64,000 bases of DNA, from the NCBI GenBank assembly GCA_963855995.1, contig OY979716.1, positions 44,676,480 to 44,740,479 on the forward strand, in the 5' to 3' direction. Position numbers and translations under genes: made by a program. This document shows, piece by piece, positions 1-64,000 of the stretch. The notes below the pieces were generated by a model. The model was not told the origin of the DNA. It was given only the letters and a program-made list of their open reading frames with translations, and made no database searches. Source of the DNA: Muricea muricata. Taxonomy: Eukaryota > Cnidaria > Anthozoa > Malacalcyonacea > Plexauridae. How positions within the stretch are numbered: position 1 is the stretch's first letter; the number at the start of each line of letters is the position of its first letter.

Positions 1-140
1 TAAGAAACTGTGTATCCCTGTTTAGTCGTGTAGAAATAACTGATGAACAAGTAGTTGAACTTGAGAGTAACTGCAAGACATTATTCACATTAAATTGCCT
101 CTTTTTTTCCCATCACCCCACAATATGGCATTTAGGTAAT

Positions 141-515
141 GTGGTTCCTGTTCATACTAAGGAAATGCACAACAGATATGGGATGGGTCTTGCGCTGAAT
201 TCTATGGAGGGACGGGAGGCCAAACACATTTCTATTGCCCGGTATGCAAAGAACACTAATTATTCAAATAGGTGGCAACAAGTATTCCGACATGAACATA
301 TATCTCTATTATGGCTTAGAGCAAAGGGATATAATGTAACAAAGCCTTCATCAGTGTCATTGTCTTATATCCCCAGACGTGCTACTTCCAACCCGGCTTA
401 TTGCAATTGCGGAATGGAGAAATCTAGTGTGCAAATGTCCAAATGTAGGTTTTGTGTACATGAGCTAAGAAAATGCATTTCTGAAAAGGTTAAAAAAGCA
501 GTAATAAAGGGTTAG
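141..515 (+). CDS. Unrecognised small protein, Cys-rich C-terminus
   Basis: A 124-codon open frame beginning at an ATG. The N-terminal part is basic and aromatic, with a stretch around residues 29-64 containing ARYAKNTNYSNRWQQVFRHE and then SLLWLRAKGY. The C-terminal third carries a cysteine pattern (CNCG, then CRFC) that could bind zinc. It vaguely resembles uncharacterised proteins I recall from cnidarian and sponge genomes, but I cannot name a family. No splice sites or promoter are convincing, and the surroundings are repetitive. It may be the last exon of a gene that begins left of the window, because the frame upstream also reads as gene-like text. A chance frame is the alternative. Confidence 0.4.
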   Translation: MVPVHTKEMHNRYGMGLALNSMEGREAKHISIARYAKNTNYSNRWQQVFRHEHISLLWLRAKGYNVTKPSSVSLSYIPRRATSNPAYCNCGMEKSSVQMSKCRFCVHELRKCISEKVKKAVIKG

Positions 516-1669
516 GTTTTTATCAGTTTCCATATGGGATAAGGACTAGAAACGATTTACTATTTTATGAGCCAGATAGTAACACACTCAGCAATATGTT
601 AACTTTTCATAATAACCTTTACAGTTGATGAAACCACATATCAAGAGCATTTCAAAGATCATTAATTTGAGTATCAGAACACTATTTCTCCCTTTTAGTG
701 TGGTCTAAGAGGGCATTGCAGTACTAAAGTATGTATTACACTGTAAAAGTATGTTGAGAAGGAAGTGCATAAGACAAACAAAATGTTATTTAGATAATGC
801 TATGAGTAAGCTTACACTACTTGTCCCTTTTAGTGGGGCTGTTTATATGAAAACTGGCTGGCTGTTCCTGTATACCAAGCCAGCCAGATAAGCAAGATGC
901 TAAAAACTCTTGAATTATTGAAAAACTGTTCATCCCAGCAAACGGGCTAGCCTGTTTATAGAGAGTGTTTATATATGGAAACAATCACTCTTTGGGAGCG
1001 AAGACCCTTGTAAGAGCTGGTCACGTGATCTGCTAAAATCTAGCATATTTTTAATTAATCCGTGCTTTTAAATTAGCATTATTTGATCGAACAAACAACA
1101 CTCTTACAAATATGAAACGTAAACTACTACACTCCCACCCCTCTCAAATTTACATAATCGGCTAATTAAAAATCTGCTAGATTTTAGCAGATATGTGACC
1201 AGCTCATACCAGGGTCTTTGCCCCTGAAGACCAAAACCTGGGTATGAGGTTGGCGATATCTCGCCTCTTTCAAGCGAGATCCCAGCAACAGGCAGGTCCG
1301 TTCGCTCACATAAACACAAAAAAAGAATACTACAAAATATACTACAGAGCGAGATCTTGCCCTAAGAGAGCATTGCAATACTAAAGTATGCATTACACTG
1401 TAGGAGACAAAAAGTTATTTAGTTTATGCTAAATTTTGCTAAGATTTCAGTATTTTAATACTCTAGAAAACTGTTCAGTTTTACCTGAATGTTTTAGTAC
1501 AAATACAACATGTATTTTCATTTAAGTATAGTACTGTTTGGTTTAAAATGTTGATACCAACAGTTGTATTGAATTATAAAAAAATGTTTTTACAAATATC
1601 TTGTGAATGTTGTCTTGTCACTCAACAAAAAATGCCATTTTCTTATAAATGTATACCTGACCATTGTGT
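516..1669. repeat. MITE-like inverted repeat inside a local direct duplication
   Basis: No gene is visible. A segment at about 704-815 reappears at about 1358-1440 (both contain the block GCATTGCA/ATACTAAAGTATG followed by ATTACACTGTA). Between the two copies lies an inverted repeat: about 1000-1056 and 1161-1218 are reverse complements apart from a few changes (core CTGCTAAAATCTAGCA). This looks like a short non-autonomous DNA element inserted in a duplicated stretch. The remainder is featureless AT-rich DNA. Confidence 0.55.
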
Positions 1670-2410
1670 TTAAAGCAGACAATTGTGCTGGGGAAATCCA
1701 AATGAATTCCATTCACCGTAGTTGTATGAAACTGTAAGCTGTCCCTTTCTGAAATTATATACCAAGGAGAAATCTTTGACAGGAGATACAATTACTTTTG
1801 TAATGTGGCCTTTGCGCTGTGCACATAGGGTTCTTTCGAAGTATTCGGCGACTTCTTCCACACTTTTTCCTGAAAGCCTGCTAAGGAAATATTTCACTAG
1901 GGGAAGGTGGGTAAAAGATATAACTTTAGCCTTTTTGTTTCCAACGTTGTAAAAGTAGGGCTCTCTGAATTCTGGAAAATTGCATAATAAACGGCACAAC
2001 GACAAAAACATTTCCACTGGCATATCTCTTTGTATTTCGGAATAATATGGCCTTCGGATGTTTGTTTTGCCTGCCAATCTTCTATAAATCCGCTTGAGCC
2101 ATAGCTGACTTTCCGATTTATATATAACAGCCAGGTTGATAGATGAAGAAACCATTATTTTTGAAATATCTGGCGTTTCCATATCAGGGGTATTTTTTGC
2201 ACTTGTTTCACAAACATTTACCAAAGGCAATAACAATTTTGCAGCTGTTGATGAAGTACATTCATACAAACTAGCTTGCTGCTGTTCACGACGAATGGCA
2301 CACATGCCATTTATTCGGGTTAATATGCCCACCGTGATTGTTGTATCTATACTAGGCCACATGGTTTGCCACAAAAATGGCTGCAACATTGTCAAAAGGG
2401 GAGGGGGCAT
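1670..2410 (-). CDS. Unrecognised 246-codon frame
   Basis: An uninterrupted 246-codon minus-strand frame. The sequence looks protein-like, with mixed charged and hydrophobic helices (for example LVKYFLSRLSGKSVEEVAEY near residue 170) and no low-complexity bias. I recognise no family. The first ~35 codons lie in a ~130-bp segment that is repeated at 4027-4155, so the N-terminus may be derived from a repeat. A decayed transposon ORF is as likely as a host gene. Confidence 0.35.
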   Translation of the reverse strand: MPPPLLTMLQPFLWQTMWPSIDTTITVGILTRINGMCAIRREQQQASLYECTSSTAAKLLLPLVNVCETSAKNTPDMETPDISKIMVSSSINLAVIYKSESQLWLKRIYRRLAGKTNIRRPYYSEIQRDMPVEMFLSLCRLLCNFPEFREPYFYNVGNKKAKVISFTHLPLVKYFLSRLSGKSVEEVAEYFERTLCAQRKGHITKVIVSPVKDFSLVYNFRKGQLTVSYNYGEWNSFGFPQHNCLL

Positions 2411-4155
2411 AGTTTATATAAAATTGACATTTACATGAAAACATGTTCCAAAATGAAAAGTTATGTCTCATTATTTTTGCTCGTGATTGTCCATACCCTG
2501 TAGGGCGGTATAATAGGATGTATATTATATAGGCTTGTGCAAAAAAAAGCTATCAATAGCACATGAAATGGTTTATATAATTGCAATAATAGAAATGCAT
2601 GTGACGTTTTAATTAATTTGTGACAATACTGTCTTGATGTTTGTTTACTTGAATGTTAATTATTAACTAATAGCATGGGAAATTTAAGTTCTTCGCGGCG
2701 TATTATTATTGTTGTGCAAAATGGATAAGCCGATAGACAAAATTCACACCAGAAAACCATGGCGTTGCTACTTAGTAACATATAGCCAAGCTGACCTTCA
2801 AAAATTTCTGACAAAACAATCATTTGCAGACCCTGTAATTGAAGCTTTCACTTCAGAATGAAGTCAATTTTAAAATGATCAATGTTTGACAAAGATCAAG
2901 AAGCTTTCAAATATGGAAGTATTAGAATTCATTAAGAAGCATGATATTAAGAATCAAACATCTTTCCTTGTGCTGGCTCATGAACAGAATGAGCAAGGCA
3001 AAAAAAATCTAGCTCGGTTCATCCTGTCTCTTTCATCAAGATCTCTCGATGAGCTAGAAAATCAGACCTGGAAAATGAAAGAGTCCAATGTCCAAAATTA
3101 TTGGTTGCAAAAACAAGTCACGGATGGAAATAATTTGTGAGGTGGCCTCCAGTTCTTTTGAAACCAAATGAAACAAGTTTTCAATGGCATTCAATTCCAG
3201 ACTTCAGGGTGGAATGCTTTAAATGAGCCCATCCTGTCTCTATATATGTGCAACTGCCTGACAAGGTCCCACTCTTCGCAATCAGTTAATGTTCGTGGAC
3301 ATCCCTTGTTCAGCCTATGTTTGTCAAACAGTTGGGTCACATAAAATGGCAATTTTGCACGACAAGGAACTGACTGTCGCTTTACTGCAATTTGGAAATG
3401 CTTTAAGAAGCCAATTTCCCCATACACCTTTCTTCTGATACAAAAATCTCATGTAATTAGATGTTTTTATCGGAACTTGCTTTTTTGACTTCATTTTCCC
3501 TGCATTTATGAACTATGTACAAACATTTCTTTGTTTGTAAAATAAGTGGTACATGGGTATGCTACAATTGCTGTATCCAAGTGGGTGCTTATTGATTCAG
3601 TCTTATTAATATAATAGCAAAGTCTGTTGTTAAATTTAAAATTCTATAACGTGGCCACTGCCGTACTATAATTAGTCCTCTTGTACGCAAAATATATTAA
3701 TATATTGAATTACTTGCGTTCACCTTCAATTCCGTAACTCTTGATAGTATAAAATTCTTATTAAATGCAAACTCAATAATATTTTAGCAAAATATTATCC
3801 AAATCATGCTTGTTAAATTAGTGACGTCATTGTTGTGAAAATGTAATTACGTTAATTTTTGTCTCTTGTGCCATATTATAAGGATAAAAATATAAAAAAG
3901 CTTGTATGATCAGCATTTCTCGCCACAACAACCATTAGACACACAATTTCCTTTGAAATTGGAATACAGACAATTACGAGCAAAAATATTTGAGATTTTC
4001 TATTAGCTCCCCCTTCCCCCAAACCAATGTTGTTGTATGGATACTAGGCCACATGGTTTGCTGAAAAGATGCCCGCAACGTTGTCAAAAGGGGAGGGGGG
4101 ATAGTTTATATAAAATCGATGTTTATGTGAATACATGTGTTAGTTATGTCACATC
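2337..4155. repeat. Pair of ~130-bp direct repeats flanking 1.55 kb
   Basis: The blocks at about 2337-2470 and 4027-4155 are the same orientation and clearly related. Both contain ACTAGGCCACATGGTTTGC, then GTTGTCAAAAGGGGAGGGG, then ATAGTTTATATAAAAT, with scattered substitutions. The interval between them contains the degraded replicase-like frame. They could be the ends of a mobile element or a segmental duplication; I see no target duplication that would decide. Confidence 0.55.
2721..3140 (+). pseudogene. Degraded replicase-like ORF of a mobile element
   Basis: An ATG at 2721 opens a 46-codon frame (RKPWRCYLVTYSQADLQKF) that ends at a TGA at 2859. A second frame at 2886-3140 carries KLSNMEVLEFIKKHDIKNQT and RFILSLSSRSLDELENQTWK. 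From memory, both pieces match the start and middle of one cnidarian/sponge protein family, mobile-element encoded and possibly a replication initiator, in which about 100 residues normally separate them. That intervening part is missing here and the frames differ, so the copy is deleted and dead. Family membership is recalled, not searched. Confidence 0.45.
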
Positions 4156-4325
4156 AGTCAGGTCTCTCTTCTGAGATAGTAAAAAGTTTTCTAGGTTAAA
4201 TTCTGACCCAACGCTAACTAGGTTTCATTCTTTACAACATTACTTACTGACACTAAACAAATGAGGTGAAATTACTGATACCGAACTTGAATCATTATGA
4301 CCTATTACAGCGCACTTTGGTAGCA
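3141..4325. other. No clear gene; AT-rich intergenic DNA
   Basis: Only a 78-codon minus-strand frame at 3191-3427 stands out, containing FDKHRLNKGCPRTLTDCEEW, and it is not recognised. The second copy of the direct repeat (4027-4155) lies here. Nothing else is supported. Confidence 0.4.
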
Positions 4326-4476
4326 GTAGCGTAGCCAGCCCGACAATTTAGTCCCGCTATGCAAATTTCAAATCATTGTAATTATTCATTTCTTTAGAAA
4401 TTGTTGTTTTTACAGTCAATGAACACGAAAATATTTGCATAGCGGGACTAAATCGTTGGGCTGGCTACGCTACTGT
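4326..4476. mobile_element. Palindromic MITE with 43-bp arms
   Basis: The arm at about 4326-4368 (AGCGTAGCCAGCCCG ... AGTCCCGCTATGCAAAT) is the reverse complement of about 4430-4473, around a ~60-bp AT-rich spacer. It sits immediately before the Penelope-like coding remnants. No ORF is present. Confidence 0.75.
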
Positions 4477-4559
4477 TTGGTAGGGCACATGGCTAGCCAA
4501 AAACACACAAGAAATTCGACACTCTACCTAAATTCAGACCAATCATTGACACGACAAAT

Positions 4560-5213
4560 ACACCACACTACAATGTAGGAAAATTCCTGTCCAATTTACT
4601 GCATCCTTTAACCTTAAACGATCACTCTCTTACTGACTCGTTTGACGCTGCTACGCAAATTAACAATATTCCTAAACATTTATTCCAAGAAGGTTATCAG
4701 TTTGTTTTATTTGACGTTGAATCACTTTTCGCTAACGTTCCGCTTTCTGGCACAGTTCAGATTATTTTAGATTGCATTGATAAAGACAAACTCATCGATA
4801 CTAAATTGCAAAAACGCACCTTGAAAAAACTAATTTTGGATTGTTGCACTAAAGCAGCCTTTTCTTTCGACGGACAAATTTATGCTCAAAAAGTGGGCAT
4901 TTGCATGGGGTCCTCTATAGGGCCAGTTTTGACTAATATTATTTTGACAGAGTTTGAATGCGTTATAGTATCGGAATTGATAAATGACGGTGTTATAAAA
5001 TTTTACCAATGTTATGTGGATGATACACTTGTTTTAATTAAACCTTCTGATATTGCTGCCGTTTTAGCAACACTTAATAGTTTTGTTCGAAAACTTAAAA
5101 CCAAATACGAAAACAACTCCACACCTACCAGCAATGCCAATTCTCAGATGATGAAAACATTACGAAAATTTGGATCAGAATACCTTATCTCGAAAACCGC
5201 GGCGAGAATATAA
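4560..5213 (+). pseudogene. Penelope-like reverse transcriptase fragment
   Basis: An upstream region reads FDVESLFANVP, the RT block before the finger domain. The frame at 4806-5213 then has GICMGSSIGPVLTNI (the template-grip block) and CYVDDTLVLI (the catalytic YVDD). Spacing and motif wording match Penelope-like RTs rather than LINE RTs. Reading continues through several frames, and the terminal part before the endonuclease is missing or scrambled. Confidence 0.85.
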
Positions 5214-5289
5214 TAAAATCCTGCACATAAAAAATTCAAAGACTTCTAACATAGCTTGTCAAATTTATAGTTATTTATGACACTAAACG

Positions 5290-5593
5290 AATTTCGTTTT
5301 TTGTTTCTAACAAAGACAAACTTCCTCCTCTATCGTGTAGTAATCTTGTTTACGAGGTTTCGTGTGCAGGTTGTGGCAAAAGTTATATAGGTATGACAAG
5401 AAGATGTTTATCAGTGCATTTAAAAAAACATGCAACACAACTCACCACAAGTGCAATAGGAAAACATCTTTCAGACTCAACACGCACGATACTTAGCAAG
5501 CCTAAAAACCAGTTCTCTCTACTAAATGACATCCCTCTTCCTTCTGACAATGTGCCCACTCCTATTGAAAATTTAGTTTTCAATAACTTCTGA
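5290..5593 (+). pseudogene. GIY-YIG endonuclease domain of the Penelope-like element
   Basis: This frame contains NLVYEVSCAGCGKSYIGMT, the start of a GIY-YIG nuclease domain (the family usually has Y-x-Y-x(n)-YIG), followed by RRCLSVHLKKH. It ends at a TGA just after 5591. It lies 80 bp after the RT fragment in a different frame, so the original polyprotein has been shifted. In living elements this domain nicks target DNA. Confidence 0.8.
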
Positions 5594-6250
5594 ATCTTGC
5601 ACTTAACTAGATCTACCAGTTACAATATCCTTGCTTTTCTTGATGCATTTACTGATTAAATACAACAATGCACAACTTAACACATGACTGAAGGCTAGCA
5701 AAGAGCTTTAACTCTTCACATAATGACGTTTCATCTACATTTCCACTTTCTACCAGTTGGGTCAGTGCTTGTCTATTTGTAAATATAAATATAAATTTCT
5801 ATCATGTAAATATAGCCAATCAGCCTTAGGTAGTCTCTTGCTCTGTATATATGCTGTATGTAAAGTGTTATGTTTCATTCTGTCTGAGGATGACTTTGAA
5901 ATAAAGCCAAAAATTTACAGTTTCAATTGTTTGTCTTGTTTTGATTCATATCTTGAATTGCAAGATGACTTTATTTTTCGGAGTTTGTTTCTTTTTTGCT
6001 GAGAATTATTTTCAACAAAGTTAATTTCATTTATAAATAGGAGTCCATATATTTCTTGAAATAACATTATTTAATAACCATTTAGTTTATAACATCTGTA
6101 TAAGCTCTTACTAGAGAATGATGAGAAACTGTAAACAACTTGATGACCAGGCCTTGAGGGGCAACTGAGCTATTAGTACAACTAGATTGTAATGTTATTA
6201 TGCTCTGCAGTCTCTCCCCAAGTCTTTATTCAGGTGTCTCTAACATAGTG

Positions 6251-7625
6251 TTAGTTCATAAAGACTGACAAACATAACATAAAATATGAATAGTCTCTTG
6301 GCTGCAGTTTGCACTTATTGACTTTATTCAAGTTTGCCTTTCTTGTTGTGGTCTTGTAGTCTTCTGAGTGCAAGTGGTAGCCGTTTTGGGGTAGATATGT
6401 TGTGAGTGGTTGTGGGGCAGATAGAGTGGGTGGGGTGGGTGTCAGTGTGGGATGAGTTTGGTGGGGGGGCATTTCAACACAGCTGTGTGTGTGGGGGGGA
6501 GGGGGTATGGTAGGTGTTGCAAGTGGGGTTATGTTGGTTGTCGATGTAAGTTTTGACATTGGCTTGACAAAGGTGGGTAAGAGGTTTTTCGTGATGGTCT
6601 TGATGTGTTTGTTGTTGCCGCACTGGAAGATATTTCTTAAGAAATTTGCTGTTGTAAAATGTGATTCTGCCTGAGCCATATTCCTGTAGGATGTATTGAT
6701 CGAATTGTCAAACTTCTATGATGAGGCCTGTCTTGTCCCATTTGTTGGGGGTGCAGGCCAGTTTGGTTTTGAATTCTGACATTATCTCCAATGATGAGAG
6801 GTGGCAGATGTTTGGTGTGTTCTGTCCATTGCTTGGCAGCTCCCATGTGTGAGTTTCAAAGGGCTTCTTCCCTGGCTGCTAGGGTCTCTCGCCGTGTAGT
6901 GTGGGGTTTCTATTGGCCAGGTGGGATGGGAATGAAGTCTCTTATTGGGCGGCCAAAGATGCATTGAGCAGGGGATATCTTTGTTTCAGGGTCTGGTGTG
7001 TTCCTGTATTGTAAGATTGTATGTTGGAGTGAATTAGTGTTATTCATAATGAGTCAACGGTTTTGATGCCAACTGAATGTGGGTAGGCCATGGATTAGAG
7101 GCAGTGATGTACTCCCCACATATGTAGAAATTGGTGTGTGGCTGAGGCTGTAAATTCAGGGAACTCGTCAGATGCACACTCGTCAGGTATACCGAATGTG
7201 GTGAAGGTATGGCAAAGGCAATTGATGACCCCATTTGATCCTTCTTGCGCTTGTTCGATGATAGGCCAGTGAGAATATCTGACCACTATAACCAGATAAT
7301 TAACCCCCTTGTAGTGGAAGAAGTCAGTGCAGATGTACTGGAATGGATATTCTGGTTGAACTGGTGGGGTCGAGCAGCACTGGGTTGCAATGGCACCATG
7401 CAGTTGCAGTGGTTGCAGGTTAAGTTGTGCTGCTTTGATGGCGGGAGTTATGCCTGGCCAGTAGATAGATGTCTCGGTGTGTGCAATCATGGACATACCT
7501 TCCATACCTTGGTGTGCAGAGTGTAGTGTGCCGAGGATGTTGTCACAAAGTTGAGGTGAGTTCACTAGATGATCTTTGTATATGATTACACCATCGATGG
7601 TATATAGGCTGTCATGGAACTGGAT
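6251..7625 (-). pseudogene. Gypsy integrase and pol C-terminus, degraded
   Basis: Read from 7625 downward: a zinc-binding H2C2 region (HSAHQGMEGM ... YWPGI), an integrase core (YICTDFFHYKGVNYLVIVV and later PDECASDEFPEF), then several shifted frames matching the C-terminal part of Gypsy polyproteins (RTHQTSATS and VRIQNQTGLHPQQMGQD), and a low-complexity proline/threonine tail near 6400-6560. There are at least three frame changes. The gag of a similar element is at 9130-9842, so the RT section between them has been lost or replaced. Confidence 0.8.
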
Positions 7626-7680
7626 ATATCTCGATGAATCTCGTCAAAAGACTCTGTTAGCAAAACTCTTCAAAAATAAA

Positions 7681-7790
7681 TTAAGTTAGTTAAATACCTC
7701 GAAGGTCGGGATGTATGTCATATACAGCCCTCGGGGGCTGTATATGACATACATCCCTCCTTTTTGGTATTTAACTCTAACTTATGTTCC
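7681..7790. repeat. Perfect 50-bp palindrome in a longer fold-back
   Basis: GGGATGTATGTCATATACAG and its reverse complement meet head to head at about 7709-7758. Imperfect pairing extends outward to about 7681 and 7790 (TTAGTTAAATACC against GGTATTTAACT). It lies at the edge of the Gypsy remnant. It could be a MITE or an inverted-duplication scar. Confidence 0.75.
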
Positions 7791-8173
7791 CCAGAGGTGC
7801 TAAGTCTTTGGCAAACTGCAACAGCAAATTCAGTTTGGCCAATTTCAAAAGAATGCAGGAAAACATTGTAATGTTTTATGCTCGAGTGTGATGCTTTTCA
7901 CATGCAAAAGACATCATTAATAAATATCAATTGAAGGACAAAACCTGAAGGCAAAAAAATTGAGAAGTGGTTTGAAGTGGAGCAAGACAAAATCAAATGA
8001 ATGAACCGTACTGTTGACAAAAAATACAGAATGTTCAATAATATTTTATTTCTGCAATATAAAATTTGAAATCATTTACTGTATATCTACTATATGATTA
8101 CTGTAATCTCCCCCCCTCTCAATATGCCTCATTTGTAAAATAATATAAAATATTGTAAATAAATGGTTTTGGT

Positions 8174-9120
8174 TTAAAAAAAAATTCGGTAATCCCGTAG
8201 GGTTCTCTCACTAGGAAGAACTAGTACCCCAGATTCTTGCAGCTCCCTGTATGCAGCTTGAGATTTAGCATAGAGTGAAAGACAGAACCTAATAATTTTG
8301 GGGTGGTATTGCTGACCAGATGCTGAGGAAGACAAAAGATTCTTTTGTTGCTCCCGAAACAACTTCATGTGAAGAGTATTACCTAAACTGGTATGACCTA
8401 AAATCTGCAAAAGATCATTTTCAACGTCCTTATTTATAGTGATACTGTTTTGTTCAATTTCTGTTTTCATCTGCTGAATCTGGCTCTCTAGCTCCTCGCA
8501 TGTAAGCCTTTGTTTTTGAACTGTGGCAACAAGCCTTTCTTTACTACAAGAAGAAAGAGGGGCATTGTCCTTAAGTGGCATAGCTTTTCCTACATTTGCA
8601 TTGCTCACAGATTTTATTGTTTTCTTCAGAATCCTCTCACACTCAAGACAACAAGAACCTTCCTCGTTAACAAGAACTTCACAACAGACTGAACAATAAA
8701 ATGTAATAGCTTGAAAACTGGACCCTTGTCAGGATACTAATAATAATAATACTGATCTACATGAACTGGTATGGTATGTAGAACAACATTAGCTGGTAAA
8801 GACGAAGTTGAAATTGGAAAACATTAACTGCAGCAAAGATTATTATTAAAAGAAAGACAAGATCAGTTGACGTAAAATGACATGGTAAAGAGAGCGCTTA
8901 TTGATTACATATAAAGGGTGAGTTTCATGTAATAACCACCCATAAACAAAAAATGTATAATTTACTCCTGAATTAATTTTAAGTGCATATTTTGGTAAAG
9001 CATGCTTTAAGTCAAAATATTTAATGCAGACCTCTTTTCTTTTATCTCGGAAACCCATCCTTCTAATTTCAGCTTTTCTAGTCTTTTATAGAAAGAGGTA
9101 AGATCTTTATATTTTGGGAC
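8174..9120 (-). pseudogene. P-element-like (THAP9-type) transposase, copy A
   Basis: Two blocks read in minus orientation. The first, at about 9120-8846, holds LKHALPKYALKINSG and FFVYGWLLHETHPLY. The second, from about 8705 to 8174, starts with a Cys pattern (CSVCCEVLVNEEGSCCLEC), then a coiled coil (residues CEELESQIQQMKTEIEQ), then YHPKIIRFCLSLYAKS and GVLVLPSERTLRDY. The last motifs are characteristic of the region before the catalytic core of P-element-like transposases in invertebrates. The catalytic half is absent. It sits between the two halves of a decayed Gypsy element. Confidence 0.75.
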
Positions 9121-9129
9121 TTCTTGGGT

Positions 9130-9842
9130 TTCAGTGGTGCCAGAGTACTCCAGAAAGAAGTTTCTCCAGTTTGGAGTCATCCGGGTTGACTGTGGCTATT
9201 AAAGTCAGGAATGGTTGTGGCTTTGATGGTTTGCACACCCATTGGTCACTAAGGTGGTTGTATTGGTGGTGGTCTAAGGCAAAGGGATGTTGGCTGTTTT
9301 TGTGAGTGCAGCTGGTTAGGGTGTGTGGGCTGTCAAAGATAGCTCATCCGTTGTCATTGTTGGGAGATCATGAGGGTGAAGTAGGTGATCTTGATTTGCT
9401 GCAGCAAACACTATTGAAGTGCTGTGGGCGGTGGAAGAGATCTCAGGTTTTTGCTGTAGCCTGGGCAAATGGCTTTTCTTATTCTGGGTGGAGCATTTTT
9501 ACTGTGGCCACATTTACCTCAATAATTGAGGCTTCATCCTTGTTTTCCAGTTTGCGATTTTTTAAGTCTTCCTGTTTGTGTCGGTAGTATTGACTGCAAG
9601 ATGCATTGATGCCTTGGGTCTTGAAAAGTCGTCCAGCAGATCTTTTTCCAGCCTGTTTTGCTTTTACGAACTGGAGTACTTCCTCTAGCGTCATATTCTG
9701 GTTGGTATCTATCCAACTGAATTTCGCTGTTCGTGAGGCCTCGGGTGATGACATCACAGATGATGTGCTCAGTGTAGTTGGTATTGGTATTACAGGCTTG
9801 GCATGTCACGTGGAATTTGCAGACACCTACTTGGCTGCATAG
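9130..9842 (-). pseudogene. Gypsy gag and zinc-knuckle region, degraded
   Basis: Overlapping frames near 9809-9534 contain MTCQACNTNTNYTEHIICDV and GLTNSEIQLD, followed in another frame by MTLEEVLQFVKAKQAGKRSA. This order is typical of one Gypsy gag family common in marine invertebrates. The zinc knuckle expected just downstream is not intact. The piece pairs with the pol remnant at 6251-7625 on the same strand. Confidence 0.7.
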
Positions 9843-10193
9843 CCGGGCACCAAAACTGTGGATTGTTTCGTCTCAGTTTTCGAGCATGTTGTTCAGTTGA
9901 ACTCACGCTACCATTGTATTTTCTTCTATAACTGCGAGTTTTTTTTATGGCAACAGATGTGTACTTTTGTATATGTCAAGTCCAAATGCCCTAATAACCT
10001 TGAATCATGAATGTCTTCTTCTGAGGATCCTGTTATGAATCAGCAGGAAAAAGACATTCACAAATTATTGTTGCTTAAATCAAGTCTAGGGTAATGCAAC
10101 TCCTCTTGATAAAGAACGGAGTGTTTGTTTTGCATAACTGACAATGTATGTGAATGCCAATTCACCATTTAATAATATAATTCTGGTTCTCAC
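9843..10193. other. No feature seen
   Basis: This stretch is AT-rich, without a convincing reading frame or repeat. It separates the Gypsy gag remnant from the SWIM-domain exon. Confidence 0.4.
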
Positions 10194-10382
10194 CTATCTG
10201 GCCATGTTTTGGTAACTTTCCAATCCATGTTGCACACCATTGTAGGTTTAACTTCTGTTTTCTTGCTTGGGACAGTCCACTTTTGTGGAAGAGTGGAACA
10301 TGCTTGGTTGGTTAGTCCTATCCTGCATGCTGCTTCCACACGATATAGTAAAGCAGCAATATGACTACAAGTTTCACCAAGT
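10194..10382 (-). CDS. Exon of a SWIM-finger gene (second half of the finger)
   Basis: A 189-bp exon with an acceptor (TACTTTCTAG, read on the minus strand) and a donor (GATAG then GTGAG). It encodes LGETCSHIAALLYRVEAACR and then WTVPSKKTEVKPTM. The C-S-H pair completes a SWIM-type zinc site whose C-x-C half is on the exon at 10730. In cnidarians this arrangement usually precedes a YqaJ-like nuclease domain, but no such domain is seen downstream before the Gypsy remnant. The gene is therefore probably truncated, or its remaining exons are outside recognition. Whether it is a host or mobile gene is undecided. Confidence 0.65.
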
Positions 10383-10439
10383 CTAGAAAGTATAATAAAA
10401 AAGCATTCAGTACTATAGTCAATGTGGTTGTAATAACCA

Positions 10440-10625
10440 TTACAATTCCTATAGGAAACCTACAGGTTTTTATAGGCAATTGGAACATTTTCTATAGGTG
10501 ACCTATAAGGATGTCTATAAGCTTATAAAGCTCTATGGGTGCCCATACACTTCTATAGGGAATTGGACCGTTCCCTATAGGCCTTCTATAGAGTTTTTTC
10601 AGTAAGGGATAGGAATTGTTATTGG
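10440..10625. repeat. Degenerate CTATAGG-rich repeat
   Basis: The motif CTATAG or CCTATAGG recurs about ten times in both orientations within 180 bp (for example TTCCCTATAGGCCTTCTATAG). Several copies can pair with each other. It lies within the intron between the two SWIM exons. No coding potential is seen. Confidence 0.5.
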
Positions 10626-10729
10626 GGTAGCAAATGTGGGGTGTGTCAACCAATTCCAGAGCAAATTTTGTTTCTATTTTTAATGAATTTATTTTACATA
10701 AATTTTATAAAAAATGGAATCATACTTAC

Positions 10730-10780
10730 CCAGCAGTGCATGTACAGTAAGCTGATTTAACATCTCCCTTGGTCTCATGC
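10730..10780 (-). CDS. Exon of the SWIM-finger gene (C-x-C half)
   Basis: The minus strand reads ETKGDVKSAYCTCTAG and then a strong donor (GTAAGTATG). The two carried-over bases join in phase to the acceptor of the exon ending at 10382, giving the contiguous finger C-T-C-T-A-G-L-G-E-T-C-S-H. The 5' limit of this exon is unclear because an in-frame TGA lies about 50 bp upstream. Confidence 0.55.
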
Positions 10781-12394
10781 ACACAGATTCAAGCAAGATG
10801 AGGCAAATGACTAACATGCTGCAGAGGAGTACATTGCAGGGCCGGATCCAGGGGTAGTCAAGTCAGTCATGTGACTTACTTGTAAGATTCATAAATAATT
10901 AATATTCTGTCTGAATCAGGCGCTTATATTATAAGCGGCTTTTTCAGAACTTTATATGAGCTCCAACTTATTGTAGTCCAGTTAAGTATATTCTGGCAGC
11001 ACGCTTTAAAACGTTACTCTCAAGTCACAGTCAGCGGTATTTCACCAAAATCTTGCCGACTCGGGTGGTGGTTTATAGTCATTGTTCGAGAGGACATATC
11101 CACCATTTTGACTGATCTTTGCTTGGGTCTGACTTAGCTTGCACAATTCGAAGCTCTCTACAAGCTTTTTTTAATTGGATGATTTGAAAAAACTTTCCGC
11201 TCTCATTGGCTCATTTTTTCTGACTGACCTTTGGGTTGAGTATATCAGTCATGATGCTGCAAGTTTGGCATTGGCAAGCTAATTTAAAATATTCAATGAT
11301 TTCAACCTTGACTGCAAAAGTTCATCCGATTTGAAGTATATTCTGGCAATTTTCATTGTGCAAATATGTCTTGCGAATATGATATGGTTAGATCAGAATT
11401 GCTCAGAGGCAATTTGAAGCCTTAGGAAAGTATTCACACTGAAACAAAGGGTAAAATTTCTGAAAAATGCTTGTGAAGGAAAGAACGAAGCGTGTACTGC
11501 TATAAGGTAAGCTGGGCAACAATACTTTGTTTGTCTGCTATTAGGTATCAAATTATTGTAGATTTGCAGTGTGAAATATGGACAACTTTTGTTCGTATAT
11601 ATTAGCATATTGATATATTTGCATATACTGGTACTTGCCTTGGGTGCAAAGGTCAACTGGATTTCAAAACAATGTTGTGTACTTTATAAGTTATAACTTA
11701 TGTTGTAAACTTTGTGAAATCACTGAAATGCAATCTAAAATTCTAAATCACAACATGACAGTGTGTTGTATTGAGTATATTTCCATTTATGAACCAAAGT
11801 TCTGTTGATCTATTTAATATTATTTATTTCTGAAAAATGGCATTGGCTATGTTTTGTTGGATACTATACAAATAAGTGACATTATTTTGGAATATTTCTA
11901 CTAGATCTGATGTCTCTGGTGATTGTCTTTACAGTTCTGTGTCTTTGGTACTGGTAGGCGATAACAGTTTAGTTCACAACACCGTTTTTTGTCTGTTATA
12001 AAAGAGCATAGTAATTATAAGTACTATTGCCTTAAAAATCTTCTACCTTGTGTGTGTCCAAAGATTTTTTGGAAGTAATCTAACTGAAGATGACTTAGTG
12101 AGGAAGGAGGCTATTTTGAATTGCAGTAGTCACATGTGGTCATCATTTCTATGCATTTTGGGTCTTTCATCTGTTTCAGGTAGAAATATATTGTATTTAC
12201 TACCCTGATTGTGGTGAGTTGCAATATAAACTGCTTTTTAACCACCTAATTAAACCTTGCCAGCATAATCACAATATAGATTAATATGCAATTCACCTGC
12301 TGTTTTGTTTTGAAGGTAGGGTTGAACCTGGTAAAACGTTTTAGCCTAATCTTTTGTTGCTTTACTTTTTTATCCTCATTATTTAGTATTTAAT
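10781..12394. other. No clear gene; possible repeat start at 10837
   Basis: The sequence around 10837-10860 (CAGGGCCGGATCCAGGGG) resembles the ends of common non-autonomous elements in marine invertebrates, but I find no matching second end. A minus-strand ATG near 11091 opens only a 28-codon frame, and an 87-codon frame at 11393-11656 is not protein-like. The rest is AT-rich. Confidence 0.35.
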
Positions 12395-12935
12395 AGATAA
12401 TAGAAAACATATTGGTGTCTCGCAAAATAAAACAATATTTTGTGACAACAGTCTCTTTGTTCATAATGGGGCAGTCTCCATGTAACATGAAATATGATAT
12501 AGCATGCGAGTTAGGCCTGAGTGACCAAATGTAAATCAGACAGGGAAGGTAAAAAACAATATCTAGTAAAGGAAATACTCAAATAGGTAATAGGAACTAT
12601 ATTGGTATCAAGTACAATGGGCAATTTGTAACAGCAGTCCCTATGCTTGTAATGAGGCAGTAACTACAATATGAAATATGATATAGCATGAAAGCAGAGT
12701 CTGTATGACTTGTTGTAAACATATGAGTTATGGAAGATAAAAAAATATTCAAATAGGTAATAGGGACCATGTTGGTGTCATGCAAACATAAACAATATTT
12801 AGTAACAGCAGTCCCTTTGTTCCTTATGAGGCAGTTAACATAGAGTATGAAATATGATATAGCATGCTGGCTAGTTGTGAGTGACTTATTGTAAGTGTAT
12901 GAGATTTTGAAGGCCAAACAATAAACAAAAAAAAA
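12395..12935. repeat. Three diverged tandem copies of a ~175-185-bp unit
   Basis: Three units begin near 12400, 12588 and 12758, each with a variant of AATAGG(A/G)AC(C/T)ATNTTGGT. Each then carries an A-rich block, a version of AACAGCAGTCCCT, and a version of ATGAAATATGATATAGCATG. Divergence is roughly 20-25 percent by eye, so the array is old. It is non-coding. Confidence 0.75.
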
Positions 12936-13503
12936 AGAAAGCTTGTGTGTATGTAAGTAAACGATGGAACATAATAAATCATTTAGGTACACCTGGAGCG
13001 GTTGAGGAACAGCATGAGGAAGCCATTCACATATGAGATATTAAGCAAAACTACAGAAGTAAACAAATCCAAACTATTTGACAGTTTTCAACTTTTAAAT
13101 TGAAATACACAGGTACTGTGCTCAAATTACTAGTCTTGTCAATTAATATTAATAATAGCAGCTGGAAAATTTGTTGTGGCTGCACAGAAAAATCGCTGGC
13201 ACTTGCTATTTTTATTGTTGTTTGAAATTTCAATGGAAAATTATGATGGGAAAGTTTCTTCGCAATCAAAATATAATGGCTCAATTGTTTTGTTAATTTT
13301 GCGAAGCTGTTTATTGTATGACTAACTTGGTTCAGTTGTGGAAAATGAAGTTGGCATGCTGTGGAATCAAAATTCTGCTTTTCAAATTGATGTATTTATC
13401 AGGGGATCGCATGGCATCTTTCTTGCCTAACAGCTTCAAACTTTTTTCAAGTTAAAACTGGTGTCAACAGTCTTGTACTAGACCATTTTTCAAGTGTGAC
13501 AAG
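12936..13503. other. No feature seen
   Basis: A 77-codon minus-strand frame at 13051-13284 is AT-driven and not convincing. No repeat was noticed before the large inverted repeat begins. Confidence 0.4.
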
Positions 13504-14118
13504 TTAAAGTGCCTATTCGGTAGTCAGGGAATATGCATATTTCAATAGTTTAGGTGATTTTAAGAAGATTTGCAATATATTTTATAAGTCGAAAATTTGA
13601 TCTTCATGTACTTTTGGGGGCCTGAAGTTGGCGATTTTTCAAAATACCATGAGCATAAAAAAACTGGGGCGAGTATGCTCCTGTGACGTCAAATGGGGAA
13701 CACGCATTGATAACAAACTAGTATTTTATACTACAGAGAGGGTTGAAATATGGTTTAATCGAATTTTTTGCCGATTCTACGGTTCTTTTTCTTTGAATTT
13801 CAAATGGAAAAGTGTGTTCAAGCTTTACTGATCCAAATGACAGCCAAGCCGAATCAGAAAACAATTTTCTCGCGAGTTATATGATGGAAGTTGAAGATGA
13901 CTGTTTATATTGGGGGATAACAACAGATGTGTCAGGGTACTCGGGGCTAGATGGTCAATCAGAGAAAAATTCTACGGTTTTGCCTTGAGGGATGTATTAC
14001 TTTGGAAATATTATGAGCTACAAATTGGGATTTTAACGTCTGGCAGGAGCGATATAGAAAAAATTAACCGAAAGAAGAAAAAAATAACCAGTGATGAAAA
14101 CAGGTATGTCCCAATATG
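13504..14118 (+). repeat. Left arm of a ~600-bp long inverted repeat
   Basis: This arm is the reverse complement of about 19025-19635, with roughly 90 percent identity by eye. Shared blocks include GCCTATTCGGTAGTCAGG, CTGGGGCGAGTATGCTCC, GATCCAAATGACAGCCAAGC and ATTGGGATTTTAACGTCTGG. Within it a short open frame ends with a splice-donor-like AAAACAG then GTATGT, and the other arm keeps an equivalent donor, so the repeat unit may once have been a gene exon. The Harbinger-like MITE sits directly at its inner edge. Confidence 0.85.
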
Positions 14119-14121
14119 TTA

Positions 14122-14936
14122 GGGGTCGTCGACAAATAGATTTCGTCCACCGATCGCGGACTTGTTCTGCGAAGTTGTCAACCTCCTCCCCCCCCTCATC
14201 GCGGACCAACATATGAAAGTGTTAATTTTGTATTAAAAATGCCGTGTTGACAACAAATATATGATATAGAGTGTAGAAACCTCGCGAATACAGTTGCTAC
14301 AGTATTGTATTTTTTGTATATTCAAATATAAAATATTAATCTATGAAAAATGAGGTAAAATTAAGGAATAGAAAGTACCTTTTATCAATAAAAGTAATAA
14401 ATTTCTTGACTAAAAGCAACGAATTTGTGCATAAAATCCGTGCAATTCGTAAGCACAGTCATGCTCTTTGCTGCAAATGTAAACAAATGACCGCAATCAA
14501 ATAGGCAGCACTAGGAATAAGTAGTTAGACTTGACTCCAGGGAGCTGTTGTATTTTGCTATACGCATCTCTTTTTTAGTACGGTACGTTCATATAAGTAC
14601 GTTACAATTAACGTAAAAAAAAACTTCAAAAGAATTTTTATGAAGGTTTAAAATGCAAGAATAGAAAAATAGTAAAAATGAGCAAACAGCTAACACATGC
14701 ACGCAATGTACTCTGACATGGACAGGCGTGGAGTGTTATGGTTGTTGTTGATACTTTCAGTGCTTTGCTTCGAGAATACTATCATACTAACAATCTATTG
14801 GATTTTATACTAATTGAAGACTAATTCAGGTTTCGTCCTTATTCTGTTTTTCATCGCGGATTCAAAGGCCAACCCCCTCACCCCCTCGCAGAACAAGTCC
14901 GTGATCGGTGGACGAAATCTATTTGTCGACGACCCC
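14122..14936. mobile_element. Harbinger-like MITE with TTA target duplication
   Basis: The ends are terminal inverted repeats of about 52 bp with one visible mismatch, starting GGGGTCGTCGACAAATAG. TTA flanks both sides (14119-14121 and 14937-14939). Length is 815 bp with no coding frame. A 3-bp TTA/TWA duplication is typical of PIF/Harbinger elements, so this is probably a non-autonomous member. Confidence 0.8.
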
Positions 14937-14939
14937 TTA

Positions 14940-15479
14940 TTATAAATTGTCAAGAGATTTTTGTGTCAAATACTAGACATTTACAAAACGTTTTTGTCAA
15001 AATTGTTTTAGGGCACCTGATGTGTGCATAAATGTGAGCTTGTTTATTTACATATTTTGCTTCAAACAATAGGCAATTAAATTTAAATTCCAACAGTGAC
15101 ATCGTTGCCATGGAATTTAAAAGTAATTACGGATTAATCATGTATGAAAAAGGCAAAATTTAGATGGGATATATTTTGAAAAAAGTATTTGATGTCTTTT
15201 ATATAATTATGAAAATATATATTCAATATCAAAAAAAATATGAATGAAGAACCATGCCGTGTCACTCATACAATGTTTGGTGCACTAAACAGACTTTACT
15301 TCCTGTTATTATACTAACTTAGATTTTTAAGATATTCTTCTATTTTACATCTCCATATATAAAATAAAATTACAATATTGAGAAATAGGTTATTTTGAAA
15401 ATTGAAATAAATACAATGTAGTAAAGGTGTTGAACCCCCCCACCCCACCCCAAGACATACAATATATACAGTAATGTTG
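14940..15479. other. No gene seen
   Basis: AT-rich DNA between the MITE and the Crypton. It contains a C-rich tract near 15437 (CCCCCCCACCCCACCCC) and nothing else of note. Confidence 0.4.
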
Positions 15480-15506
15480 GTGATATCAGATCCTTTTATT
15501 AAATAG

Positions 15507-15650
15507 AGAATATTACATGGTTGCGAGGAAATATGAAATTTATTTCGAGTGTTGAACAAGATATTTCACGAGTGAGCACAGCGAACGAGTGAGATATCTT
15601 GTTCTACCCGAGAAATAAATTTCATATTTCCCGAGCAACCATGTGATATT
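15507..15650. repeat. Palindrome at the 3' side of the Crypton
   Basis: About 60 bp on each side pair around CACAGCG: CATGGTTGCGAGGAAATATG on the left and its near complement ending CGAGCAACCATG on the right. A related hairpin architecture occurs in the small element at 30745-31035. Confidence 0.7.
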
Positions 15651-15912
15651 GTGTTTATTTTATAAACGGCAAAAGAAAATTTACAAGAAAATTATGTATT
15701 TTTTTAAAGTCAAAAAAAGTCTGTAAGTACACAGTAACAATGTTAACGCTCAGCTAATAGCACTGAAGGCTACTGACTGTCAAATACCTTTTTAAAAGCA
15801 TGTAAAAGTTTAGAAATGTATAACGAATCATGGAACAAACAAACGTAAACTGTGAATATCGAAGAACCTTATAAATTCATGAAGCTGTAGTAAACAAAGT
15901 TAGATTACGTAG

Positions 15913-17277
15913 CTAATTGTTCTGACTGTCACCTTGGCTACTGTCGCTGCTTTCTAAAGGACGAAGCCGACGAAATCTTTTGCTTTTTGGACTTTGTGAG
16001 ACCGTTGTATGGGACTCTGTTGAAGAATTGGCAGCGATATGCACATTGAATGTTCCCCCAGTGATGTAATTGCCGTGAAACAGCGCTGTGGACGAGGTTG
16101 ATGGCAGACTTTCGTGACTACGCTGAATGGCTTCCATTTCAAGCGGAACAACTTATTTCATGTTTGCCGACGAATGTTCTGCATAACTTGCCGGGTGTAA
16201 TGAACTGGAGGATAAAATGGTAGAGATATCTTCTCGCTGTTTTTCTCTTAGGGTGCTATAGTTGTTCACCGACTGTAAGTTTTTGTGGCCTGTAACCTGA
16301 ATGATTTGAGTCGGAGGAACGTTTCTGTCTTGCAGTGTTTGTACTAGCGTCTTTCTGGCGCTGTGATTAGTAATGCATTTGTCAAGGGCAACGTTCGCCG
16401 TTTCTGCACAATCCTTCATCAACAAATTCAGTTTGTTAACTTCCATCGGTTGAGGTTTGAACCATTTAGTTTCCGAAAATGCGTATTTGCTAGTGCTGGT
16501 GTGATTAACTGATAGATAAAACGGAGAGTCAACGTTTAATGTATTTTCGGGCCGTTTCACCTTGAAAAACTTGTACAAGTAAACAGGGTTTCTTTCGGGA
16601 GGAACATCAAGATTTTCGTACATACGTGGCTTCACCGACCTCGTATTTGCAGGATTGTCTCCAGGTCTTGTCTTTGTTTGTCTTTCAATGCTGTATTCAA
16701 GATATTCTTTACCGCGAGAGTCTATTTTGAGAGTAATGTCTCCCCACTTTAAATTACGTTGTTCTTTGCCACCGCGAAGACCGAAATGCATACAATTATT
16801 GAACCAAATGCTGTTTACAACATGATGCTTCGCGTGGTTTATTTCCCTTTCCTTTGCGCTTAAGTTCTTTCTGCTTTGACTTGAGTGTGTCTCTTGTCAT
16901 GGCGAAATGTTGTCCTGTTAAAATTGATTCACTGTATCGACGTTTCTTGAGATACCGTTCAACGGAGGACAGAAAACCACGAAGAGTAGTTGGCTCAAAT
17001 TCATCACCGTTGTTTTTCCTTACAGCCAAAAGAAACTTACTCAAGTGGCCATCTAGTTCTTCTGGCGAAAGTTGTTTTATTTCAAATGACTCGTTTGTTT
17101 GCTTTTCGCTTGCAATGAATGACACGATAAGCGATATATCTTGCCTCGTTTTTTTTTTCTTGTATTTTCATTTTCTTCTCCTTCAATAAATGTTTCGACG
17201 TCGTCGTCTGTAATATTCACGAATCTTGTAGCCATGTTCGTAAAAAATGTTTGACAAAGAAACTTTTTGTTCGCCAA
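15913..17277 (-). pseudogene. Crypton tyrosine recombinase (DUF3504-like), broken
   Basis: The start ATRFVNITDDDVETFIEGE is followed by an N-terminal core-binding region (SPEELDGHLSKFLLAVRK, then LRGFLSSVERYLKKRRY). The catalytic part has the first arginine in HFGLRGG, the H-x-x-R in NHSARKTL, a second histidine in VTGHKN and the nucleophile tyrosine in VNNYS. All catalytic residues are therefore present. It is broken by a frame change in an A-run near 17150, a deletion plus shift near 16810 between the two domains, and a shift near 16151 before the Ser-rich tail (ALFHGNYITGGTFNVHI). Intact relatives are about 400-450 residues. Functional proteins recombine circular DNA through a phosphotyrosine link. 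Confidence 0.85.
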
Positions 17278-17559
17278 AAAAGCAATTATTTTGCAAAAAC
17301 CCAGTGCCCGGAAGCGGCGAAAACATTCAAAGTGTGTACGTTTTACAACATGTTCTCTGATTGGTCAAATATATTTCATACATGGGTTTTGATTGGCTAG
17401 TGAAAATGATATTTTCACACGTAAAAAATATCGTATTTTTACGTGTGTTTGAATACGATTTTTCTCAGTGGCCAAAAACTCTACATAACACTGACGTTTA
17501 TGAAATAAATAGAATTATTATATGCCATATAGTAAGTATTTAATTCTACTTTTGATTCT

Positions 17560-17672
17560 GTGGACACTTCTGAATCTTTTTTGTGGCCCTTCATTGGATT
17601 AACACCTGTTCTGCAACATAGCTTTGCTTGTGCATCTTCTAGAGTGGGTGGTTGTACAGGTGCCTGAATAGG
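17560..17672 (-). CDS. Possible exon of an unknown gene
   Basis: After an acceptor-like TTCCTATTCAG, the minus strand reads PPTLEDAQAKLCCRTGVNPM and KGHKKDSEVSTESKVELN. The composition looks like real protein, unlike neighbouring frames. It could be an internal exon of the minus-strand gene whose SWIM exons are at 10.2-10.8 kb, or of the gene hinted at in the inverted repeat arm at 19.0 kb. The link is speculative. Confidence 0.35.
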
Positions 17673-18204
17673 AAATGCTAAAAAATGTTCAAAATTGCAT
17701 AAATATAGTACATTCACTGTATATCTATTTGCAAATACCTATATGAACACAAAACCATAGGAGCTCTCACTATCTAAACAATAAATTTAAAGCAGAGTGG
17801 ACAGTGTACAAGTACTATCATGATCACAAATAAAAATAGCAACCTCTGAAAATACTGAAATGTCTATAATTTTTACACTTCGGGCAATTTTAAAAATAAC
17901 AGCCATTTTTCATTTCATTATTACCGAATAAATATACAAATAAAAATGCGACACTGTCCTCAGCATAGTGGCTTTCTATAGTTGTATGTAACAAATAGCA
18001 ATGATGTTTTTTATTCCATAAACCATACTGTATAATAATTGAATATCCATGAATCAGTACATGTTACAGTATAATTGTTAGGAGATAGGTGATCAGGTGA
18101 TGTGGCCTTCAGATTGATTGTCTAGCAATTCAATATGTATAGTATAGAATAAATGTCTGGTATTTGACTTAAATATATTGGGACCCATGTACTGTATAAA
18201 TATA
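17673..18204. other. No feature seen
   Basis: AT-rich DNA without convincing frames, up to the TA-flanked fold-back element. Confidence 0.4.
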
Positions 18205-19009
18205 CAGGGTGTATAAAAAAAAACGGAGTACATGTTTTGTGTCTAATTATTTCTAAATAACTGAAGCTTATAGAACAATTTTGAACTTGTTTTAAACCAC
18301 GTTCTTTTCTTTTTCGAACAAGCCGTAATTCGTATTTTTACTCCGCGTAACGTACGTGCTATGACAAATTTAGTAAAAGCTATCGATTTGAGATGCCCTC
18401 CAATTATGCAAATTCACTGTCTTTCATGGTCGCCAGTTAAATTTTTAATTTTTTCGCTTATTACATAAGTGGTATTTCTGTTAAACTTAATAAAACTTGT
18501 TATAAAGCTTTACAGAAGATAACGGACCGTTAACTTGCACTACGAACGGATAGTTCAAGCTTGTATCGACTTCATGAATATTAACATTATGCAATTTCGA
18601 CAACATTGTGCACGCGCGGATAAACAAAACGCTAATTTCGATCATTATTTTGGCATAAATCTAAGGTTTTTGTTGATGTAAACGGTCCGTTATTTTCTGT
18701 AAAGCTTTATAACAAGTTTTATTAAGTTTAACAGAAATACCATTTATGTAATAAGCGAAAAAATTACAAATTTAACTGGCGACCATGAAAGACATAGTGA
18801 ATTTGAATAATTGGAGGGCATCTCAAATCGATAGCTTTTACTAAATTTGTCATAGCACGTACGTTACGCAGAGTAAAAATACGAATTACGGCTTGTTCGA
18901 AAGAGAAAAGAATGTGGTTTAAAACAAGTCTAAAATTGTTCTATAAGCTTCAATAATTTAGAAATAATTAGACACAAAACATGGACTCCGTTTTTTTTTA
19001 TACACCCTG
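18205..19009. mobile_element. Fold-back element with ~335-bp arms and TA target duplication
   Basis: The left arm, about 18205-18540, starts CAGGGTGTATAAAA and is the near-complement of about 18675-19009, which ends TTTTATACACCCTG. TA flanks both ends (18203-18204 and 19010-19011). The TA duplication and CAGGGTGTATAA ends point to a Tc1/mariner-type non-autonomous element. The ~135-bp centre is unpaired and no ORF is present. Confidence 0.85.
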
Positions 19010-19024
19010 TATATTACATTATCT

Positions 19025-19635
19025 ATTTACCTGTTTTCATCACTGTATATTTTGCACTTCTTTCGGTTAATTTTTTCTATATTGCTCCTGCCAGACGTTA
19101 AAATCCTAATTTGTAGCTCATAATATTTCCAAAGTAACACATCCATCCAGGCAAAACCGTAGAATTTTTACTCTGATTGACCATCTAGCCCTGAGTTCCC
19201 TGACACATCTGTTGTCATTCTCCCATGTCATCTTCAACATCCATCATTTAACTTGCGACAAAATTGTTTTCTGATTCGGCTTGGCTGTCATTTGGATCAG
19301 TAAAGCTTGAAGACACTTTTCCAGTTGAAATTCAAAGGAAAAGTACCGTAGAATCGGCAAAAAATTCGATCAAAACATACTTCAACCCTCTCTGTAGTAT
19401 AGAATACTAGTTTGTTATCAATGCGTGTTCCCGATTTGACGTCACAGGAGCATACTCGCCCCAGTTTTTTTATGCTCACGGTATTTTGAAAAAACGGCAT
19501 AAATCGCCAACTTCACGCCCTCAAAAGTACATGAAGATCAAATTTTCGACTTATAAAATATATTGCAAATCTTCTTAAAATCACCTAAACTATTGAAATA
19601 TGCAAATTTCCTGACTACCGGATAGGCACTTTAAA
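19025..19635 (-). repeat. Right arm of the ~600-bp long inverted repeat
   Basis: Reverse-complement partner of 13504-14118. One clear local difference is that the segment encoding about six residues near 19217-19230 is shorter than in the left arm. The splice-donor-like end (AAAACAG then GTAAAT) is conserved. The fold-back element lies 15 bp inside it, as the Harbinger-like MITE does on the left. Confidence 0.85.
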
Positions 19636-19639
19636 TTTC

Positions 19640-20458
19640 TATGGTTGATGAGGACATTTCATACATGTGGTGATTTGAGAGCAACTTGGCCATGCATGTG
19701 CTACAGAACAGGCTGTTTTATCACTACTGCTTTGTAAACACAGAATAAGGTAGGTTTTGTTTTTGTTAAACACTTTGGACGGATGGATGGATGGCAGAGG
19801 AAAAATGAGGGTTTTCCCAGGATGCATTGTGCTCATTAATATTCAAAAATAGAATTTTCAGGGACACTTGGCAAAAAGTAGTTGAAATATATTGCGATTT
19901 TTGGCAACGAAGATCTTAATTTTTTGAAAGTATGTCTTGATAATTGATTTTTATAGTGAACATATTGCACTACTTTTTACTTGTTTTGTTTAAGAATTAA
20001 TTTTGTGTTATGTTAATTTGCCATTGTATTCATGACCTTTTCGGGTCAGTGTACAACGCCACAAAAATAGCTTTGAAACAATGCAGAAGCTAATTCAGTT
20101 TTTTAAACAGAAAATTAAAAAAAACACGACATCGAATTACGGATGCTCTATTCTTTCTTTTGATACCTTAAAACACGAGATAGCTCCACAATAAATCGGT
20201 GTAATCACGATTTGAAAATTGGTTATTTTTGCTATTTTTTTAATCTGATGGCAGGGAAAGACTGCGTGGTAAACATTATGGCGCGAATAACACTTTTGTA
20301 CATTGCCAGTATTATTTTTATAATATCTGCCTATTTCTTGTTACAATATCTCAGTTTAAACTTTAAAGTCACTTACAAGATTTAATATGATGCTGTGTAA
20401 CTGTATCGACTTTGAATTTTCATTTTATTATAGATATCGTGTAGTTTGGAGTATAAAA
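19640..20458. other. No gene seen
   Basis: A short tandem GGATGGATGGATGG tract occurs at 19780. Otherwise AT-rich and featureless. Confidence 0.4.
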
Positions 20459-20650
20459 ATGGAATCGGATAGTATCAGCAATGCTGCTGCCATTGCTGAT
20501 AAAGAAAATCATATTGCTAAGCGTGTGCATACTTCTAAAGGTGATACACCAAGGAAACCTAAAAATAAGGCACCAAGACTATCTCGTAAGGAGTATCCAA
20601 GATCTAGTTGGGCTTTGTTTCAGAGTCCTGGAAAATCACCAGGACTCAAG
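20459..20650 (+). CDS. Possible first coding exon of an unknown gene
   Basis: An ATG at 20459 opens a lysine-rich frame (NAAAIADKENHIAKRVHTSK and then KNKAPRLSRKEYPRSSWALF) that runs to AAG followed by a plausible donor, GTAAAC. It is polar, basic and low in hydrophobics, as in many nuclear-protein N-termini. I recognise no family, and no partner exon was found downstream before 21.9 kb. Confidence 0.35.
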
Positions 20651-20659
20651 GTAAACTTT

Positions 20660-21984
20660 GCATTTATTTAAAGGATATTTTATTAATATTAAATTCATTG
20701 CCTCATGGTTTCTAAATCAATTAGTACAGTAAATGATCAAAAATGTCCAACAATAATTACAGAATTAGGGATATGGGAATAACATTCAGTACAAGTAAAC
20801 CTGGTTCATGAAACAAACCCCACCATGAAACAGTTCCCCACATATTTCACATGCTGCTTATGCTTCTGTTACATAATTGCCAGTATCATGATAGACATTA
20901 AATTGTTAATGTTTTGTTTGAACATTGTCAGCCTCCAAATTAAATATGAGCTTGTCACATGTCATTGACTGATAAGAGTACCACATAAGTGGAAATTGTT
21001 GTTTGCCTTTCAAAGGTTGCCTTATTCTTCCTGTTTATGGAAGAATTTTTATTATTTCTTCCTACATTTTTACATACAAATACAAATAGACACTCATGAG
21101 AGAGCAAAAGAAGGCAAGACAAGTAAATTTAATAATTTATCAGTCATGACTGGTGAACCTTTTATTTCTATTTTGAGGCCTCAGGCCTGTGCATCCACCA
21201 TACAAATAATACAACCCTTGCAAATGGTTTATGCAGTCCACCAGTGCATGATGCTGGTAGTCAGTACTGGTACTTAGTGTTATTCAATAGAGTGTGTAAA
21301 TAATGTAAATACCCCCAAAAAACCCTAACTGTTGTTAGAGGTTCCTTATGTTCCTTATAGTGCACCACATCCAATTTTTTGTCATGTCCATACATGTTTA
21401 AAACTTCTTGATGTTCACCATATGTCCACATTGTCCTGATCTTCATACCAGACCAAATTCCTGCACATGATACCTTATCTAGTTGTTTTTTGTGTCCACA
21501 CTATGCATATCCACCACATCTCTGAAAAAAAAAAACCCAAAAAAAAGTAAAATCTGTAGAAAAGTAGAATTGACTGTGGCATTAAGCACATGCTCATTGT
21601 ATACTGGCGAAACAGCCAATAGGGCAAGTATTGCAGTTAATATAAATTTGATTAACTGGATAAATCAGCATTAATGGTTTTAGTTAACCTATTCAGCATC
21701 AGCACTCTTTTCGACAAGTAATATTTTCTGGTGTTAACAATAAAATGGATGGTGTATTGCTACAGTCAGTTGCCTGGTGTAAGCCAACTGGAGGAAGTAC
21801 ATTATCCAGTCCATCATCTTCAGTATCTGAGTATATGATAAAATATCAAACTCCCACAAAATAATATTACTGAATAGTTTTACACCTCCATCTGGCTGGT
21901 CATTAGGGTCAAAGAACTACATAATATTAAATAAAACATGTGTACAGTGTGTGTGCAATATTTAAGAAATATAAAACATTTTCT
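20660..21984. other. No clear gene
   Basis: Several 60-90-codon frames exist but none looks like real protein. No long repeat was noticed. Confidence 0.35.
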
Positions 21985-22095
21985 GTGTTGATATACAGTT
22001 ATATCAACACGAGTGGAAATTGGAAAAATGAGAAATTTTGTGGAATCATTTTCACACAATTTTCACGAGTGTTAATATAACTGTATATCACGGAA
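21985..22095. repeat. Hairpin with ~28-bp arms
   Basis: GATATACAGTTATATCAACAC near 21990 pairs with its complement ending AACTGTATATCA at 22090. The spacer of about 45 bp contains GTGGAAATTGGAAAA. Probably the end of a small DNA element; its other end was not found. Confidence 0.6.
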
Positions 22096-22872
22096 ATAAT
22101 GTTACGGAAAAATACGGAAAAAATGCTCTATATTTCTTTTATAATATAGCACAAAGAACTTTAACAGAAGAGTGGCGGGAAATTTTCCATGTTGCCATCA
22201 ACACAGCTCTTAGCCGGTCAGCGTTCAGAATTTACAAATGCTATATTATAAATAAAGATACAATGACAATATGATACAAAGACCACTCAACTTCTCACAC
22301 TATATATATCTAGTTTCAATATAATATGCAACCCATCAGTACAAGTGAACCTATAAAATTATTTACCTTAAAAGCACAACTAGAATGCTCTTCTACCAGT
22401 GTATGACTATCGCAATCAACGAATATTTCGTCAATATTTATGCCGTTAACCATCGATCGGAAAAGGGCAATCTCCTGACGTTCAAACTATCCATGAGCTG
22501 ACATGAACTTCACGATATTCGAGTTCAACCCACGGTAATCCATCAGGAATCAAGACCAAAGGTTGCTTTGATACACAATGAACAAGGAAAAGCTTGTTTT
22601 CCTTCAATAGCGAAGCTTGTTTTCCACGAATGGTGTGAAAATGCAGCATTTTTTACACAGTAAAATAGTTTTACTTGTGCTATTCCACGAGTTGCGAATT
22701 CAGCGAAAGCCAACCGAGAAATGACGGCACATAACGAAAAATCGATAATATGTAATGAACAGCCCGTCGGCGCGTTGCATTCTGGGAAGACCCTCACTCC
22801 TCCTCTGGGTGGATGGGTGAAAGGGTGGGTGGGCAGGCGGGCGAACAGACGGATGGTTTTTGCAATAATAGT

Positions 22873-23110
22873 TCATGAATCAAGCAATACCATACCATTT
22901 ATCCTATTGTCATCTAGATTAAGAAGCAATTCATCAATAATCTTAGTGAGCACTGTCTCAGTACTGTGTCGTTTGTGAAAACCAGACTGCCTTGGAAAGG
23001 TCAGATTTAGTTTACTGAGAAAGGCATATAAGCTGTCGTGTATTAGTCTAGGACCTATCAAGTAGTTTGTATGTGTTTCATTTACCCTAGATAATCTCAA
23101 CTGTTTTAGG
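22873..23110 (-). pseudogene. LINE reverse transcriptase fragment (non-Tx1)
   Basis: The minus strand reads FPRQSGFHKRHSTETVLTKI and then LLLNLDDNRINGMVLLDS. This is the QSGFR..HSTETAL block just before the first catalytic aspartate in CR1/Jockey-like RTs. The copy stops there and no endonuclease or downstream RT is present. It is unrelated to the Tx1-like LINEs at 43-64 kb. Confidence 0.75.
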
Positions 23111-23602
23111 GTAAGTTAACCATGGCAAACAAGATAGCATATTTGCCCAAACCTGAATCCGAGATAAAACGTCCATAGCAGAGCATGCAAACCTGTTGAT
23201 ATATAGCATTGATAAATTCACTCACCGATGCCATTTTGCGAATTCGGCTGTCTGTTGCAGATTCCTTCGCTTTTCACCATCGAACTTTGCTTCTATGATC
23301 CACAAAATGCCATTATTTTTACTAGGTATTATTAGAAGGATATCCTTAATTGCTTTGAACGAATTCTGTTGCTTCGGTGACTTTGAAATCTTCGATGTTG
23401 TCGAAGTGTTGCTTTGGCGAATTATAGCTTCAACTTTGGGTCATGTCAGTGTCTTCTCGAAATATAGCATGTAGCACATTTCACACGAGTTTTAACTGTA
23501 GCACACGAACAAACGGTAATGTTGTAAACTTCGGAAGCAAAAACTAAACAATTCAACTTGCAGGTTTTGATATAAACCACTCCGAAGAAATTCCATCATG
23601 TG

Positions 23603-23961
23603 GCAACCGGTTTGCCAATTTCCAAACACACACGAACTGCATGAAAAGAATACACGAACTTGATGACAGGGGGGTTGCACACTTCCAGGATGTCAACTTG
23701 TAGTTTTTGAAAGGGTCTGTTTTTTTTCCGAAAGAGGGGTCATAGACTGAAAGGTGTGATGGTAAGGAAAAGATTTCAATATTAATATTTAAATAAATAT
23801 TTAAATTTTAATTTCGTGGGCTATGTAAATGAACACGTGCATATTTGAATATTTACTTCTTTTTAACCGTCAATCGTGAAAATGTACAACCCCTCTGTCA
23901 TCAAGTTTGTATGTTCTTTTCGTGCAGCTCGTTTGTGTTTGGAAATTGGCGACCGGTTGCC
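23603..23961. repeat. Inverted repeat with ~72-bp arms
   Basis: GGCAACCGGTTTGCCAATTTCC through TGATGACAGGGGGG (23603-23676) matches the complement of 23890-23961, around a ~210-bp spacer. No ORF. Probably a MITE or old inverted duplication. Confidence 0.65.
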
Positions 23962-23964
23962 TCA

Positions 23965-24914
23965 AATATATATCGCTGTTCGGGGCGAAATTCAAATGAT
24001 AGTTTGTAGTATTTTTGCATTTCATTCATAATAAAAGTAGGTTTCCCAGAAGGCCAAATCGGTAAAAATCTAGAGAAAATCTCCAAAATTCCTATTGTAT
24101 TTTTTTAATCCCTAAACATATGGGAAGCTAATGTGCTATACTGTTTTGACTGAAAAATTGCCCTTGACTTGAATTACGGCTTCAAAAGTTAGCAATATAA
24201 TCACTCGGTTTGGCTTGGCTGAAAACATTCAAATTGCTGAATTTACATAAAAAATTCCAGGGCGTCACTATGGCGTAACACGATGTACATTTCGATTGAT
24301 TTTTGCCTGCAAATAAGTGTCTCCTGTTGCTTCAGCAACTCAAAAATTGTACAAATTTGAAAATAACCATGGCCATTTTATCTTAAACCCAAATTTTTTA
24401 TTTTTATAGCAAAATAAATTGTGTTTTAAGCTTGAGCAATGCATTCAAATTGGGTGTTATATTGTTTGTAATGCTCATACATATCACGGTTAATACAAAT
24501 GAGATAATTTGGAAAGCCGGCAAACTTCAAAGAGCGGCAGCAAATATGTTGCGCCACAAAGGAAGTAAAAGTCATGTGTCAAATAGTGTGCATGTCCTCG
24601 AGCAAAATATTAAAGCTTCTATACGAGTACTAAGGCATTCCTATAAAAACCTGTCTCGAAGACTGAATTCAAATTGAGGGAACCTCTAAAGGAGTTTGCG
24701 AGGAAATGGAAGCAGTTACATCAAGTGTAACATTTAGCAGACGTTGTAAACATATATACAATGATATAATCATATACTAGCGTAATGCAGGGCAAAACGA
24801 GATGCTTAAGCAATGTAACTGTCATAAAAACCTCGGAAATATATTTAAACACTTTTTACAACATTAACATACTTAGTAGGGTCCAATTAACTAATTCACT
24901 GCAAAAAAAGTTCT
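23965..24914. other. No gene seen
   Basis: Frames at 24432-24677 and 24785-24997 are present but not convincing. No repeat was noticed until the palindromes at 24.9 kb. Confidence 0.4.
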
Positions 24915-25040
24915 TTAGGAAATATAGTCGCATTTATAAACAAAAAACGACCGCAAGTCAATGCCTCATTTTGCCCCATTTCAAAATGAGGCATTGACTT
25001 GCGGTCGTTTTTTGTTTATAAATGCGACTATATTTCCTGT
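24915..25040. repeat. Large palindrome I, ~57-bp arms
   Basis: GGAAATATAGTCGCATTTAT ... GACCGCAAGTCAATGCCTCA is mirrored by its complement ending AATGCGACTATATTTCC, with only a short centre (TTTTGCCCCATTTC). The arms appear identical by eye. The centre carries half of the motif TGGGGCAAAATGAGGC that also centres palindrome II. Confidence 0.85.
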
Positions 25041-25049
25041 ATTTTCCTG

Positions 25050-25217
25050 TAAATGTATTTTTAATTTAGATTATAATTATAATTTTTTTAAAATTTTCAA
25101 TATATATAATATCTGCCTCATTTTGCCCCATTTCATTGGGGCAAAATGAGGCAGATACTATATATACTGAAAATTTAAAAAAAATTATAATTATAATCTA
25201 AATTAAAAATACATTTG
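25050..25217. repeat. Large palindrome II, ~80-bp arms
   Basis: AAATGTATTTTTAATTTAG to CTGCCTCATTTTGCCCCA is mirrored around TTTCAT by its complement ending CTAAATTAAAAATACATTT. Near-perfect. Its right half is also the 3' end of the pogo-like element read on the minus strand, so the palindrome may come from an end-to-end arrangement of terminal inverted repeats. Confidence 0.85.
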
Positions 25218-25229
25218 AAGAATTCATAA

Positions 25230-25680
25230 AAGTTCATTAGCAGTCATAGCAAATGTCTCACATTACACTTGTTGGTGTAACAGAGCAACAACATTTTTCA
25301 TGCAACCACTCTTTGCACTCACAACATTGTAACTAATCCTCTCCCGGCAATGATTCAGATCAAAGTCCATCACACATTGGACATTGTGAATCTTCCACAA
25401 CATGTTTGCTTACATTCTCAGCTAATTTCTTTGACTTCTTGCTATTAGTCCCAGCTTTGTTAGCTTTTGGTTGCTTCATGGCGTTTGCCTCAGCTTTCTT
25501 CAACTTCTTTTCTTTGGCCAAAGTTTTTTGCTGGATTTCCTGGTTTTGCTGGATTTTGTGGTTTTATTGGGCTTTGCTTTCAGCAAGAGACTGTTTGTAT
25601 GGAGAAGTATGGAGAACTAGTAATAATCTTAGACTCCTCAGACCTCTTTGATTTCTTCTTGTCGGTGAGGGAGGGTAGTG
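25230..25680 (-). pseudogene. C-terminus of a pogo-like DDE transposase with PHD-like finger
   Basis: Read on the minus strand, a Lys/Ser-rich linker (TDKKKSKRSEESKIITS, then NSKKSKKLAENVSKHVVED) leads to SQCPMCDGL, an in-frame stop, and LQCCECKEWLHEKCCC, a PHD-type cysteine/histidine arrangement. From memory, this linker plus PHD tail is the C-terminus of invertebrate pogo/Jerky-like DDE1 transposases. The upstream part resumes in frame at 31702 after a 6-kb insertion. The catalytic domain is not in the window. Confidence 0.65.
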
Positions 25681-25816
25681 CCAGCCTCGTACCCAGGCGC
25701 TTTGTGTGCTTTTAATACAGTTATAGATATAGAGGTCAGTTACTAAAGTAGCGAGCGCGCGGAGGTGCTTGGGGAGGTTTTAATGAGCGAAGCGCCTGGC
25801 AGAAAATGTATTCAAG

Positions 25817-26206
25817 ATGGCGGACGACGTGCTCGAGACATATGGAAATGAGGATGAAATCAGTGATATGTTGAATAAAATCGAAAGGCCTGTTCATGAA
25901 GCAATTTGTTTGGGAAAAATTCTATGCCTAATAGATGAATGCATCGCCCAAAGGGCTTATTTTCACGAGAGCGCTGTTGTGCATCACTTTCGAGTGAAAC
26001 ACAAGAAGGAATTTTCGATGTCTGATACAAACAAATCGATTTGTGTATTCAAACAAATCCACGAGAGAGAGACACGTGCATGCATCGAAAAGATACTTGA
26101 ATTTGTTGTTCTTTTTGAGAAGGGCTTATTGAATCATCTCCATAGCAACTTTGAATCTTTTGGATCTTATGTTCATATAAAGAAACCAATGCTGTTTGCA
26201 GTTTAA
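25817..26206 (+). CDS. Unrecognised 129-residue protein of the 6-kb element
   Basis: The ATG at 25817 lies 10 bp inside the left TIR in a good context (CAAGATGGCGG). The product is mostly helical and acidic at the start (DDVLETYGNEDEISDMLNKI), with a middle part HHFRVKHKKEFSMSDTNK and a helical end. No motif is recognised. A Kolobok element inserted 370 bp downstream, so this could be an exon whose gene is now cut. Expression from the TIR is a guess. Confidence 0.5.
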   Translation: MADDVLETYGNEDEISDMLNKIERPVHEAICLGKILCLIDECIAQRAYFHESAVVHHFRVKHKKEFSMSDTNKSICVFKQIHERETRACIEKILEFVVLFEKGLLNHLHSNFESFGSYVHIKKPMLFAV

Positions 26207-26570
26207 AATGTTGTTGTAAATTTGAACTGTTTTTAGTAAATTTTTATTATTTAATGCTTCACAATACATATATTGCAGGTAAAGACAACAGAACATAATT
26301 AAGTTCCTTATTAAGTCCCACCAAATACTCTACTAAAACATAAGTTACATTACAGACGACATGCATACAATAACTACATAAAGTATGACATGTACAAAAC
26401 AAGGTAGAATGACTACCATGTACATATTTAATTAATTCAGTCCTGGCTTGCTCAAGTGGTAAATTAACCAATAAGGCCCTATTGATAACCAGGAAAAAAA
26501 CTATAACAATTCGTAACTCGCACAGACTTTAGTTTCAAAAATCTACTGCCTCCATGTCAATTTACCTGCA
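26207..26570. other. Gap between the 129-residue frame and the Kolobok element
   Basis: AT-rich. A 70-codon minus-strand frame at 26259-26471 is not convincing. Confidence 0.4.
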
Positions 26571-27059
26571 TTAAGGTAGTCATTCCCCTTTAAAATGTAA
26601 TTTTTGAAAAAAAAATCAAATTTTTAAAATTTATATATTTAGGTACTTTAAGTATTATACTTTAAGATAACATGGCTTGTTTTGTTGAAAAAATGCATAT
26701 TTGTGAGAAAATAGGTGTTTAAGAAGCCCTATTTAAAAAATTTCCCCATAGCAACGCCATAGCAACGCGTTTTCCTTCCAAATTTGCTTGATTATTTCAC
26801 TGACAAAGCGTATTTTTTTGAATTAAACTTTTGATGTATGTTATTTAAAGCTATGCCAGTAGATCTCTTTGTGATTGGTTCATTTTCGTAGGCATAGCAA
26901 CGCGCTGACTTCTCAAACTCGAGGTCGATTTGTGGCGAGCTGTGTAAAAAATTGTGTCAGAAAATTGCTGTTTTTTTCGCGTTTATAAGTTGAAATATTG
27001 TTGTTACAGTGTAGAATTACATTCCTAAGGTTGTTCTGAGTGTAATTCAGAGTGAATAG

Positions 27060-28805
27060 ATGGGGAACTCGAAAAATAGAGCAAGAAAAAAGAAGAAGAT
27101 ACCACCGTCAAGGAAGAAGAATATAATCCAAGATGGCGGCCCAAGCTACAAAGATCGTGGACCTTCTGCGAAAAAAATCAGCCAGAATACAGAATTGCTT
27201 CGTGGTATGACGGAAAACATTGATAGTACTGTAAAAGAAGGAACTATTTTAATGGACTTATCCATACTATGCAATGTATTTGACAATGTTTTGAAGTGCC
27301 CTGATTGTGGATGTGATATAAAGTCACATGCTGACATGAAAAAGAAATGTGGATATTCCAATTACCTCGTGTTACAATGTGAAAGTATGGAGTGTGATTG
27401 GGAGTATTCTTTTAATACTTCAAAGAAACAAGGTCATTCTTATGAAATGAATGTAAGAACAGTCTTAGCTTTCAGGGAAATTGGCAAAGGGCATAATGCC
27501 ATGACTACCTTCAACAAGGTCATGAACATGCCTCCTCCACTAACCCGTCGTGTCTTCACAAAGATCCAAAATGAAAAGGTTTTGCCTGCTGTAAAGAAGT
27601 TGGCTTCTGATAGTATGATCAACAATGCCTATCAAGTCAGAGATGAAATAGCAAATGATGATGGTGAATGTGGAGTGTCGATCGACGGTACTTGGCAGAA
27701 GCGAGGATATTCGTCCCATAATGGGATTGTTACTGTGATCTCCTTGGATACGAAGAAATGCCTGGATGTGGAAGTGTTGTCAGACAAGTGCCAAGAATGC
27801 CAAAAGTGGGGGGAAAAGATTAATGACCCAGGCTACAATGCATGGAAAGCATCCCATGAATGCAAGATCAATCATGAAGGAAGCGCTGGCAGTATGGAGA
27901 CAACTGGTGCCGTTCGGATTTTTAAAAGGTCGGTGGCTACGAGAGGGCTGAAATATATGGACATGCTTGGAGATGGGGACTCCTCAACCTATAACAGTAT
28001 TGTTGAAAGCCAGCCATATGGAGAGGATTCTATTCCAAACAAATTAGAGTGTATCGGCCATGTTCAAAAAAGGGTTGGAAGTCGTCTACGCAAACTGAAG
28101 AGTTCGAACAAAGGAGTGAAATTGGCTGATGGGAAAGGTTTGGCTGGTAAAGGTAGGCTGACTGACAGTAAAATTGATGTGTTGCAAAACTATTATGGCT
28201 TGGCAATCAGGGAAAACCTTGATGATGTTGGTAAAATGGCCAAGTCCATAGAAGCGTCTCTTTACCATGTTGCATCAACTGCCGAGAATCCACAGCATCA
28301 TCTCTGCCCAGAAGGAAAGGACAGTTGGTGTGGATATAAGAGAGACAAGGAAGAATATAAACATAAAAATGGAATACCAAGCTGTATTGTTGATATGATC
28401 AAGCCAGTATACAAAGACCTTAGCAAATCTGAACTGCTAAGTAAATGTACTCATGGCTTGACACAAAATGTTAACGAGTGTCTGAACAGGCTCATCTGGG
28501 ACAGATGCCCTAAGTCTACTTATGTTGAGCAAGAAACTGTGGCTCTTGCCACCTACCTGGCTATTCTTAAGTTTAATGATGGTGACATTTCCTTCTTGAA
28601 GTTATTTCAGGACCTTGATGTAACTCCTGGTATTTTCACTGGTAAAGCCTCGGAGGAATGTGACAACTCGAGGATAAAACTGTCGGCAAAAAAGAGCTCA
28701 GAACAAGTGAAGAAGAGAAGAAAGATACTGAGGCACCAAAGAAAACACTATATAGACACTACAGAAGACCAAGAAGGTGTTACCTATGAAGCAGGTGCTT
28801 TCTAG
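27060..28805 (+). CDS. Kolobok/Mutator-like transposase, 581 residues, intact
   Basis: A single uninterrupted frame. Residues 1-40 are very basic, as in a nuclear localisation or DNA-binding tail. Residues ~80-115 form a Cys cluster (CPDCGCDIKSH ... CESMECDW). The catalytic domain starts at GVSIDGTWQKRGYSSHNG (first Asp about residue 209) and continues with LGDGDSSTYN (Asp about 305-307) and ECIGHVQKRVGSRLRKL. This is the Mutator-like transposase domain seen in Kolobok proteins. Length fits the family (roughly 550-650). The C-terminus is Lys/Arg-rich. It would cut and paste the element carrying the TIRs at 26575 and 29377. Confidence 0.9.
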   Translation: MGNSKNRARKKKKIPPSRKKNIIQDGGPSYKDRGPSAKKISQNTELLRGMTENIDSTVKEGTILMDLSILCNVFDNVLKCPDCGCDIKSHADMKKKCGYSNYLVLQCESMECDWEYSFNTSKKQGHSYEMNVRTVLAFREIGKGHNAMTTFNKVMNMPPPLTRRVFTKIQNEKVLPAVKKLASDSMINNAYQVRDEIANDDGECGVSIDGTWQKRGYSSHNGIVTVISLDTKKCLDVEVLSDKCQECQKWGEKINDPGYNAWKASHECKINHEGSAGSMETTGAVRIFKRSVATRGLKYMDMLGDGDSSTYNSIVESQPYGEDSIPNKLECIGHVQKRVGSRLRKLKSSNKGVKLADGKGLAGKGRLTDSKIDVLQNYYGLAIRENLDDVGKMAKSIEASLYHVASTAENPQHHLCPEGKDSWCGYKRDKEEYKHKNGIPSCIVDMIKPVYKDLSKSELLSKCTHGLTQNVNECLNRLIWDRCPKSTYVEQETVALATYLAILKFNDGDISFLKLFQDLDVTPGIFTGKASEECDNSRIKLSAKKSSEQVKKRRKILRHQRKHYIDTTEDQEGVTYEAGAF

Positions 28806-29377
28806 AGACTATATAAACCAGAACAAAACATTAAAGTACTATTTTCTCAATTTCACAGTTTTCTCATTTCAGTTAATCTTTGTGACAGCATATCTTTCTG
28901 AATATTTAGTGTAAAAGGTTGAAACTTGGTATGTTTATGGCTTTTAACATTATCTAGTAACTGACCATTTTTAATTTTTCATATTTTTCATTAGTAATGT
29001 ATAAATGAGGTTTAATTACCTAATTAGCTGTAAAAAATCCCTGTTTTTTCCTAATGTGCAGATTTTTTACCAAATTTTTTGCAAAAATGTTTTAAAGTGA
29101 AAATAAAGATGGTCAGTTACTAGATCATGTTATAAGCTTTCAAAATATATGTCATTTATGTTCTTCTGATTAACGGTGTGTGTGGTATCATGTTTCATGC
29201 GACGCCATTTTTTGGCTAATTAGCGGGCGGCCATATTGGATAATTAGTGTAATTAATGAGTAACCTGAAAATTTTTTTTAGATTTTGATTTTTATCACTG
29301 TGCCCCTTAAAAAAATGTTTTTGCTGAGTCTGTACCTTGTAAAATAAAAAAAAATGCTTTAAAGGGGAATGACCACC
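28806..29377 (+). other. 3' untranslated part and TIR of the Kolobok element
   Basis: AT-rich and non-coding, with an AATAAA-like motif (AAAATAAAGATGG) near 29100 that could end the transcript. It stops at the right TIR. Confidence 0.5.
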
Positions 29378-29489
29378 TTAAGCATGCCAATTCTTAGCAC
29401 TTATGAACAACAATTTGTTTGCAGTGAACGACACTTACTGCATAATGTTTTCCAAGTTCTAGGTCTGTCTATATCAAATACAGTGTTCA

Positions 29490-31338
29490 GTTTACCACTG
29501 TAGTAACCAAACAATGAAATGTGTTTTAGCCAGATCCACATTATTATCATTCAGTGCTGAAACAATGTTTTCTTCATATTGCACTAAGCACTGTCCAATC
29601 TCATTAATTTGTTCTTGTATTATCAGGATATCTTTGCTATCCTTGGCAAACAGTTCTTTAGATGCCACAAGATTTCTACTACAAGATGAGTATTGAGTAT
29701 AAACAACCCTGGAGTATATGTTAAGAAAAATTTTTGTGCATTTTGTATATTAACCTTAAAAACATTTATCTAACAAGCAGAGCAAGATATGACATGACAA
29801 ACTGTCATATAATGTGTGCAGTGCATAATACAACTGTCAGCATGATCAGCAAGCCTTCAATGCATATTGGATTACCAAAAATACTAAAGACATATGCCAA
29901 CATATTTATACAAAGGATACATTGATTGATGGTGTATCATTATGGTCTTCATTGAAGAATTAGGGAAATTTGCTTTAATTGTTCTAGTTAGAATGCTTTT
30001 CTGTTCTGGTTTAAATTGAGTAACTCTAGCAACACTGACTGTTTTGCATTAGCATTTGGATCTTCATTGTATTGTAGAACATGTTCCAACTCATCAGATA
30101 ATGAACGTCTCCTCTCATCACCCTGTCGACTTGAAATATTATATACTACAAATTAAATTGAAAAATAATGTAGACATTATATAGACAAGCAAAAAAACTG
30201 AGGACATGAACTGATCGGGATCTGCTATCAATGATTTATCTTTTACAATAATTATGAATACAAACATATAAAGTGTTATTCTGATGTACAATATGCAGAT
30301 GGCCTATTTATAATTTTATCACCCACACCAAAAAAAATATGAATATCCATTCCTGGGTCTTAGCATGTGTACTAGTAGCAAGTGCAGCAAGCTAGTAGCA
30401 ACTGCACAGTGTCATGAGTAATACCCCTGTACCTGCAAACTGCTTGGGTTTTTTTCTGCAGCAGCTTTTGACTCTGGTGTCAATGCATGTTTTCCTTTGT
30501 GTATGAGTGGAGACTGTGGTGGCGTTTTTCTCTAAATTAATATCATCAGAATCTATGCAAATTTGAAACATTCAAGTTACAGCATACCACAAAATTATAT
30601 TACATAAAATTAGCTTCAGGTAATATTACAGACTATATTGCTTTTTCATTAAATATATAGATCGATTATTCACATTTTAAAAGTGTAGATATAAAATAAA
30701 TACTACAAAATAGATGTGAAGTTCAATAGATGTTATTAGTATTTTTACACAAGTGAACATAAGAAATCCGACATTCTGATTGGTCCAATATGACGTGACA
30801 TTCCTTTATATTCACCTACAGGTGAATATAACATTAAAAACAAGTTTACAAAATGGCGACTAGCCGCCGTTTTGTACAAATTACGGACAAAGAAATAAAC
30901 AAAATTAAAATAACTTGTGTAAAAATACTAAAACAATTATTCGCCTCAGGCTCGGTGATTATCGGGGAATATTCACCTCGACTTCGTCTCGGTGAATATT
31001 CCCCGATAATCACCTCGCCTTCGGCGAATAATTGTTAAATAGTAAATCATATACATTTGATACCTTCAATTTCTAGTTGCTGAAATGGAGCATTAAATTC
31101 ATCTCAGATGTTATTATACCTAAAAGCAAAGGAATATTGACTTAACTTTAATGAAATCGACAGAAATCTCTTACTTTGTTTAATCATTGTTTCATACGTA
31201 GGTTTTCCCTACTAATAAATCACTATGAATATAAAACGCAGCAAAATATGAATATAGTATATGTAAATATAGTCACTTAGACGAAAAATATGCAAATAAA
31301 TTACCTTCAGAACGTTCTTCACCAGAGGATTCGTCCAT
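29490..31338 (-). CDS. Exon-like segments of a minus-strand gene in the 6-kb element
   Basis: Four open segments look like exons: an ATG at 31338 with MDESSGEERSE and donor at 31304; about 31115-31070 (EFNAPFQQLEIE, donor GTATC); 30531-30433 with acceptor and donor (TPPQSPLIHKGKHALTPESK); about 30124-30000 (RRRSLSDELEHVLQYNEDPN to a TAA); plus an open stretch at 29690-29490 (KELFAKDSKDILIIQEQINE). Phases do not all join, so some exons are missing or decayed. The product is acidic, coiled-coil-like and unrecognised. It starts just inside the right TIR, mirroring the frame at 25817. Confidence 0.35.
30745..31035 (+). mobile_element. Small Crypton-derived MITE
   Basis: It starts with a box ATTGGTCCAATATGACGTG and a small palindrome (TTCACCTACAGGTGAA). 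An ATG at 30853 encodes MATSRRFVQITDKEINKI, strikingly like the start of Crypton recombinases (compare ATRFVNITDDDVE at 17.2 kb). This is followed by a ~95-bp palindrome (ATTATTCGCC ... GGCGAATAAT). It looks like an internally deleted Crypton relative keeping the promoter, first codons and hairpin. It lies in an intron-like gap of the host element. Confidence 0.55.
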
Positions 31339-31471
31339 ATCAAATGCCTGGCACCTCGAATACCAATTTTAGTTAAAAATATCTCATAATAACAGAAAAA
31401 ATTGCCAAAAATGTTACATTTTTAAGAAATCGGTCAAGATTCTTGAGAAATCGGTCATTTTCTGCCAGGCG

Positions 31472-31701
31472 CTTTACCGCTCTTCAAAACCTCCCCAAGC
31501 ACCCCCGCGCGCTCGCTAATTTATTGAGTGATCTCTCTATGTATAACTGTATTATAAGCACATAAAGCGCCTGGGTACGAGGCTGGCTTTACCGCTCTTC
31601 AAAACCTCCCCAAGCACCCCCGCGCGCTCGCTAATTTATTGAGTGATCTCTCTATGTATAACTGTATTATAAGCACATAAAGCGCCTGGGTACGAGGCTG
31701 G
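31472..31701. repeat. Exact tandem duplication (2 x 115 bp) of the right TIR
   Basis: 31472-31586 and 31587-31701 appear identical base for base, each ending CGTACCCAGG-type TIR sequence (TACGAGGCTGG). The inner unit abuts the rest of the TIR (TTTCTGCCAGGCG). The duplicated terminus gives two possible right ends; the target duplication shows that the outer one was used. Confidence 0.85.
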
Positions 31702-31860
31702 GGTAGTGCCATAATCATCAAGAAGCTGATGTGGTCGACTTGTGGTTCTTCTGGTACAGGTGGTTCTTGTGAGGGTACAGTTGTAGTTTCCTCGAGTGGC
31801 ACTGGTGTGGTTTCTTCATGGTTTGTCCTCTGCTAAGCTGTGTCAAGAGGGGAAAGCAAG
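31702..31860 (-). pseudogene. Upstream part of the interrupted pogo-like C-terminus
   Basis: Minus-strand frame with an acidic, Pro/Thr-rich linker (TTTVPSQEPPVPEEPQVDHI then SFLMIMALP) that continues in frame into 25673 once the 6-kb element and one 7-bp duplication are removed. The DDE domain expected further upstream is not visible before 32.4 kb, so the pogo element is itself truncated. Confidence 0.6.
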
Positions 31861-31861
31861 G

Positions 31862-32439
31862 TCTTGTTGGATGTAGTTTCTAACCATTCTAAACAAAATA
31901 AAAGGTCTATGTAAGCATCTTGGCAACTGATAGCCACACAGAAATAACTAATAATTTAGCAAATGTATTCACAGACTATTTTCAGATTGATATAAATATC
32001 TATAGCAAAGATTTATCTAATATGAATATTTTGAGCAATGGTGCACTTATCCAAGGTATAAAGATGGCAATAGAGACTTTCACCACATTAAAACACTCTT
32101 TAAGACACTAATATACATGCTGTAAAACAAATGTAGTAGAAAATAGTATAAATCTATAATAGCAGGTGCCCTATGTTGGTTACATACCATATATATTGAT
32201 TACAACACAACAGCAAATAACGATAATGCACAGAAGCAAACAGAAATGTATAGTTTTATTAGTAAATTGGCCTGTCTCATTTTACCCCATGGCACTTTGG
32301 TAAATGCAAAGGCCCAAAACCTAAAAACTAAGTCCAATATGAGCAAAATACACTTATGACATGAAAGGCCACTTGCTAAAGCATAGTAAACAAACGGAGT
32401 ATTTATTGATAACCTATGCATAGTATTTACAAGTATTTA
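31862..32439. other. No gene; possible pogo-type TIR at ~32280
   Basis: GTCTCATTTTACCCCATGG at about 32275-32293 resembles the complement of TGGGGCAAAATGAGGC at 25135-25150. If genuine, it would be the other end of the pogo-like element. Otherwise AT-rich. Confidence 0.35.
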
Positions 32440-33453
32440 TGCATAGGCTTTGTGTACCAGATCCAGAATTATACAAACAATTCCGTGCTGTCTTCATCAA
32501 ATGGGGCGAGTCTGCTAGGAATCAACTGAACCGGTGTGATGTTGCAAAAAGATTAATGGTCTTAAATACAACATCACAATGCAGATCATCAACTAATTCT
32601 ATGTGGAGGTTCAACAGCTTTCGATTAGGTGAGGCACCATCATTTACCAAACCAATCGCATATAAACTTAGTGAAAGTTCCAACGTTGACACCACTTTCT
32701 AGAAGATTGGCATTAACTGGAATGACGTGACATTTCCTGTAAAGAAGTGTGCAATGATGTGTTTAAGGTCGGTACACAGTCCTTTAACAAGAAATGCAGT
32801 GCATGAGTGGCAATGGTATCTTCATCTTGAAGACAGGCAAAATTTGTCATTGGGTCGCCAAGGTCAATAAATCCAATAAGGTTGCCAGAATGCTTGTCAA
32901 AAACAAGACCAGACTGGATTTTCATCTCATCCATTATCAGCAATATATATCGCTGAACTTCAGTGAAGGATGAAACTTTGTTTTGTAACTCATCAACATT
33001 TTCATTGTTGATTCCAGTTTTTGGGGTGCAATAGTTTTTATAATCACATAAGACTCTCGCTTGGCAGGATAAGAGCACCACGCACTTGCTCTTTGTTTGC
33101 TTACTTTCTTACATATATCACAACATTCAGAGGTCTCCAGTAAAACATGGCAATTTTTAGACTGATAAAAAAGCTGTTGCTTTAAATTGCTCAGGAGTTG
33201 GTAAATGGGGAATAGAATGTCGTATGACTGTTCGAAGGATTGGTACTTTGGCATCAGTGTTTGGATCAATTGCAGCAGACTTCGCTGTACTGTCTTCAGG
33301 TAGACCTTTACAAATCATGCTCTTTGCAATAGTATTTAAAAGTCCCTTAACCTGTCCACAAGTAATTAATAAATCTTTGCAGTCATTGTATCATGTGGTA
33401 TTGGTCAGTTAAAAGCAGAGTGTGATTTCCGTGCTTTCATCAATCATAACTGT
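32440..33453 (-). pseudogene. P-element-like transposase, copy B, catalytic part
   Basis: The minus strand reads, in shifted frames, CHVLLETSECCDICKKV, then CDYKNYCTPKTGINNENVDE, then ILLIMDEMKIQSGLVFDKHS and LIGFIDLGD. The last two are the RNase H-like core (first catalytic Asp in DEMK) of P-element/THAP9-type transposases. The helical stretch between the Cys motif and the core, present in copy A, is deleted. The N-terminal part lies beyond the BEL insertion at 39751-40068. The weak plus-strand frame at 32439-32702 is probably antisense. Confidence 0.75.
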
Positions 33454-33458
33454 ATATT

Positions 33459-33749
33459 TGTCGGAGACTGCCTGACATATTTTAGATATTTAGTAATAAT
33501 TTGTAGTTTAATCTTTTACTTGCTCTGATTACGTTGAGTGATTGATACATTAGTGAATGACATTGCAGAAGATAATAATCAAAAGGGTAATAACATGACA
33601 GAGACAGAGAGACTGTGAGAGAGATAAGAGCTCGTACGCGACCGAGAGTGATTGTGATTTTATATAATCAATAATAATTTAAAAAGGGTTTTTTTTGTTT
33701 CGTCGTTGATTTGTGTTGAATACCTATTAGTAAGGGTACGATTTACTAA
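33459..33749 (+). repeat. BEL/Pao 5' LTR
   Basis: Starts TGTCGGAGACTGCC and ends GATTTACTAA. It differs from the 3' LTR at three transitions (near 33524, 33557 and 33703). Confidence 0.95.
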
Positions 33750-33782
33750 ACCTGGCACCTCCGACGGGATACTTTTAACGAA

Positions 33783-36700
33783 ATGGAAACGACAGTCGCC
33801 AGCACCGCGCTGGAGACGAAATTAATACAACTAAAATTGGCGATGGAACGAACAGACGGGGTTTTAGCGAAGTCGAGCGAGGAACCAATTGCGCGTCATC
33901 AAACAACGCTGAGGAATGTTATTGCCTAGGTAGATAAACTGCATCTCACGGTAGAAGCAGAAAAAGTCGGCCGAAAAGAAGATACCACGGAATGGAGCAA
34001 GCAGATCGAGACAAGACTGAACGAAGCCGATGGATATGTACAGTTAACAAAAGAATGGTTGGCAGCTAATAAAAGAAAGCTTGAAGAGATCGAGAGAAAC
34101 GAAAAGCTTCAATTCGAGGTAAAGCTTCATGAGACAAAAATGAAATTACATGTTGCGAAAAATGTCGAAGGATCCCCGCAGGCGACTAAAAATATGATTG
34201 GAATGCAAGCAAAATTACCCAAGTTGGTTATTTCACAATTCAATGGCTCTCACATGGATTGGCCAAGATTTTGGGGACAGTTCACTGAGAACATTGAAAA
34301 ATCGTCAATTGCACCCGTCACAAAGTTTGCATATCTTCGTGAATTGTTAGCACCTAAAGTACGTAAGACGGTCGAAGCATTGCCTTTTACAACTGAGGGA
34401 TATAATCGAGCGAAAAGCCTCCTGCAAGATAAGTTTGGCAAAGAATCCGAAATAGTCAAGGTGTACACACGCGAAATTTTAGAACTGCCTTCTATAAATA
34501 ACACGCACACGAAGAAAATTCACGAGTTCAACGAAAAACTAACATATTGTGTGCAAGCCTTAGAGACTTTAAAAAGGCTTGAAGGGGTCAATGGCGCGGT
34601 GCCAATGACCTTGGATAAACTGCCGAGCATTCGGGGAGATTTGGTTCGTACGGACCCGGAGTGGGAAAAATAGGACTTCGCACAGTTAGTCGAAGCGTTA
34701 AACCAGTGGTGTCGAAGAAATCCGATCGAGAAACCTGCTGTTCCAGACGAAGAGTATATCAAGAAACGAGAAAAGCTGTATCATGTCAATCGTCCGAGAT
34801 TAAACCCACGTGGGTGTACTTATTGCAATGATAATGAACACAAGGCAAACGAATGTACGAAAGTTACCTCGACGACAGCCAGGAAACAGATCTTATCTAA
34901 AAAGAGACTATGTTTTAATTGCGCCGCAGGGAATCATAAGGCGTCAGATTGCCCTAGTAAAGCCTCTTGTAGGAAATGTGATAAGCGCCATCACACCTCG
35001 ATTTGCGACAAATCGGACGAGGAAAATCCAAAAGAAGACGTTGCCATGACTATGTGTCGAAAAAGCGAAGCCATCTTTCCAATCGTCGTTGTCGAAGTCA
35101 ACGGTATCAAGTGTAGAGCACTTATTGACTCGGGAGCTGGCAGTTCTTACGTGTCTACCAAGCTGATAGAATTATTGAAGTTAAAACCATCACAAACACT
35201 TGTTAAAAACATTGACATGCTAATGGCCTCCAAAACAAGCAAACTCAAGATATATGATATGAAACTTGACTCCTTAAACGGTTCATTCAGTCTGCCAGTA
35301 AAAGCAACAAAGGTAAACAAAAGCGAACTTTTGTCGATCGATAATCCCAATTACGCTGAGTTAATCACCCAACATCCTCACTTAAAAGGCGTGACGATGA
35401 ACGACAATGACGTCAAAGACTCGCTTCCAGTCCACGTTATTCTCGGAAGCGGAGAGTACGCGAAGATCAAAACCCAAACCAAGCCGAGGATTGGGAGTGA
35501 GAAAGCCCCCATCGCCGAACTCAGCAAGTTTGGATGGTTCTTAATGGGTCCTGGGTACGAATTCGACAGCAATGTCATGCTGCTTACTCAGACCTCCCAA
35601 GTTGAATATGAAGAATTATGTCGACTTGATGTTCTCGGGCTCGAAGACACACCACAACACGATCAGTCAATGGTTTTTAGCGAGTTCAAAGAACAATTGA
35701 CCCGGTCACCAGAGGGATGGTACGAAACTACGTTGCCATGGAAACCAAACCACCTGGAACTTCCCAACAATGAATATGGCAGTATGAAGCGATTGAAGAG
35801 TTTGACGAAGAAACTTCGGTGAGAGCACCTGACAGGGAAATATGACACCATCATTCAAGAGCAACTGGCAGAAGGAGTAATCGAAAAAGTGCCACACCCA
35901 TCAACTGAAAGCGCCACACCCGTGCCACGCCCATCAACTGAAAGTGCCACACCCATGCCACACCTATCAACTGAAAGCGACACGCCCTCGCCACACCCAT
36001 CAACTGAAAGCGACACTCCCTTGCCACGCCCATCAACTGAAAGTGCCACGCCCGTGCCACACCTATCAACTGAAAGTGCCACGCCCGTGCCACACCCATC
36101 AACTGAAAGCGACACGCCCTTGCCACACCCATCAACTGAAAGCGACACTCCCTTGCCACGCCCATCAACTGAAAGCGACACGCCCTCGCCACGCCCATCA
36201 ACTGAAAGCGACACGCCCTCGCCACACCCATCGATTGGCAGTGACGTAAACCATCCATCAAGTGAAACCGGAAGTGACCTTTTTGTTGCAGAATCCAGGG
36301 AATTCTACATTCCACACAAATACGTCATCCGAGAATCAGCCCAGACGACAAAAATGAGAATCGTTTACGACGCGTCAGCATGAGCAACACCAGAAGCACC
36401 ATCCTTGAATGATTGCTTGTACACTGGACCACCGCTGCAGAATAAGATATGGGACATTCTAGTTCAACAACGAACTTATCCAGTTGGTGTGGCTGCTGAT
36501 ATAAAACAAGCTTTCCTCCAAATCAGGGTAAAAGAAAGTGAGAGAAACGCATTGAAGTTCCACTGGCAACCGAATATCAATGCAGAAGTGGAAACGTACC
36601 GCTTCACGAGAGTTCTGTTTGGATTAGCGCCCTCCCCATTCCTGCTTGGGGGAGTGATCGAGAGTCATTTGGACGCGTGGTCGATGAGATATCCTGAAGA

Positions 36701-39203
36701 AGTAGCACGACTTCGCCGGTCCTTTTACGTGGACGATCTTCTGTCTGGCGGAAATGACCTAGCGCAGGCTCAAGCACGCAAGGAACGAGCAATCGAAATC
36801 ATGAAGGACGCCACATTTGAACTGCACAAATGGAACTCGAATTGTCCTGAACTGGAAAAAACCCGAGACGTGAATAAGTGCGAAGATCGATCGTTCGCCA
36901 AACAACAATTTCAAGTGTCACCGAATGAGTCGAGTTTACTCGGCCTGAATTGGGATAAGGCTGCTGACAGGTTGTCGGTCGTGTTTCCTAGGAACGAGTG
37001 TGCGACAACCAAGCACGAGGTATTACAACAATTGGCGAAAGTCTACGATCCCCTTGGCCTAGCCTCACCTACGACCCTCCTCGGGAAGCTTATATTCCGT
37101 GACATATGCGACTCAAAGATCGCCTGGGATGCCCCCCTTACAAAGGAACTACGTCGGCGCTGGGAAAGATACGAACACTCGCTCCCACAGCAGGTGTCAA
37201 CACCACAACCATTAGCGCCTCACCATCAACCGACAACTTCAGTAGAACTCCATGCATTCGGAGATGCATCTATCAATGGTGTCGGCACAGCCGTGTATTC
37301 AGTTGTGCGCCAGGAAAACCGAACAACTCAAACGCTCGTAGCAGCAAAATCCAGACTCGCTAAGAAAGGATTGACTGTGCCGAGATTGGAGCTCGTCAGC
37401 GCTCACATGGCCACCAATTTGGTCACGAGTGTTAGGAATGCCTGGGCAGATCTTAAAGAAGTCTCGATCTTCGGCTGGCTGGACAGCTCCGTGGCCCTCC
37501 ATTGGATCTTGGGAAACGGACAATATCGACAGTTCGTTTCTAACCGAGTGAAGAAGATCAAGGGTCATCCCGAGATTCAAGGGAGGTACATGCCAACCAA
37601 CGAGAACCCGGCGGACATTGCCAGCCATGGTGGGCAAGTGGCTGACAGTGAGTTATGGTGGAGAGGATCCGAATGGTTAAGCGACGCAACGCGGTGGCCT
37701 AAAAATCCCATTACAGGAAGCTCGTCTGCATCCGAAGCGGAAGCGAAGGTAATTAAAGAAGTGTTGAGCCTAGCACAGCAACCCAGCAAGAAAGACACGG
37801 ATGTGTTCAAAGAGCTCCTAGAATGCCACGACCTCCCAAAATCTCTCCGCATCCAAGCCCAAGTTCGAAGGTTCTGCACTGGTTGGGTTCATTCAGGTCC
37901 AGTGACGAGCGAAGAAGTGCGAAAAGAGAAGATGTGGTGGATAAAGCGAGTTCAAAACGAGGACTCCAAAAACCCACACTTTGTAGAGACAAGCCGCAAG
38001 TTGAACCTCGTAAAGAACAACGAAGGGATCTACGAATGTCGCGGGAGATTACAAGGAAGTTTCCCAACATACTTACCAGCTGACGCGTTGTTTACAAAGA
38101 AACTTGTACAGCGAACACATGTCGAGACCCTACATGGTGGTGTACTTCTCACCATGGCTGCAGTACGAGAAACGTATTGGATTCCGAAACTACGAAAGTT
38201 GGTAAAGTCAGTTCGAGGAAGTTGCTGGGGCTGTAAACGGTTCACCGCTGTACCTATAGTCAAACCACCACCTGGTAATCTACCCACCGACTGCACAGAA
38301 GGTGGAGCAGCATTCCAAGTCATCGGAACGGACTTTGCCTGTCCGATTTGCTACCGGATGGCCAACAAGCGAGAAGGAAAGAGTTACCTCCTCATCTTCT
38401 CGTGCAGTCTGTCGCGAGCCGTGCACCTGGAGTTGGTCCAGAACCTCGAAACCGGAACTTTCATTCAGTGCTTGAAAAGGCTCATCGCCAGGAGAGGATG
38501 ACCAGCAGTAATCTATTCGGACAACGGTGCCACATTTCTGAAAGCAGCGAAATGGTTAAAGCAAGTGAGAAACGACGAACGAGTGCAAGGCCTGCTTCAA
38601 GAATACGACATGATTTGGAAGTTCAACCTGAGTCGTGCCCCCTGGTGGGGTGGACAATTTGAAAGACTAATAGGAGTGGTAAAGTCAGCGATGTACAAGG
38701 TTATTGGGGGAGCCACGCTGTCGTGGTCAGAACTGAGCGAAGTACTGCTCGACATCGAGATACAAATCAATCGAAGGCCGCTGAGCTATGTAGAAGACGA
38801 TGTTGAACTACCAGCATTGACCCCAGCGACGTTCTTGTTCCAACGTACAAGCCAACTACCAGAGAACCAGCCTTGGAGAAATGAAGACAAGGACTTGCGT
38901 AAGCGTGCCAAGTATCTATGGTCTTGCAAAGAAAGCTTATGGAAACGATGGCGACGTGAATACCTAACCGCGTTGAGAGAACGACACAACCTGGTTCACA
39001 AGACAAGCAAACAGCAGATCAAGATCGGTGATGCTGTGATCGTACGCACTGACGACAAGAATCGTGGGAAACGGCCAATAGCTATCGTCGTGAAGCTCTT
39101 TCCCGGTTCTGACGGCCGAATGCGAGGTGTACAACTCAAAACAAAGAACGGAATAATTCGAGCGCCCCGTACAACACCTGTACCCCCTCGAGCTACAGTG
39201 TGA
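33783..39203 (+). pseudogene. BEL/Pao gag-pol in one frame with five stop codons
   Basis: The ATG is at 33783. Gag has FNGSHMDWPRFWGQF and zinc knuckles (GCTYCNDNEHKANEC; CFNCAAGNHKASDC). The protease has ALIDSGAGSSYVS. RT has FYVDDLLSGGND. The RNase H-like part has FGDASINGVGTAVYS. Integrase has a zinc region (HVETLHGGV ... CWGCK), then IGTDFACP, YSDNGATF and WWGGQFERLIG (D, D, E). In-frame stops are TAG at 33927 and 34671, and TGA near 35820, 36381 and 38499. No frameshift is seen over 5.4 kb, so decay is by point mutation only. The three TGAs sit where Arg is expected, which fits CpG deamination. Confidence 0.9.
35888..36238 (+). repeat. In-frame 33-bp minisatellite in BEL pol (about 10-11 units)
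   Basis: Ten near-identical 33-bp units plus a degenerate last one encode repeats of P-(H/R)-(P/L)-S-T-E-S-(A/D)-T-P-x. They lie between the protease-side connector (EGVIEKV) and the RT start (REFYIPHKYVIRES), where other BEL elements have only a few residues. The unit length of 11 codons keeps the frame. Confidence 0.9.
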
Positions 39204-39454
39204 CCTTGAAAGGACAGGGCCCGAGGAGAAAACTCCATTGAATCCACTCGCCAAAGATTTCCGTCCTAAGGGAGCTGCAGCTGTGGAAGCTTCGAAAAAG
39301 ATAAAAGAAAGTGCGCAAGCAGTTGAAGATGACTGACTTTCATGTCGTACAGTAACTTTATCGCTGTAACAAAATTTGTTGACATTAGCTAGCCAGGATG
39401 GCAGTCTCCTTAGTTTATATACACCTTAAAAAATTAAGTCGCATAGGGGGAGTG
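39204..39454 (+). other. BEL 3' untranslated segment and purine tract
   Basis: Non-coding, ending in the purine tract GCATAGGGGGAGTG that abuts the 3' LTR. Confidence 0.6.
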
Positions 39455-39745
39455 TGTCGGAGACTGCCTGACATATTTTAGATATTTAGTAATAATTTGT
39501 AGTTTAATCTTTTACTTGCTTTGATTACGTTGAGTGATTGATACATTAGTGAATAACATTGCAGAAGATAATAATCAAAAGGGTAATAACATGACAGAGA
39601 CAGAGAGACTGTGAGAGAGATAAGAGCTCGTACGCGACCGAGAGTGATTGTGATTTTATATAATCAATAATAATTTAAAAAGGGTTTTTTTTGTTTCGTT
39701 GTTGATTTGTGTTGAATACCTATTAGTAAGGGTACGATTTACTAA
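39455..39745 (+). repeat. BEL/Pao 3' LTR
   Basis: Same length (291 bp) and ends as the 5' LTR, followed by the target duplication ATATT. Confidence 0.95.
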
Positions 39746-39750
39746 ATATT

Positions 39751-40068
39751 TAGGAGTAGAGTGAACAGTGTCATACAAGTGAAGGCTCACCTTATTGTCT
39801 TTCACATTACTTTTCCAAGGCTCTAAGCTCTCTTTCGCAATGTATTCTTTAATATCATCAATGGATATTTGTTGCCCAGCTAACGTTTCAACTTCATCAG
39901 GATGAACAAATGCAGTAGATGTTGATGGTTTATCATAATCTTTCTCTGTGGCTTTTCTCACGAGAACTCGATGTGGGATTGTGGCTTTCTCCGATGGACG
40001 TTTTGGCGAGTTTTCTGTTGGAATGCTTCCAGTCAAGGGTTTTCTCGAGTTAGGCTTGTCTGTGTCTT
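39751..40068 (-). pseudogene. P-element-like transposase, copy B, N-terminal exon
   Basis: After an acceptor-like GATTTAAG the minus strand reads RKPLTGSIPTENSPKRPSEK, then VSLHLYDTVHSTPKY. The last motif corresponds to LKHALPKYAL in copy A at 8.9 kb. Removing the BEL element and one ATATT continues the frame into VMIDESTEITL at 33.4 kb. Copy B was therefore already present when BEL inserted. Confidence 0.7.
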
Positions 40069-41448
40069 AAATCATACCTAAACCAAAACATTAGCTACTA
40101 ATATTAAAACAGCGGTAACTTTAATACAAAAATATAACTTAAAACTAACTGTTCATTTTCTAGTATACAAGTCTTTAACAACATACAAATCAAAACCAAT
40201 CAAGTTAAATGTACTAGCTAGATTTGCTTCACATCGGCAGTCGAGCCGTTATACACATTTGCATATTAAAACAGTTTTAAATAACAGGTATAAGTACTCT
40301 ATTAAAGCACATAATATGGAAGTACACTCACCTATCAAAATGCATTCATCCTTAAAATGGCACTCACAAACATATATATTATTATTTGAAAATCGTTGAA
40401 CATGCAAAAAAAGCACAATTATGACCTGGCATAACTTTGAGTCTTCATAGCAAGCTATAAGAACTCCCAACAGATGGCCAAAATTTATAAATATCATATT
40501 ATTTCAAAGGTAATTTGATATGTATTATTACAGTCATTTATTGTTGACAGCATTGAGGAATGTGGCCGGCACAACATTGTTTAAACTCTTTTTCAAGAAG
40601 TTGTTAATATTTTTTTCTTGTGTACTGTGTATTTAATGAATAGCACAAGCAATTCTTAAAACCAAGACTGGTAATTTTCCAATGCTTCTTGTAGTGTTGG
40701 TCATGGTGTTGCTGCAATATTTGTGGCTATGTTTCTTGGATCATCTGCCGACCTGACCAATCGTTGTGCAACAGATCCTGGGATATATCTTTTGAAAAAT
40801 TAAACCTAATAGCTCAGGAATGTATGCATATTCCTTGGGCTACAAGACATTCACAGGTCGCCATATCTTCGTCTGTTTGCTGTAATGCAGCCTCATGCTG
40901 TAAAAATAATGTGGAATGCTCATTCTTTGATACTAATTTTTCATAACCCAGATAACTGAAACATGAAAAACAAACACTTACAATACCATACCTTTGCTCA
41001 CCAACAGCATTAGTTGCTGGTTTTTGTACTTGTTTTAGTCAATTGCAGCCAGAAGATTCTTCAATTTGTGGCCAACAAGTGTGAACGAGAATGATCAATG
41101 ATGCATTAAAAGAGCTTATTGCATTTGCTAGTTTAATTCAACATACTAAGCTTTCATGACTCAATTCAACCATACAGTTAACAGATGTCATCATAACTTA
41201 CGAATAGGAGTGTCGCTTAGGACAGTACATCAACAAATGATTGTGAAATGACTCCAAAAAACCAGTATGTCTAAAATGGTTAAAAACACTAATGAAAAGA
41301 GATGCCTCAATGGGCTAAAACACCTGGTAATTCTTGTAAAACTCACCTAAAACGAGCATAATATGGAAAAGTGTTAAGGAATCGCTTTTTCAACGCAATT
41401 TGTCGTAGGCGGTCTGAGGGGAAGCGTTTTTGGTAAGCCACATTATAA
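40069..41448. other. No clear gene; possible introns of P-element-like copy B
   Basis: Only short frames (82 codons at 40249-40497, 60 codons at 40764-40946) that do not look like protein. AT-rich. Confidence 0.35.
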
Positions 41449-42735
41449 ATATTAATTTTCATTTACAGGTTTAAGAAACGTCTCTTTTTTTACTTTGTCA
41501 GATTGCATTGGAAAGTCCTTCCAAGGCATTATACCAGGACAAATATCATGCACCATCAGTGGAATCCAGCCATATGTAATTTTGCGGTAGTGAACAGTCT
41601 TTTGATCTGTGATTATTCTGTTGCCAAGTCTTGTACCTTCAGTGCTCATTATCTCCATTTTTTTGCCTAGGTAAAAATGGAATTGAGTGACTTTCTACTA
41701 TGCAAGCTAATATAACTGGTTGTGGGGTGGTTATGCGTTGTTTAACTTAAACCTCCAGCTCTACCTATAACCAGCTGACAAGCTCAGCTGAGCTCATTTA
41801 ACGATTAGGCTGAAAAACACAACGAAAAGATATGGCATTTAGGATGTACCAGCTAGTGCTATCAAAATTCTATGGTAATTGTTGTTCAATCTGCAGCGTG
41901 TTGTGGTAAAACAGACAACACACTAACCATCAAGCTGGGTATAACACAAAATACCAAAATCCTGTTACTTGTATACAACAGAACATATACTCGACAAAGT
42001 AAACAGCTAAAATACAAAAACGGTACATGCGGGGGTGAATTCAAATTTTCCACCACCGATGAGCGGGGGTGGGTTCGAATTTTCCACCACAACCGATGAG
42101 TTAATGTGGTGATTATTTTTTTGTAGTTTAATATAAAGCTACGAATTTCACAACATTAAAATCCCAGAAAACGTTTTACGAGATCCTTGAACACAAAAAT
42201 CTGGCAGTTCACACCCAAAATGAGCCAGCTGTTAAACATTAAGACTACACCACTGCCAGATACAAGTGAAAATTTCAGACGATTTTGTACAAACTGCATA
42301 ACAACACTGTCAATCATGTTGAATGTATGATGCACGCAAATATGAATACGATGCACGCATAGTGAAATACTTTTATTCTTACCAATTGCTCCAGGTTTTT
42401 CAGAATTCTCAGGTGATTTGGGATCGCCTTTAAAATGAATACATCCTTTTTATAGTGAGAATATATGCAATTGTTTATACTTGTATAGATTTTAACCTAA
42501 CAAATGAGATACTACATTTGTCCAATATATTATTTGTCCTATATATTTAGAAGTAAAATAATAGGAGCTTCTAATTGTGGTATACTCTATGCTATACCTG
42601 TGTAAGGTGGTTTTGAAATTGTGTGTCCTTCTTTCTTTCATTTCTTTTCGGGTTCCTTTACTCTTTCTTCTTTCTTGCCGGGTTGCCTTTTGGCTGTGGC
42701 AACATTTTTAATTTGAGCTTGCGCTAGTGTACATT
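41449..42735 (-). CDS. Possible exons of an unknown minus-strand gene
   Basis: Three exon-like pieces. About 42735-42640 reads VATAKRQPGKKEERVKEPEK. 42432-42381 has acceptor and donor (DPKSPENSEKPGAIG then GTAAGA). 41672-41449, after acceptor TTTTTACCTAG, reads STEGTRLGNRIITDQKTVHY and then HDICPGIMPWKDFPM, ending in TAA. The protein is unrecognised. It may belong to the P-element-like copy B region or be an independent gene. Phases were not checked across all junctions. Confidence 0.35.
42030..42102. repeat. Two tandem copies of a ~35-bp unit
   Basis: The unit GCGGGGGTGAATTCAAATTT ... ACCGATGAG is repeated once with small changes. Minor, non-coding. Confidence 0.6.
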
Positions 42736-42739
42736 TAAA

Positions 42740-43609
42740 AGAAAGAAAAAAACAACGTATAATTAGATGGAGGGTGAATGATATGACCTCGTTAAGCAGC
42801 AAATCTCAATCCATTATTTGATGATAGATTATATGCGAAACGTTCCTACAACGTTGGCAAAGGGCAACTTCGACATCTACAGTAACAATCGACTTGGTCA
42901 GTGCATGATTTTGGAATAAAATACACAATGATTATGAAAGTATGTAATATGATTTAGCAACAATTATTGAATAGATTGTCTCAACCTAGTTATTTTATTT
43001 GTTCCGAGTACAGGCATTCTGGTGCTTTCCCAGCATAACCGATCCAAATTGACAGACAACCCAACTCATTCAGATGCTTCATCTACATTCACAATAGTTG
43101 AAGTACAAATTAAACCAGTTGCAATCCATATGTCCTAATTACCGATAAACCTATAACTGAAATATCCAAATAATGTAATAAAATTTATACACATGATGTA
43201 ACATGCAATCCAAATTTGTAGTATTCGATCCTTTGAAAACTCAAAATATTACTTACATTAGTACCTATATTATCTACGAGTTTTCTGATCATTTTCTTCT
43301 GGGAGATGGAAGCATAAAGACAATGGCACAAATTCCTTGTTTGCATCCGTAGCAACTGCTTCATACTCTTGCTGTTAGTGTTTTGACAGCTCCTGGTATT
43401 CCAGATTTCCTTGCTTTTGAATTTCAGAAAAATAGACTCATTTTTCTCACTGTTGTTTCAATAATGATAAAAATACCATATAATTCAAATATAAGACTAA
43501 ACTGCCTAATTTGTTTCTAAAGTACAAATGCAGCAAAACATATAGAAAACATACAGAACTCGGTATTTTAGACTTTACGATCAATACCTTTATGAGTGGT
43601 GGCAAAGTG
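42740..43609. other. No clear gene
   Basis: AT-rich. A weak continuation of the zinc-finger frame at 43610 may extend leftward on the minus strand (SEKNESIFLKFKSKEIWN near 43440). Confidence 0.35.
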
Positions 43610-43880
43610 TCATTTGAAATTTGGGAATGACGCCATAATATTGTTACACAAACAGCTATAATGGGACTTTCCCTCAGGGAAAAGCCTAGTAATATTCACA
43701 GTTTTAATGTTGGCATCAACAACACTCTTATGCATTTTGGATCTATGTACACCAAGATGGCCTTGGGATGCATCAATGAAATTACAATCACAACACTTTA
43801 CAAACGAAGACTTTAATACATGACAATACAGCGACAGTATGTAAGGGGGCAATCCCCATATTCTTATGATATATTCCACA
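43610..43880 (-). CDS. Two-finger C2H2-like fragment, possible retroelement N-terminus
   Basis: The minus strand reads CCDCNFIDASQGHLGVHRSK ending in a His pair, then SHYSCLCNNIMASFPNFK with a further H-x(3-5)-H after an in-frame stop. Paired C2H2 fingers like these occur at the N-termini of some non-LTR retrotransposons and in small host proteins. It directly follows the 3' remnant of LINE copy 1, so the boundary between them is uncertain. Confidence 0.4.
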
Positions 43881-44561
43881 AAGACAAGGACAATTGACTG
43901 TTAAAAAATTAAAATACCAATGAAGTGAAGATTTTACACGGGCAAGTGTCGATGGATAGTCCACGGGAGTGTTGCTGTACCTATAACCATTTCGTGCGAT
44001 CCAAATCTGATGATGAAGAATACCTAATAGGCATGGGAACACGGGTGGAATCCTTACCAAACGATCATAGCCAACCAACAATTGAGATTGATTCAGGACA
44101 GATGCAGGGCGGAGAATTCGACATACCATGGACTCATACCAAGCAGCTAATCGCAATGCGAAAGGAAATTGGGTGAACAAATGAATCAGGGTCTTGGGTG
44201 CTCCACAATGACAAGCAGACGACACGCGAACACCAAAGTAAGACAAACGATCAGCTGTGGACAAAACAGCATGGGCAATCATCCAGTTAGTGTCGCGAAC
44301 TGGATGCAAAAATCTCCAAAGTTGAAGATTAGACCAAACAGTTTGCCATTCCATGGACAGATTCCAAGAACTATACTTGGCCAAACAACGATGGTCAGGA
44401 CGGTTCAGACAACTGAACTGCTCATAAGCGAAGCTGGTGGTGAGAGATGCCAAAGAACAAGGAGGACCACGCACCCCAACGATAACAACTTGATCTTGTT
44501 CCAACCTCTGATGAAAGCCAAACCATGCTGCCATGACAGAGCGGTAAAATGGTGGTAACAA
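43860..44561 (-). pseudogene. LINE copy 1 ORF2 C-terminal zinc region
   Basis: A long frame resembling L1/Tx1 C-termini: WMIAHAVLSTADRLSYFGV followed by ACHCGAPKTLIHLFTQFP, in which a CCHC-type knuckle (C-x-C-x7-H-x3-4-C) has its last Cys replaced by Phe. It aligns in order with the same region of copy 2 (DSLCFCRADDETLEHLFFEC). Confidence 0.75.
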
Positions 44562-44629
44562 CTTTAACGCTGTGTCGGATGCTTCAGGTAGAAGGATTTT
44601 TTAATCGACCGGCCAGCGAATGTGGCGCG

Positions 44630-46900
44630 TTAATGAAGGCGAAAGAAGAAGGTAGATGGACATGTTGGATGGGTGACCAAATGCCGAACCCACAAAACAT
44701 GCAACGACTGAATTTTACGCTCCACATCTACGAGACCCAAGCCTCCGTGACTCATACGTTGGGTAACCGAAACTTGGGCCAATCTTTCTGGCTTCTTCCA
44801 GAAAAAGAAAAAAATGATGGCGTTCAAAGAGGCATCCGAAAGGACAACAATTGATGTATCATCCACATATTGACAAAGCTTGACAGGATCCGAGCCAGGA
44901 ATGGTAAAACCATCAATAAGTGGATCCGCTCGAATGGCAGATGCAATTGTCTCGGCCATGATAACATATAATAGGGGTGAAATGGGACGTCCCTGTCGGA
45001 CGCCCCGCGACACAGGAAAGAACTTCGTCTATTAACCATTCAGCAGAAGGCACGAGTGAATATGGGAATAAAACAACGTTATCCATTGACGAAAGGAGTC
45101 GCCAAAGTTCATTTTGCGTAAAACCCGAAGTAAAAACACCCAATCTACACGGTCAAATGCTTTTTCCTGCTCAAGGGAAAGAATTGTGCCACCCATGCCG
45201 CAGCTGTTAAGATCATGAACAGTGTCCTGTAATAGACGAGTCTTTGCACTAATGTTTCGGCCTGTGATGCCACACACTTGGTCCGGATGAATAACGGAGG
45301 GTAGAACTGAAAGTAGTCGATTGGCAATTGCTTTTGTGACAGTTTTGTAATCGACACATAAAAGGGTGATCGGACACCAATTTTTCATTTGCATTCTGTC
45401 ACCTTTTTTGAACAGTAGCGTTATGACACCACAGTGTTGAGTTGAAGAAAGATGCCGAGACAAATAGCAAGAATTCAGTGCATCCACCAGTGACCCATAA
45501 GTGGCCAAAACGTTTTAAAGAATTCAGAGGGCAACCCTTTCAGACCAGGAGACTTTCCCCTTGGCATCACATAAGGCAGCCCTGCATTCTTTGTTGGTGA
45601 GAAGACCTTTGCAGGATCGGCATTCAGCAAACGTAAGGAAACGAGTTAAATGCAAGAGGAAAAAATCCTGTTCACTCCTGAGAAGAGACTGTGCGGTAAA
45701 AAGCATGGTGTAGAAAAGAATCCAAGCTTGTGCAATTAGGAAGAAAGACTTCACAATGACTCCAGACACTGTCGTAATGGCAGCGAACAATCGAGCTTGA
45801 CCTTGCTTTTTCTCCAGATTGAAAAAGTAGGCCATACAAGCCTCCCTTTCTTCGGCCAACTGAATCTGAGCGCGGATGTGACAACCACGAGCTTGCTGAC
45901 AATGAAGCTGCTGGAGCTCGGTTTTCGCGTCATCAATTAGAGATTGTACGTCTTCCCCGGAATCTGCCCGACAAGCCAGAAAGAACAGAGTGCGCTCCAG
46001 CAAACTGACACGCTTACAAAATTCGCAAGCCTTACGACGAGAAAATGAGCATATCTTGCGGCGAAGGCGCATTTGCCAGGACTCCCAGAAGCAGGTGACC
46101 ATCAAAATAAATGAAAGGTCTTTGATGTGGCTAGTATTAAATTTCCACAGGCCAGGTCCTCGATGAACAGAATTTGGAATGACGAGCTTTAAATAAACAT
46201 ACCAGCGATCTGAGCGAAAAAGAGGTAATATTTCTACGGACATAATGAAGGGTAACAGAAAAGAACACAGCCAAAACATATCCAACCGAAAGCCTGCAGT
46301 GAATTTGATCGATACCAGGTGTATTCTTTTGTATCCAGGTGGTGAAGGTGCCAAACGTCTTGCAAACCATATGTTTCCATTAATTCAGCGAGCGTACGGG
46401 ACCAATTATAGGCCCATGGTGAGAAGATATTGCAACCACAGCGATCCGATGATGCGTAGACGACTGTATTAAAATTCCCACAGAGGACACAAGGGATGGA
46501 AGGATCCAAGATAGAATACAGGGATTCGAAAACTTACCTTCTTTGGCAGTATTTGGGCCATAGGTATTGCACACTTTGTATGACAGTGGTACTGGTGGAA
46601 AACTGCGCATCGACCACACAGCCATGATCATCACGTGTACATGTGGACATGGTAAATTTAGAGGAATACACAATGGCTACCCCACAACTACGATTCATTC
46701 CAGGAGAGGACAAACATGAATAAGTACGATTAAGTAGGCTGTTCTCTTTAGCAGTTTTTAGCCAAGATGAAAATTCAGATTCTGTCACCAAATGTGTCTC
46801 TTGTAAACATAAAAAGTCAACGCGACAGCAATTTAACCATGAAAAAGCACCTCACGGTTAGCCAACAATCGTAACCCCTGGCAATTCAGGGTGACAACTT
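44630..46900 (-). pseudogene. LINE copy 1 ORF2: endonuclease and reverse transcriptase
   Basis: Endonuclease pieces are shifted (WSMRSFPPVPLSYKVCN, then TYGLQDVWHLHHLDTKEYTW, the usual endonuclease C-terminus). A linker frame runs 46354-45524. RT has VITLLFKKGDRMQMKNW, YKTVTKAIANRLLSVLPSV, LSLEQEKAFDRVDW, then GVRQGRPISPLLYVIMAE and CQYVDDTSIVV. After YVDD the frame jumps to FFFFWKKPERLAQVSVTQRM, so roughly 200 residues of RT and thumb are deleted. Several stops and shifts leave it inactive. Confidence 0.85.
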
Positions 46901-46976
46901 CAAAGGAAAGTCGTGTTTCCTTTTCAGACTCGAATGAAAAACTATAAAAAATTACAATAAACAACGTTGTATACAA

Positions 46977-48555
46977 TTACTTTTTACCAAACGTCCCCGA
47001 GACTGGTCGGGGACGTGTGTGCTTTGAAGAGAAAGGGTCGTATAAAAGAGAGGAGGATTTTGAAGGAACCTCCACACGAGAAGAATTGGCTGTTGAGGAC
47101 TCTCGAGTGCTCGAACGCTTATCTGCCAATAACTGGCTAGGACCAGAAGAAAACTGGGTATAGCCCCTATTTTGTGAGAGATTAAGGGGGAACTGAGATA
47201 ATGGGGAATCTGTGATATCGCTCGAAGTGTCAATATTACAATCAGGTTCTTCAGAAACTACAAGAGACGAGTCCAAACTGTCAGTATCAGAATCTTCCCT
47301 GGGAAGGGGCACCTTTGCAGCCTCCAAAAGCACCTTACCACGCTTAGTACTTGGAGTATTAGAGTCTTCTGAAGAACCAGAAGATGCAGATAAAGGACGC
47401 TTAAAAGCAACACGATCAGTTTCAGCATCAGCAAAAACCTCATCGTACTCAGACTTGCTATTTTCTGAAGAGTCAAACAAGTCATCACCACCAACATCGT
47501 CGGCCCCTGCAATAGTCGATGCAACCGCCTCAGCATATGATTTAGGTGGGGACCTTTGAGGGTCACCTTGTCTATCCAAGCCCGATTCCTGAGCTACAGA
47601 ATCATCAATCATCTTATCCGGAACAGTTGAAACAACTGCTCCCTCTAAAAAGGTAGAACCGGGAACAACAACTTCCTGTCACACAAAAAGGGGAGCTTTA
47701 CCAACTGCTGTCCCCCCTGGAACAGCAGCAACATCAGAAATTTTAGCAACCATCCCCTCTGGAGTAGTTGAGACCTTATCATTAACCACCCCCGCCAGAG
47801 CGCTGGGTGCAACATCAACTGCTGCCCTCTTGGTAGCCATAGGAACAGTGGTGATAATTTCCTCACCTGGAGGATTAAGAGCAGGAGCAACTCTGCCTCT
47901 GTTTGATCAATAACTTGTTCAACTAAATCTTGAGAAACATTCATTGCAACCGCTCCAACCAATTCAGTCTGAGTCTCAGCAACAACAACAGGTGCATCCT
48001 CCGCCTCAACACGAGGAGGAGGAACTTGAGCACGAGGACAATTTGCCAGATTGACGACATTGCAAAACAAGTGGGAATCTGGCCCTGATAAAATACGTTG
48101 CACCAATGTTCCGCGACACGAATAGATGATGGAATTGGTTTAGAAATTTCCATCAGAATATTTTGAACGCTGACATACACGCCTTGGTATTGATCCATTT
48201 TCACTTGGAAAACATGGCCATAGGGCTGCAATGCTTCGACTATGGCTTCCTGCTGTATGCCATAACTAAGGCGCGTAAGGTTGACCCATTTGGCAGACCT
48301 ACAGGGCCTTATTTGTATAAGACTTTCTTTAAAGGATACCCCTGAATTCTTAAATTCTTCAAATGTGCATGAACTTTTACATGTTACGCACACCAGCCTA
48401 GGGGAAAGCAGTACAAATGCTTTGAATAATTCCTGAAACCCTTTGGGAAATTGACATTGAAATTCATCAATAACGGATTTGATCATCACCTTGGGCAGCC
48501 CTGCGACAGCCGGTATAAGAATGTCTGCTGTCCGGTTGGCAAATGGTATATGCAT
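46977..48555 (-). pseudogene. LINE copy 1 ORF1 (RNA-binding protein), frameshifted
   Basis: The start at 48555 reads MHIPFANRTADILIPAVAGL, with an RRM-like or ORF1 core region around residues 60-130 (WVNLTRLSYGIQQEAIVEAL). A weak zinc-knuckle region follows at about 48100, then a long acidic/Ser-rich tail at 47612-46977 (SSENSKSEYDEVFADAETDR). At least two frame changes lie near 48080 and 47640. The layout parallels ORF1 of copy 2 at 62554-60409. Confidence 0.7.
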
Positions 48556-48794
48556 GCTAAGTTAGTATAAGTACTAAATTAATATGCGGGTTAAACTACA
48601 AAAGGAAGAGACACCCTAGCTAAGGACAACGAACCGGGATGGCAGGCTATGGTCAACACCTCGCCCACCCAACTAGTGCAAAAAAGAGTAAGAGAGAACC
48701 CATCCCATTCAGTGGCCCCCTTCATATCCTTCTATTCTTCTGATCCAATCTTCTTTCTTCACTCTTCAGATTTCAGCTTCAGTAACTTCTTATC

Positions 48795-48849
48795 TTCAGA
48801 CTGATATATCAATCGATAATCTTCATTAGGCAAAAGGCCGAGAAGCGAT
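48795..48849 (-). ncRNA. 5' end of a U2 snRNA gene, truncated by LINE copy 1
   Basis: From 48849 downward the minus strand reads ATCGCTTCTCGGCCTTTTG, the universally conserved start of U2 snRNA, then CCTAATGA and a weaker match as far as TATCAG near 48805. The branch-site-pairing block is not preserved, and the Sm site and downstream stems are absent because LINE sequence follows. It is therefore a broken U2 gene or an insertion-split one. It lies 418 bp downstream of U1 on the same strand. Confidence 0.7.
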
Positions 48850-48884
48850 ACCTTGGCTGGGAGCGAGAATCCTTTATCCCCCTC

Positions 48885-48935
48885 ACATTGGCGTGCGTGC
48901 ACGCGGTACTTTCGTGAGTTGAGTTTGCATCAGAG
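48885..48935 (-). promoter_or_regulatory. Candidate U2 promoter (octamer-like and PSE-like)
   Basis: Upstream of the U2 start, the minus strand has ATGCAAAC (48930-48923, about -80), one base from the ATGCAAAT octamer used by snRNA distal elements. CTCACGAAAGTACCGCG follows at about -52 to -68, where a proximal sequence element would sit. Spacing supports a genuine snRNA promoter; the element sequences vary too much between phyla to prove it. Confidence 0.45.
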
Positions 48936-49267
48936 TCGCTCGCGCAGCACGCGAACGGGTCGTTTCGGGCACGAAGGTCACGTCATGCATACACAGCATG
49001 GGCACCGTCTACGGCTTTAATCATCACGTGCAAACTTCCGCGATTCAACAACACGACTTACTTCATTAAAAGCATAATACAGCAAAGGCAGACAGTTCGA
49101 GACAGACGTAGTATATAGCAGTGACTTCTGCTTTTCATTGTCACTAATGAGTAGTGTCACTCTCCGAGATTTTATAATAGCATGTATAGATCTGTCTGTT
49201 CGCTGCTGTTTGTCTTGGCACATTCTAGTCACTGCAATTACTATTGCTATATGTTATTAGATGACAA
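48936..49267. other. Spacer between U1 and U2
   Basis: 332 bp with no coding frame. I could not pick out a confident 3' box after U1. Confidence 0.5.
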
Positions 49268-49432
49268 GAGGGGACGAGCGCGAACGCAGGTCTCCGCTAG
49301 CAGAAATTCTACGCTCGAGTTACCCACATTAGGGGTAATCGCAGGAGTCAACCCATTCTTGGTGCAATGAAAGGTTCTCATCCTGAGAGGACCTCCTAGT
49401 TGATCGAGGTGCCTCTCGCATCAGGTAAGTTT
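49268..49432 (-). ncRNA. U1 snRNA gene body
   Basis: About 165 nt on the minus strand. ACTTACCTG (pairs with 5' splice sites) is followed by stem-loop I with a GATCAAC loop (U1-70K site), stem-loop II with CATTGCACC (U1A site), and CTGCGATTACCCCTAATGTG, close to the conserved third-stem region. Then come CTCGA, an Sm-type site AATTTCTG and a final stem TGCGTTCGCGCTCGTCCCC. Every conserved landmark of U1 is present in order. Its own promoter is not adjacent: LINE copy 2 ends directly at nucleotide 1-3. The head base at position 13 (T) differs from the promoter-linked head at 63.7 kb (C). Confidence 0.9.
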
Positions 49433-49798
49433 ATATTTTAAAGATGGCGATTCCGTCCCTACTGAGGGAACTTGCAATGGAATGCCATATTTCAGGGTGT
49501 GCACCCGCAAGCAAACGACTGGGGAGATGATCCCCAACCCTGACTAAATATGTGCACCGGCTATTTCTTTTTGCAGTGACGCGGCACTGGCACATATTTA
49601 GCGCTAACATAAAATGAACAAACAGGACAGTAAACAGGACAGAAAACAACATAAGCACAAGCCAAACATAAAGTGCGTGCCTAATTCGAATTAAATTACA
49701 TGCCCCTACAATTAAAAGCTAAAAAAGCTAAACTAAAACCGTGGACGGAGTGACACGCTAAGGTCACACCGGGATTAAAAGGAGAGTAAAAAGGACAC
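49433..49798 (-). other. 3' UTR of LINE copy 2
   Basis: Non-coding. The last ~200 bp match the partial LINE at 63797-64000 (shared GTGCACACCCTGAAAT / TGTACACACCCTGAAAT-type block and CCCTCAGT). This shows copies 2 and 3 belong to one family with one tail. Confidence 0.75.
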
Positions 49799-51612
49799 TC
49801 AGAAGGCAAAGACCAATTTCGTACCCTCAAAGTGCCCCAAAGAACCGCGAGCAAGCCAATCTCGCTCAAACGCACGAATTTGAGCAGGAGACCTACACTG
49901 CTTACTAAGTAAGCCTAAAATAAACTTAACTTTTGCAATGGCTTGACTAAGGCATTTAGATGTGATCGGCACCCTCTGACGGAAACGGAAGTCGCAACGG
50001 GAAACCCAGATGATATGCTTCATGACTAGCAGCATGAAGATGATGATAGAAGGGATTGCCCGCCGACAAACCTCCGAAAATCTGAACAGCAACTCCTCAA
50101 CGGTAAAACGACTAGCAATTGGGTTGATGGCACTTAATTGGCAAAACACCCATGCAATCAAGAGTCTAGCCAGTTGGCACTCGAAAAAAAGGTGTTCGAG
50201 AGTTTCATCATCGGCCCTGCAAAAGCAGAGGCTATCGACATGTGCCATTTTGAAGCGATGCGTCAAACGAGCCCCGGTATACAAAATACCGTGGGCAATC
50301 TGCCAATTGAGATCGATTACCTTACGGTCCAGATCGTAGATGTGCAGCTGGCTCCAGGTTTGGGGCCAGTGCAACAGACCGTAAGTTGGCAGGAACTTGC
50401 TGATACAGTGAGGTTGTTTGTATTGACAAGACCGCAATTGTTCATATGTGATTTGAGAGGAGAGCTGCTCAACTGGAATAGGCACGCCAGAAGATGCCGC
50501 AATACTTAACACCCCACCATTCACTTTGCCCCCATCCAAGGCCCGCCATACCCTGAATAGGAGCTGGTAAAAGATGGGGAGGGTTTCGTCCAGATGGCGA
50601 GGCCGCACAGATAGAAGGGCAGCCCGTGGCTGTAAATTAAAAGAGGACAAAACAAAATATATAAAAAATGACTTTCATTTGCTCGCCGAAGGAGCAAAAA
50701 ATCGCTTCAGCCACTGTATGACAAAAGATTCCGCTTTTAGAGCGAAATTAATCACCCCAAACCCACCTTGGGATTTGGGGAGGCTTACTGTGGTCCGGGC
50801 AACCAAGTCTCGTTTGCCCGACCAAAAGAAGGACCAGATAGCTTTACTGATTCTTTTCTCTGCCCACGGAGGAATTGTAAACACATGGCAGAGATGCCAT
50901 ATCTGGGATAGGGCCAAAGTATTAATGATAACTGTCTTGCCCTGAAAAGACAGCTGTCCGCCTGACCACACCGTGAAGTGCTTTTCTAGTTTTGCTACGG
51001 CTGGCTCCCACGTTGGGATGGCGTAGTCACCAACGCTGAAGGTCGCAGAACCCATCGCAACCCATGAGGGGTGGTTGTGCGAGCCTTCCAGGAACCAGCC
51101 CACAGTCCTTTGGATTTGGCCCGGTTTAATTTTGCACCAGAGGCTCTCTCATATGTTGAATATGTGTTAAAGACCTCTGCAAGAGAGTCATCGGTGGTAG
51201 CCGCAACAGTCGTATCGTCGGTATATCCTGAGCTCCTAAACTCCTCCAAAGAATTAGGAAGTGTAATGCCTGTGAGTTTTGAGACGTCCGAAGACAGACG
51301 GCAAGCACTTCAATTGCTAATACATAAAGAAGCGGGGATAGCTGACACCCTTGCCGCACGCCGCGAGAAGGAGAAAAAAAAGGAGGAAGTCCAGCGGTTA
51401 ATGATGACGGCCGACTCTATATTATTATAGAATAATTTGATCCATTTAATGAAATCTGGACCAAAGTTAAAGGAAGAGAGTATGCGGATGAGAAAACCCC
51501 AGTCTACTCGATCAAAAGCCTTTTCTTGATCGAGAGACAAAAGCGCAAGTGGGAGATCCTCCCGATCCACATACTCCAAGAGATCTCGTATTAGAGATTC
51601 TCAGAAATGGTG
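49799..51612 (-). pseudogene. LINE copy 2 ORF2: RT core to C-terminus
   Basis: Resumes after the Gypsy insertion with EYVDREDLPLALLSLDQEKA then FDRVDWGFLIRILSSF, and in other frames RQGCQLSPLLYVLAIEVLA, GYTDDTTVAA (the YxDD block, here YTDD), and GQLSFQGKTVIINTLALSQI. The 283-codon C-terminal frame contains DLNWQIAHGILYTGARLTHR and CFCRADDETLEHLFFEC (CCHC finger), ending at 49799. Three or more shifts near 51.3-50.7 kb break it. Confidence 0.85.
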
Positions 51613-51833
51613 TGTTACCCGCACGCCGAGTTCATTAGTAGATCGAATAACGATGAAATAATCAAAAGGATTTATTTATAACAACAATAAAAATCTACAA
51701 GAACGTGTTCATACATCGCCATCTTGAATCATCTCTCTTTCTTGCTGTTGCCATAGCAACAGCTATTTTATAGTTCTTACATGACGTATGGACGTCCTAC
51801 ACTAGTTCTTACATGACGTATCGCCATCCTACA
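51613..51833 (-). repeat. Gypsy 3' LTR
   Basis: 221 bp, TG...CA ends. Contains a near-tandem pair of AGTTCTTACATGACGTAT blocks. Identical by eye to 58461-58681. Confidence 0.95.
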
Positions 51834-52132
51834 CTCACCCCTCCTATAACTTGTTGTCCTCTATCGTTTGTTCATACTCGCACTGTCTCGACTACTAATT
51901 ACAGTCTTTGGTGATCTGTTGGTTGATCAGGCCCGCAGATACAATACCAAGAAAGTAATTTCTAACTTCGATCTTTCTTTTCTTCGGCCGACGTTTTCGT
52001 TTCTTGTTGGTCAGGAATTTTCCTGGAATTTTTACTCTTGTAAAAAGTTTGTAAACTTGTTTTCTAACAGTTAGCGTGTTTATTTGACAGCGAACTTTAA
52101 ATGTTTTACGTTTATGGACTTCTTGTGTTCTT
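51834..52132 (-). other. Gypsy 3' untranslated segment
   Basis: Non-coding. Next to the LTR, read on the minus strand, is a purine-rich AGGAGGGGTGAG, the likely plus-strand primer. Confidence 0.6.
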
Positions 52133-54108
52133 CTAACACAACAAAGTTTGGTTCATCTCTGGACCGTAACAATTCCACCCGTAAGACGGAGGCATTGGTG
52201 GAAGGAATGGTGGCGTTGGGAATATTGGGGACAGTAGGGGTATCGGGAACATCGTGGTGGTTGGGAACATTGGGGATGTTGTAGGAAACGGGTTTGTTAG
52301 ATACATTGGGAACGTTGGGAATGTTGTCGAAAACGGGTTTGTTGAATGCATTGGGAACGTTTGGAATGTTGTAGGAAACGGGTTTGTTGGATGTATATAA
52401 TTCGGTGCAGATGCGCTGATAGTGTTAATACTTCCCCAATAATCATTTGGTTGCCCTAGGTTTCCGTACGCCAATCTTATTGGTGGTCTTCGAATTCGTT
52501 GCGAGCTTCCCGAGCTCTGAGCATCAGCCTGTACACTTGTTTCTGTTCGTTCCGTTGCAGCAGTCGCTGTTTCAACATTCTGAGCGGATTCTAGTGTTAG
52601 TCCAGGAATAAGTGGTTCATTTAAATTTTGGACACTTTCTTCAGGGATTACACTTTCCTGCACTTCTTCCTCTGGAATCTGGTTGTTTTGGACGCTTTCT
52701 TCAGGGACTACACCTTCCTGCACTTCTTCCTCTGGAATCTGGTTGTTTTGGACGCTTTCTTCAGGGATTACACCTTCCTGCACTTCTTCCTCTGGAATCT
52801 GGTTGTTTACATTTTCAACTGAGTCTGAAAGTCCATGATGTGATTCTCTTAAGGTTATCTTGGTGATTTGTTCAGGTAATATTTTCGGAATCTCGGACTC
52901 ATCTTCGCTATCTGTTGAATGATCTTCACTCGTGGGTTCTTCCTTCTCCTTCTTGCTTTTGTTTTGACGTTTTGGCTGGGAGGGTTTCATGGCGGATCTT
53001 TCCACAGGGAGGTACGAACATGGGAAGAGCATGTTCCTATGCAGTGTTCTGGTCTTTCCCTCTCCACTCTCTGGAATGACATCGTAGACGGGAATCTCGT
53101 CGGATTTCTGACATACGATTTTATAGATTTCATCTTCCCAATAGGACCGTAGTTTGCCAGGACCACCCCTTTCTTTTCCATTTCGTATAAGCACGCGATC
53201 ACCGGGTTGAAAGGTTGTACTTTTGGCTTTCTTGTCGTACTGTATTTTTCCGCTTGTAGCCTTTTTTGCTGCTGTTTCAGATGCGAGTTGATAAGCTTCA
53301 GACATTGCGTCTCTCCATTTCTTAACAAACTCAGGGTACGTACTGTAACCGGGAGGGGGTTTCAGTCCGAACATTAGGTCAATTGGTAGTCGCGGAGGTC
53401 TGCCAAAGAGTAACAAGAATGGTGAATAACCCGTGGCATCATGTTTTGTGCAATTATATGCGTGTACGACTTTGTTAAGATGGTCACGCCAACGGCTTTT
53501 GTATTTAGCTGGTAGGGAACGAAGCATTGACAGGAGAGTCCGGTTAAACCTTTCGACTTGGCCGTTACCTTCAGGATGATAGGGAGTTGTTCTAGAATGT
53601 TTGATTCCACTTAACTTTTCCAGGTTGTAAAACAGTTTATTCTTGAATTCAGCGCCTTGGTCGTGGTGTATCTTCTGTGGGAAGCTTCGTTGTAGAGCTT
53701 ATCTGCAGCGGTTTTTGCTGATTTATCACGTGTCGCATACGCTTGCGCGTATCTAGTAAAATGGTCCATGACGACCAAGATGTACTGATATCCTCCAGCA
53801 CACGTTTCAAGATGGAGATAGTCAATGGAAACCATTTGGAAGGGTGCTGTTGTTACTATAGGATGTAGTGGTTCTCTTGGATTTATGGGTGGTTTCTTAC
53901 TTTTTAAACACGGACACACTTTTGTGACATAGTGAGTGATATCTTGTCTCATACGAGGCCAAAAAAACCGTTCACAAGCCAAGTCAATGACCCGTTCCGA
54001 GCCCAGATGTCCCATTTCCTCGTGGAATTCTTTATAAACTGTTTTACGTAAATGTTCTGGCAATATAGCTTGATTTACGTTAATTAGATACCCGGTATAA
54101 AACTCCAT
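52133..54108 (-). pseudogene. Gypsy integrase and proline-rich repetitive tail, shifted
   Basis: The zinc region HLRKTVYKEFHEEMGHLG with CPCLKSKKPP is followed by SIDYLHLETC (first Asp), then, after a small indel near 53695, HHDQGAEF (second Asp) and HPEGNGQVERFN (Glu). The C-terminal domain has FQPGDRVLIRNGKERGGPGK. The tail has three ~20-residue repeats (NNQIPEEEVQEG(V)IPEESVQ type, 52612-52840) and a second repeat of NPFPTTFxTFPM type (about 52180-52410). This part is one frame off from RT, joined near 54100. Confidence 0.85.
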
Positions 54109-57100
54109 CTGTTCCGATTTTGAGTTTATTCCACTCTCGAAGAAGCAGCTGTACCTTACGGCTTTCTTGCTTGCGTTCCTGGGGAGATAGGTAGGTGTTC
54201 CCTAATTTAAGTGTTATGACGCGGTTGACATCGGGGTCCTTACTTTGTTCCTTTTTTAGGTTGGTCGATATTTCAGTTGTGTTTATGTCTGCGCGATGAG
54301 TTTCAGGGGAAAATGGCATTGTGGATGGGATCTCGGATTGTACTTGCAACCCCGAAACACTAGCTTGAACAACGTCATGATTCACCTCTGCACTGCACAT
54401 TTTCATGTATTCGTCGATTTCCCTCGGCATTCGTGACAATGCGTCAGCATCTCCGTTGAGTTTCTCGGGACGGTATCGAATATTGAAATTGAAATCAGCC
54501 AACTCTCCTATCCATCTCAAACCAGTGGCGTTCAGTCGGGCAGATGTTAAGACGTAGGTTAGAGGATTGTTATCAGTGAAAACGGTGAACTCGGGGGCGT
54601 AATACAAATAATCACGGAATTGGTCCGTTATAGCCCATTTGAGCGCAAGAAATTCCAATTTGCCCGCGTGGAGGTGGTAGTTTTTCTCTGCGTTTGTAAG
54701 ACTTCGGGAAGCATAGGCGATAACTCGAACTGTTTCTTCCTGCTTTTGGTACAAGACTGCACCAAGACCGTCTTTCGACGCGTCCGTATGTACTATGTAA
54801 GGCCTTTGGTAGTCCGGGTACGCCATCACTGGGGGTGTTATAAGATGATCAATCAGTTTCTCCAACACCGTCTGATGTTGTTTAGCCCACGCAATTTTTA
54901 ATGATGATGGAACTTGACGCCTCTTTCCGGTGTCATTCGCTTGCTCTTTATCACTGTCCGTGTTCGCTGCTCGCGTGACTAGATCATATAGCGATTTAGC
55001 TTTCTGGGCAAAATTCGGTACATATCGGCGGTAATAACTGAGCAAACCGAGTAGTTTTCGCAGTTCTCCTATTGTTTGTGGTGTTTTGTTTTTAAGACTT
55101 GCAACCGCATTAAGATTTTCGGGATCTATTCTGTAGCCTTCTTCCGATACCACTCTACCCAGGAATGTTACTTCGCGTTTGAACAGTTTACACTTCTTCT
55201 GCTTCAACTTAACTCCATGTTCTCTCAAACGACGTAGCACGGTTCTTAAATGTTCCACATGCTCATCAAATGTTGTACTAAATACGATCACATCATCTAA
55301 GTATGGGATGGCAATCTCGTCGCGTAATTCTCCTACACAGTGTTCCATGAATCTCTGAAAGCTTGCTGGGGCGTTCATGAGTCCGAATGGGATCCTAAGC
55401 CATTCGTATAGGCCCCACGGCGTCACAAATGCTGTTAAATGCTGACTTGACGGTTCCACAAATCCTTGGTGGTAGGCCTTACCCTGATCTAATACACTAA
55501 ACCACGAATTGCCGCCCAAGCTATCGAGTGTTTCTTGGACCCTTGGTATAGGGTGCCGGTCGGGAACTGTTCTACGATTGAGTTCCCTATAATCGACACA
55601 AAGTCGGAGTGTTCCATCTTTCTTACGGATACAGACCACTGGAGATGAATATGCTGATCGAGACTCCTTAATAAACTGTTTATTTAATAGATCTTCGATA
55701 TATTGCTTTACTTCCGGATAAAGTGGTCTTGGTACTGACACGTAGTTCTTTTGTACTGGCTCGTTTGTTGTCAAATTAACACCAAGTTCTAGATCGTTGA
55801 TACAGCCGATATCCTCATCATTTCTTGCAAAGGAGTGGCATTCTTCTCTCAACATAGCTTTTGCTACTTTACGCTGCTGCTCGGTTAACCCAGTAAGATC
55901 AATGTCAGGCAAAAAATCGTCGTCACTTGTATTTTCTTCTTTCGCGGTTCTTTTCTCTGTCATTGTTACTTGTGATTGAGAGACGGTTGCAGATGTTTCC
56001 GTTTCTTCACCTGCGTTTTCTGCAAGCTTCACTTCTACCGGTGTAATAGATTTGACCAATTGAAGACTCCCCAGTATCGTATGTTTTCGCAATACAATGT
56101 CATGATTAGTCGTATTAATAACATCTATCTTAATTTTCGACGTTGAACCTCGTTTGACTGCGGTAACCGTTTCATGTATAGCTAAACCCTGCGGCCATGG
56201 CGTTAATTCATCTGGTTCAAATAAGACTGGCATGGCTTCTTCTACTGGTCCGGTATTTGCTCTACAATTAACTTGAATTGTTCATTTTGCAGGAATAACA
56301 ACGTCTCTTTTTGAACTCTTAATGGTACACAGCCTATCTGCCTTTGTTCCTTGTATCAGCTCAATCAAGTCAAGCAGTACAATTTCATCCAAGTCTTGGA
56401 AACTAGCTTGTACTGCCGCAATATGTGTTGATTGGTGACCATCTAATAGATTAACAGGTTGGACAAGTTCCTCAATGACATTATATCCCAGAATAGGATA
56501 CTCTAAATTCTCATTTGTAATTAGAAAGGGTATCATAACCGATGGCTCATCTTTACTGGAAGAAGTCAATCGGACTTCTATTTCAACCCAACCGCTGTAT
56601 GCGATTTTTGTTCCATTAGCCGCTGTCAAGTGTAGTTCCTCGTCAATTAATTCGGAAATATCTCTTACCGTCGCTTTGTTAAAGAACTTCTCCATCATTT
56701 CTCTTGACAAAATAGATACTTGTGCACCAGTATCCCACAGTACCTGTGACTCAATGTCATTTAACAAGCATCTCACCGTACACCGCCGTCCAACAAGTTT
56801 AGCAATCTTCGTATATTCGCTTGGAGTTGAATGGCTTACAAATGTCTTATTTTTGCCGTTTGGTCTGTTTTGACTTGTCCATGTCAGGTCCCTAAGAGTC
56901 TTACAATTATCTTTGTGATGATTCCAGTGCCTTTTCTGACAGAGTTTGGAACAGTAAACTACACATTTACATTGTGAACACCGATACATTGTCATTTGAC
57001 CATTGTCTTTACCACAGTTACTACATCTTTGGGACCCCATTTTTCCTTCGGCTACTTCCGGCCCCTCTGAGGCAGCCTCTTGGAGTTTGAAGCACTTCGG

Positions 57101-57118
57101 CCTTGGTTCTGTCGACAT
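54080..57118 (-). pseudogene. Gypsy pol with N-terminal MYND zinc finger
   Basis: One frame from an ATG at 57118. Residues ~32-72 form a MYND finger (CSNCGKDNGQ ... CSQCKCVVYCSKLCQKRH, then H and C). The retropepsin active site VLWDTGAQVS follows, and an in-frame TGA at 56282 separates this from the rest. RT has [34 protein letters not shown] and YLDDVIVFS. RNase H has [15 protein letters not shown] and [10 protein letters not shown]. The frame ends at 54080, next to a shifted integrase. A MYND finger is a protein-protein interaction module of chromatin regulators and is not a standard Gypsy part, so this looks like a captured domain. Confidence 0.85.
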
Positions 57119-58347
57119 CCAACTGCATAATGGTTATCACTTCCACAAATATAACAATGAAAACATCTAACATTTCCAGTCGCCTGGCACTGTGAACATT
57201 ATGGAGTGTTCTTTCTCTGGTTTCCAGTCTCTTGTAGTTGTACCCCCTGAGGTGGACTTGCTTGTTCAGTTTCTTGATTTCTTTCCTTTAACTGACTCTT
57301 GACCTGGGCAACCTCTATTTTTAGAGCTTCCAAGGTCTCAAGAATCTTGTCTTGTCCCTTGTCATTCTTTTCCTCTGCTACCCGTGACACTTGGGCCGAC
57401 TTTCCACGGTTTTGACTTCTTAACTTTCGAGCACGTTCATCCTCTGTTGACACAGCATTATTGACTTGTCGAATCAGTTCTTCGTCTGATATTGTTGAAT
57501 CTTTTAGGTACCCCCTAACCCTTACTCTTACGTTTTCGTCTTGCAATCCAGTTTCAACCGTACGTAGAAAAAGCTTTTGAACGTGGTCAGTTTCATAAAC
57601 CAAAGTGTCCTCACCTTGATCTTGAGTGCGTGAAAACAGGATTTTCTGCCGTAAATCGAGGGCACGCATAAGGAATTCTTGTGGCGACTCTTTTGGGCCT
57701 TGACATATTGATGCAAGGCTTTGATACAATTCAGTTGAATTCTTAACACCATAATGGTTTCGGAGAATTTTCCGTAATCGTTCTAGAGATAAGTCCTTAA
57801 AAGTTTCAACATAACTTCGAAGAACCATTCCAGCACTAATTGCACGAATTACCCCATCTACAATTTCTTGCTCTGAATAACCTTGTTTCAAACCAGAGTC
57901 TACTTGCCTTGTTGAAGATGTAAAACTTAACTTATCCTTTTCATCTGGGTGCCCGATCTGTCCGACAATCTTAAACTGTCGACGAAATACACTGGTAGAT
58001 TCCAGCATATTTTTTATGGTAGGGTTTTCCAACTTTTGTGGCAAAGGAGACTTTGATTTCTCCCCTGTAACATTCGTGTCATTCACCACAACACTCGTTT
58101 CAGTTACTTCAGGTGTTTCAAAATGACGAGAGCGTAGGCCTTGCAAGAATGCCTTTCGTTCTTCATCTGTTTTAGCCATCAACTCTTTATCGATATATTG
58201 GAAAATAACACACATGATTGTACTCCGTCTCTGTTCATCTATTTCAAGTTTAAACTCCTCGGCAATAGCTCTGAGTGTTTCGTCAGACGCCTGACACAGT
58301 TTCATTTGCATGTTTTGTTGTACTTCTTCAGCCATTTTAAAGTCCAA
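57040..58347 (-). pseudogene. Gypsy gag with zinc knuckle after a stop
   Basis: The ATG at 58347 begins a 382-codon frame: helical capsid-like region (LSFTSSTRQVDSGLKQGYSE, then KESPQEFLMRALDLRQKIL) and a Glu/Lys-rich linker. It ends at a TAA at 57199-57201. The same frame continues immediately with CSQCQATGNVRCFHCYICGS, a CCHC-like knuckle (DNHYAVGC), to about 57040. The TAA is therefore either a premature mutation or a recoding site. The knuckle segment overlaps the start of the MYND-pol frame in another frame. Confidence 0.8.
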
Positions 58348-58460
58348 ATACGTAACGTATCAATTTTAAGAATTCAGCAGAGACCATATTAAAATCATAC
58401 CTTTTTCCTCGTATCTTTTAACTTTATTTATCAATAAACGTCTCGGTGGGACCTCCAAAT

Positions 58461-58681
58461 TGTTACCCGCACGCCGAGTTCATTAGTAGATCGAATAACG
58501 ATGAAATAATCAAAAGGATTTATTTATAACAACAATAAAAATCTACAAGAACGTGTTCATACATCGCCATCTTGAATCATCTCTCTTTCTTGCTGTTGCC
58601 ATAGCAACAGCTATTTTATAGTTCTTACATGACGTATGGACGTCCTACACTAGTTCTTACATGACGTATCGCCATCCTACA
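58461..58681 (-). repeat. Gypsy 5' LTR
   Basis: Same 221 bp as 51613-51833; on the minus strand it precedes gag. The target duplication GGTG follows at 58682-58685. Confidence 0.95.
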
Positions 58682-58685
58682 GGTG

Positions 58686-60419
58686 CGGCCAGGAACACCA
58701 CACGTTTGGTCTGGACCAATCACAGAGCCCAAAACCCCTAAAAGACAATCCGAGATGGCACGAGTAGTAATTTTATAATCTACGTTTAGAAGACTGATGG
58801 GCCTCCAGTTCTTTGTTTCCAGAGGGTTGTCTTTTTTATATAGTACTATAATAAGCCCTCGACGCTGACAGGTGGAGAGCTGGTCTCGCGACGCTGAGAG
58901 GTGGAGAACCCGGTCTCAAATGCAAGATTGAGAACACGGACCAGATCAGCGCAGAGAGCTTCCCAAAAAGCAACATAGAATTCCATGGGGTATCCGTCTG
59001 AGTCTGGCATCTTACTGCGACTCATGCCCATAAGAGCTTGAAAACACTTGTCCACAGTAAGACACCCTTCACATGAAGCCCGTTCAGTTTGATTAAGGCG
59101 ACGCGTTAACTTTGCCAGAAGTTCATCTTGGGCAACAGGGTCGCACTGCGTAGCAGTGAAAAGGTCTTGGTAATAATTCTGCCAGACACCTATGATGGCA
59201 AAAGGGTCATGGCAGACTTCACCCGTGTTGGGGTCTCTGATGGACTTCATGACCTGTTTGGCATACTTTTTGGTGGCCAGGTTAAGGAAAAGAGGAAGAG
59301 GTCTCCCCTTCCTCTGCTCACTGACAGCGAACACGGACCTGGGGGCCTCGAGCCTCATGGAGAGCAATGTTGCGAAGTTCCTGCTGAACTTCACATAGAG
59401 TAGTGAAGGAGGCCTGATCTCCGCCCTCGAAAAGGACCTGCAATTCTCGCATACGTTTAAAGAGCGAGGACTTATCGTTTTGTTTTCGTGCAGCCTTAGA
59501 TTTGGAGTAAGAGCGAGTAACCTTGCAAAGGTAAAATTTTCCTTGGTCCCACCAATCTAGTAAGGATGCGAAAATCCTTGTGGTCTTTGTACGTGTCCCA
59601 GAAGGACCAAAATGATTTTACTAAGTCAACATATTCTGGATCCTGGAGGAGGGAAGTGTTGAATTTCCACACCCGCAGTCTAGCAATAATGGGATCACGG
59701 AAACTGCACTTAACCAGTAGGTACTGGTGATTTGAGAAGAAGGATGGGTAATAATTGCATTCTTGGATGCAATCTTGCATGACAGTGGGCGACCAGATGT
59801 CTATGCGGGACGCAAATTCGTCAGACCCATGCGTCCACGAATAGGCTATGCGCTGCGAGTGAAGGGTGCGCCACAGCAGATATGTCTGAGTGAAAGACAT
59901 AAGGGCCTCAAGAGCAGGGCCAGTCTCTTGGGCATGCGCATTCGCACTGTCAGAAAATGAGGGACGGCGCTTGCGATCCAGAGCGCTATCTAAAACAGAA
60001 TTGAAATCGCCAGCCACAAAAACAGGTCGCGTCAGATCAATAAGAGGTAAAGAGGTAAAAAAGGTGTTGCGGACAGGATTTTGATTTGGTGCATATAGAG
60101 ATATGAAACTAAGGGATTCATCCCCTAAAGATACTAAAGCTTGGACAAACCGTCCAGCATTATCACGGATGATTTTATGGATTTTGTATGTATCTTTTAC
60201 TAAAATGGCTGTGCTACCACTTTTATTAGTGAAACAAGAGGAGGCAGCGTGAAAGCCAGAGTTACGGAACCACCATCGGATAGATTCATGAGAAGGTGCA
60301 TGCGTCTCCTGAAGACAAACAACATCCACCTTCATGTAATGGAGCCAATCTATAAAAGCAGTCTGCTTTCTATGATCATTAAGACCGTTAATATTTATTG
60401 CGATTATGTTAAAATTCAT
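58686..60419 (-). pseudogene. LINE copy 2 ORF2: APE endonuclease and RT start
   Basis: The ATG at 60419 overlaps the ORF1 stop by a few bases. The endonuclease has NIIAININGLNDHRKQTAFI, VVCLQETHAPS, ISLYAPN, VFVAGDFNSVLD, and near its end IDIW and FFSNHQYLLVK (H of SNH), so the APE catalytic residues N, E, D, N and H are visible. A frame break near 59495 leads to the linker (RKGRPLPLFLNLATKKYAKQ), then the RT fingers at 58860-58690 (TKNWRPISLLNVDYKI, DQTCGVPGRT), where the Gypsy interrupts. Endonuclease specificity would explain the U1 target. Confidence 0.85.
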
Positions 60420-62554
60420 TTTCTAAGAAATGAAAGACAGATAATGTAGGAAACATTAACTGTAGGGCACGAGTGTCGCGAAGCGATTCTGGCGAATTGC
60501 ATGACTCACTGGAGTCAATAACAGCACCTGTCTCCACTCTAGGAGGAGCAGGGGAAGAAGGTTCAAGAGTACTTGGACCATGAATTGAAGAGGAGGAAGC
60601 TGGTGGAGTGTCACTCCCTAAATCTATATCTTGATTGTTATCATGAACATCTTGATCATGATAAGGAACTAAGGCTAGAGAGGAGACTGGTGAAATCTCA
60701 CTCTCAGCAGATATATTATTATTATTATTATTATTTGACTGAGAAGAGTAGCCTGGCGGGGACTCACTCTCCACAGTCGTACTATATTTATTATTTTCAT
60801 TGGCGTTAAGGTCCTTTTGGTCATTGGTACTAGGCAGAGGGGAGGAATGAGGCTGGGCTGAAGCCCAAGGTGCATACCCTTCAGCAAGGACTTTGATCGT
60901 AACTTCCTCACTAGATGGTTTAGACGGCACTTTTGAGGCAACTGCAGAAGTCGCCAACATAGGGGAGGAAGGAAGAGGAGGCAAGTCTTCAAAATGAAGG
61001 AATGGACCAACAACTGATGATCCGGCCAAGCAAAAATCTACGTCCTCAGATGGTACGGACTCAGTGAGACGACGACGTTTCCGGCGTCGAGGCTCTGCCA
61101 ACGAGATGTCATCTAAGTCAGCGTCTGAATCAAAGAGTAAAGCTTTGCCTCCAAAAGAACTATGCTTGGCAGATTTAAAAGGCTTAAATGTGGGTTCGGC
61201 AACTGACACGTTTACATCAAATGCGAAGGACGGAGTAGCTGGCACAGTATATGTGCAAAGTAGACGTTCCCAGTAAAACGCTCGGGAGATAGACATACCA
61301 CAAACAAAAAAACTTGTAGAAGTGGCATCGTAGCCAGCAACAGTTCGAGATTGTTGTGCCAGTACTTCAAATTGGTCCTCAACTGTAGACTCCACGTCTC
61401 CTGTCTTAGATTCGTCCAATTTTGAAGGAAGATTAAACATCTGGCGCAGCGCAGCCAAATGGGCAGCAGGAGAAGTGGAAATAGAGACCGTTTCTGGTCC
61501 ATTAGATTCTGGGGAGGAAGGAACAGCGACCGTCGGTGATAATGTGACTGCCTGACTCCTGTCTCATCTAGTGTATTGTTGGTTTTTGGCGCTAATGGAC
61601 CGTTTATGAGAAAGGTTCTATCTCCATTAAGGCAACAGATGAGAGGGAGGAAGTCGCCTCAGCATTTGGCTCTACATCGTTACTCCCACCCTCTCTGTCT
61701 ATTTGCTGACCTTGTGGCTCATCAGCCTCTACTTCTTTTTGTGGAGGAAGGTAAATTTGAGGGGTGGTTTCCACCTGATCCCTGGGTGCAGGTTTGGCCG
61801 CCTGCTTGGCGTCTAGTTTTGTCCTTAAGTCTTCCTCCGACTTTGATGATGGCTGGGTTGTTTTTGGCCATCAGATTTAACCTTCAAGTTAGCTTGAGTT
61901 AAAGGTTGACTAGTGATGTTATTACTATCATCCCTGGTAGTATTATTGTTGTTGTTGTTGGTATTGGCTGCGGGCCCGCCACGACTTCGAACAGCCCCTG
62001 CCCGTATGCCCCACCTCCTGGCACACGAAACAGGTTGGTGGCTGCCCTCGGTAACGGAAGGAGACCAGAAAACCACCTATATTTGTATTTGCAGGGATGG
62101 GCTTACTAATTAGCATGGACACCCTACGTGTGCCAGATCGAACTGAAGGAAAACCTTTGACCTTCAAATGTTGGACTGAAATAACCCAGCTGTAAAGGGC
62201 CAAGGTGTCAAATAAATGCTGATCCTGCCTTTGTAGAGGTGCCCGCTCTACAAAGACGGACTTTACTTCCTCATATGCAGGAAGGGTTGTCAATTGGATA
62301 CCCCGAAAAGCTATGCCATTTATATCGGCAGCGTGCCGATTGGACGAATAACGGTATTCTAGTCTGTATCTAGTGGGAGACAAGGCCTGTACTGCAGCTA
62401 CCTTGCGCTCCCCAATGGCATTTATGAGTTCTTTCCTCAACTGCGGTATTTTAGACTGTTTGACAAGGCAAGCTGGAATGTTCACCCCCGAGGTAATTTG
62501 GTTCCATCGCTGGAAGTCTGCAGCCGAGAACTTTATTGTGTTGTTAAAAATCAC
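60409..62554 (-). pseudogene. LINE copy 2 ORF1 (nucleic-acid-binding protein), shifted
   Basis: Starts MIFNNTIKFSAADFQRWNQ. An RRM-like or ORF1 core occupies residues ~50-160 (GIAFRGIQLTTLPAYEEVKS) and then a zinc knuckle CFVCQEVGHTGRGC. A CAG/CAA/AAC-type tract at about 61940-61960 gives poly-Q or poly-N depending on frame and seems to have caused shifts. A long Ser/Pro-rich acidic tail follows (61458-60409), ending ENEF at a TAA that overlaps the ORF2 ATG, an arrangement suited to reinitiation. Confidence 0.75.
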
Positions 62555-62559
62555 TGGAT

Positions 62560-63160
62560 AAAAACAAACAAATTCCCAAATACAACAAAAACAAAACTTT
62601 TAGTGCTAAAATAGCGCTAAAAGAACCTACTATTAAAAGGCGCCTGTGCAATTGCGTACAATTGTCCCAGACTACTATGGCCTTTTAATAGACCACCAAT
62701 AGCACCCCCCTAATGTAAATACTATGAAAGACGCGCTCAAACCCTGAAGGTAAAAGATGACCAAGAACCCCAACAGGAAGCATCAAAGAAACCAGAAAAA
62801 AGTGATCCCTGACCTTTGAGCCACCTGGCTCAACCGGCCCAACCAGGGAAAAAACTAGTTCCCTCTACCTAAAATGTATTACACTATGTGCACAAAATGG
62901 AGGGAGTTGCCCTGCTAGTCAGGGACAATGGAAGAACCAGCCAACCAGTTAAAAGAAGAAAAAGAGGGGGATTTGTTGCCAGCTGGACTGAACAACGGAA
63001 GAAAACTACTAGAAGGGTAAGGGTGGTGGAGCGTCTACACCAAGCACTATAGGGGTGTAGCTAGTAGAATCCGGCACAGTCGTGTTAAGGGTACCAATCC
63101 CTAGCATGGATGTCCACAACTGCCCGGTCGAAGACACTGAACGCGAGTGCAAGTGACTCA
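62560..63160 (-). other. 5' UTR of LINE copy 2
   Basis: Non-coding. The 5' boundary is set by the U1-like sequence ending at 63161. No internal promoter was identified. Confidence 0.55.
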
Positions 63161-63174
63161 CGTCAGGTAAGTTT
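63161..63174 (-). repeat. U1-head target duplication at the 5' end of LINE copy 2
   Basis: The minus strand reads AAACTTACCTGACG, the same as the start of the U1 body at 49432 apart from one C/T difference. It separates LINE copy 2 from the 490-bp insertion. On the plus strand the same bases read CAGGTAAGT, a perfect splice donor, so a donor is the competing explanation. Confidence 0.65.
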
Positions 63175-63667
63175 TTATTGCAAGGCCTGCTCCCAACACC
63201 AATAGGGCAACCACTCGCTGAGAGCGGACGTGTAATACTGAGCTCTTGAGATTTTCTTCTTGAGACTCTAGAATTTTAATCGATATGTCTAAGGACACAA
63301 TCAAATCTCTCAAAAAACAGAACGATGACTTAAAAGGACAAGTTGATTCCTTAAAAGGAGAAATCACAAAGCTACAAGAGGAAGTTTGCAGTAATAGAAC
63401 GACTTTAACAACGAGCAACTTGAATGCAACTTGAAAGGCCCCCGTTCGCGAAACCGCACTTTTCTGTGAAGAAAAGCCCGCTACAGGTACCGCACCTCCC
63501 AGAGCGCGAAACTAGTACGCCGTTAAGCGCACTAGCTAAATCTCCCAAGGGAGAACAAAAAATACAACCTGCTGGGCGTACCATACAGGAGGAAAAAACT
63601 GCTGGGCAAATCATACAGTATGAGGTGCCTGCTGGGCTAACCATACAGACGAAAAACTTAACCTAAA
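63175..63667 (-). mobile_element. Short insertion between two U1 heads
   Basis: About 490 bp, bounded by U1-head sequence on both sides (63668-63683 and 63161-63174). Minus-strand 3' end reads CCTTGCAATAAAA before ACTTACCTG, which suits a retroposed tail. Its sequence is unlike the LINE tails. The plus strand has a 49-codon coiled-coil-like frame at 63286 (SLKKQNDDLKGQVDSLKGEI) and a 3-unit repeat encoding AG-(R/Q/L)-(T/I)-IQ at 63569-63652. It could be a SINE-like passenger, a 5'-truncated LINE, or part of a plus-strand gene. Confidence 0.5.
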
Positions 63668-63683
63668 CGCGTCAGGTAAGTAT
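63668..63683 (-). ncRNA. First 16 nt of U1 snRNA next to its promoter
   Basis: ATACTTACCTGACGCG on the minus strand, with the canonical first nucleotides AUAC. It is followed by the 490-bp insertion rather than by the rest of U1. The rest of U1 resumes at 49.4 kb, after the LINE. It is too short to prove alone; the promoter-like sequence and the matching junctions support it. Confidence 0.65.
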
Positions 63684-63780
63684 GAGTTTAAGCATGACTG
63701 GCACTCACCTTTTATTCACCCAACAAGAATGGAAACGGACGTGGTTCTGCCTCGTGCTGCCTAGCTAATTTGCATGGTTC
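63684..63780 (-). promoter_or_regulatory. Candidate U1 promoter with ATGCAAAT octamer
   Basis: A perfect octamer ATGCAAAT lies on the minus strand at 63775-63768, about 85-92 bp upstream of the U1 start. A GGCAGAACCACGTCCGTTT segment at about -50 to -68 occupies the proximal-element position. The analogous octamer-like site is found upstream of U2. The octamer is the known distal element of many snRNA genes. Confidence 0.5.
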
Positions 63781-63796
63781 CCTGCCCCACGTTCAG

Positions 63797-64000
63797 TAAG
63801 TTTGTACTTTTAAATATGACATAGCCGTCCCAACTGAGGGATTGTGCAATGCCATGCCGAATTTCAGGGTGTGTACCCACACACAAAACAACTAGGGAGA
63901 CGATCCCTAACCCCGACTAAATGTGTATTGGCCGGTACACATTTAGCACTAATGGACACGACAACACTCTGACGAACAGGACAGAAAACAAGGCAGAAAA
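63797..64000 (-). mobile_element. LINE copy 3, 3' end only (runs off the window)
   Basis: Closely matches the 3' UTR of copy 2 (for example CCCTCAGTTGGGACGG and CATTTAGTCGGGGTTAGGG on the minus strand). Its end also meets U1-like sequence (AAACTTACTGAACGTG), the third such junction. The coding part lies beyond the window. Confidence 0.75.

Follow-up and report, generated by a model that had tools for sequence, protein, structure and literature searches.

Probable site-specific integration of an APE-type LINE and a SINE partner at the 5' end of U1 snRNA genes in Muricea muricata

A 64,000-nucleotide stretch of Muricea muricata contig OY979716.1 (positions 44,676,480 to 44,740,479 of the forward strand, assembly GCA_963855995.1), referred to here as the window, contains a U1 snRNA gene that begins where a LINE stops. 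This arrangement raises the question of whether the LINE selects U1 genes as targets. The 453-Mb assembly around the window carries U1-U2 snRNA genes in tandem arrays, and an initial annotation had proposed a LINE family specialized for U1, possibly accompanied by a passenger. We consider it highly probable that an APE-type LINE has the 5' end of U1 as its specific integration site, and that a SINE partner uses the same site.

All features of the window described here lie on the minus strand. The U1 body (49269..49432) passed the U1 covariance model as a full-length match to RF00003 (model positions 1-166, 133.4 bits, E = 1.3e-33), and its junction with the end of the 3' UTR of LINE copy 2 was confirmed; the LINE lies immediately upstream, and the gene's own promoter is now absent. 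The 3' part of LINE copy 2 (49433..51612) contains ORF2 fragments and the 3' UTR, with a 3' end that abuts U1 at approximately nt 3, and the 5' part (58682..63156) contains the 5' UTR, fragments of ORF1 and of the endonuclease (PF03372), and the start of the reverse transcriptase. The earlier description of this copy requires correction, as it is interrupted by an LTR retrotransposon (51613..58681) with identical 221-bp LTRs and CACC on either flank. The 5' copy of the LINE's 16-bp target duplication (ACTTACCTGACGTGAG, U1 nt 3-18) is found at 63157..63172, next to an insert at the same U1 site (63173..63667). Beyond the insert is a remnant of U1 nt 1-16 (ATACTTACCTGACGCG, 63668..63683), which lies behind a U1 promoter containing a putative PSE-like block common to other U1 genes (AACCACGTCCGTTTCCATTC, 63727..63746) and a putative octamer (ATGCAAAT, 63768..63775). 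The recurring site reported initially was recovered, with ACTTACCTGACG matched perfectly at 63681 and 63172, and at 49430 with a single mismatch; all four other matches with up to two mismatches lie inside the LTRs of the nested element.

Approximately 420 bp after U1, the 19-nt U2 5' end at 48849 (U2 nt 1-19, 48831..48849) is followed directly by LINE copy 1 (43788..48830, with an RVT_1 domain, the boundary being that of the last ORF, since the actual 3' end was not located), as had been annotated. This copy belongs to a different, decayed family that is distantly related to copy 2, based on 24-54% protein identity in the matched pieces. Rfam searches up to E 10 found no U2 at 48500-48950 and neither U1 nor U2 at 63100-64000, probably because U1 pieces of about 16 nt and 19 nt of U2 are too little for the models.

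The 3' flanks of the LINE bear on targeting. The 3' end was retained in 40 of 41 LINE 3'-UTR copies examined, in a partial census of the LINE outside the copy-3 subfamily (a first look at 80 candidates, 40 of them scored). Thirty-four of the 40 ends run into the U1 start at nt 3, which belongs to a U1 body in 19 cases, to a SINE in 8 and to another LINE in 7, and four enter a further ACTCATACTTACC site, adjacent to the octamer of the U1 promoter. Thus 38 of 40 ends lie at U1-derived targets, in support of a LINE family specialized for U1, although many of these copies belong to arrays that duplication also enlarges, and the 38 ends therefore do not represent 38 independent events. Copies ending mostly at unrelated sequence, the outcome named initially as counting against specialization, were not what was found. 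The two remaining ends are located elsewhere: one (L034) sits in a CTTATACCTG minisatellite, and the other (L019) enters non-U1 sequence while its presumed own 5' end is in a U1 promoter. An exact LINE 3'-end pattern gave 38 matches in the genome compared to none for the reversed control; 36 were in U1 clusters or adjoining U1 sequence (including L019 with its non-U1 3' flank), the others being the minisatellite copy and a chance match without a LINE.

The junctions in U1 fall at nt 2/3 on the 3' side and nt 18/19 on the 5' side, with the insertion in the sense orientation relative to U1, and tandem insertion occurs at the regenerated target. A complete copy (L041) has intact ORFs, matching ends and the 16-bp duplication of U1 nt 3-18 on both flanks. 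The sequences collected gave 17 distinct contexts of the LINE 5' junction, of which 15 consisted of ACTTACCTGACGCGAG joined to TCACTTG, with at most one mismatch; in the other two the leader had diverged. We also considered a second site at U1 nt 135, based on two loci (L005 and L040) with the common junction AATTTCTGC to GCACCACTTGCC. This was rejected because the sequence after the junction seems to be a U1 promoter and start that have diverged, and because the LINE starting in L040 apparently extends as far as the upstream site of the following unit (L099, L100); the equivalent tracing for L005 (L098) missed the LINE end. From their sequences, we read both junctions as array rearrangements around an old insertion.

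The LINE encodes an ORF1 of 735 aa and an ORF2 of 1183 aa. The intact ORF2 holds PF03372 (4.2e-17) and PF00078 (9.1e-34), corresponding to an AP-like endonuclease and a reverse transcriptase, and its nearest solved protein is L1 ORF2p (E = 3.8e-82 across both domains). A CCHC zinc knuckle is typical of ORF1 in the Tx1 clade, to which the U2-targeting LINE Keno belongs together with Tx1L and Mutsu; a zf-CCHC search of ORF1 returned one weak match (E = 0.016, 15.8 bits, under the 20.8 cut-off). Among the best 120 of 1,975 homologues, most of them without a name, those named by organism were two unlabelled Paramuricea clavata predictions. A Paramuricea clavata sequence, P0112, was considered as a U1 LINE beside a U2 LINE and was dropped, its second half being about equally similar to both families. 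A search for relatives found no stretches by DNA pattern in viral contigs, where 0 of 9 were confirmed by protein, and 1 of 128 was confirmed in genome contigs, at 31%.

A second target is present upstream of the octamer (ACTTACTGAACG, 63790..63801), where the tail of LINE copy 3 ends (63802..64000). Copy 3 belongs to a diverged subfamily, 79% identical to the copy 2 tail over 131 bp. The initial annotation had copy 3 ending at U1-like sequence; its end is not at a U1 body but at this second target, next to a U1 promoter. A decayed U1 body in the spacer following copy 3 was rejected, since shuffled sequences matched U1 without its first 10 nt equally well in 337 of 500 and 364 of 500 trials, and comparison of sequences suggests the native U1 promoter as the spacer's source. 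In native C16 units, the U1-start site was present at 30 of 30 and the upstream site at 30 of 30 of the U1 loci examined, one of the latter being occupied. The upstream site was seen uninterrupted on C16, with a variant form on C1 (L082, L091, L092), and is used by the LINE, including the copy-3 type, as well as by the SINE (L020).

A potential concern is that a few chance insertions into U1 were multiplied by duplication and gene conversion of the U1-U2 array, with no target specificity. LINE copies do cluster, in one array at C1:44.4-45.9 Mb and another at C16:6.12-6.44 Mb, and four copies at the U1 start (L011, L012, L014 and L015), identical over 1,888 nt, may be array duplicates. We regard this explanation as very improbable because the same nucleotide was entered both by LINEs 81-94% identical to the copy 2 3' UTR and by a SINE unrelated to them, with all tandem orders represented, because a copy-3-type LINE also occupies the upstream site, because two distinct C16 sites have one 13-bp core, and because away from U1 the L034 end and four of six SINE 3' ends still enter ACTT. 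In addition, L013 is identical to the four copies over the same 1,888 nt but lies at the upstream site; identical copies at two different targets make activity look recent, as judged from sequence.

These data also bear on what is recognized. What the LINE recognizes might be the short motif CTCAT^ACTTACC, complementary to a 5' splice site; U1 genes would then be struck chiefly for the repeated motif and not through recognition of U1 itself. On C16 the upstream site and the U1 start have only the 13-bp core ACTCATACTTACC in common (with variants on C1), and both LINE and SINE use the upstream site, and off-target sites often retain ACTT, as in the 3' flanks of L034 and L019 and four of the six off-U1 SINE flanks. 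Set against this is the location of 36 of 38 exact 3' ends in or adjoining U1 sequence. We give recognition of the short motif slightly less than an even chance; it refines site-specific integration at U1 rather than opposing it, so the two overlap.

The initial annotation had also noted a 490-bp insert as a possible passenger. This insert is a real SINE, 495 bp long here (type A with an internal insertion), which has tandem arrays of its own. The SINE uses the same U1 site as the LINE, often in tandem, and the orders LINE-LINE, LINE-SINE, SINE-SINE and SINE-LINE were all seen. Among the distinct SINE 3' junctions collected, 17 of 22 were at U1-derived targets (15 by a script rule, 2 by reading); at least six copies (L076-L081) lie elsewhere, two of them with near-identical flanks. 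The head of a longer form, SINE B, consists of U1 nt 1 to approximately 89, up to 93% identical to U1 over positions 1-89, and this head has also travelled to two loci outside U1 (C1:48.07 and C1:50.61 Mb). The SINE 3' end has CATTGCAC, and AUUGCAC, which we take to be the U1 loop-II motif and U1A site, is present at the 3' ends of both the LINE and SINE A.

Dependence of the SINE on the LINE would be consistent with these sequences. Mobilization of the SINE by a different LINE, such as a U2-invading family, with the U1-start location secondary, is unlikely in our estimation. The 3' similarity between SINE and U1 LINE is modest (10, 43, 49 and 794 of 1,000 shuffles were as good for four pairs), and that between SINE B and copy 3 is no better than chance. 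The SINE and LINE nevertheless have the same cleavage point, the same flanking AAACTTACC and the same upstream site, occur together in tandem, and, in the case of SINE A, have CACCCTG..CATTGCA..CCCT in common near the 3' end.

Based on sequence, the ORF2 endonuclease would nick the bottom strand between U1 nt 2 and 3 (GGTAAGT^ATGAGT), and the nicked 3' end would prime reverse transcription of the element RNA; the top-strand cut would fall 16 nt further on. Elements would occupy positions +17 to +19 relative to an snRNA promoter, that of U1, and be transcribed from it, giving RNA that starts with the U1 5' end; this would account for the U1 head of the SINEs. Spare U1 genes in the tandem U1-U2 arrays may suffice to tolerate the insertion load. 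A more speculative proposal, which we hold to be possible but doubtful, is that LINE and SINE form a self-regenerating parasite system of U1. Insertion just behind the U1 start would capture the snRNA promoter and regenerate a target on either side, the longer SINE would have fixed U1 nt 1-89 as its head and so transport the target along, and AUUGCAC in the LINE and SINE A 3' ends might recruit a U1 snRNP protein. In this proposal, the resemblance of the nicked strand, GGTAAGT, to a 5' splice site means that insertions off target may fall at splice donors.

A LINE-SINE pair sharing a very short target core offers a direct system for the origin of specificity in AP-type LINE endonucleases, for how a SINE acquires an snRNA head, and for the way in which a genome copes with parasites inside a splicing RNA gene that is essential. 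Targeted insertion is a further area where a LINE with sequence specificity and intact ORFs is of interest.

Our literature search found no description of a U1-targeting LINE; in the literature found, U1 serves as a transposon target only for Dada DNA transposons (PMC3706591). Dada-U1A_DR and Dada-U1B_DR resemble the present elements in targeting U1 genes and in possible tandem insertion, but are DDE transposons with a proposed 6-bp target duplication, GCGAAT/GCGAAC, inside U1 (PMC3706591), within the 6-7 bp characteristic of Dada, whereas the U1 LINE is a retrotransposon with an ORF2 endonuclease and reverse transcriptase and a 16-bp duplication at U1 nt 3-18. Keno, described in PMC4640811 as an APE-type LINE of animals including hydra, is likewise an endonuclease-reverse transcriptase LINE whose insertion point in a multicopy snRNA gene is fixed to the nucleotide. 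Its target is U2, with a 3' flank from U2 nt 39 as in Utopia (PMC4640811), whereas the U1 LINE enters U1 nt 3 and a promoter-proximal copy of the core. Utopia also targets an snRNA gene and inserts occasionally in tandem, but has a restriction-like endonuclease and a U2 target (PMC4640811), in contrast to the AP-type PF03372 domain of the U1 LINE. The latter differs from LINE-1 in that its insertion is site-specific and its 3' end is short and lacks a long poly(A). SINEU elements reportedly go with Tx1-Mar and a Mariner target. They are snRNA-headed SINEs of crocodilians (PMC5753468), defined by a U1- or U2-derived head such as that of SINE B; the U1-headed SINE described here differs in that it inserts into U1 itself, alongside a U1-specific LINE.

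The initial annotation had proposed a LINE family specialised for U1, to be judged from the DNA that follows each 3' end. For this purpose, the assembly (453 Mb, 74 contigs; the window lies at C1:44676480-44740479) was searched with the 366-bp 3' UTR of LINE copy 2, the diverged copy-3 subfamily lying outside this census. The search gave at least 42 matches, a lower bound because only 40 of 80 first-look candidates were scored. Two of these are short fragments immediately upstream of copies already in the list, leaving 40 copies; flanks were inspected for all 40 (30 loci plus 10 loci) and for L095, added later, making 41, of which 40 retain the 3' end (L002 is cut short). The DNA 3' of these 40 ends is a U1 body (19), a SINE (8), the 5' end of another LINE (7), the upstream promoter site (4), or other sequence (2). 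In the first three classes the flank begins with AACTTACC or a close variant, that is, with U1 from nt 3 onward, so that the tabulation places 34 of 40 ends at this position, in line with the proposal, and a further 4 of 40 at the upstream site. The 3' end of L019 runs into unrelated sequence; a LINE 5' end 6.9 kb upstream, assumed to belong to the same copy, sits in a U1 promoter. L034 (L034/L096, C10:5.44 Mb) is a 5'-truncated LINE within a CTTATACCTG minisatellite, the letters of which resemble the U1 target. The exact 3'-end pattern occurs at 38 places in the genome, compared to 0 for the control: 17 on C16, 19 on C1, and one each on C10 (L034) and C7, the C7 place being a chance match with no LINE present.

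On C16, U1 genes are arranged in tandem U1-U2 units of approximately 1.64 kb; at least 42 are listed there, scoring having covered only these among 5,883 candidates. In the uninterrupted unit L069, ACTCATACTTACC is present twice, at the U1 start and approximately 124 bp upstream, there directly before the octamer ATGCAAAT; U1 nt 1-2 are AT. Among the 42 listed on C16, 30 U1 loci were examined; the U1-start site is present in all 30, whereas a LINE end occupies the upstream site in a single locus (L053), the other 29 being unoccupied there. Variant forms of the upstream site, such as CTCACACTTACCC, are found on C1 (L082, L092). An upstream site has been entered by four LINE copies, by the copy-3-type LINE L100, by the window's copy 3, and by one SINE (L020). 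At either site the target picks up again at ACTT after the 3' junction, and in 15 of 17 distinct contexts the LINE 5' junction joins ACTTACCTGACGCGAG to TCACTTG with at most one mismatch. Taken together, these junctions indicate a target duplication of 16 bp, U1 nt 3-18. The strand expected to be nicked first reads GGTAAGT^ATGAGT, a sequence similar to that of a 5' splice site. In two arrays (L005 and L040), a LINE with a common diverged leader (GCACCACTTGCC...GCGAA) is attached to U1 nt 135; the leader looks like a decayed U1 promoter following array rearrangement. The C16:6.11-6.50 Mb array switches strand near 6.30-6.31 Mb, with LINEs and listed U1 matches on (+) before and (-) after. A 63-nt block across the U2 core is N in the assembly (L011, L069 and other U1 loci; 54 blocks in the loci examined).

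Within the window, a U1 body does begin at the end of LINE copy 2, matching RF00003 at full length (133.4 bits, 49432-49269, minus strand). The U1 start motif ACTTACCTGACG, noted earlier at the other end of this LINE and beside the insert, is exact at 63172 and 63681 and differs by a single nucleotide at 49430; four further matches in the window (at most two mismatches) fall in LTRs. LINE copy 2 occupies 63156 to 49433 (minus strand) and is interrupted by an LTR retrotransposon (51613-58681) flanked on each side by CACC; this retrotransposon probably inserted recently because its 221-bp LTRs are identical. A second LINE tail had been described as ending at U1-like sequence; copy 3 does enter a U1-related target, but this is the upstream promoter site. 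The tails of copies 2 and 3 are homologous (79% identity across 131 bp). The U2 start followed at once by a LINE was also confirmed, with 19 nt of U2 at 48849 and copy 1 behind. Copy 1 is a different family, its protein sharing 24-54% identity with that of copy 2 in matched pieces; an AP endonuclease domain was found in copy 2 and an RT domain in copy 1. With the Rfam models that the initial annotation suggested, the locus at 49.3 kb gave U1; 63100-64000 gave neither U1 nor U2 and 48500-48950 no U2 (up to E 10), the snRNA pieces there being very short. Elsewhere in the window, three Rfam microRNA matches under gathering scores (4326-4473, 24935-25020, 25088-25177) are long palindromes and probably MITE-like inverted repeats. 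Long ORFs at 33930-39203, with a repetitive stretch near 35851-36324, look by reading like a BEL/Pao-type retroelement polyprotein.

In the window, the insert proved to be one copy of a SINE 301 bp long (SINE A). At least 36 matches were found at 86-100% identity over at least 166 bp (40 of 42 candidates scored); 31 of the 36 lie within C1:44.4-45.9 Mb, and weaker matches occur elsewhere. Copies are often arranged in head-to-tail rows, separated by 16-bp pieces of U1 (L017, L020). A longer form of 456 bp (SINE B) has a head corresponding to U1 nt 1 to approximately 89. At C1:48.07 and C1:50.61 Mb, both outside U1, this head is retained from U1 nt 3 or 7, and the head is therefore part of the mobile unit. 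Seventeen of 22 distinct SINE 3' junctions (15 by script rule, L020 and L025 by reading) are at U1-derived sites and five are not, which is not an unbiased rate since off-cluster copies were sampled deliberately; a sixth off-U1 copy (L080) has lost its 3' end. SINE A and the LINE both carry CACCCTG..CATTGCA..CCCT near the 3' end. The SINE A 3' alignment is weak, being equalled by 49 (copy 2) and 10 (copy 3) of 1,000 shuffles; for SINE B the figures are 43 and 794.

CATTGCA, which in the window lies near the 3' end of the LINE 3' UTR at 49433-49560, is unchanged in all 24 selected LINE tails aligned, diverged copy 3 included. In 34 of 40 tails CATTGCAC lies 48 nt from the end, and four carry CATTGCAT or CATTGCAA; the script found no motif of this type in the other two. 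SINE A carries CATTGCAC and the measured SINE B copy CATTGAAC. The heptamer ATTGCAC also occurs within U1 as the loop-II heptamer, which we take to be the U1A binding site. As a functional clue, a heptamer common to U1, the LINE 3' end and SINE A may serve as a lead only.

An intact element is found at L041 (C16:6336700-6344700), in the order U1 promoter, U1 nt 1-18, LINE, U1 nt 3 onward. Its ORF1 (735 aa) and ORF2 (1183 aa) overlap by 11 nt; ORF2 contains endonuclease, RT and zf-RVT domains (the last below cut-off), and ORF1 a CCHC knuckle match, also below cut-off. Among the best 120 of 1,975 homologues, those with organism names are predicted proteins of the octocoral Paramuricea clavata (58-60%), a result that would fit a cnidarian host without proving it. 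Five copies, L011-L015, are identical across 1,888 nt, yet L013 occupies the upstream site, and L011, L012, L014 and L015 sit at the U1 start. Identity could alternatively have arisen through gene conversion; given that it spans two different sites, we read it as suggesting recent movement.

The sequences show directly where and in which orientation the elements insert, the target duplication, tandem re-targeting, the intact ORFs, and a SINE partner with a U1 head; the site-specific LINE-SINE pair at U1 is real. In the mechanism we propose, the LINE endonuclease would nick between U1 nt 2 and 3, element RNA would undergo target-primed reverse transcription, the element would be transcribed from the U1 promoter, and the SINE would borrow the machinery of the LINE. 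A U1 copy that lies behind an insertion no longer has its promoter; many full-length U1 genes are still present.

U2 is broken after approximately nt 19-28 in 10 distinct contexts (L004, L014, L017, L018, L021-L023, L026, L027 and window 48849) and after nt 38 or 39 in two (L007, L045); in L042 the sequence continues as U2. Judged from the 5'-side breaks, the same arrays possibly hold two further candidate U2-specific families. In the accessible parts of the literature surveyed, which includes PMC8869645, PMC3706591, PMC4640811, PMC5753468 and PMC4455052, we recognised no U1-targeting LINE; this coverage does not extend to Repbase Reports or most subscription journals, and a Repbase entry may exist. 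According to PMC4640811, the 3' flank of Keno and Utopia begins at U2 position 38/39, and the U2 break in L007 and L045 corresponds to this published site. What is new is U1 as the target and the partnership of LINE and SINE; the kind of element is a known one.
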